A stretch of DNA of 32,184 nucleotides from a bacterium. Its GTDB lineage: Bacteria > Patescibacteriota > Microgenomatia > UBA1406 > GWC2-37-13. Positions 1 to 32,184 of the stretch are shown one piece after another; the stretch's first letter is position 1, and every line of letters begins with the position of its first letter. Location: NCBI GenBank assembly GCA_021789865.1, contig JAJYIX010000005.1, positions 1 to 32,184 on the forward strand, in the 5' to 3' direction. A model generated the notes under the pieces. The model searched no databases. It worked only from the letters and a program-made list of their open reading frames with translations, and was not told where the DNA came from. The position numbers and the translations under genes are program-made.

Positions 1-454
1 AGACGAATATCGAAGAAAAATCCCTAACGGAAATTATGACAACCCCGACGAATGCCAGGGCAATGTATAGTATTTTCTTCGGGCTTATTTTTTCGCCTAT
101 GACTAGAAATCCGAGGATGGCGGTCATAGGAATAGAAGAAATAAAAGACACTGTGCTTATCTTTGTTTCCAGGATGGCTTGATTAAACATTACCGTTCCC
201 AAGAGGTAATACGTCAAAGCCCGGAAAATTAAAAGCGTCCATTCCTTTATGGAGACGGAGAATAGTTTTTTAAAATCTATTTTTTTATAAAAAATGGCCG
301 TACCAAGGATGGCGGCAGCGAAAAGGCGAAGGTAAACTTGCTGGAATATCGACATGTCAACCGCCAGATACCTGGTAAAAACGCCCATAAAAGCATACAT
401 CGCGGCCAGGGTTATGAGGGCCGCGATCCCTTTTTGTTTTTCGGAAAAATTCAT
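1..454 (-). CDS. EamA/DMT-family transporter, partial (C-terminus beyond window)
   Basis: This reading frame is absent from the ORF track because it runs off the left edge. Reading the minus strand from the ATG at 454 gives MNFSEKQKGIAALITLAAMY followed by about 130 more residues without a stop. The visible part has several hydrophobic helices (for example TAILGFLVIGEKISPKKILY, then ALAFVGVVIISV). The pattern of a helix ending in 'GE(K/R)' followed by another helix is typical of the EamA repeat of drug/metabolite transporters, which are inner-membrane exporters or importers of small metabolites. The start overlaps the stop of the upstream kinase gene as ATGA, so the two are probably translationally coupled. 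The substrate cannot be told. The EamA assignment rests on pattern recognition and is fairly secure. Confidence 0.75.
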   Translation of the reverse strand, partial: MNFSEKQKGIAALITLAAMYAFMGVFTRYLAVDMSIFQQVYLRLFAAAILGTAIFYKKIDFKKLFSVSIKEWTLLIFRALTYYLLGTVMFNQAILETKISTVSFISSIPMTAILGFLVIGEKISPKKILYIALAFVGVVIISVRDFSSIFV

Positions 455-1467
455 AGGAGGAGTCTCAAAAGTTCGTTAATGGAAAAGACTTTCTCGTCGA
501 ATACGGTCATCCCGAATTTCAAAAGTGCAAGTTTTTTCCCCCTCGTATCTATTCCCGCCACCCATTTGCCATTGGCGCGATGCAAGACCTCCATCGCAAG
601 ATATTGGCAGAATATGTTCTCGTTGATAGGCTCAATACTTTTATACGAGGATACCGACTTTAAAATGTATTGTTCGGCTAATTTTTTATCGATATATCCT
701 GCTAAACAATATACAACTATGTGGGCTAAAAAATTTGGAAGCATGTACCTTTGATCTGCCCAAACACTTCGACCAAAGTCTATAAAAGCACACTCTCCGC
801 TTTTTTTTACAAGGATGTTTTTCGGATGACCATCCGGCCAGCAAAAATATTTGTTATTGCCTAGAAATTCTTTTTCCAAAAATAAATATTCTTTTTGAGA
901 ATTTGGGTACGCCAGTCTTAATTCCAAACCCCTTTCATAAATACTTTGCTCCGATGATTCATTGGTTTTGAATTCTTTCCAAATTCTTGATTCGGCTGCC
1001 AGGTTGGCCAATGATTCGCCTACAAAGCCGGCCGAATTAACATTCAGTTTTCCATCAATGATTTGATCGTTTAAGAGAAAAAATCCTTCTTCCCGCAAAT
1101 CTTCCTGGATGGCCGAATTAATTTTCGGAAAAAACCTGATGATTTTTGGGGTCCTGATCTTTCTGGATTTTGCCAAAAGTTTTAAAATTCGAACATCTTC
1201 TACCAATCCATTTTTATCAATAAAAAATTCCGTCGGGTCAAAAGGAGTCAGGTTCTCGACGTGTTTTACCACTACTTTCTTTCCATTTAAATTGGCCGAA
1301 TAAACTTGAGATACAAACCCTCCTTTTAAGGCTTCATTCAGTTCAATTTTTTCGCCCAACTCGTTTAGTTTTTTTTCCAACTCTTTTTTGTCGGAAAGAA
1401 CCGTTAAGGGGTAATTTTTTGGCCTTGGAGATGGCAATACCGAAAGAACATATTTGTTTTTGTTCAT
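451..1467 (-). CDS. APH-like small-molecule kinase (phosphotransferase family)
   Basis: A 338-residue protein with a divergent aminoglycoside-phosphotransferase/choline-kinase fold signature. There is a nucleotide-loop-like GGFVSQVYSANL at about 49-60, a VVVKHVE strand with the likely ATP-binding Lys68, a catalytic-loop segment PDGHPKNILV at about 211-220 (catalytic Asp212 and metal-binding Asn217) and a DFG-like FIDFGR at 228-233. The usual His of the HGD motif is not present. Family members phosphorylate small hydroxylated metabolites or antibiotics; the substrate here is unknown, and resistance should not be assumed. It is the first gene of a two-gene unit with the downstream DMT transporter (4-bp overlap), which suggests a salvage or uptake role. 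A TATAAT lies 9 nt before the ATG, so the mRNA is probably leaderless. Confidence 0.7.
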   Translation of the reverse strand: MNKNKYVLSVLPSPRPKNYPLTVLSDKKELEKKLNELGEKIELNEALKGGFVSQVYSANLNGKKVVVKHVENLTPFDPTEFFIDKNGLVEDVRILKLLAKSRKIRTPKIIRFFPKINSAIQEDLREEGFFLLNDQIIDGKLNVNSAGFVGESLANLAAESRIWKEFKTNESSEQSIYERGLELRLAYPNSQKEYLFLEKEFLGNNKYFCWPDGHPKNILVKKSGECAFIDFGRSVWADQRYMLPNFLAHIVVYCLAGYIDKKLAEQYILKSVSSYKSIEPINENIFCQYLAMEVLHRANGKWVAGIDTRGKKLALLKFGMTVFDEKVFSINELLRLLL

Positions 1468-1476
1468 TAAGTTTAA

Positions 1477-1488
1477 ATTATATATAAT
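1477..1488. promoter_or_regulatory. Shared palindromic -10 element of divergent promoters
   Basis: ATTATATATAAT is a perfect 12-bp palindrome in the 32-bp gap between two divergent genes. It supplies TATAAT on both strands: 9 nt before the kinase ATG (minus) and 11 nt before the peptidase ATG (plus). Transcription starting 6-7 nt downstream would leave 2-5 nt leaders on each side. No good -35 is visible on either strand. Confidence 0.5.
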
Positions 1489-1499
1489 TACTTGTCGCT

Positions 1500-2618
1500 A
1501 TGCTACAACAAAGGCTAAACTCATTCAGAAAGATTCTTACCGAAAGGCAAATTGATGCTTTTTTGGTCTCCAGTTTTTACAACATACTTTATCTGACCGG
1601 TTTCAAGACTTTGGTCGATAACGAAAGGGAATCATGGGCGTTGGTCACAAAAAAAGATTTGTACGTCTTTACCGATAGCCGCTATGCAAGTGGCAAAAGC
1701 GACAACTACACCCTTAAAATCATCGGTCCAGAAAAGGGTTTGATAAGATGGCTCCAAGAGATAGTCGAAGACGAAAAGATAAAAACCTTTGGGGTGGAAG
1801 CCGACGATCTTAAGCTTGGAGAATGGGAAAAACTAAGGCAATATCTTGAGGTCCAATTCGTTAAAACCGAAAAAATCATTGCAAAAGAACGGGCAATAAA
1901 AGATAAGGAAGAGATTGAAAAAGTGTCCGAGGCCTGCCGCATCGCCGACAAATGCCTTGAAGAGACGCTTCGATTAATCAAAGTTGGGAAATCGGAGAAA
2001 GAGATCGCCTTCAAAATGGAATTCTGGCTTAAGGAAAAAGGCTACGATCTGGCTTTTGATCCGATCGTTGCCGTCGACGAAAATTCCTCCCTGATGCATT
2101 ACGACACCAAATCCGGTAACGACAAAAAAATAAAAAACGGATCGGTCATCCTTATCGATTTTGGTGCCAAGTACGAAGGTTACATGTCCGATATCACAAG
2201 AATGTTTTTTGTAGGACACCAGGACGACAAAGTAATTGACACCTATAAAAATCTGTTGGATGTCCAAAAAAAAACTATTTCTCAGATGGCCACCTTAGAC
2301 CGAAGCGGTAATAAAGATAGCCAAGCAATGTTAAAAAACATTGACTTGTTTTGCAGGAACGCCTTAACAAACGATTATTCTCTCCCAAATTTTTCCCATT
2401 CGACCGGACATGGCGTCGGCCTTGAAGTCCATGAATTCCCAAAAATATCATTGTATTCCGAAGATCTTGCCTTGCCGGGCCAGATCGTCACAATCGAACC
2501 TGGGGTATATCTTCCTGGGAAATGGGGGATGAGGATAGAGGATACGATACTAATTAAGGAAAACTTTGTAGAAGTTCTTACTAAGTTTAATAATCAAATA
2601 CTTCAAATAAGCAAATGA
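1500..2618 (+). CDS. pepP: Xaa-Pro aminopeptidase / M24 metallopeptidase
   Basis: A 372-residue cytoplasmic M24 (pita-bread) peptidase that removes N-terminal residues before proline. The N-terminal creatinase-like domain spans about 1-130. The catalytic domain follows with all five metal ligands visible: Asp220 (LIDFGAKYEG), Asp231 (MSDITR), His304 (HSTGHGVGLEVHEFP), Glu333 (TIEPGVY) and Glu347 (MRIEDT). Length matches PepQ/YpdF-type enzymes. It is a single gene, divergent from the kinase gene and convergent with the VirB6-like gene. Its stop codon lies within one arm of an AT-rich inverted repeat that may act as a two-way terminator. Whether it prefers dipeptides (PepQ) or longer peptides (PepP) cannot be decided. 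Confidence 0.92.
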   Translation: MLQQRLNSFRKILTERQIDAFLVSSFYNILYLTGFKTLVDNERESWALVTKKDLYVFTDSRYASGKSDNYTLKIIGPEKGLIRWLQEIVEDEKIKTFGVEADDLKLGEWEKLRQYLEVQFVKTEKIIAKERAIKDKEEIEKVSEACRIADKCLEETLRLIKVGKSEKEIAFKMEFWLKEKGYDLAFDPIVAVDENSSLMHYDTKSGNDKKIKNGSVILIDFGAKYEGYMSDITRMFFVGHQDDKVIDTYKNLLDVQKKTISQMATLDRSGNKDSQAMLKNIDLFCRNALTNDYSLPNFSHSTGHGVGLEVHEFPKISLYSEDLALPGQIVTIEPGVYLPGKWGMRIEDTILIKENFVEVLTKFNNQILQISK

Positions 2619-2702
2619 ATGATTTAATTTATCAAATAATTTAAATGATTAAATCATTTGTATATTGATTTGTAGTATTTGTGGATTTGCTTATTTAATC
2701 AT
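2591..2702. repeat. AT-rich inverted repeat with about 8-nt periodicity between convergent genes
   Basis: A perfect 12-bp inverted repeat, AAATAAGCAAAT (2605-2616) and ATTTGCTTATTT (2685-2696), encloses a second hairpin, AAATGAT-TAA-ATCATTT (2643-2659). The right side reads as successive octamers of the form NNATTTNN. The element joins the stop codons of the two convergent genes and probably acts as a bidirectional terminator. It resembles, more loosely, the two octamer palindromes near 5.87 kb and 16.55 kb. Confidence 0.5.
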
Positions 2703-5211
2703 TTTTTATCTCTTCCTTCATCTCCATTTCCTTTTCGGCTTCGGCTTTTTTCGGTCTTGATATCTCGACCCTTTCGCTTTCGGCTTTAAGACGAGCCGTC
2801 ACTTCAGCTTCTTTATCCTGAAGTTCTTTGACCTGTTTAGCCGCTTCGACTTTAGCTTTGAGATAAGTCACCAACTGCTCTCCGGTTAAGTTGTTGACCA
2901 AGAATATCGGCAATATAAATCCAACCTCGTCCAGCGCCTCTTCCTTAAGTGACTTGTCGTCCGATAAAAGCTTATTCAAAGTATTGGTAATCAGCACTAT
3001 GTCTTGATCGACCCATTGAGGACGGGTCTTTATATTGTCGCTCAACGGAATTTCTCCCTTTTCATATTGATCTCTCCACATCTTCTTGACTTGTTCATAT
3101 TCGTCAATAGACACCTTCGGCGAGACTTCGACGGCTTGATCAATGTTCTTGTGCGGCTCGGCGATAATCGGCGCCTGAGCCGTTACAACTTCTTTAACTT
3201 TCGCGACGTCGATATTCTGATTTTTAGCGACTTCTTCTATGAGCTTGTTATCGGCGGAAACGGCCTTGGAAAACTCTTTGATGACTTTGGCTACCGCTTC
3301 TTTTTCGACGTGCGCACCGGAGCTTATTTTCGGAATCATGTCGGGAACCGGCGTATTGACGTTCTCCCCTAATTTATTTAAAACGGCGGTTACTTTTTCT
3401 TTCGGTACGGCGGTCGTTGCGGCAATGTCCGACGCAATTTTGATATTAGCCGCCCCGTAACTTATGACCGATGAGGAGATACTGGCGGCTTTTTCCTGGG
3501 GCAACTTGACTCGGACCGAAATCACCTGAGTAATCGGAATCGCCTTTGGCAACGATGAAATGATCGTTTCTCTTTGCGCCACCTGTTGCGGCCTGGAATA
3601 GAGAATACTGTTCATTATCTGTCTTGCCACCGGATCGGATTTGGACGCTCTTGTCGAAAGTTCGCTTCTGATATTCATGTATCTCAATCTTTCGGCGGTC
3701 GTATCGGCGACCGACGGATTTTTCAAGTAATTGATGTTTTTTGTGACGTTTTGGCTGACGTTTTTATTGGTCTCAAGGGACGCGATGTCGGTTAAATTAC
3801 CCGCTTTGATATTCAAAGACTTGGCGATCTCTTCCGTATTCGCCTTTTTAATTTCTTCCACCGTTTCTATTCTCCGATAAGTATCGGCGGTCGCCTGATT
3901 TTTTATCTCGGTGGCTGAACTGAAAGAAGACGTTCCTGATGGCGTTGCCGGAGAGGGGGATGGAGGTGTTGGACCGCGCAAATTGTTTAAATTCGACAAC
4001 AGCATGTTTTTTATGGCGTTTATTCCGTCACAACAGTAATCCCTGAAAGTCCGAAGAAGGAACCAGGGAAATATTGTTACCGCCCACAACATGATTAAGG
4101 TGATTATGTACTCGACATACGTATCAACATAGTTGCCATTGTTTATCGCCGACAATTGTTGCGCCGGCCCTCCGTACAAAATATTTATCGCGGTTGGATA
4201 AATATAGCCCTGAACGGTGCCGGCCCGGGAAAAATCAAAAATGAAAGGAATCCCGGCTTTCCAAATCGCCGCCAGCGCTCCAAGAAAAAGAGCCAATAAT
4301 GGTCCGTAAAAAACCCATTGAAAAAATGTTCCGATCCAAACCCAACCAACATTTTTAGATATGTGAAAATATTCAAGAATGGCTAAAAATGGCGCGACGA
4401 AGAGTAAAAACCATAAAATAATTACCCGCAAAATCAACGCCCCTCCCATTAGATAATAGCTGATATTGGTTAATTTAAGGATGAACATTTCCGTTTGAGC
4501 CGCCTCTTGAACGGTGACGTTAAGATCCCGACATCCCTGAAAGGTAATGTAATTTGACTCTTGGCTAGCGCCGGAAAAATATATATTAAAAAGGTCGCGA
4601 CCTCCGAGATTTTCGATAAAAAATTTCATCAGTATGCCTGAAAGCTGGACTATTGTGACGACGATTGTCGCCGAAAAAGATATGAATAAAAGCCCAAGGA
4701 GCACTTTGGTTATCGATGGCCAGACTTTCACGTCGGACGCAAAGTTGGTCCGCTGGCCAATAATAATGGCCAGACCGAAAAGAGCAGCTGAAAGAATAGT
4801 AAAAAAATAAGCAATGTTTCTCGTCGTTCCCCAAATTTGATATAGGACCGGGTGATTGTCTATGGAAGTATGAGTCATCACCCAGTAAATAAATTGCCTC
4901 GCCCGGTCATTGGCTTTTCCTTGAGCGGTCACGGTCGTGTCCTGAATCCAAAAATGTTTTTTGGTCGGATTACTCATGAAGTCCTGAAAGTCGGTAGCAC
5001 AAGTTTGACCATCTTTCAGTTGTGAATACACCTGATTAAGTTCTTCCGGACAACCACAATAATTGGCGTTTGGATCAATTGCCGTCTTCATCCCATCACC
5101 CAAATCAACGGAAATTGTCTGAGGCGGCGTTACCGTCTGTGCCATAATCGGAAAGCGGGCAACAAAAAGGTACGCCAACAAGAAAAAAATTGTCAGAAGC
5201 CATCTTTTCAT
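2695..5211 (-). CDS. VirB6/TrbL-like T4SS inner-membrane channel protein with long C-terminal extension
   Basis: An 838-residue protein. It has an N-terminal signal segment (about 1-24, ending PIMAQ), then an extracytoplasmic region with cysteines (CGCPEEL). Five membrane helices follow at about 133-152, 169-192, 252-281, 292-316 and 364-386, after which comes a Ser/Pro-rich linker (PTPPSPSPATPSG) and a roughly 400-residue charged, largely helical tail ending in KEMEMKEEIKND. This layout matches the VirB6-like proteins that accompany PrgI and VirB4 in Patescibacteria, where the apparatus probably exports pili, protein or DNA. The upstream cohesin-like gene overlaps it as ATGA, so the two are coupled. 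The tail is not recognised as a known domain; it may recruit cytoplasmic partners. Identity as VirB6-like is inferred from topology and from PrgI/VirB4 elsewhere in the window. Confidence 0.65.
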   Translation of the reverse strand: MKRWLLTIFFLLAYLFVARFPIMAQTVTPPQTISVDLGDGMKTAIDPNANYCGCPEELNQVYSQLKDGQTCATDFQDFMSNPTKKHFWIQDTTVTAQGKANDRARQFIYWVMTHTSIDNHPVLYQIWGTTRNIAYFFTILSAALFGLAIIIGQRTNFASDVKVWPSITKVLLGLLFISFSATIVVTIVQLSGILMKFFIENLGGRDLFNIYFSGASQESNYITFQGCRDLNVTVQEAAQTEMFILKLTNISYYLMGGALILRVIILWFLLFVAPFLAILEYFHISKNVGWVWIGTFFQWVFYGPLLALFLGALAAIWKAGIPFIFDFSRAGTVQGYIYPTAINILYGGPAQQLSAINNGNYVDTYVEYIITLIMLWAVTIFPWFLLRTFRDYCCDGINAIKNMLLSNLNNLRGPTPPSPSPATPSGTSSFSSATEIKNQATADTYRRIETVEEIKKANTEEIAKSLNIKAGNLTDIASLETNKNVSQNVTKNINYLKNPSVADTTAERLRYMNIRSELSTRASKSDPVARQIMNSILYSRPQQVAQRETIISSLPKAIPITQVISVRVKLPQEKAASISSSVISYGAANIKIASDIAATTAVPKEKVTAVLNKLGENVNTPVPDMIPKISSGAHVEKEAVAKVIKEFSKAVSADNKLIEEVAKNQNIDVAKVKEVVTAQAPIIAEPHKNIDQAVEVSPKVSIDEYEQVKKMWRDQYEKGEIPLSDNIKTRPQWVDQDIVLITNTLNKLLSDDKSLKEEALDEVGFILPIFLVNNLTGEQLVTYLKAKVEAAKQVKELQDKEAEVTARLKAESERVEISRPKKAEAEKEMEMKEEIKND

Positions 5212-5771
5212 ACGTTTTTCAAAATAAAAAAACCGAGGGCAGCTAAAGAAAAAAATCCAAAACCGAGCAAGGCGCCTTTTGTCGTTGATTCAGTTTGTCC
5301 GGTCGTCGGAAGGCTGGTCGGCTGAGGAGGTGTCGTCGGTTGATTTCCCGGAGCCGGTGTTGGCGTTGGAGTATCGGGATTATATAAAGCACAAAGAGTC
5401 GTCGAACCGGGAGAAGTGGCTATGATTTTAAAAGTTACGACGGCAAAACTACCGCTACCACTATATCCACTATCGGACGAGCCTGTTAAGACCAGCTTTC
5501 CACCGCCAAGGTCATTGGCGCTTACGGTCGTAAAAGTGTTGCCGGCTGAAGCCGAAACGTATTGAACGTATTGGGTATCGTAAGTCATTCCAACCGAGGT
5601 TGAAGTCATCGATTGTCCTTCAGTGTTGACGTTTATCGTAAACTGGACATTTTGACCGCTTTGCAAAGTTCCGGAAGGAGCAATCAGGTCAAAAGTTATT
5701 GCATAGCTCGGGACGGCGGCAAAAACAAAAAAAACAAAAAGGGCCAAAAATATTTTTAGGAAGTTTTTCAT
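5208..5771 (-). CDS. Secreted cohesin-like domain protein with LPXTG sorting signal
   Basis: A 187-residue surface protein. The signal peptide is residues 1-24 (ending PSYA). A beta-rich domain at about 25-130 resembles the cohesin/bacterial Ig-like fold (FDLIAPSGTLQSGQNVQFTI; VGMTYDTQYVQYVSA; FAVVTFKIIAT). A Pro/Thr linker (about 131-153) leads to LPTTG (154-158), a hydrophobic helix (about 167-184) and a short tail KNV, which together form a sortase-type cell-wall sorting signal. It would be displayed on the cell surface, anchored by a sortase encoded elsewhere or simply by the C-terminal helix. It is the first gene of the pair with the VirB6-like gene. The promoter TTGTCA-17-TAATAT lies 9 nt before the ATG. 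Confidence 0.7.
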   Translation of the reverse strand: MKNFLKIFLALFVFFVFAAVPSYAITFDLIAPSGTLQSGQNVQFTINVNTEGQSMTSTSVGMTYDTQYVQYVSASAGNTFTTVSANDLGGGKLVLTGSSDSGYSGSGSFAVVTFKIIATSPGSTTLCALYNPDTPTPTPAPGNQPTTPPQPTSLPTTGQTESTTKGALLGFGFFSLAALGFFILKNV

Positions 5772-5780
5772 ATATAAAAC

Positions 5781-5809
5781 ATATTAGCGGAATTTAAAGA
5801 AATTGACAA
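5781..5809 (-). promoter_or_regulatory. Promoter of the cohesin-like/VirB6-like operon
   Basis: On the minus strand TTGTCA (5804-5809) and TAATAT (5781-5786) are separated by exactly 17 nt, and the -10 ends 9 nt before the ATG at 5771. No Shine-Dalgarno is present, consistent with a leaderless or near-leaderless message. Confidence 0.5.
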
Positions 5810-5827
5810 TATACATATATCAAAGAA

Positions 5828-5917
5828 GTTTAAAAGTTTGAAAATTCAAAAGTCAAAAAGGTCTAAAATGTTTTTTCTTTCAAACCTTGAAACCTTTAAA
5901 CTTTTTAACTTACTAAT
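5828..5917. repeat. Octamer-periodic inverted repeat (copy A)
   Basis: The left arm is a run of 8-nt units of the form GTTTNAAN (GTTTAAAA, GTTTGAAA, then ATTCAAAA and GTCAAAAA). The right arm is the complementary series TTTCAAAC, CTTGAAAC, CTTTAAAC, TTTTTAAC. The whole can fold into a long AT-rich hairpin just downstream of the SpoIID gene stop and upstream of the cohesin-like gene promoter. The same unit and design recur near 16.55 kb. Confidence 0.7.
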
Positions 5918-7625
5918 GTCTCTCTACATTATAAAGCGGTCCGACGATTTGGATGTTGGCAGGGGCTCTTTGATCAAAATAGGTCTTGAAATCGTCGCCG
6001 GAAAATGTCTGGGTCCCAGCATCGCCTGTTATTGTCACCGACGTTGTCTTCCCCGATCCGAAATCGGCGCTTATCGCCACCGAACTCACCGAGTTGAAAT
6101 AGTTGCCGCCGCGATTTTTCAATTCCTGTTTTACTCTGTCGCTACTCCATGTATCTGTCCCCGCCGGATTGGAGGCATCGGTTTGATAAACATGGGCAAT
6201 AGTCGATTGATCCTTGTGGACGAGCATGATGACATTGGCGATATCGGCCACCTCATCTTCCTTGAGCCAAGCTGTCCCTCCATACTGTGATCTCGCCCCC
6301 CAATCGCAATAAAACCAAGGCGAATCTTTATCATAGGCATTATTTCTGACGTCGCTGAAACTGTTGTACGAACTGCTTCCATCTTGGGCATTTTTTGTCC
6401 ATGGCCTGGCCGATATGCTGTTACTAGAGGAATAAACATAACCTCCCGCCGTTGATGAGTAGTAGGCGGAAATTGGCGATCCTCCCGAAGTCAAGACAAT
6501 TCCTTTAGTCGCATCGACCGCCTGTTGCCATCTGTCACTATTCTCCTCCTGCTTAAAAACTTGACAGCTTTGGCTAGGACAAATCGTATTGGCGCCATTT
6601 CCCGTATAGGCTAGGGCATAAGAGCGAGCGGCGATCGCCTGGGCTTTTAAAGCCTCCATTCCCCAGTCGTCGCTCGTGGGCATTTCGTATATATGTTTCA
6701 AATAGTCTTCTATGTTTAACGTTTGATCTATCGACTGGCCATATTCATTGGTTCCGGCAACATGAATGTTTATTCCGTCGTTGTAGCCCGTCGTATAGTC
6801 AGCGTTGTAATAAAACTGAAGGATCTGTTGGGCGCTTTGGCCGCCAGCCGCCCTGCCTTTTGCCCCATACTGGTTCAATCCGACCCGATGGGGAACGCCG
6901 AAAGTAAAAAATCCGAACCCTGGCGAAAATCCAGGATCGCGGCCATTAGTCAGATCAGAAGAACATCCGCTTGCCGACGTATAGGCCGATTGAGGCAGAT
7001 TCAAGGCCGCTAAACGTTGAGCGATCAGGGCCTGCTGTTGAGCTACTAAAGCCGATATTTGACTACTCAGAGAACCTATTTTACTGGCCAAAGCCTGGGA
7101 TTGCTGGTCAACCTGAACTTTTAAGGCGGCCAGGCTTGCTTTTTGTTGGGTCAAATTGGCTTTTATTTCTTCGAGATTTTTTATATATAAAACGATTTTT
7201 ATGATAGTGTCCTTATCTTGATTTACCAATGAGTGTTGGTAAAAAAATTTACGGAGCGAATCGGCCAAGTTCGGCTCGATAAGGAGATTCAAAAGACTTA
7301 GGGAAGAACTGTTAACGTTCTTATAATACGAATTAACCCTTTCATCGAGCAGTTGCTTTTGGACGGCCAAAGCCTCTTCTCCTTTTTGCACTTCGAGTTC
7401 TTTTTCGGCAATCTGGCTTTCGAGTTGGGAAATTTGGTTTTTTATACTGTCCAGTTTGGCGACCGCGGCATCATAATCACCTTGAGTAAGGTTCTTTTCT
7501 TGGGTGAGGGCTTGAATTTGGTTTCCTAGACTACTGATTTCGTCATTTATGTCCGCCGACGTAAAAGTCGGGAGACAAAAAAACATAAAAACCATTAGGA
7601 TAACCAGCGATAAAATTTTTTTCAT
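5913..7625 (-). CDS. Secreted coiled-coil protein with SpoIID/LytB murein-processing domain
   Basis: A 570-residue protein. The signal peptide is about 1-24. A long coiled coil at about 25-205, rich in Gln, Ala and Leu, resembles the N-terminal module of PcsB/CwlO-type murein hydrolases. A SpoIID-like domain occupies about 235-480: PHRVGLNQYGAKGRAA is the family's glycine/QYGA motif, EDYLKHIYEMP carries the likely catalytic Glu314, and MEALKAQAIAARSYAL and SSTAGGYV are further hallmarks. SpoIID acts as a lytic transglycosylase on stripped glycan strands. A coiled coil joined to SpoIID suggests a regulated wall-remodelling enzyme, plausibly opening the wall for the neighbouring T4SS-like apparatus. 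It is divergent from the pilin gene over a 62-bp gap. Confidence 0.85.
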   Translation of the reverse strand: MKKILSLVILMVFMFFCLPTFTSADINDEISSLGNQIQALTQEKNLTQGDYDAAVAKLDSIKNQISQLESQIAEKELEVQKGEEALAVQKQLLDERVNSYYKNVNSSSLSLLNLLIEPNLADSLRKFFYQHSLVNQDKDTIIKIVLYIKNLEEIKANLTQQKASLAALKVQVDQQSQALASKIGSLSSQISALVAQQQALIAQRLAALNLPQSAYTSASGCSSDLTNGRDPGFSPGFGFFTFGVPHRVGLNQYGAKGRAAGGQSAQQILQFYYNADYTTGYNDGINIHVAGTNEYGQSIDQTLNIEDYLKHIYEMPTSDDWGMEALKAQAIAARSYALAYTGNGANTICPSQSCQVFKQEENSDRWQQAVDATKGIVLTSGGSPISAYYSSTAGGYVYSSSNSISARPWTKNAQDGSSSYNSFSDVRNNAYDKDSPWFYCDWGARSQYGGTAWLKEDEVADIANVIMLVHKDQSTIAHVYQTDASNPAGTDTWSSDRVKQELKNRGGNYFNSVSSVAISADFGSGKTTSVTITGDAGTQTFSGDDFKTYFDQRAPANIQIVGPLYNVERH

Positions 7626-7653
7626 GTCCGTTAAGATTTTTTACTTTTTCCTT

Positions 7654-7681
7654 TTGATTTTTGACTTAACATCATTATACT
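7654..7681 (+). promoter_or_regulatory. Promoter of the VirB2-like pilin gene
   Basis: TTGATT (7654-7659), a 16-nt spacer and TATACT (7676-7681). The -10 ends only 6 nt before the ATG at 7688, so transcription would start at or next to the A of the start codon. Confidence 0.5.
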
Positions 7682-7687
7682 TTCTTT

Positions 7688-8329
7688 ATGAAACGTGTTT
7701 TCCTTAATTTCTTAATTTGTTTATTTGTAATATTTGTTTATTTTTTCATTTTCTCTCCTGTCGAGGCCCAGACTTATACCCCAACGCCTCCGCCTAACGC
7801 CTTTCAGACGGCCACCCCTTCTTTTGTATCGACGACCGGCGGTCCCCGATATTCGGCCTGCGACCTTTGCGGATACTGTCCTCCAAACCCGCCTCCACAA
7901 AGCTGGGGCGATTGTCAAAAATGTCTTTATCCCGGGATAAGTTCCGATCCGACTACCATGGAGAGTCTTGCGGTCGACCCGACCACCAACTTGCCGATAA
8001 CACCGGTCCCTGGGCGCCAATACACATTTCTTGGCTGTTTGACAACGGGGGGCAACGGTAGTTTCGAACAGGGAGGAGCTGGTGGAGTAGTTCAATCCCT
8101 TTTGAGAATAATTTTTTCCGTCGTCGGAGGAGTTGCTTTCCTTTACCTCATTTACGGATCTTTTGTTATTTTGACGTCTCAAAACGAGCCGGAAAAACTA
8201 AACTATGGAAAACGAATTATTTATGGAGCGATTATAGGACTAATTTTTTCCTTAACGTCGATTCTTATTGTCAATCTAGTCGCAAATCAGATCCTTCAAA
8301 TACCGGGTTTCGGAAGCGCTAGCCCTTAG
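7688..8329 (+). CDS. VirB2/TrbC-like pilin with extracytoplasmic cysteine cluster
   Basis: A 213-residue protein. The signal peptide is about 1-28 (ending SPVEAQ) and a Pro/Thr-rich stretch follows. The cysteine cluster CDLCGYCPP...CQKC lies at about 58-79. Two C-terminal helices, about 138-163 and 177-201, are joined by a short polar loop containing NEPEKLNYGKRIIYG. Signal peptide plus two helices with a small basic loop is the VirB2/TrbC pilin topology, here with a much longer N-terminal region than classical pilins. The CxxCxxC...CxxC pattern could form disulfides or bind metal outside the membrane. It ends tail-to-tail with the next gene, sharing TTAG. Assignment as a pilin is inferred from topology. 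Confidence 0.7.
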   Translation: MKRVFLNFLICLFVIFVYFFIFSPVEAQTYTPTPPPNAFQTATPSFVSTTGGPRYSACDLCGYCPPNPPPQSWGDCQKCLYPGISSDPTTMESLAVDPTTNLPITPVPGRQYTFLGCLTTGGNGSFEQGGAGGVVQSLLRIIFSVVGGVAFLYLIYGSFVILTSQNEPEKLNYGKRIIYGAIIGLIFSLTSILIVNLVANQILQIPGFGSASP

Positions 8330-8694
8330 CTCTTTCCTGTTCTTCTTAAGAAACCTCCGGCGGCAGCGATAGCCATAAGCGAGGGAATAAAAATCGTAGG
8401 AAGACCCGTTGACGGGATGGTCGACGGTGTATTTGATTTGGTCATCCCGGGGGGTGTGCCCGTCACATACGGTTTGTAATTGGTATTAGTGTTGGGATTG
8501 GTCGTGGTCGTCTGGGCTCCAGGAGCCGGAGTAGTTTTGTTTGCGGTGACGGACGGGGTTGGCGACACAGATGAACCTCCGATGAGTGGAAACCCTTTGC
8601 CGCCAAGCTTGATTTTACCCATTAAAACAGCGACAAAGACGATTACAACAACGAGGCCAAGAATGAATGAGATTACCTTGTTAAAACTATCCAT
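8326..8694 (-). CDS. Small bitopic surface protein with LPXTG-like (IPSTG) signal
   Basis: A 122-residue protein with no recognised catalytic domain. An N-terminal membrane helix (about 8-26) is followed by a Thr/Pro/Asn-rich linker (about 43-92), IPSTG (93-97), a second hydrophobic stretch (about 98-114) and a basic tail FLRRTGKS. The C-terminus is laid out like a sortase sorting signal with Ile in place of Leu. This makes it the second putative sortase substrate in this cluster. It may instead be a spacer or anchor protein held by its two helices. The promoter is TTGATT-17-TATAAT, 9 nt before the ATG. It converges on the pilin gene with a 4-bp overlap. Confidence 0.6.
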   Translation of the reverse strand: MDSFNKVISFILGLVVVIVFVAVLMGKIKLGGKGFPLIGGSSVSPTPSVTANKTTPAPGAQTTTTNPNTNTNYKPYVTGTPPGMTKSNTPSTIPSTGLPTIFIPSLMAIAAAGGFLRRTGKS

Positions 8695-8703
8695 ATAGTA
8701 AAT

Positions 8704-8732
8704 ATTATAGCATACAAAACACCGTTAATCAA
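8704..8732 (-). promoter_or_regulatory. Promoter of the IPSTG surface protein gene
   Basis: Minus-strand TTGATT (8727-8732) and a consensus TATAAT (8704-8709) with a 17-nt spacer; the -10 ends 9 nt before the ATG at 8694. Confidence 0.55.
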
Positions 8733-8735
8733 ATC

Positions 8736-8754
8736 TGTCCAGAAAAAATGGACA
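8736..8754. promoter_or_regulatory. Small inverted repeat between divergent promoters (possible operator)
   Basis: TGTCCA and TGGACA flank GAAAAAA in the 103-bp gap between two divergent genes, just upstream of both -35 regions. It could be an operator or merely a chance hairpin. Confidence 0.25.
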
Positions 8755-8761
8755 AATGAGT

Positions 8762-8791
8762 TTGTAGAATTGTTTACTTGTCTATTATAAT
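8762..8791 (+). promoter_or_regulatory. Promoter of the 165-residue membrane protein gene
   Basis: Consensus TATAAT (8786-8791) ends 6 nt before the ATG at 8798. A weak TTGTAG (8762-8767) sits 18 nt upstream. The spacing again implies a leaderless mRNA. Confidence 0.5.
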
Positions 8792-8797
8792 GGCAAT

Positions 8798-9295
8798 ATG
8801 GAGAACAACCCTCAGGTGCTTTTTGACTGGAAGGCCCCTCTGCGACCTTATAAGAAGCGTTCGGCCATTATAGTTCGCTTCTATGTCGCCGTCGCCCTGC
8901 TTTTGTCCGCCATCATGTTTTTCTTTGGCGACAAGATTCTTTTGATTCCGATATGGTCTTTGGTTTTCCTTTTCTATGTTTTGACGATAACGCCACCACC
9001 CGAAGTGGAAAATAAGATCACCGCTTTCGGAATCGAGGCTGCCGGAGTTACCCTAAGATGGGAGTCGCTCTCACATTTTTATTTCGGAAAAAGGTTCGGT
9101 TTTAATACCTTAACAGTCGTGTCGCGGGCGCCGTATTTTTACCACGCATACATGGTTATTCCGAAAGACGAAGATAAACAAATAGTCTTGACCATTTTAT
9201 CGGCCCACATAATGTACCAGGAAAAACCTCAAAAAACTCTCACCGACAAACTCCTAGACGCTTTGTCCGCAATTATTCCTGATGACGAAGACTAG
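8798..9295 (+). CDS. Small membrane protein with two helices and C-terminal soluble domain
   Basis: A 165-residue protein I do not recognise by name. Two adjacent hydrophobic helices (about 25-43 and 47-65) form a hairpin. They are followed by a soluble region of mixed beta/alpha character (IEAAGVTLRWESLSHFYFGK; LTVVSRAPYFYHAYMVIPK) and an acidic end DDED. A two-helix hairpin with a beta domain is reminiscent of bacterial PH-like membrane proteins, but that is only a guess. Its last 23 bp overlap the end of the convergent HARP gene. Confidence 0.6.
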   Translation: MENNPQVLFDWKAPLRPYKKRSAIIVRFYVAVALLLSAIMFFFGDKILLIPIWSLVFLFYVLTITPPPEVENKITAFGIEAAGVTLRWESLSHFYFGKRFGFNTLTVVSRAPYFYHAYMVIPKDEDKQIVLTILSAHIMYQEKPQKTLTDKLLDALSAIIPDDED

Positions 9296-9917
9296 CGAGA
9301 TCGTCCAGTCTTCTTATAAAAGAAGGGGACGGAAGTTCTTTCGCGCCAAAGGCTCTTCCCCAAGCCAAGACCCCTTCGTCAGTCGTGACAAGAAATCCGC
9401 CCTGTTCTTTGGCGAGAACGATAATGTCAAGGTCGGTCAGACTGTCTAAAAATCCCGTTCTGGTTGCATTACGATAGCGCTCGCGGAACTTCTTTATCGC
9501 TTCACCGATTTTTATTTGAAAGTCTTTTTGTGATAGGTTTTTTTCCTCTCCAAGCATCTTTCTTCCCGAGGCAACTATTTCCTCCTCTCCGATATTTAGA
9601 CCCCTCAAGCTTCTTCCCCTTATGTCGTCAACCATTTTATAAAAAACGGCGGCCGGAAAACTTAATCCATCTACCTCCGGGGATTTTATCGTTATCGAAC
9701 TCAGAAAATTCTTCAAAAAAGCCTGGGTTTTGTTCTCAAAAAAACTCAAGAGCTCGTCTACGGCTCTCGGCGGCATAAAAAATTCTGCTAACCCGGCTTT
9801 CTTAAGCGATAAAATCTTTTCTGTTATGGTGGTGATTATCTTTTCCGTATTGTCGCCGAGGCCCAGATCGGCCCCCATATTAAAGAAAAGGTTCGTGTCC
9901 AAGATGAATTTGTCCAT
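9273..9917 (-). CDS. Protein-only RNase P, HARP family (PIN domain; old name 'RNA ligase partner')
   Basis: A 214-residue PIN-fold protein that matches the HARP family (Aquifex aeolicus Aq_880 type), the smallest known RNase P, which removes 5' leaders from pre-tRNAs without RNA. Family landmarks, judged from memory of Aq_880: MDKFILDTNLFFN at the N-terminus (Asp7), AEFFMPP at 44-50, ITIKSPE at 76-81, KKFRERYRNATRTGFLDS leading to Asp158, TDLD (Asp162, Asp164) and LVTTDEGVLAWG with Asp180. All expected acidic active-site positions are present. A central insertion of about 20 residues relative to Aq_880 falls in the helical region used for oligomerisation. It lies 46 bp downstream of dnaN on the same strand, so it is probably co-transcribed with dnaA-dnaN. 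A generic PIN toxin is less likely given the family-wide match and the lack of an antitoxin gene. Confidence 0.85.
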   Translation of the reverse strand: MDKFILDTNLFFNMGADLGLGDNTEKIITTITEKILSLKKAGLAEFFMPPRAVDELLSFFENKTQAFLKNFLSSITIKSPEVDGLSFPAAVFYKMVDDIRGRSLRGLNIGEEEIVASGRKMLGEEKNLSQKDFQIKIGEAIKKFRERYRNATRTGFLDSLTDLDIIVLAKEQGGFLVTTDEGVLAWGRAFGAKELPSPSFIRRLDDLASLRHQE

Positions 9918-9963
9918 ATTTGTCGTGTTGGAAATAACAAATAATTAATTAATGTTTCTCAAT

Positions 9964-11058
9964 CTAATCTTGTATTCTCACCGGCATGATGATGTGCAAA
10001 AAATTATCAACACCAACCTGTTTAAAAACCGCCGGAGCGTCACCCCTCAAAAGCTCTATCTGTATTTTTTCGGTTTCGGCTGCCGACAGAAAATCGGTTA
10101 AAAACTTATAGTTAAAGGCTATTTTCTGACCTTCTCCGTCGATTTTTGCCTCCACTTTAGAGACGTTCACATCTTCGCCTCCTGCCTTCGGCATTACGAC
10201 AATTTCATCGTTTTCGGTCTTTAGAATGATGATGTTTGAAACATCACGAGTGAAGATGGACACAAGCTTGACGGCTCTCAAAAGGTCGCTTTTAGATATG
10301 GTAATAGTCGTCTTTTTTTCCGACGGAATCACTCTCTCAAACGGAGGATAGTCTCCATCTATAAGCCTTGTATAAAGGTCAACCTCTTTCCCATAAAACA
10401 CCAGGACTTTTTCCTCTTTTGAAAAACTAAATAAGAGCTCCTCGTCTTTTATGAGCCTTATTGCCTCATCAAGAAACTGCGATGGCACGATCATCGAGGG
10501 GACGTCTTCGGTCCTTTTAAGACTTAAAAGAGACAGTCTGAATCCATCGGTGGAGACTATCTTCAAGCCGTCCTCTTTGACGACAAAATTTATTCCTGTC
10601 AAGGCTGGTCTGGTCTCATCAGACGAAGCCGAAAAAAGAATAGTGGAGAGATTTTTCTCAAAAAAGCTCGTTTTGATTTTTTGTTTCGGCGAGTTTATTT
10701 TTGGCGGAAAAGGAAATTCCGAGGCGTCTATCAACGGAAAGTCTCCTTTTGTTTTTCCGGAAGATATTATCAGGTCTTTTTCTTTTATCTCTATGTCGAC
10801 GCTCGGCGTGTTGACGAGACTTAGGAACTCGCTGATTTTTTTCGGTTCGACCACAACTTTGACTTTGTCGAGTTTTTCTTTTTTAATCATTGAGTGGTAA
10901 TAGCTGCTCAGGTTGGTCGAATAGAAGTGGAGGCCGTTTTCGTCGGTCAATAGACAAACTCCCTGAAGAACATTTGAGGAAATGACCTTTGACGATGTAA
11001 ACTTTAAAGACGTGTTTATTTTTTCAAGAAAGGTGTCTTTTAAAAGGGTTGTTTTCAT
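9964..11058 (-). CDS. dnaN: DNA polymerase III beta subunit (sliding clamp)
   Basis: A 364-residue clamp of typical length with three repeated clamp folds. Recognisable parts are the N-terminal LQGVCLLTDENGLHFYSTN, the middle LIDASEFPFPP and RPALTGINFVVKEDGLKIVSTDGFRLS, and the C-terminal FNYKFLTDFLSAAETEKIQIEL, ending HIIMPVRIQD (the usual terminus is MPMRL). It forms a ring on DNA that tethers the replicative polymerase. It lies downstream of dnaA on the same strand across a 112-bp spacer that holds DnaA boxes. A TATATT sits 5 nt before the ATG, so a clamp-specific leaderless message is possible in addition to read-through from dnaA. Confidence 0.97.
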   Translation of the reverse strand: MKTTLLKDTFLEKINTSLKFTSSKVISSNVLQGVCLLTDENGLHFYSTNLSSYYHSMIKKEKLDKVKVVVEPKKISEFLSLVNTPSVDIEIKEKDLIISSGKTKGDFPLIDASEFPFPPKINSPKQKIKTSFFEKNLSTILFSASSDETRPALTGINFVVKEDGLKIVSTDGFRLSLLSLKRTEDVPSMIVPSQFLDEAIRLIKDEELLFSFSKEEKVLVFYGKEVDLYTRLIDGDYPPFERVIPSEKKTTITISKSDLLRAVKLVSIFTRDVSNIIILKTENDEIVVMPKAGGEDVNVSKVEAKIDGEGQKIAFNYKFLTDFLSAAETEKIQIELLRGDAPAVFKQVGVDNFLHIIMPVRIQD

Positions 11059-11171
11059 TTTTTAATATAAGAAAAGTAGTAATAGATGGTGTGTATAAGT
11101 GTATAAAAACACGCTTGGATTTTCAAGACAGAAAAAATCGTAATTTTTCTCTGTGGATGGTGGGTGGATAC
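11059..11171. promoter_or_regulatory. oriC: Putative oriC core: tandem DnaA boxes plus DnaA-trio-like tract
   Basis: The dnaA-dnaN spacer holds four same-strand (minus) DnaA boxes: TTATACACA at 11090-11098 (matches TTATNCACA), TTATACACT at 11098-11106, CCATCCACA at 11152-11160 and GTATCCACC at 11163-11171 (the last two each with two mismatches). Immediately next to the first box, on the dnaN side, is TAGTAATAG (11077-11085). This is the repeated 5'-TA(G/A)-3' pattern of the DnaA-trio that guides strand opening, followed by an AT-rich run (TTTTTAATATAAGAAAAG). The order boxes, trio, AT-rich DNA matches a Bacillus-type basal unwinding system. No strand-bias or marker-frequency data were available. 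Confidence 0.7.
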
Positions 11172-12505
11172 TATGTTGAAGAATCAAGCGATTGGATTAT
11201 TGTGTCAACCTCTTTTTTAAAATTTTGATCCCTCATCATCAGAGAGGAAATTTTCTGTTCGGCGTGAAGGACGGTCGTATGATCTTTTCGTCTCAGGGCA
11301 GCGGCCGTTTCCATAAGCTTCATCTTCATCTCGCGACGGAGAATATACATCGCCACCTGTCGAGGAACGACGACAGACTCGATTCGAGTCTCTCCTTTTA
11401 GGTGCGATTGTTTAACGTTGTAAAAAGTGCAGACAGTCCGGATGACATCTGAGGGGGTAATTTTTTTCCTTTTTTTTTCTTGGCTGTTGGCAAAAAAAGA
11501 CTCAATCGCTTCGAGATCAATTTTTTCTTTTATTCCCAAAACCTTTGCGTATATTGATAAGAGCACCCCTTCAAGAGCTCTTGAGTCAAGGACTCTTTCG
11601 GCTATAACTTTAGCCGCCTCAATGTCAAGGCCGATGTTTTTCTCCTGGGCCTTAATAAGAAGGATGGCGGTTCGAAGTTCAAAGTCTGGCTCCTGAACGT
11701 CGACAATGAGCCCGCCGGAAAAGCGCGACCTCAGCCTATCTTCGAGGTTTTTTATCGAAGACGGCGGCCGGTCTGACGTTAGGATTATTTGTCCGCCCAA
11801 AGAAACAATTGAATTAAAGGTGTGAAAAAACTCCTCTTGAACAGCTTGTTTTCCGGCAATAAACTGAATGTCGTCAACGACGAGGACTCCTAGGCGACGA
11901 TACTTTCTTCTGAACCGAGGGCCGGCATTTTCTCTTATCGATTCAATCATTTCGTTTGTGAATGTTTCGCCGGGGCTAAACAAAACCTTTTTATTTTGAT
12001 CGTTCTCGAGAATTTTTTTAGCGGTGGCTTGGGCGAGATGGGTTTTTCCGACACCAACCCCACCATATAGGAAAAGAGGGTTGTAGGCATTGCCGGGGTT
12101 GTTGACGACCGCCTGAGCGGCCGCATAGGCGACCTGATTAGTCGACGAAACGGCGAAATTATTAAAACTGTATTTTTTGTTCAAACCCGCCCGCTCAAAA
12201 AGATCGTCGGTCGTCGGTTCAAACGACAAAAGCGGCGACTCGACCCTCTTTTTAGTCGGTGGAGCCATGATAAATTCTACGTGCAGAGATTTTTTAAAAT
12301 ACATCGCAAAAGAAGCTTCAACCTCAAGTTTTCGTTGGGAGAGAAAAATTTTTGCACCCTGGTTTTCACAGGAAAGAACAATCTTTTCGTCGGAAACGTC
12401 GACGGGTTTAACGTGTTTGAGAATGGAGTAAAGGACCGGCATTCGTTGCTGGTTTTTTTCAAGGTCTTCGATATATCCCTTCCAAATGGATGATGGGGAT
12501 GACAT
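11171..12505 (-). CDS. dnaA: Chromosomal replication initiator DnaA
   Basis: A 444-residue AAA+ initiator. Domain I is about 1-75, a short linker (domain II) about 76-105, and the AAA+ core starts at about 110. The Walker A motif is GGVGVGKT (148-155), Walker B is LVVDDIQF (208-215), and TNEMIESIREN is typical of the family. The C-terminal domain IV carries the box-binding signature RRKDHTTVLHAEQKI near residue 408. It opens the origin and controls its own expression by binding DnaA boxes. A DnaA-box palindrome overlaps its promoter region. The family-typical N-terminus supports the ATG at 12505. Downstream genes on the same strand are dnaN and the HARP gene; the Xer-like gene lies 120 bp upstream. 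Confidence 0.98.
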   Translation of the reverse strand: MSSPSSIWKGYIEDLEKNQQRMPVLYSILKHVKPVDVSDEKIVLSCENQGAKIFLSQRKLEVEASFAMYFKKSLHVEFIMAPPTKKRVESPLLSFEPTTDDLFERAGLNKKYSFNNFAVSSTNQVAYAAAQAVVNNPGNAYNPLFLYGGVGVGKTHLAQATAKKILENDQNKKVLFSPGETFTNEMIESIRENAGPRFRRKYRRLGVLVVDDIQFIAGKQAVQEEFFHTFNSIVSLGGQIILTSDRPPSSIKNLEDRLRSRFSGGLIVDVQEPDFELRTAILLIKAQEKNIGLDIEAAKVIAERVLDSRALEGVLLSIYAKVLGIKEKIDLEAIESFFANSQEKKRKKITPSDVIRTVCTFYNVKQSHLKGETRIESVVVPRQVAMYILRREMKMKLMETAAALRRKDHTTVLHAEQKISSLMMRDQNFKKEVDTIIQSLDSST

Positions 12506-12511
12506 AAATTA

Positions 12512-12538
12512 TATTTGTGGATAACTTGTCCACAAATA
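12512..12538. promoter_or_regulatory. Palindromic pair of DnaA boxes upstream of dnaA
   Basis: TTATCCACA on the minus strand (12516-12524, exact consensus) and TTGTCCACA on the plus strand (12526-12534, one mismatch) face each other. They sit inside a 10-bp inverted repeat TATTTGTGGA/TCCACAAATA with a 7-nt loop. This lies 7-33 bp before the dnaA ATG and overlaps a minus-strand TATAAT. Bound DnaA would block dnaA transcription, and the pair may also form a second part of the origin. Confidence 0.7.
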
Positions 12539-12625
12539 ATAAACAATTCCACAGCGGTTGTCAACAGGATGTGTGAATGGATTTAACGACTATTACAAGT
12601 CCGGTTTAAATGGCGGGTATGGAAG

Positions 12626-13486
12626 TTACAGTTCGCCGATTTTTTCTTTGCGTTCAGCCTCTTCTTTCACCAGATTAAGGAATCTTTCGGTGGAAGACAG
12701 TCTACGGTGTCCGACCAGGCGGGCAATGTACTCGACCGAAGCGCCGTTTTGGAGTTGGTGAGCGATAAAAGTATTTCTCAAGTCGTTGACGGTCGCTTTT
12801 TCGATGCCTATTTCTCTAAAGCAACGGGAGATAATCTGGCGGATGTTTCTTATCAGGAGCGGGTGACCGGTTCTCGTGATGAACAAATGATTGTCTTTTG
12901 AAGACGGTCGCGTCTTAACATATTCATCAATGGCTTTTTTAATAGGATTGTTTAAAGGAATTTGTCGTTGTGGAGTTTTTCCGTATTGGCGGATGTTCAA
13001 TCCGGTATTGGTCACGTCTTCCGTCCTAAGATTGGCTAGCTCGCCGATTTTTATTCCGGTCTGCAGGAGTATCTCTACCAAGGCGTATGTTCTGGCGTCT
13101 TCTTTGGCAAAATCCCGGAGCGCACGGTATTCGAGCTTGGTAAAAATTCTTGGAGGTGAAGAAACATATTTGGGGTGTGAAACGTCAAGAGACGGATTTT
13201 GTTCAACCACACCCTCATTTTTAAGATATCTGAAAAAAGTCCTGATGGAGTTGAGTTTTCTAGAAGCGGATTTTTTGGTATATGAGTCAGTTATCAATTT
13301 GGCGATGAACCCGTCGATGTTGTCCTTTTTGACTTCTCGGATGTCTTGGATATCGACGCTCGTCAAATATCCGGTAAACTGTTCGAGATCTTTTTTATAG
13401 GCCACTATCGTGAAGGATGATTTTCCGGCCGATTCCAAGTGTTTTATAAACCTCTCAATGAGAGACGGTAACAATACATTATCCAT
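12626..13486 (-). CDS. Xer-like tyrosine recombinase fold, apparently catalytically inactive
   Basis: A 286-residue protein with the XerC/XerD layout: a SAM-like N-terminal core-binding domain (about 1-95) and a C-terminal catalytic-fold domain (about 110-286). Aligned with XerD, the six active-site positions read Lys146 (normally Arg, in TGIKIGEL), Lys170 (kept, YGKTPQRQIPL), Asn234 (normally His, NDLRNTF), Arg237 (kept), His260 (kept, VGHRRLSS) and Phe269 (normally the Tyr nucleophile, TERFLNL). The spacings 237-260-269 match XerD exactly. Without the tyrosine it should not cleave DNA, so it may be a site-specific DNA-binding protein derived from Xer, perhaps acting at the origin. It is translated from a near-leaderless message (TTGAAA-17-TATATT, 10 nt before the ATG). 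Confidence 0.85.
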   Translation of the reverse strand: MDNVLLPSLIERFIKHLESAGKSSFTIVAYKKDLEQFTGYLTSVDIQDIREVKKDNIDGFIAKLITDSYTKKSASRKLNSIRTFFRYLKNEGVVEQNPSLDVSHPKYVSSPPRIFTKLEYRALRDFAKEDARTYALVEILLQTGIKIGELANLRTEDVTNTGLNIRQYGKTPQRQIPLNNPIKKAIDEYVKTRPSSKDNHLFITRTGHPLLIRNIRQIISRCFREIGIEKATVNDLRNTFIAHQLQNGASVEYIARLVGHRRLSSTERFLNLVKEEAERKEKIGEL

Positions 13487-13496
13487 AATGCCCTAT

Positions 13497-13525
13497 AATA
13501 TAACATAATGGGTATGGGATTTCAA
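13497..13525 (-). promoter_or_regulatory. Promoter of the Xer-like gene
   Basis: Minus-strand TTGAAA (13520-13525), a 17-nt spacer and TATATT (13497-13502), ending 10 nt before the ATG at 13486. Transcription would begin about 3 nt before the start codon. Confidence 0.55.
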
Positions 13526-13546
13526 TAGTAACGTAAATTTATCCGC

Positions 13547-13575
13547 TTGTAATAGTAATGTTAATTTGATATATT
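13547..13575 (+). promoter_or_regulatory. Promoter of the S1 protein gene
   Basis: TTGTAA (13547-13552), a 17-nt spacer and TATATT (13570-13575). It leaves a leader of about 43 nt containing an AAGGAG Shine-Dalgarno (about 13607-13612) before the ATG at 13625, unlike the leaderless neighbours. Confidence 0.45.
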
Positions 13576-13624
13576 ATGAATTCTAGGAAACGCCATCCAA
13601 GGCTAAAAAGGAGAAAATTCAAAG

Positions 13625-14707
13625 ATGAAGCAAAAAAAAGAAAATACAGCATCAAGGTCCGTGAACCCAATGGAATCTCTTCTTAAAAAACAAAAACCAA
13701 ACCTCCTAAAAAAAGGTCGCGAAGTGGAAGCCAAGATCGTATCGCTCTCAAAAAAAGGGATCGTTTTTGATGTCGGCGGCAAAGCCCATGCGATTTTGGG
13801 AGAACTCGAAATCAAAGAAGTCTCGACCTATCTTCCATACCTTAAGGTTGGCGATAAAATCCAGGTGAGAGTCATTTCAGAGGAGTCGAAGAACGGCTTT
13901 CCGGTGGTTTCTTTACGGAAGTTTTTTGAAAAAGGCAAATGGGAAATATTGGCCGAGAAAAAAGAAAAAGAGGAGGAAATAGAAGTGGTCTGTGGAGATT
14001 ACGGAAAAGGAGGCGTCTTTATCGACTTTATGGGTATAAGGGGAGTGATTCCGAAAATTCAGCTTACAGAACAGTTTATATCGAATCCGGAAAAACTAAC
14101 CAGCCAGAAAATCAAGGTTAAGATTCTTGAGGTTGACAAAGAAAAAAATCGTTTGGTTGTATCTCAAAAAGCCTCGGCCCTGAAGATATCCCAAAAAGAT
14201 CTGAAAAAGAAATTTGAGGCGATCAAGGAAGGAAAAACTTATAAGGCCAAAGTCCTCGGCGCCTCTGAATTTGGAGTTTTCTGCGAGGTTGAGGGGGTCG
14301 AAGGCCTGATACACATATCAGAGATTTCATGGGAAAAAATTAGTTCAGCCGCTTCATATGTCACTGTTGGTGAGACTATAGACGTCTACGTCGTTGAAAA
14401 AAACGAAGCCGACCTCAAGCTCAATCTTTCCCTTAAAAGACTTACTCCCGATCCTTGGGATAAGATCGAGGAAAAATATCCGAAAGATCGTGAGGTGGAG
14501 GGGGAAGTCGTCCGCAAAGAAAAATACGGATACTTTGTCAGGCTGGCTCCAGGAATCGAGGGACTTATTCACGTCTCCAAACTAAAAGGTGATGAAGATT
14601 TTAAAATCGGTCAAAAAATAAAGGCTTTTATTGAAAGAGTCAATGGCCGTGAACGCCGGATGAGTCTCGTCCTTCCCCAAAAAGAAAAACCGGTCATGTA
14701 CAGATAA
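13625..14707 (+). CDS. rpsA: Ribosomal protein S1-like protein with four S1 domains
   Basis: A 360-residue RNA-binding protein. A basic N-terminal tail (1-30) is followed by four S1/OB repeats at about 31-98 (GREVEAKIVSLSKKGIVFDV), 117-184 (GKGGVFIDFMGIRGVIPKIQ), 202-272 (SEFGVFCEVEGVEGLIHISE) and 288-350 (KYGYFVRLAPGIEGLIHVSK). Repeats 3 and 4 are the most canonical. Four-domain S1 proteins are usual in Gram-positive-type bacteria and many Patescibacteria; they bind mRNA leaders on the 30S subunit. Its own message has a real leader with AAGGAG, while many neighbours look leaderless. It is a single-gene unit that converges on the VirB4 gene with a 29-bp gap. Confidence 0.92.
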   Translation: MKQKKENTASRSVNPMESLLKKQKPNLLKKGREVEAKIVSLSKKGIVFDVGGKAHAILGELEIKEVSTYLPYLKVGDKIQVRVISEESKNGFPVVSLRKFFEKGKWEILAEKKEKEEEIEVVCGDYGKGGVFIDFMGIRGVIPKIQLTEQFISNPEKLTSQKIKVKILEVDKEKNRLVVSQKASALKISQKDLKKKFEAIKEGKTYKAKVLGASEFGVFCEVEGVEGLIHISEISWEKISSAASYVTVGETIDVYVVEKNEADLKLNLSLKRLTPDPWDKIEEKYPKDREVEGEVVRKEKYGYFVRLAPGIEGLIHVSKLKGDEDFKIGQKIKAFIERVNGRERRMSLVLPQKEKPVMYR

Positions 14708-14736
14708 GACGCTTCCTAAGGCCGTAGGGTCCATGA

Positions 14737-16497
14737 TTATTCTATAAATCCCTTTTCCTCTTCCGAAGCGACGACCTGGAATCCAACGTGAGAATGTCCG
14801 GCGAAGAAAAGCCCTTCACCAACCCCAGCCGATAAAAGAAAGTGTTTCTCTCCTCCGGTCAAAAAGAAGGTCTTCGATATCGCTTCGACCGCAGCGGTCG
14901 ATTGCTTAAGGATGATCTGCAAGGAGGAATTGGTAATGATGGCCTTCCCTTCGTCTGTCTCCAAGAAATCCTCGACGTCCTGGGTGATTGTTGTCAGACC
15001 GAGGTGGTATTTGCGGGCTCTTTTTGCGAACGAATGAAGGTAGGCCCCCGAATCTTTATGTTTGATGAGATACCAAGCCTCGTCAACGACGAGGATTCTT
15101 TTTTTTGGATCCCGTCGAACTTTATTCCAGATATAATCCAATACGATATACATGGCGACCGGCCGGAGGTTTTCTTCAAGGTCACGGATCCCAAAAACGG
15201 TAAACGGATTTTTTATGTCGAAGTTGGATTTTTGATTAAATATTCCCGAAGCCGATCCTTGAACGAATTTTTCCAATCGATCGGCCAACTCTTTGGCCTC
15301 AGGCGTCTCCATTCCAACAAGGATTTTGTATAAATCTTCAAGGAGCGGCGGTTCAAGTTTGAAAGTCTCGATGTCCTGAGTGATTCCCTTCTCTTTGTAG
15401 GTAAGGACAAGGGCGCGATCCAAAAGGGCGTCTTGCGACGGAGTCAGGTCGCCCATGATGACTCTCATTAAGGAATGGAGATCGAGAATTTTGTTTGAGA
15501 GTTCGTCGGGGGTAACGCCTTCGGTAACGAGATCAAAGGGGTTGATTTTGTATTGCGATGTGGTTGAAAAAATGACAAATTCGCCGCCCATCGAAGCGGC
15601 AAGTTTTTGATACTCGTTTTCTGGATCGATGATGATGACTTCGACGCCCATTGTGAGCAATCTCAAAGTCTCAAGCTTGACATAAAAACTTTTCCCACCG
15701 CCCGACTTACCCAAAATGACCGAGTTGGCATTTTCTAAAGTAAAGCGGTCAAAAATAATAAGGGAACCATCGTGCTCGTTTATCCCATACAGTACCCCTT
15801 CGTTTTTGGTGAGAGAGGCAGTTGCGAAAGGAAAGGTCGTCGCCAAGGAAGTGGTGTCCATGTTGCGCCAGACTGCCAGTCGGTCATAAAAAAGCGGTAA
15901 AGTCGATTTGTACCCTTCTTCCATTTCAAGAGTCGCTTGGCGTCCGACGATAAGAAGTGACGACAAAACCGAATCGATCTCTTTGGTAATTCGATTGAGT
16001 TCTTCAAGAGAATCGGCCGGAATAGTGATATACAGGCCGAATTGAAAAAATCTTTCAGCTCCCTTGGCTAATTCTGCCTGGAGGGCTAAGGCGTCGTCAA
16101 GAGCCACCTGGACGGTTGGATCAACCACCTTGCCGGCTTTAATATCGCTTTCAATCGTCGCTTCCATCTCGGCAATTTTTCTTTTCAAATCATTTAGGAC
16201 ATTTTTCGATTCGGTTGGATAAACATACATCGATATGTAAAGCGGATGATCGAATGTTATTAATGAATAAAGCCAGTTGGCTGAAACGTAGCGCGGGTAA
16301 CCAACGACATAAAGCGTGCGATAATAATGATCGTCGATTTTAAGATGATTAAAATCAACTTCGATAAAGGAGGGAGCGATAATGTCTTTGATCGACACAC
16401 TGCCTTGGGCCAAAACATTGGCCATGTGGTTACTGGTTTGCGTTGAACCGGTTGATTTTGTCGATCGGCCTGTTAGTAGTGAAAAAAAATCAATCAT
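14737..16497 (-). CDS. VirB4/TraC-type T4SS ATPase, core domain
   Basis: A 586-residue hexameric-type ATPase that powers type IV secretion at the inner membrane. The N-terminal portion (about 1-250) carries VirB4-family features (SFIEVDFNHLKIDDHYYRTL; YVVGYPRYVSANWLYSLI). The ATPase domain has Walker A GKSGGGKS (263-270), Walker B RILVVDEAW (467-475) and the family's TTITQDVEDFL segment (about 502-512). No membrane helix is evident. The front part of a full-length VirB4 is probably supplied by the separate 219-residue gene upstream, so this is a split VirB4. It is the last gene of the prgI operon; the octamer palindrome copy B lies in the 114-bp gap before it. Confidence 0.9.
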   Translation of the reverse strand: MIDFFSLLTGRSTKSTGSTQTSNHMANVLAQGSVSIKDIIAPSFIEVDFNHLKIDDHYYRTLYVVGYPRYVSANWLYSLITFDHPLYISMYVYPTESKNVLNDLKRKIAEMEATIESDIKAGKVVDPTVQVALDDALALQAELAKGAERFFQFGLYITIPADSLEELNRITKEIDSVLSSLLIVGRQATLEMEEGYKSTLPLFYDRLAVWRNMDTTSLATTFPFATASLTKNEGVLYGINEHDGSLIIFDRFTLENANSVILGKSGGGKSFYVKLETLRLLTMGVEVIIIDPENEYQKLAASMGGEFVIFSTTSQYKINPFDLVTEGVTPDELSNKILDLHSLMRVIMGDLTPSQDALLDRALVLTYKEKGITQDIETFKLEPPLLEDLYKILVGMETPEAKELADRLEKFVQGSASGIFNQKSNFDIKNPFTVFGIRDLEENLRPVAMYIVLDYIWNKVRRDPKKRILVVDEAWYLIKHKDSGAYLHSFAKRARKYHLGLTTITQDVEDFLETDEGKAIITNSSLQIILKQSTAAVEAISKTFFLTGGEKHFLLSAGVGEGLFFAGHSHVGFQVVASEEEKGFIE

Positions 16498-16509
16498 ATT
16501 AATATCAAA

Positions 16510-16593
16510 GTTTAAAGGTTTTAAGGTTTGAATGTTTAAAAGTTAAAAATCTTTTTATATCCTTTAAACTTTCAAACTTTTGAACTTTCTAAC
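16510..16593. repeat. Octamer-periodic inverted repeat (copy B)
   Basis: Five consecutive 8-nt units on the left (GTTTAAAG, GTTTTAAG, GTTTGAAT, GTTTAAAA, GTTAAAAA) face four complementary ones on the right (CTTTAAAC, TTTCAAAC, TTTTGAAC, TTTCTAAC), separated by 12 nt (TCTTTTTATATC). It lies between the two halves of the split VirB4 within one operon, so on the transcript it would fold into a long hairpin. The consensus unit GTTTNAAN is shared with the copy near 5.87 kb. Confidence 0.75.
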
Positions 16594-16611
16594 TTGATAA
16601 TCTTTATGGAC

Positions 16612-17271
16612 TTATGTTTGAGTCATCACAACATCGGTATAGCTTTCGACCGGCGCCAATCTTCGACCCGTCGCCGAAGGGTTATAAAGATTGTAATAAA
16701 TTTCCGTCAGTTCTTGAGAAAAGAGCGGCGTCGCCTTGAGGCCGATTTTGGAAAGGAGTCTCAAAAGATTATCCCGTTTTGGATAAAGCGCAGTTTTAGC
16801 CCGACTGATGACGTAATCCTTGTTAAGCGATTTTGGATTGGCCCCCGATACGCCAAGTTCTAATGGCGAAAAAGGAACTACGAAAAAAAATCTTTTTTCC
16901 AAAACGGTATTTTTTTTGACAACATTTTTAATGAAGTCTCGATAGGAATTCAACCGGCTCTTCATAAGATCAACGGTCGTTTTATTGACTTTTTCTTGAA
17001 GGTAGTCAAGATAGGCGGAAATATCCATTTTTTTTGAAATGATCAAGACTTGGACCGGAAACGACAAAGAGTTTAAAAGGCCGGCATAAGCATAGATCAT
17101 AGAATTCTGCTCCTCGCTCGACAAAAGCCAAAAGTTGACGGCCGAGACCTCAATGACGGTTGCTGCCGAATAATCCTTCAGCAAAACGATGTCGTCTTTT
17201 ATCTCGTCGATCTCAGTAAAAGATTGTGTTGAAGCCTTAATCGGTGATGTTGGTCTATTTGGCTGGGTCAT
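16612..17271 (-). CDS. VirB4/TraC N-terminal-type protein (detached domain)
   Basis: A 219-residue soluble protein. DEIKDDIVLLKDYSAATVIE, then a YAGLLNSLSFPVQVLIISKK segment and a basic helical region with FFFVVPFSP resemble the N-terminal alpha/beta domain of TraC/VirB4 proteins found fused to the ATPase in other bacteria. It sits between the PrgI gene (4-bp ATGA overlap; an AAGGAG Shine-Dalgarno lies inside the PrgI stop region) and the ATPase core gene. The likely role is to bridge the ATPase to the PrgI/VirB6 membrane parts. The family call is inferred from fold-like motifs plus gene order. Confidence 0.65.
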   Translation of the reverse strand: MTQPNRPTSPIKASTQSFTEIDEIKDDIVLLKDYSAATVIEVSAVNFWLLSSEEQNSMIYAYAGLLNSLSFPVQVLIISKKMDISAYLDYLQEKVNKTTVDLMKSRLNSYRDFIKNVVKKNTVLEKRFFFVVPFSPLELGVSGANPKSLNKDYVISRAKTALYPKRDNLLRLLSKIGLKATPLFSQELTEIYYNLYNPSATGRRLAPVESYTDVVMTQT

Positions 17272-18074
17272 ATCATCTCCTTCGAGACAACTTCTATCGG
17301 GTGAGGGTTGACATCCTTGATCTCAACTTTCATTGTATCAAAAAAGTGTTTGCCTTGAGGGTCTTTGATTTCAAAAAAATAAGTGCCGGCCGGAAGCGGA
17401 CTAAAAGTGGCAAATACACCGTTGACGTTGGTTTTTAAAATTCTTTTTGGCTCACCTTTTTCATCCTGTCTTACGTAGATAAGGATTCCGTAGAGGGGAA
17501 TGTTTTTATAGTTTTTAACCAATCCGCTGAAAAAGTGTTCTTTTGGTTTGACGGACGGCGAGGGCATCGAAGTTGCGGCTTTTTTTGCTTCAACAGAGGG
17601 TCTGCTGGTAGGATTCGGTGTCGGAATTTGGAAAAGATTATTTATGGACTGTTTCTTGCTTGGCGTTCCCGTTTGCGTTACGTTTTTTCCCAAATAATTG
17701 TTCAGTTTTTTTTGTGAGTCAATGTGGTTGTTGACAAGCGCCGGATTGGCTTGTACGGTCATATTGACCAAATAACTGGGGGCATCGTTATGTTTGTGGT
17801 ATTGGTATTGGGTGGGGGAAGTCAGTCTTTTAAGCAAATTTTTTAACCAGACGTCCAACGGGCGATCGTTAATCGGTACAAAAGCGAAAGCGGCTCCAAT
17901 CGCTCCGACGACAATTCCAAAAAAAACATTGAGAATTGGGACCGGGAATATCGCGTAAACGATGAATCCAAGACCGACAAAGACCAATAGGTACAAGAAC
18001 TGCTTTATCGTCAGGAATCCAACCAATTTGAATTCGAAGGTTGTAATCTGTCTCGGTATCGGATGTTGCTCCAT
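17268..18074 (-). CDS. PrgI-family T4SS membrane protein with C-terminal carboxypeptidase-regulatory-like domain
   Basis: A 268-residue protein. The N-terminus EQHPIPRQITTFEFKLVGFL followed by two close helices (about 20-43 and 46-67) and the FVPINDRPLDVWLKN motif is the PrgI (VirB3-like) signature. A Pro/Ser/Thr linker (about 135-180) leads to a beta domain at about 190-265 (KNIPLYGILIYVRQDEKGEP; TNVNGVFATFSPLPAGTYFF; EIKDPQGKHF) that looks like a carboxypeptidase-regulatory/transthyretin-like fold, a common protein-binding module. It is the first gene of the PrgI / VirB4-N / VirB4 operon and starts 5 bp after the stop of the phosphoribosyltransferase gene, so that gene may belong to the same transcript. 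Confidence 0.85.
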   Translation of the reverse strand: MEQHPIPRQITTFEFKLVGFLTIKQFLYLLVFVGLGFIVYAIFPVPILNVFFGIVVGAIGAAFAFVPINDRPLDVWLKNLLKRLTSPTQYQYHKHNDAPSYLVNMTVQANPALVNNHIDSQKKLNNYLGKNVTQTGTPSKKQSINNLFQIPTPNPTSRPSVEAKKAATSMPSPSVKPKEHFFSGLVKNYKNIPLYGILIYVRQDEKGEPKRILKTNVNGVFATFSPLPAGTYFFEIKDPQGKHFFDTMKVEIKDVNPHPIEVVSKEMI

Positions 18075-18078
18075 AGAT

Positions 18079-18720
18079 TCAGTTTATCAATTTTTTGAAG
18101 ATAAGTGATTTTATCTCAGTGATATCCACCTGGGGAAATTTATTGTAGTATTTTGATACCGAAGTAAAATCAAATTCCCGGTGACTACAAATAATCGAAT
18201 CAAAGCCGGGATTTTTGAAATCGTAAGGAGCGATCGGGGAAGCCAACACGACAATCTTAAATCCGATTCTCCTTAAAAATTTCAAGCCGGCCGTGGCCGA
18301 AGCGCCGGTAGCCACGCCATCGTCTATCAGACATGCAATTTTGTCGATACTTTTTTTATAAAACGACTGATTTATCCCGATAAATTTTATGTATTCGGAG
18401 AACTTTTTCTTTGCCAAGGTGACCTGTCTTTTTAAGACAAACGGTGTGATTTTAATTAACCTAATTAGGTCTTTGTCCAGATAGTTGAGGCCAAAGCAGT
18501 GGGCGCCAATTGCCATTTCCATTTGCCTCGGGTTGGTAATTTTTGTCACGACGAGAGGTAGGTTTTCAACTCCAAGGTTTTTTGCCACGACTTCGCCAAC
18601 GATATATCCGCCCTTCAGAATCGATACGATGACAAAATTTTTCAACAAAGGACGGTTCAGGAATTTTTTTAACGATAACGACAACACCTCGCCCGCCTCA
18701 ACTCTGTCTTCAAATAACAT
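18079..18720 (-). CDS. Predicted phosphoribosyltransferase (COG1926-like)
   Basis: A 213-residue type I phosphoribosyltransferase. The PRPP-binding motif is clear: ACLIDDGVATGASATAGLKF (about 129-148). The N-terminus MLFEDRVEAGEVLSLSLKKF and the ITNPRQMEMAIGAHCF segment fit the COG1926 group, whose members usually begin with 'F.DR..AG..LA..L' and carry 'K....P....E.A.GA'. Their substrate is not established; they use PRPP in nucleotide salvage or an unknown transfer. It is the first gene of the minus-strand run leading into the T4SS operon and is divergent from the tRNA-Ala gene. Confidence 0.8.
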   Translation of the reverse strand: MLFEDRVEAGEVLSLSLKKFLNRPLLKNFVIVSILKGGYIVGEVVAKNLGVENLPLVVTKITNPRQMEMAIGAHCFGLNYLDKDLIRLIKITPFVLKRQVTLAKKKFSEYIKFIGINQSFYKKSIDKIACLIDDGVATGASATAGLKFLRRIGFKIVVLASPIAPYDFKNPGFDSIICSHREFDFTSVSKYYNKFPQVDITEIKSLIFKKLIN

Positions 18721-18762
18721 TTTGGAGTGATATAATAATTATATTTTACAACTTTGTTGTGA

Positions 18763-18797
18763 CCGAAGCAGGCGGTTTGTCTACGGTCCGGCTTCGG
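18763..18797. repeat. GC-rich inverted repeat upstream of tRNA-Ala
   Basis: CCGAAGC (18763-18769) and GCTTCGG (18791-18797) can pair across a 21-nt loop in the divergent region between the phosphoribosyltransferase gene and the tRNA. It is not followed by a T-run, so it is not an obvious terminator. Its role is unknown. Confidence 0.35.
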
Positions 18798-18806
18798 CGG
18801 GAAAGC

Positions 18807-18812
18807 TATAAA
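18807..18812 (+). promoter_or_regulatory. Possible -10 of the tRNA-Ala gene
   Basis: TATAAA ends 5 nt before the first base of the mature tRNA, so transcription could begin at or next to the mature 5' end. No convincing -35 is seen, so this is tentative. Confidence 0.3.
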
Positions 18813-18817
18813 ACTTT

Positions 18818-18890
18818 GGGCCGGTAGCGTAATGGCCATCGCGCTTCCATGGCATGGAAGAGACTAGGGGTTCAAGTCCCCTCCGGTCCA
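18818..18890 (+). tRNA. tRNA-Ala, anticodon GGC
   Basis: A full cloverleaf can be drawn by hand. The acceptor stem GGGCCGG pairs with CCGGTCC and contains the G3:U70 wobble that identifies alanine tRNAs. The D arm is GCG...CGC. The anticodon stem is CTTCC/GGAAG around loop ATGGCAT (anticodon GGC at 18851-18853, reading GCC). The variable loop is 5 nt, the T arm is AGGGG-TTCAAGT-CCCCT, and the discriminator is A. The 3' CCA is not encoded (the next bases are CAGG). The leu leader promoter starts 6 nt further on. Confidence 0.95.
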
Positions 18891-18896
18891 CAGGAC

Positions 18897-18925
18897 TTGC
18901 TTTTGTGATTTCCTTGTGATAAATT
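18897..18925 (+). promoter_or_regulatory. Promoter of the leu operon leader
   Basis: TTGCTT (18897-18902), a 17-nt spacer and TAAATT (18920-18925) preceded by TGA, which gives an extended -10 (TGn). The -10 ends 7 nt before the leader ATG at 18933, so the leader peptide would be read from a leaderless transcript. Confidence 0.5.
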
Positions 18926-18932
18926 TGTTGTC

Positions 18933-18992
18933 ATGATGAAAGTTTTATTTACAAAATTAAATCTCCTTACCCCGCTTCAGTGGGCGGGTTGA
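18933..18992 (+). CDS. leu operon leader peptide (attenuator control peptide)
   Basis: A 19-codon ORF too short for the ORF track: MMKVLFTKLNLLTPLQWAG, then TGA. Five of its codons are leucine, with a KLNLL cluster placed just before the first pairing segment. Its only proposed role is to let the ribosome sense charged tRNA-Leu. A stall at the Leu codons near 18957-18968 would cover CCCGC (18971-18975) and leave GGGCGGG (18982-18988) free. Completion to the stop would cover GGGCGGG and allow the downstream terminator to form. The Leu richness, position between promoter and terminator, and match to the leuL principle make this a strong candidate. Translation is not demonstrated. Confidence 0.75.
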   Translation: MMKVLFTKLNLLTPLQWAG

Positions 18993-19040
18993 TTTGTTTG
19001 TAAAAAAATTTTATACCCCGCCCAGGCGGGGATTTTTTTT
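18970..19040 (+). promoter_or_regulatory. leu attenuator: competing hairpins upstream of leuA
   Basis: Four segments can be seen. Segment 1 is CCCGC (18971-18975) and segment 2 is GGGCGGG (18982-18988); they form a 5-bp stem via GCGGG. Segment 3 is CCCGCCC (19017-19023), fully complementary over 7 bp to segment 2, giving the antiterminator. Segment 4 is GGCGGGG (19025-19031), which pairs with the segment-3 region and is followed by ATTTTTTTT, giving the terminator. Segment 2 is the end of the leader ORF itself. This is the logic of ribosome-mediated attenuation by leucine supply. Confidence 0.75.
19016..19040 (+). terminator. Intrinsic terminator of the leu attenuator
   Basis: CCCCGC and GCGGGG form a stem with a 4-nt loop (or a slightly longer stem with a 2-nt loop), followed by A and eight T. 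It lies 22 bp before the leuA ATG, where it can only make sense as a conditional terminator. Confidence 0.85.
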
Positions 19041-19061
19041 GGTTAAAAATTTATAAAAAAC

Positions 19062-20219
19062 ATGGGAAAAAAAATATTTATATTCGATACGACCTTGAGG
19101 GACGGGGAACAAGTGCCTGGTTGCCAGTTGAATACGGTGGAAAAAATTTATATTGCTCGCGAATTGGAATCGCTTGGCGTCGACATAATTGAAGCCGGAT
19201 TTCCGATTTCTTCACCCGGAGATTTTAGGTCGGTCGAGGAGATTTCTAAGGCGGTTACCGGTCCGACAGTATGCGCTTTAACTCGGGCGAAAAAAGAAGA
19301 TATAGACTGTGCCGTGACCGCTCTCAAATTTGCCAAAAAGAAAAGGATTCATACCGGAATCGGCGTCTCCGACATACACATAAAATACAAATTCAAATCG
19401 ACCCGGGAAAACATATTACGACAGGCTATCAAAGCGGTAAAGTATGCAAAAAAATTTATTGAAGACGTTGAATTTTATGCTGAAGATGCAGGACGGGCCG
19501 ATGATGAATTCCTAGCGGAACTGGTTGGAAAAGTTATTGCCGCCGGGGCCACTGTCGTCAACATTCCCGACACGACCGGATATTGCTTGCCCGACGACTT
19601 CGGACGGAAAATCAAATATTTATTTGAGAACGTTGACAATATTGACCGGTCGATAATTTCTGTCCACTGCCATAACGATTTGGGATTGGCAACGGCCAAT
19701 ACGGTATCGGGAATAATGGAAGGCGCCAGACAAGTTGAGGCGACGATAAACGGAATTGGCGAAAGAGCCGGGAATACCTCCCTCGAGGAGGTTGTTATGA
19801 TTTTGAAAACCCACAAAAAACTCGGAATGACAACCGGTGTTGATACTAAAAAAATATTTTCCATAAGTCAAAAAGTATCAAACCTTATGAATATGCCGGT
19901 ACAAAAGAATAAAGCGATCGTGGGCGCCAATGCCTTTGCGCATTCTTCGGGAATTCATCAGGACGGAATAATCAAAAATAGGTCCAATTATGAAATCATC
20001 GATCCTCAAGACGTCGGCGTCGATCAATCAAAAATTCTTCTGACGGCCAGGTCGGGGAGAGCCGCGTTAAAGTACCGGTTAAGTAAAATCGGATACCGAA
20101 TCGGGGAGGACAATATCGACTTTATATATCAAGAATTTTTAAAAGTGGCCGACAATAAAAAACTGATTGACGACCGAGAATTATCAATATTAATGAAAAA
20201 ACTAAGCCATGAAAATTAA
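19062..20219 (+). CDS. leuA: 2-isopropylmalate synthase lacking the C-terminal regulatory domain
   Basis: A 385-residue enzyme that condenses 2-oxoisovalerate with acetyl-CoA in the first leucine-specific step. The TIM-barrel domain shows [15 protein letters not shown] (Arg13, Asp14), VNIPDTTGY, the metal-binding [10 protein letters not shown] (His202, His204) and NGIGERAGN. The accessory subdomain includes [14 protein letters not shown]. It stops there: the roughly 120-residue C-terminal leucine-binding domain of usual LeuA (about 510 residues) is missing, so feedback inhibition should be weak or absent. Leucine control may instead come from the attenuator just upstream. Homocitrate synthase or citramalate synthase are alternatives, but the leu operon context favours LeuA. 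No Shine-Dalgarno precedes the ATG. It overlaps the next gene by 11 bp. Confidence 0.93.
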
Positions 20220-22074
20220 AGGGAAAGTAACTTCGATTTTTCCTAAAGATATAAACACCGACGATATAATACCGGCCTGGACTCTCCAGGAATCAAGCGA
20301 TAAGTCTTTTTTTGGAAAGTATGCTTTTGCGAATTACGACAGTGATTTTATTAAACGGTCAAACGGGAGCGAAAGTAATATCGTCGTTGCCGGCGACAAT
20401 TTCGGTTGCGGATCTTCACGCGAACAAGCGGTATATGCCCTGGAAAAAAATAACGTCAAAGCGATAATCTCGAGTTCCTTTCCGGACATCTTCTATCGTA
20501 ACTGCATAAATAATGGTTTGCCGGCCCTAATCGTAGATTCGACAGAAGGTTTTCATTTAAATAACGACGTAGTTATCGATTTGGAAAATGCGATTATCAG
20601 ACACGGCAAAAAATCTTACAAAGTAAAAAATCCTCGGGAAGACCTGAAAAGTTTTTCCATCGGAGGGAAACTTGGAAAAATCAGGTCGAATTTGAGCATC
20701 CTATTGGGCCAAACCCAACCTCGTAGGTGTGATCTGGGCCGGTATGGCAAGATAAAGCCCATGACTATTGCCGAAAAAATCATCTCCGATCATGTCGGCC
20801 GACCGAGTTTTGCCGGCGACAAGCTCGACCTTCCGATCGACACCCTATTTTTTAACGAAGTGATTGGACCTCCGGCGATAAAAGATTTTAAGGAAAAATT
20901 TATCGATATTTACAAAAAACATAAAAAAAAGATAAAAGTCTTCGATCCTGAAAAAATATTTTTTATTCCTGATCACACCGTCCCATCTTCATCGGTTGCG
21001 GTATCGGAAGGAATCGATCTTATGGAGAAATTTTCAAAAACTCAAAGAATAAAATGTTACAAGGAAGGGGACGGAATAGAGCACGTCGTCTTGATCGAAG
21101 ACGGCTACATAACGCCCGGAAAAATAGTCATCGGGACGGACTCTCATACGTGCACAAATGGTGCTCTAAACGCGTTGGCTTTCGGAGTCGGGACGACCGA
21201 CGCCGCCTATGCGATGGCGACGGGATATTTTTACGATTTTGAAATTCCGAAAACAATAAGATTCAATTTGGAAGGATCATTTGGGAAAGGCGTGTACGGT
21301 AAGGATCTCATCCTCTTTTTGATCGGAAAACTTGGGGTCTCCGGAGCGTCAAAAAGGATAGTTGAATTTGGGGGGCCGGCCTTGAAAAACATTTCTCTGG
21401 AACAGCGGATCACGATCGCCAATATGGCGGTCGAAATGGGAGCCCGGACGGCGGTATTCGAACCGGAATCTTTGTCCGAAAAATATCCGGCCGACAAAGT
21501 GTATTATCCGGACAATGAAGCGTCATATGAAAAAATCATCAATGTTGACCTTTCGGCAATTGAGCCGTGCATCGCCTTTCCCCATAAACCGGGTAACGTC
21601 ACCTTCATATCAAAGATATCTTCATATATGAAAAAATCCCAAAAAAGCCACAACCCTGATTTTGCCAAAGTTGATTCTTTAAAAATTACCGATGCCTTTT
21701 TGGGGGCTTGCACCAATGGGCGGTATGACGATTTTTTCGAGGCGGCAAGAATCATTAAGGGAAAAAAAGTCGCTTTAGGAGTCACTTTTACGATAATCCC
21801 CGCATCCAGAACGGTCTATAACCGTTTAATGAGCGAAGGAATTTTGCAGATTTTCGCAGAAGCGGGAGCCAATATCGAATCGTCAAATTGCGGCCCTTGT
21901 TTTGGCAAACATATGGGTGTCATAGGGCGCAATGCCCAGATGATTTCATCATCCAATAGAAATTACATCGGACGGATGGGGTCGAGGGACGCCAAGATTT
22001 TTTTGGCCTCGCCGATTACCGTTACCGCCGCCGCCATCGAAGGTAAAATAGTTGACCCGAGGAAATATTTATGA
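20209..22074 (+). CDS. leuDC: Fused 3-isopropylmalate dehydratase (LeuD-LeuC fusion)
   Basis: A 621-residue single-chain isopropylmalate isomerase (2- to 3-isopropylmalate). Residues 1 to about 165 are the small-subunit swivel domain LeuD ([47 protein letters not shown]). From about 180 the large subunit LeuC follows ([58 protein letters not shown]). The three cluster-binding cysteines fall in DSHTC, GACTNG and NCGPC and should hold a [4Fe-4S] cluster. Usually LeuC and LeuD are separate proteins. Here the swivel domain comes first, the order seen in aconitase B rather than aconitase A. No stop or frameshift interrupts the joint ([20 protein letters not shown]). It overlaps leuA by 11 bp and leuB by 4 bp. 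Confidence 0.95.
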
Positions 22075-23126
22075 AAAAGACAATCGCAGTATTACCCGGT
22101 GACGGAGTGGGTCCGGAAGTCGTATCGGAGTCGGTCCGGGTGTTAAAAAAAGTGGCCGAAAAGTTTAATCACCAGTTCAATTTTGAGTACGGGTTAATTG
22201 GGGCGGCTGCAATCGATAAAAACCGCGACCCTTACCCGATGGAAACCCATATTTTATGCAAAAAATCTGACGCCATTTTATTCGGGGCGATAGGCGATCC
22301 GAAATATGACAATAACCCCAAAGCGAAAGTCCGCCCCGAGGGAGGTCTATTGAGAATGAGAAAAAGCTTGGGTCTTTATGCTAACATCAGGCCGATAAAA
22401 GTTTTTCCTTCTTTGGTGGATAGATCGCCCCTTAGGAAAGAAGTCGTCGATGGGACCGATTTTGTCGTCATCAGAGAGCTTATAGGCGGAATATATTTTG
22501 GAAAAAGGGGACGGAAGAACTATGGCCAGGTCGCGTATGATACGTCAACTTACTCAGTTGATGAGATCGCCCGGGTCGCCGAACAGGCTTTTGAATTGGC
22601 AATGAAAAGGAGGTGTAAAGTTACCGTCGTCGATAAAGCAAACGTATTGGAAACGTCAAGGCTTTGGAGAGAAACCGTAGACAAATTAAAAGTTAGATAT
22701 AAAAAATTGGAAATTGAATACATGTTTGTCGACAATTGCGCGATGCAAATCATTAAAAATCCGAAACGGTTTGACGTCATCTTGACGGAGAACATGTTCG
22801 GAGATATATTGACCGACGAAGCATCAGTGATTGCCGGCTCGATAGGAATGCTTCCGTCGGCTTCTTTCGGCGAAAATACTTCGTTGTATGAACCGATTCA
22901 CGGTTCTTATCCTAAGGCCGCCGGAAAAAATATCGCCAATCCGACCGGAGCGATACTGTCGGCCGCAATGCTGCTTGACCACAGTTTTGGAATGAAAAAA
23001 GAATCGAGGTCGATAAGTAAAGCCGTAAAGAAAGCTTTGGAAAAGGGATACGGCACCAGAGATATCGTGTTGAAAAATCCGACCGGGACAAAAGAGTTTG
23101 GAGATGCTATTATTAGTTTCATCTAA
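22071..23126 (+). CDS. leuB: 3-isopropylmalate dehydrogenase
   Basis: A 351-residue NAD-dependent oxidative decarboxylase of the isocitrate/isopropylmalate dehydrogenase family, making 2-oxoisocaproate precursor for leucine. Signature parts are LPGDGVGPEVV, the substrate loop RPEGGLLRMRKSLGLYANIRP, VVIRELIGGIYFGKRG, TENMFGDILTDEASVIAGSIG and the NAD-binding EPIHGSYPKAAGKNIANPTG. Length is normal. Its ATG overlaps the leuDC stop (ATGA), and GAGGA about 7 nt upstream can act as a Shine-Dalgarno inside the leuDC end. Confidence 0.97.
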   Translation: MKKTIAVLPGDGVGPEVVSESVRVLKKVAEKFNHQFNFEYGLIGAAAIDKNRDPYPMETHILCKKSDAILFGAIGDPKYDNNPKAKVRPEGGLLRMRKSLGLYANIRPIKVFPSLVDRSPLRKEVVDGTDFVVIRELIGGIYFGKRGRKNYGQVAYDTSTYSVDEIARVAEQAFELAMKRRCKVTVVDKANVLETSRLWRETVDKLKVRYKKLEIEYMFVDNCAMQIIKNPKRFDVILTENMFGDILTDEASVIAGSIGMLPSASFGENTSLYEPIHGSYPKAAGKNIANPTGAILSAAMLLDHSFGMKKESRSISKAVKKALEKGYGTRDIVLKNPTGTKEFGDAIISFI

Positions 23127-23131
23127 TCGCC

Positions 23132-23569
23132 ATGGATCATCAAGAATTTAGACCTCTCACTTACAAATTCGTCGCCGTATTAAATAAAAAAATACCGGTT
23201 CCCAATTTAATGAACGCGTTGGGTCATATGGCGGCTGGTCTTTCGGCAAGTTACCAAAATATTCCCGACATGAGATTTGATAGTTATGTTGATCAAGATG
23301 GCGGCATCCATAAAAGCATTTCTGACAATCCTTTTATTATTCTTGCTGCCGACAATTCAAACAAGATTAGAACGTTGAGAAATTCTCTTATTGAAAGGGA
23401 GATCCATTTTGTTGATTTTACTTCGACGATGACCGTCGGAACATATTTTGAACAGCAACAAAGGACAAAAGAAACCCCTGAAGCAGCCTTGGAATATTAC
23501 GGCATCTGTCTTTTTGGGCCCATCGAACAAATAAACGAACTGACAAGGAAATTTTCGCTTTGGAGATAG
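23132..23569 (+). CDS. DUF2000-family protein (peptidyl-tRNA-hydrolase-like fold)
   Basis: A 145-residue cytoplasmic protein starting 5 bp after leuB. Features fitting DUF2000 are an N-terminal beta strand YKFVAVLNKKIPVPNLMNALGHMAAGL, a central NPFIILAADNSNKIRTLRNSLIERE and a closing ICLFGPIEQINELTRKFSL. Members adopt a fold like archaeal-type peptidyl-tRNA hydrolase (Pth2), but no biochemical role is established. Close linkage to leuA-leuDC-leuB suggests co-expression, yet the function is unknown. The family call is from memory of the pattern. It ends the leu operon; 58 bp separate it from the ilv leader ORF. Confidence 0.65.
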   Translation: MDHQEFRPLTYKFVAVLNKKIPVPNLMNALGHMAAGLSASYQNIPDMRFDSYVDQDGGIHKSISDNPFIILAADNSNKIRTLRNSLIEREIHFVDFTSTMTVGTYFEQQQRTKETPEAALEYYGICLFGPIEQINELTRKFSLWR

Positions 23570-23585
23570 TCCTTATCGATTTCGT

Positions 23586-23614
23586 TTGCAAAATTTAAAA
23601 ATATCTGTTAACAT
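23586..23614 (+). promoter_or_regulatory. Promoter of the ilv operon leader
   Basis: TTGCAA (23586-23591), a 17-nt spacer and TAACAT (23609-23614) preceded by TGT (extended -10). The layout is the same as at the leu leader. It ends 13 nt before the leader ATG. Confidence 0.45.
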
Positions 23615-23627
23615 TTGTTCTCGTCTT

Positions 23628-23693
23628 ATGAAAACACGAAAAAATATTATCGTCAGCATTATTCTCGTCCCTTCCCAGGGCGGATGTTGCTGA
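23628..23693 (+). CDS. ilv operon leader peptide (attenuator control peptide)
   Basis: A 21-codon ORF not in the ORF track, ending in TGA. It begins MKTRKN, then IIVSIILV (seven of eight residues are Ile, Val or Leu), and ends PSQGGCC. This is the composition expected of a peptide that senses charged tRNA-Ile, -Val and -Leu, as in ilvL or ilvB leaders. Its 3' codons CAG GGC GGA form the antiterminator strand GGGCGG (23678-23683). It sits between an extended -10 promoter and a strong terminator in front of the aminotransferase gene. Translation is inferred only. Confidence 0.78.
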   Translation: MKTRKNIIVSIILVPSQGGCC

Positions 23694-23740
23694 TGATTTA
23701 AAAAATCAAAAGAAACCCCGCCCCGGCGGGGATTTTTTTT
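23666..23740 (+). promoter_or_regulatory. ilv attenuator: competing hairpins upstream of the aminotransferase gene
   Basis: Segment 1 is CGTCC (23666-23670) and pairs with GGGCG (23678-23682, one G-U). Segment 2, GGGCGG (23678-23683), pairs over 6 bp with CCGCCC (23718-23723) of the terminator's 5' arm, giving the antiterminator. The terminator itself is CCCCGCC (23716-23722) with GGCGGGG (23725-23731). A ribosome stalled on the Ile/Val codons would hide segment 1 and favour read-through. The plan is the same as at leuA. Confidence 0.75.
23716..23740 (+). terminator. Intrinsic terminator of the ilv attenuator
   Basis: CCCCGC/GCGGGG stem followed by A and eight T, 12 bp before the aminotransferase ATG. 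From the first C of the stem through the GG after the T-run it differs from the leu terminator at a single base (C versus A in the loop). Confidence 0.85.
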
Positions 23741-23752
23741 GGCTTTAAACTT

Positions 23753-24937
23753 ATGGACATCAATAAAATAAAATCAAAAAGGACAAAAGTGATGGAGTAT
23801 AGCGCTTTGAGCGAACTTTTGAGGGTGACGGCCAAGCCGGAAATCGTATCTTTAGCCGGCGGGCTTCCAGCTCCCGAAAGTTTTCCTCTCGAAGTGATAG
23901 GCGAACTCAATGACTTGGTTTTGAAAAAATATCAAGGCACCGCACTTCAATACGGGCCGACAAATGGAGTGAAGGAATTGCGAATAGCCGTATCCGACTG
24001 GCTCAAGAAACGGCACATGAAAGCCGATCCCGATCTCATCGGAATCACTTCGGGATCTCAAGGAGGACTTGACACTTTGGGAAAAATATTTATCGATGAA
24101 GGCGATGCGATTGCGGTTGAATCACCCACATATATCGGTGCCGTTGATGCTTTTGCCCCCTATGGTCCCAGGTATGAAGCGATCGACACCGACGATGACG
24201 GCATCATCCCCGAATCGTTAGATAAAATATTAAGGACAAACAAAATAAAGTTCGTTTATTTGATACCGACTTTCCAGAATCCAACCGGGCGAACGATCAT
24301 ATGGGAAAGAAGAAAAAAAATCGCCGAAATAATAAAAAAGCATAGGACTCTTTTAATAGAAGACGATCCCTATAACAGTCTGCGTTATCGGGGAGTCGCT
24401 CTTGATCCAATCCAGACCCTGGCGCCGGAAAATACCGTATATCTTTGCACGTTCTCCAAGGTGCTGGCGCCCGGACTAAGGGTCGGATTTTATGTCGCGC
24501 CAAAAAAAGTCGCCGACCTCATGGTCGCCGCCAAGCAGTCGGTTGATCTGCATACGTCAAGCTATAGCCAGTATTTAGCGACAGAGTATTTGAAAACAGG
24601 ACACCTAAAAAAGCATCTTCCAAAGATCTTGAAAATGTATAAATCGCGACAAGAGGCGATGTTCTCCGCTTTGAAGAAATATTTTCCCAAATCTTTTTCA
24701 TGGACAAAACCAGAGGGAGGAATGTTTGTCTGGGTCACCGGTCCAGAAAAGTTTGACTCACTTGCCCTTTACTGGAAAGCGGTAGAAAATCACGTTGCCT
24801 ATGTCCCCGGGACTTACTTTTTTACCAAACAGGGAATTGGAAAAAATACAATGCGTCTGAATTTTACCAATGCCGACGAAAAAGTGATCGACAAAGCGGT
24901 GAAAAAAATTGCTGACGTTATTAAAAAAAACTTATGA
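23753..24937 (+). CDS. PLP-dependent class I aminotransferase (LysN/AroAT-like), probable BCAA transaminase
   Basis: A 394-residue fold-type I aminotransferase. EIVSLAGGLPAPESFP, LQYGPTNGVKELR, GSQGGLDTL, IPTFQNPTGR, IEDDPYNSLRYRG, the PLP lysine Lys236 in CTFSKVLAPGLRVGF and the C-terminal MRLNFTN are typical of the LysN / 2-aminoadipate / aromatic aminotransferase group. These enzymes have broad specificity and some accept 2-oxoisocaproate. Because no class IV IlvE is in the window and this gene heads the ilv operon behind an Ile/Val-rich leader, it probably performs the last step for Ile, Val and Leu; that is inference. The next gene's ATG overlaps its stop by 4 bp. Confidence 0.85.
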   Translation: MDINKIKSKRTKVMEYSALSELLRVTAKPEIVSLAGGLPAPESFPLEVIGELNDLVLKKYQGTALQYGPTNGVKELRIAVSDWLKKRHMKADPDLIGITSGSQGGLDTLGKIFIDEGDAIAVESPTYIGAVDAFAPYGPRYEAIDTDDDGIIPESLDKILRTNKIKFVYLIPTFQNPTGRTIIWERRKKIAEIIKKHRTLLIEDDPYNSLRYRGVALDPIQTLAPENTVYLCTFSKVLAPGLRVGFYVAPKKVADLMVAAKQSVDLHTSSYSQYLATEYLKTGHLKKHLPKILKMYKSRQEAMFSALKKYFPKSFSWTKPEGGMFVWVTGPEKFDSLALYWKAVENHVAYVPGTYFFTKQGIGKNTMRLNFTNADEKVIDKAVKKIADVIKKNL

Positions 24938-26613
24938 AAATGTCCGGTTCAGAAATATTAATCAAATCGTTGTTAAAGGAACGGGTCGAAGTAATCTTTG
25001 GGTATCCCGGCGGTGCCAATATGCCAATCTATGATGCCCTATATGATTACGGTAAACAAATAAGGCACATCTTAGTCCGGCACGAACAGGGAGCTGCCCA
25101 TGCCGCCGAAGGATATGCCAGGATCACCGGCAAACCCGGTGTCTGTCTGGTTACGTCAGGACCCGGAGCGACAAATCTCGTCACTGGGGTCGCCGACGCG
25201 ATGATGGACTCGGTTCCGATGGTGGCTATCACGGGGCAGGTGGCAGCAGAGTATTTGGGGAGTGATGCTTTTCAGGAAACCGACGTTATGGGTATAACGA
25301 CGCCGATTACCAAATGGAATTGCCAGGTGACCCACGCCGATGAAATAGTCGAAACGGTCGCCAAAGCTTTTTATATCGCCAGTCATGGTAGACCCGGTCC
25401 GGTTGTCATCGACATCACAAAAAATGCCCAGTTTGAAGAAGCGGATTTTTTCTACAAAAAGGTCGTTGTAAAAAAACTAGCCTTTACAAATCACTTCGAC
25501 GACGACGAAGTTCGAAAGGCCGCCGACTTGATTAATCGATCGAAAAGGCCGATACTACTCGTCGGTCACGGGGTTTTGATAAGCGGCGCCGAAAAAGAAA
25601 TTGACGAACTGACGAGAAAAGGCGAGATTCCGGCAGCGGCGACTTTACACGGCCTATCGGTAATGTCCTGGTCCAATCCATGGTTTGTCGGTCTGACGGG
25701 AATGCACGGTAAGTACGCACCAAATGTCCTGACAAACGAAGCCGATTTGGTAATTTCGGCCGGGATGAGGTTTGACGACCGGGTTGTCGGAAAAATGTCG
25801 GAGTACGCCCCCCTGGCCAAGGTAATCCACGTCGACGTTGATGCTTCGGAACACAACAAAAATATCAAAGCCGACCTTCCAATCGTCGGCGACATAAAAA
25901 CATTTTTAAAAGACCTGTTGCCCCACATCAACACCGGTCATCGGAGAAGTTGGCGGGAACAGTTTCGTATTTTGGACAAAAAAGAGCAGACGGCAGAGAA
26001 AAAGAGATTAAAAAAACATCGAGACGACATCACGATGGACGAAGCGATAAAAACTCTTTCCGAAAAGACGAACGGACAATCGATAATCGTCGCCGATGTC
26101 GGACAAAATCAAATGTTTTCAGCCAGATATTATGACTTTAAAAAACCGAACAGCTTTATAACTTCTGGCGGTCTTGGAACGATGGGATTCGCCCTGCCGG
26201 CGGCTATCGGAACCGCAGTCGGCAACCCCAAAAGACAGACTTATGTAGTCGTTGGAGATGGCGGAATTCAGATGACGATCCAGGAGCTTGGGACCATCAT
26301 GCAGGAGAATCTTCCCATCAAAATTCTTCTTTTAAACAACGAATTTCTTGGTATGGTTCGCCAGTGGCAGGAATTATTTTTTGACAAGAGATACTCTTTT
26401 ACCAATATGACCGGTCCAAACTATGTTGATCTGGCCAAGGCTTATGGGATAAAAGCGAAAAAGATTTCCAAGAAAATTAATTTACGAACGGCAATTTCCG
26501 AGTTTGTCGAAAGTAAAGAATCGTATTTACTTGAAATTAAAGTGGCCAAAGAAGGGAACATTTTTCCGATGGTGCCGACCGGCGTAGCGGTGGATAAAGT
26601 AAGACTTGAGTAG
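24934..26613 (+). CDS. ilvB: Acetolactate synthase, catalytic subunit
   Basis: A 559-residue thiamine-diphosphate enzyme making 2-acetolactate or 2-aceto-2-hydroxybutyrate. The N-terminal PYR domain has IFGYPGGANMPIYDALYD and the cofactor-activating Glu51 (VRHEQGAAHAAEGYAR). The middle domain includes RPILLVGHGVLISGAE. The C-terminal PP domain shows GGLGTMGFALPAAIGTA and the ThDP/Mg motif VGDGGIQMTIQELGTI...NNEFLGMVRQWQE. The RFDDRVVGK segment, common to biosynthetic AHAS, is present. Full length for the family. It starts inside the aminotransferase stop (overlap of 4 bp) and is followed by the small subunit gene. Confidence 0.97.
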   Translation: MKMSGSEILIKSLLKERVEVIFGYPGGANMPIYDALYDYGKQIRHILVRHEQGAAHAAEGYARITGKPGVCLVTSGPGATNLVTGVADAMMDSVPMVAITGQVAAEYLGSDAFQETDVMGITTPITKWNCQVTHADEIVETVAKAFYIASHGRPGPVVIDITKNAQFEEADFFYKKVVVKKLAFTNHFDDDEVRKAADLINRSKRPILLVGHGVLISGAEKEIDELTRKGEIPAAATLHGLSVMSWSNPWFVGLTGMHGKYAPNVLTNEADLVISAGMRFDDRVVGKMSEYAPLAKVIHVDVDASEHNKNIKADLPIVGDIKTFLKDLLPHINTGHRRSWREQFRILDKKEQTAEKKRLKKHRDDITMDEAIKTLSEKTNGQSIIVADVGQNQMFSARYYDFKKPNSFITSGGLGTMGFALPAAIGTAVGNPKRQTYVVVGDGGIQMTIQELGTIMQENLPIKILLLNNEFLGMVRQWQELFFDKRYSFTNMTGPNYVDLAKAYGIKAKKISKKINLRTAISEFVESKESYLLEIKVAKEGNIFPMVPTGVAVDKVRLE

Positions 26614-26661
26614 CGTCGCGATTGCGGGTTGGCGGTTAGAAATTGGCTGATAATAAAACTT

Positions 26662-26904
26662 ATGTTATATACGGTAGACATCGTGACCGAAAATAGGCCC
26701 GGCGTCCTTTATCGGATCGCCGGATTGTTGACAAAACGCAAAATCAACATCGAAAGAATAAATGCTTACGCGGTTAAGGGGAAAGGGATTTCAAAAATAT
26801 TTTTTACGGCCGACGTCGAAAAAAAAGTCATGGAAACGTTGGCCAAACAAATATATAAAGTCATCGAGGTTGCGGACATAAAATATCACGAAGTTAGTCA
26901 TTAA
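26662..26904 (+). CDS. ilvN: Acetolactate synthase small (regulatory) subunit, single ACT domain
   Basis: An 80-residue protein beginning MLYTVDIVTENRPGVLYRIA; GLLTKRKINIERINAYAVKG completes a classical ACT domain that binds valine or isoleucine. It lacks the second half found in most bacterial IlvH (about 160 residues), so it resembles the short enteric IlvN/IlvM. The ORF track uses a TTG 11 codons upstream, but MAVRNWLIIKL does not look like the family N-terminus, so the ATG is preferred. It is 48 bp downstream of ilvB and 81 bp upstream of ilvC. Confidence 0.85.
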   Translation: MLYTVDIVTENRPGVLYRIAGLLTKRKINIERINAYAVKGKGISKIFFTADVEKKVMETLAKQIYKVIEVADIKYHEVSH

Positions 26905-26907
26905 AAA

Positions 26908-26973
26908 TTGTCATGCCGAACGTGTTTCGGCATCCATTATAAATTTTAAATCCCGGAATTAATTCGGGATGAT
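26908..26973. repeat. Two adjacent palindromes between ilvN and ilvC
   Basis: ATGCCGAA/TTCGGCAT around a 5-nt loop, and about 20 nt further on ATCCCGGAATTAATTCGGGAT, a near-perfect palindrome. Such CCGAA/TTCGG hairpin pairs resemble widespread REP-like extragenic palindromes. On the mRNA they may protect or separate upstream and downstream segments of the ilv operon. Neither is followed by a T-run. Confidence 0.6.
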
Positions 26974-26985
26974 GGAGGAGTTTGT

Positions 26986-28041
26986 ATGGCAAAAATAAAT
27001 TTCGGAGGAGTCACGGAAAAAGTTGTGACCAGAAAAGAATTTTCTTTAGAAAAGGCCCGGGCAGTATTGAAAAATGAGACAATTGCCGTCATCGGATATG
27101 GCGTACAAGGCCCGGCTCAGGCTTTGAATATGAAAGACAACGGGTTCAACGTTGTCGTTGGTCAAAGAAAACCGTCTAAATCATGGGACAAGGCGGTTGC
27201 CGACGGATGGAAACCGGGAAAAGATCTTTTTGAAGTCGAAGAAGCGGCAAAAAAAGGGACGGTTATTTGTTATTTGTTGTCTGATGCCGGCCAGATCGCC
27301 TTGTGGCCAGTCGTCAAAAAATATTTGACCAAGGGAAAGGCACTCTATTTTTCCCACGGATTCGGAATCACTTTTTCCGGAGAAACAGGAATCGTTCCGC
27401 CCAAAGATGTCGACGTCATTCTCGTAGCACCGAAAGGGGCCGGAAGAACGGTGAGAACGTTGTTTCTTTCCGGGCGGGGCATTAATTCCTCATACGCCAT
27501 ATATCAAGATGCGACCGGACACGCCAAAAATAGGGTATTGGCAATTGGGATCGGTGTCGGATCGGGATATCTGTTTGAAACAACATTTAAGAAGGAAGTT
27601 TATAGCGATTTGACCGGTGAACGAGGCGTTCTCATGGGGGCAATTGCCGGGATCATGGAGGCCCAGTACGAACTTTTCCGGCAAAACGGTCATTCACCTT
27701 CCGAAGCCTTTAACGAAACGGTCGAGGAGGCAACGCAAAGTTTGATTCCGCTAATTTCCCAAAATGGCATGGACTGGATGTATGCCAACTGCTCGACGAC
27801 GGCTCAACGCGGAGCCTTGGATTGGAAAAATAAGTTCAAAAATGCTGTCAAACCGGTGTTTAAAAAACTGTATAAAAGTGTCGCCAACGGTACCGAAGCC
27901 AGGCGGGTAATCAGGAAAAACAGTCAAAAAAATTATAGACAATCGCTGAAGAAGGAACTTGACGCAATGAAAAACTCAGAAATGTGGCTGGCCGGAGCCA
28001 AAGTTAGAGAGTTACGACCGGAGAACAGTAATAAAAAATGA
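26986..28041 (+). CDS. ilvC: Ketol-acid reductoisomerase (Bacteroidota/fungal-like class I)
   Basis: A 351-residue NADPH-dependent enzyme that isomerises and reduces acetolactate. The Rossmann motif is IGYGVQGPAQALNMKDNG, the cofactor loop GQRKPSKSWDKAV, then YFSHGFGITFSG and VILVAPKGAGRTVR. The knotted domain has SDLTGERGVLMGAIAGI and HSPSEAFNETVEEATQSLI, then GMDWMYANCSTTAQRGALDW and the ending VRELRPEN. These last blocks closely resemble yeast Ilv5 and Bacteroidota KARIs rather than the usual 330-residue bacterial class I type (judged from memory). A strong GGAGGAG precedes the ATG by 5 nt, unlike most genes here. Confidence 0.96.
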   Translation: MAKINFGGVTEKVVTRKEFSLEKARAVLKNETIAVIGYGVQGPAQALNMKDNGFNVVVGQRKPSKSWDKAVADGWKPGKDLFEVEEAAKKGTVICYLLSDAGQIALWPVVKKYLTKGKALYFSHGFGITFSGETGIVPPKDVDVILVAPKGAGRTVRTLFLSGRGINSSYAIYQDATGHAKNRVLAIGIGVGSGYLFETTFKKEVYSDLTGERGVLMGAIAGIMEAQYELFRQNGHSPSEAFNETVEEATQSLIPLISQNGMDWMYANCSTTAQRGALDWKNKFKNAVKPVFKKLYKSVANGTEARRVIRKNSQKNYRQSLKKELDAMKNSEMWLAGAKVRELRPENSNKK

Positions 28042-29279
28042 AAATCACAAGAAAAGAAATCGAAGAAGCCGCCGTGAGAATTGGCGACGTCACCGACAAA
28101 ACGCCGCTTCAGTATTCTCAAAGATTGTCACAACAATACGAAGCCAAGATATACCTCAAAAGGGAGGATTTGCAACAGGTACGGTCTTTTAAAATTCGAG
28201 GCGCCTTAAATAAAATGGTTTCGTTGTCGGATGAAGAAAAATCCAAAGGCGTCGTCACCGCATCGGCCGGAAATCATGCTCAAGGGGTCGCTTTCAGCTG
28301 TAACAAACTCAAAGTCAACGGTGTGGTATATATGCCGGTAGTCGCCCCCAACCAAAAAGTCGAACGGGTCAAGTATTTTGGCAACGGTCACGTTACGGTC
28401 AAACTCGAAGGCGATAGCTACGATGAGGCTGTTGTCGCCGCCAAAAAGTACAGCCATGAAACCGGAGCCGTGTACATTCCTGCTTTTGAGGACGAAAAAG
28501 TTATCGCCGGCCAGGGGACCGTTGGCCTGGAAATTCTGGAAAAATTAGACTCGCCCGATTACATTTTTTGCCAAATCGGAGGGGGAGGACTGATTTCCGG
28601 AGTGGCAATCGCGGTCAAAGAGTTGAAGCGGTCGGTAAAAATATTCGGTGTCGAGCCTTCAGGAGCCGCTTCGATGGCCGTTTCGCTTGAAAATAAAAAA
28701 GTGACCCCTCTTCATGAAGTTGATACTTTTTGCGACGGTGTCGCGGTCAAGACGGTTGGCGAAACCACGTTAAAAATTTGCCAAAAATATTTGGAAAAAG
28801 TTATTGTCGTTCCTGAGGGGCAGGTGGCGACGACGATGATCGATCTTTTTCAAAACGAAGGAATCGTCACCGAACCATCAGGCGCCCTGACGGTATCGGC
28901 CCTTGAAGACGTAAAAAATGAAATCAAAGGCAAAGTCGTCGTTTGTATCATATCAGGTGGCAACAACGACCTTCTCCGTTATCCGGAGATCATGGAAAAA
29001 AGCCTCATTTTTCAGGGCCGAAAACATTATTTTTTAGTGGAGTTTGCTCAAAAACCCGGACAATTAAAGAAATTCGTCAATCATGTTTTGGGTCAGAAAG
29101 ACGACATCGTCCTTTTTGAATATGTAAAAAGAACCAACCGGGAAAAAGGCCCGGTTCTGGTTGGAGTGGAATTTTCCAAAAAAGAAGATTATCCGCCGAT
29201 GGTCAAAAAAATGAGCGACTTTGGATTTAAATTCAAAGAGCTCAATCCCGACGAATTGAGTTATAATTTTCTAGTTTAG
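28038..29279 (+). CDS. ilvA: Threonine ammonia-lyase (biosynthetic) with C-terminal ACT-like domain
   Basis: A 413-residue PLP enzyme that converts threonine to 2-oxobutyrate, the entry to isoleucine. It has LKREDLQQVRSFKIRGALNKM with PLP lysine Lys52, SAGNHAQGVAFSCNKL, the glycine loop IGGGGLISGVA and EPSGALTVSAL. Residues about 325-413 (YFLVEFAQKPGQLKKFVNHV; GPVLVGVEFSKKED) form one ACT-like regulatory domain, as in the roughly 410-residue Gram-positive type. It starts within the ilvC stop (ATGA). Confidence 0.95.
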   Translation: MKITRKEIEEAAVRIGDVTDKTPLQYSQRLSQQYEAKIYLKREDLQQVRSFKIRGALNKMVSLSDEEKSKGVVTASAGNHAQGVAFSCNKLKVNGVVYMPVVAPNQKVERVKYFGNGHVTVKLEGDSYDEAVVAAKKYSHETGAVYIPAFEDEKVIAGQGTVGLEILEKLDSPDYIFCQIGGGGLISGVAIAVKELKRSVKIFGVEPSGAASMAVSLENKKVTPLHEVDTFCDGVAVKTVGETTLKICQKYLEKVIVVPEGQVATTMIDLFQNEGIVTEPSGALTVSALEDVKNEIKGKVVVCIISGGNNDLLRYPEIMEKSLIFQGRKHYFLVEFAQKPGQLKKFVNHVLGQKDDIVLFEYVKRTNREKGPVLVGVEFSKKEDYPPMVKKMSDFGFKFKELNPDELSYNFLV

Positions 29280-29282
29280 AAA

Positions 29283-31001
29283 ATGAAAAATAAATCCTTA
29301 AAAACACGTTCAAGGCTGCTAACAAGTTATCCTGGAAGCCCCGATTGGATAAAAAGAGCTCCAGCCCGTGGGATGATGCGCGCGGTTGGATTTAAGGATG
29401 CCGATTTTAAAAAACCAATGATCGCCGTCGCCTGTCCGTATACGAATATCACTCCTTGCAACGCTCATATCCAGGAACTCGGTGAAGAGGCAATGAAGGA
29501 AATTGAAAATTTAGGCGGCAAAGGGATCATTTTCGGGACCCCGGTTGTCACTGACGGTGAAGCGATGGGGACTGCCGGAATGAAGTATTCTCTCGTCAGT
29601 CGTGAACTTATCGCCGATTCGATCGAAGCGATGACCGAAGCATATTCAGTCGACGGTGCGATTACTTTAGCCGGTTGTGATAAAACGATACCCGGCGCCT
29701 TAATGCCGATTTTAAGAAATAATTTAATCGGCATTACCCTTTATGGGGGAACAATCTTGCCCGGTCGCCTTGACGGCCGTGACGTAAATATCGTTTCGAT
29801 TTTTGAAGCGGTCGGAAAAATATCCGCTAAAAAAATAGACATGAAGACGTTCTCGGAAATCGAAAAAAGGGCTTGCCCCGGCTGTGGCGCCTGCGGTGGA
29901 ATGTATACCGCCAACACCATGGCGTCGGCCATAGAAGCTTTGGGAATGAGTTTACCAGGGAGCGCTTCCCACCCCGCCGTTGATTATAATAATCACATTT
30001 CGAAAAGGAAAGTAGAAGATGTTGATAATTCCGTGAAGGCGCTTGTCAACTTGATGAAAAAAGGCATCAGATCTAGGGACATTGTCACCAAAAAGTCTTT
30101 TGAAAATGCGATATCCGTCGTCTGGGCAATGGGGGGATCGACGAATGCCATTCTTCATCTTTTGGCATTGGCCAACGAAGCCGCCGTCGACTTGACGATC
30201 GATGATTTTAATCTGATTGGAAAAAAAGTTCCCCTCATTGGAAATTTCAGCCCGTTCGGCCAATATATGATGACCCATTTGGATAGAATCGGCGGCGTGC
30301 CGATGGTGATGAAAATGCTTTATGACAAAGGACTCATTCATGGTGACTGTTTGACTGTCACCGGAAAGACCGTCTACGAAAATATTAAAAACGCACCCGT
30401 CCGTCCTCCAAACCAGTCGATTGTTTATTCTATGGAAAAGCCATTGGCGCCACCCGAACATCATATGATCATTCTCAAAGGCAGTCTAGCGCCAGACGGA
30501 GCGGTCATAAAATTAAGCGGCAAGGAACTAAAGGTTTTTAAAGGGAAAGCCCGTGTTTTTGATCGCGAAGAAGACTCTCTTGAAGCCATCCTCAAAGGTG
30601 AAATAAAAAAAGGCGACGTTGTCGTCATCAGATATGAGGGTCCAAAAGGTGGGCCCGGGATGAGAGAAATGCTGTCACCGTCATCGGCGATTATGGGCGC
30701 CGGGTTAGGAGCGGATGTCGCCCTCGTGACCGATGGCAGGTTTTCCGGCGGTACCCACGGGATCATGATCGCTCATGTCGCCCCTGAGGCCGAAGATGGC
30801 GGGCCAATAGGTTTAGTCAAAAATGACGATATAATAGAAATAAATTTAATTAAAAAAACGATCAACTTATTGGTGTCCAAGACGGAAATAGAAAAACGGA
30901 AAATTCGATGGCGACAACCAAAAACCAGGTACACGAGAGGCGTCCTATACAAATATGCAAAACTTGTTTCCAGCGCTTCAAAAGGCGCAATTACCAGTTA
31001 A
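29283..31001 (+). CDS. ilvD: Dihydroxy-acid dehydratase
   Basis: A 572-residue Fe-S dehydratase that makes 2-oxo acids for Val and Ile. Cluster and catalytic landmarks are [12 protein letters not shown] (Cys59), [14 protein letters not shown] (Cys132) and [20 protein letters not shown] (Cys198, 201, 204), plus [17 protein letters not shown] and [20 protein letters not shown] near the end. Length is normal. It begins 3 bp after the ilvA stop and is followed at 8 bp by ridA. Confidence 0.97.
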
Positions 31002-31009
31002 ATATAGGC

Positions 31010-31375
31010 ATGAATGATGCAGAAAAGGCCCCCAAGGCGGTCGGACCATATTCACAAACTGTCAGATCCGGCGGATTTATTTTTTGTTCGGGTCAAATAG
31101 GTATCGTGCCCGGCAGCGGTGAAATCGTCCCCGGAATCGAGGAACAAACCCATCGGGTATTGAGAAATTTGTCGCTTGTTTTATCCGAAGTCGGTTCAAA
31201 GTTGGACAAAGTCGTCAAGACGACTATTTATTTGGCCAATATCGAAGACTACGCCAGGGTCAATGAGATATATGCTCAGTATTTTGAAAAAAACAAACCG
31301 GCCCGAGCGACAGTCGGAGTCAATCGACTGCCAAAGGGAGTACTTGTCGAAATAGACGCGATTGCCAGTGAATGA
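31010..31375 (+). CDS. ridA: RidA family enamine/imine deaminase
   Basis: A 121-residue protein with the YjgF/YER057c/UK114 signature: KAPKAVGPYSQTVRSGGFIF at the start, CSGQIGIVPGSGE, KTTIYLANIEDYARVNEIYA and the closing RATVGVNRLPKGVLVEIDAIA with the catalytic-type Arg near the end. RidA hydrolyses the reactive 2-aminoacrylate and 2-aminocrotonate released by IlvA. Placement as last gene of the ilvA operon fits that role. The ORF track extends 34 codons into ilvD; the ATG at 31010 gives the normal family N-terminus. Confidence 0.95.
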   Translation: MNDAEKAPKAVGPYSQTVRSGGFIFCSGQIGIVPGSGEIVPGIEEQTHRVLRNLSLVLSEVGSKLDKVVKTTIYLANIEDYARVNEIYAQYFEKNKPARATVGVNRLPKGVLVEIDAIASE

Positions 31376-31377
31376 TA

Positions 31378-31677
31378 CTACTTTTTGATTTTGAAGCCGT
31401 CAAAAATTTCTTTTGGATCTTGCCAGACGATTTCAACGTCTTCGACCCTGGAGACCGGCGGACCAGTTCGGAGTAAATCGATCATCTGTGTCACTTTTTC
31501 GTCATCTCCTTGAATTTGGGCCTCAACGCCGCCTTTTTTTTCGAAAAGATCAGGCCTCTCGTAGTTATTTCGTACCCAACCGGTGACACCGACGACCTTC
31601 GCTTGAATTTTTGTCCAGGCCCGGAATCCGACTCCGATAACGTCACCTTTAATGTATAAATGAACTTGTCTTAACAT
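31378..31677 (-). CDS. acyP: Acylphosphatase
   Basis: A 99-residue enzyme that hydrolyses acylphosphates. The phosphate-binding loop is GDVIGVGFRAW (usual GxVQGVGFR, with Arg19 kept), followed by VTGWVRNNYE (the catalytic Asn) and VEAQIQGDDEKVTQMIDLLR; KKGGVE is a slightly longer loop than usual. It converges on ridA with a 2-bp gap. TATAAT on the minus strand (31684-31689) ends 6 nt before the ATG, again a leaderless layout. Confidence 0.93.
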   Translation of the reverse strand: MLRQVHLYIKGDVIGVGFRAWTKIQAKVVGVTGWVRNNYERPDLFEKKGGVEAQIQGDDEKVTQMIDLLRTGPPVSRVEDVEIVWQDPKEIFDGFKIKK

Positions 31678-31683
31678 GTTCTT

Positions 31684-31689
31684 ATTATA
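31684..31689 (-). promoter_or_regulatory. -10 element of acyP
   Basis: Consensus TATAAT on the minus strand, 6 nt before the acyP ATG. No clear -35 is visible. Confidence 0.45.
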
Positions 31690-31700
31690 TCCAATGTGGT

Positions 31701-32129
31701 TTATTTTACGGTGGGATCAATCGCTTTCGCCTTTTGCAAATAATTTTCTGACAATTTTGTTTCGCCCTTTTCCTTATATAGTAAGTACAGGTTGTAAAGA
31801 GCATCCCTTGAGTGAGGGCTGATGCGGAGATATTGTTCAAATTTATTGATTTCGATGTTACGGATACTATCGGATAAAAATACTTGTTGAACGATGCCGC
31901 TACCAAACATCCCTTCGAAGGCATTAAGATCGTTTGGAAAAAACGACAGCGACTTAATTCTTTTCAAATAGGCGACGGTTGCACTTTCGTCCGAGTTGAC
32001 GAGCTTTGGATAGATTGGAGAAATCAATTGCGAATAAAAAATGTTTTCTGCCAAAAAAATATAAAGGATGATAAAAGACACAACGAGTGGCAAAAAGAAT
32101 TGATGATGGATTTTTTTACGGACAACCAT
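31701..32129 (-). CDS. Membrane-anchored TPR-like protein
   Basis: A 142-residue protein. A basic N-terminus (MVVRKKIHHQ) is followed by one membrane helix at about 12-32 (FFLPLVVSFIILYIFLAENI), then an extracytoplasmic helical region. Residues about 103-140 (FEQYLRISPHSRDALYNLYL; LYKEKGETKLSENYLQKAKA) look like a tetratricopeptide repeat, with IDPTVK at the end. TPR units usually mediate protein contacts; the partner is unknown. It is upstream of acyP on the same strand (23-bp gap). Confidence 0.65.
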   Translation of the reverse strand: MVVRKKIHHQFFLPLVVSFIILYIFLAENIFYSQLISPIYPKLVNSDESATVAYLKRIKSLSFFPNDLNAFEGMFGSGIVQQVFLSDSIRNIEINKFEQYLRISPHSRDALYNLYLLYKEKGETKLSENYLQKAKAIDPTVK

Positions 32130-32164
32130 GTTAGTTTAAGGTAAAATTAACCCGCCTTTTATTA

Positions 32165-32170
32165 TATACT
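32165..32170 (+). promoter_or_regulatory. -10 element of the gene at the right edge
   Basis: TATACT ends 6 nt before an ATG at 32177, the same spacing as the other leaderless starts in this window. Confidence 0.35.
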
Positions 32171-32176
32171 TTTTAC

Positions 32177-32184
32177 ATGGATCC
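32177..32184 (+). CDS. Possible start of a gene cut by the window end
   Basis: ATG GAT CC is all that is visible. It is called only because of the TATACT at leaderless spacing and because the flanking gene points away. Nothing can be said about its product. Confidence 0.25.

Follow-up and report, generated by a model that had tools for sequence, protein, structure and literature searches.

A HARP-type RNA-free RNase P appears to have replaced the RNase P ribozyme across the Candidatus Roizmanbacteria order

The HARP locus

The window, meaning the whole stretch of DNA that was analysed, is 32,184 nt in length (contig JAJYIX010000005.1 of assembly GCA_021789865.1) and comes from a member of Candidatus Roizmanbacteria (Microgenomates, CPR), in keeping with the CPR origin assumed in an earlier note on this DNA. 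It contains a gene for an RNA-free RNase P (HARP), and the features referred to in the text are listed below.

2695-5211: large multi-pass protein
7688-8329: T4SS pilin (PF18895)
8798..9295, plus strand: orf165, convergent with the HARP gene with a 23-nt 3' overlap; predicted membrane protein with two N-terminal hydrophobic stretches and no known domain
9273..9917, minus strand: HARP gene, 214 amino acids, ATG start
9964..11058, minus strand: dnaN, 46 nt upstream of the HARP gene on the same strand
11171..12505, minus strand: dnaA
14737-16497: VirB4-like ATPase
18818..18891, plus strand: tRNA-Ala(GGC), the sole tRNA gene in the window and an expected HARP substrate
19062-31001, plus strand: leuA-like gene, leuD-leuC fused ORF, leuB, aminotransferase, ilvB, ilvN, ilvC, ilvA and ilvD (from translations)

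The extent given earlier for the HARP gene, 9273-9917, is correct, and the gene is read from the minus strand; the plus strand across this interval is riddled with stops. The dnaA-dnaN context, on which the earlier note had based part of its argument, proved to be incidental, as dnaN (19 loci) or a divergent dnaA (7 loci) is the immediate neighbour of HARP in only 26 of 65 loci, with nrdR in that position in 15 and the others located elsewhere. The constant neighbour is orf165: it converges on HARP in 65 of 66 loci (the remaining contig ends too soon) and overlaps the HARP 3' end in 63 of 65. Since orf165 is found class-wide, in 130 of the 144 genomes surveyed below and in RNP genomes as well, it is read as the site at which HARP landed and not as its partner. 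A role as a HARP-specific partner was rejected, given that orf165 occurs across the class without HARP and shows no linkage to rnpA where positions were compared. The same convergent HARP-orf165 pair is present in family f3, which suggests one HARP acquisition before the order diversified.

Type IV secretion or pilus-like genes are found around dnaA (2695-8329 and 14737-18074), and such genes lie near HARP in many relatives. The run of genes at 19062-31001, judged from its translations to be for branched-chain amino-acid biosynthesis, is unusual for a CPR genome, as these normally lack amino-acid synthesis. Within it, a single ORF (20209-22074, plus strand) reads by eye as a LeuD-like small isopropylmalate-isomerase domain placed before a LeuC-like large one.

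Family assignment and predicted structure

In profile searches, the predicted protein matched TIGR03875 over its entire length (E 3.4e-41, 141 bits against a cut-off of 95.3), a family named 'RNA ligase partner protein' at NCBI, as well as Pfam PIN_5, PF08745 (E 1.1e-39, 136.5 bits against a cut-off of 27); no VapC-type PIN family was matched in the Pfam search. When the sequence was searched against the PDB, every significant match was an 'RNA-free ribonuclease P'. An AlphaFold monomer model (mean pLDDT 93), for which 27 aligned Microgenomates sequences served as input, shows a PIN metallonuclease that is interrupted by a spike-helix hairpin (helices 89-121 and 130-153) and ends in a C-terminal helix (197-213). 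Comparison of this model with the PDB using Foldseek gave 34 significant matches, all of which were HARPs, with TM by target reaching 0.91, and VapC and other PIN proteins were listed only from E 0.02 upward. The TIGR03875, PF08745, PDB sequence and fold matches all agree with the family named in the earlier note and run counter to the VapC placement that it had offered as a possible refutation. Judged from its sequence, the window gene is a true HARP, a member of a known enzyme family.

Alignment of the window HARP with Aquifex aeolicus Aq880 pairs D7, D158, D162 and D180 with Aq880 D7, D138, D142 and D160, four aspartates reported to be essential (PMC8405995). D7, D158 and D162 are kept in all 75 aligned HARPs and D180 in 74 of them. 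Asp164, which had been listed earlier together with these four as an active-site residue, is present but falls outside the essential set; its column, equal to Aq880 D144, is occupied by D or E, and by G in family f3. R145 and R149, conserved in 75 and 74 of the 75 aligned HARPs, respectively, are equivalent to Aq880 R125 and R129, whose change to alanine abolishes or nearly abolishes activity (PMC8266387), and R100, R102 and R153 align with Aq880 R94, R96 and R133, a proposed elbow-binding patch. The C-terminal helix, without which Aq880 is disabled (PMC8266387), is present in the AlphaFold model.

The central insertion that had been put at about 20 residues does exist, but amounts to 12-14 extra residues, which are located in the loop of the spike-helix hairpin. 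E112 and R145 are 33 residues apart in the window HARP, compared with 18-21 in five solved HARPs. This spacing is 31-34 in all 67 order loci measured and 17 and 23 in two f15 sequences, and the spike loop appears shorter by eye in two f3 sequences.

Distribution of HARP, rnpA and rnpB

A total of 144 genomes of the class, mostly incomplete MAGs, were surveyed whole for HARP (PF08745), rnpA (PF00825) and rnpB (RF00010); 83 of these belong to the Ca. Roizmanbacteria order and 61 were sampled from the rest of the class. HARP was found in 76 of the 83 order genomes (47 of 48 among good assemblies), and in these 83 genomes the covariance model detected no rnpB (E<=0.001) and the rnpA search gave no credible match. 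The sole weak rnpA match in the order, in genome G081, was rejected as spurious, scoring 19.8 bits, which is below the cut-off, and containing five in-frame stops. Among the 61 other genomes, 57 carry rnpA and/or rnpB without HARP, and rnpB was found in 53. Overall, 78 genomes have HARP without RNP, 57 have RNP without HARP, nine have neither and none has both, an exclusion with a Fisher p of 6e-31, although this statistic ignores shared ancestry. It therefore appears that the Ca. Roizmanbacteria order as a whole has lost the RNase P ribozyme and has HARP in its place, which extends to the order a replacement that had been proposed from the window alone.

A looser rnpB search of retested order and f15 genomes gave a top score of 8.6 bits, and 52 of the 53 rnpB matches elsewhere in the class score 45-130 bits. 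In the single-contig genome G044, rnpB was found by neither the covariance model, an nhmmer profile made from sister rnpB, nor the CR-I/CR-V motif pair, all three of which succeeded in G098, a single-contig RNP relative. Both rnpA and rnpB are absent from G044 and equally from G026, also a single contig. As the earlier note had reported, the window itself contains no rnpB detectable by RNA search and no rnpA among the ORFs searched, and neither gene was found in the window's own genome (64 contigs, 92% complete). Seven order genomes lack HARP, and all seven also lack orf165, which is present in every HARP-bearing order genome. Because HARP and orf165 overlap, one missing contig would account for both absences, which points to assembly gaps in these seven genomes. 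When 380 genomes were drawn evenly from across the phylum, the two order members among them were the only ones above the HARP cut-off. HARP loci with named records are from Candidatus Roizmanbacteria, Woesebacteria and other Microgenomates/Patescibacteria MAGs.

The rnpA slot

In bacteria, rnpA normally lies between rpmH and yidD or yidC, and in RNP relatives of the order the operon reads rpmH-rnpA-(yidD)-yidC-jag. In the HARP order, yidC follows rpmH within approximately 123 nt, with no rnpA between them, in all 30 genomes sampled, and the window's own genome has a gap of approximately 125 nt that likewise lacks rnpA. The slot is also empty in three of the seven HARP-less order genomes (G007, G042 and G075), and it was unreadable in two HARP-bearing f3 genomes in which rpmH was not found beside yidC. 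As rnpA is gone while the rest of the operon has stayed, incomplete assembly does not explain its absence. The earlier note had argued from HARP occupying the dnaA neighbourhood in which rnpA lies in most bacteria, but these positions place the old rnpA site away from HARP, in the rpmH-yidC operon, from which rnpA is missing. An in-place swap of rnpA by HARP at dnaA was accordingly rejected, as HARP has a different location and nothing fills the slot between rpmH and yidC.

Outside the order, genome G091 has rnpB (86.9 bits) and an rpmH-yidD-yidC operon without rnpA; neither an rnpA elsewhere in this genome nor a HARP was found. It is possible that G091 represents a half-way state, or that its rnpA is relocated or divergent.

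tRNA genes and the need for 5' processing

A strategy of leaderless tRNAs is known from Nanoarchaeum. The single-contig genome G044 has 46 tRNA genes, of which 11 have a pyrimidine as first base and several are arranged in tandem, one pair abutting and another lying 5 nt apart. Given these pyrimidine starts and tandem genes, leaderless tRNAs were rejected as a reason for the loss of the ribozyme, and a strategy of the Nanoarchaeum type is unlikely in G044. Avoidance of an encoded 3'-CCA, as might be expected if HARP disliked CCA, found no support either: CCA is encoded in 7 of 46 tRNA genes in G044, and G098 has it in 11 of 46 (Fisher p 0.43).

HARP in family f15 and phylogeny

HARP without rnpA or rnpB was also found in a second Microgenomates family, f15, three of the four genomes of this group carrying HARP. 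In both f15 genomes inspected (G094 and G130), HARP overlaps by one base the start of tsaD, a tRNA-modification gene (t6A synthesis). In a tree of 35 HARP sequences, a 98/92 branch parts the HARPs of the order from those of f15 and the solved HARPs, and f15 forms its own 100/98 group; this tree, which is unrooted, suggests that the f15 HARP may be a second acquisition. A more tentative scenario, to which we would give well under even chances, is that the ribozyme was lost at least twice in Microgenomates, with separate HARP gains beside orf165 in the order and beside tsaD in f15, and that relatives of the G091 type may keep a half-way state.

Comparison with published HARPs

The closest known systems are Aq880 of A. 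aeolicus and the Hydrogenobacter HARP, both from the HARP-only Aquificaceae, which have in common with the window HARP the family, the predicted fold, the essential aspartates and the spike arginines. As in the order, RNP RNase P is absent from the Aquificaceae lineage. The window HARP differs in being about 28-30% identical to these two over the structural alignment and in having a spike-helix hairpin 12-14 residues longer, and its host differs in being a CPR bacterium with a genome of about 1 Mb from an order that is affected as a whole. The solved HARPs of Thermococcus celer, Planctomycetes GWF2_40_8 and Halorhodospira halophila likewise share their fold and active site with the window HARP, whereas those of the order fall on a branch of their own and have the longer hairpin.

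According to reviews, HARP-only bacteria are essentially the Aquificaceae, together with a small number of isolated cases that are often thermophilic or halophilic, and elsewhere HARP is an accessory to RNP, paired with an RNA ligase. In the accounts of HARP hosts given in PMC10941002 and PMC6380272, most have RNP RNase P as well. Seshadri and Gopalan (2025, PMC12153264) report that 89% of HARP genomes also encode the RNA ligase Rnl3; the HARPs of these pairs are of the same family as those of the order, but Rnl3 (PF18330) was found in none of the 66 order genomes searched. The hosts in that 2025 survey are mainly heat-, salt- or alkali-loving, with CPR not named (PMC12153264), and a 2024 review gives HARP in five other bacterial phyla and a few unclassified bacteria (PMC10941002). 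The text of a 2019 survey refers to HARP-only "unclassified bacteria" that are not named there, so single Roizmanbacteria genomes may already be in its tables (PMC6380272). Among papers available without subscription, no published account of HARP or of RNase P loss in CPR was found, and a clade-wide replacement of RNase P by HARP in this order looks not to have been described yet.

HARP as the probable sole RNase P of the order

We consider it very probable that the window gene is a HARP serving as the cell's only RNase P, and that it was acquired by the ancestor of the order before rnpA and rnpB were lost. In that ancestor the gene would have landed tail-to-tail against orf165, after which HARP would have taken over tRNA 5' maturation and rnpB and rnpA would have been lost; HARP would now be essential. 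HARPs form oligomers that are at least tetramers and usually dodecamers. By homology with Aq880, HARP dimers would pair through spike-helix four-helix bundles to give tetramers or larger rings, in which one dimer would read the tRNA elbow through the spike-helix arginines R145, R149, R153, R100 and R102 while the neighbouring dimer would cut the 5' leader at the metal-ion PIN active site (D7, D158, D162 and D180). We infer that the window HARP cleaves pre-tRNA, given that its key residues are conserved and that no alternative was found.

The rival that survives best, although it is improbable, is that HARP has another job, for example on other RNAs, as has been proposed for the HARP-ligase pairs, and that tRNAs are matured by a divergent RNase P RNA that has escaped detection. 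Such an RNA would have had to escape a search that recovers rnpB in 53 of 61 other class genomes and in 0 of 83 in the order, in cells from whose operon rnpA has been excised; in addition, HARP and RNP co-occur in 0 of 144 genomes, and none of the 66 order genomes searched has Rnl3, the proposed ligase partner. What lends this rival some weight is that RNase P RNA is variable in structure and hard to annotate (PMC7191817), that four recombinant bacterial HARPs formed oligomers but left pre-tRNA uncut, and that HARP is dispensable in archaea, where knock-outs in two species gave no growth phenotype and HARP carriers also keep RNP RNase P (PMC12153264, PMC10941002).

It is barely conceivable that the absence of rnpA and rnpB is an artefact of incomplete assemblies such as the window's own genome, since the single-contig genomes G044 and G026 lack both genes, 0 of 83 by chance is not credible, and the rnpA slot, read through in the window's genome and in 30 sampled genomes of the order, was empty in each. 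Equally hard to credit is a VapC-type PIN toxin or stray PIN nuclease: HARP is placed within the VapC group of the PIN superfamily in the account of PMC6380272, but the window protein scores well above the PIN_5 and TIGR03875 cut-offs with no VapC family match, has the spike-helix hairpin and a clear gap in fold matches between HARPs and VapC, and is encoded essentially once per genome throughout the order beside a class-wide predicted membrane protein that is not an antitoxin.

RNase P RNA is among the few ribozymes retained nearly everywhere. With HARP as its only RNase P, an entire order of uncultured CPR bacteria with small genomes would be both HARP-only and ligase-free, while sister orders of similar genome size keep the ribozyme, a contrast that helps to disentangle replacement of the ribozyme from both genome size and the ligase. 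Close relatives are available in which leaders, tRNA ends and enzyme kinetics can be compared, and the question of why cells abandon the RNase P ribozyme thereby becomes testable.
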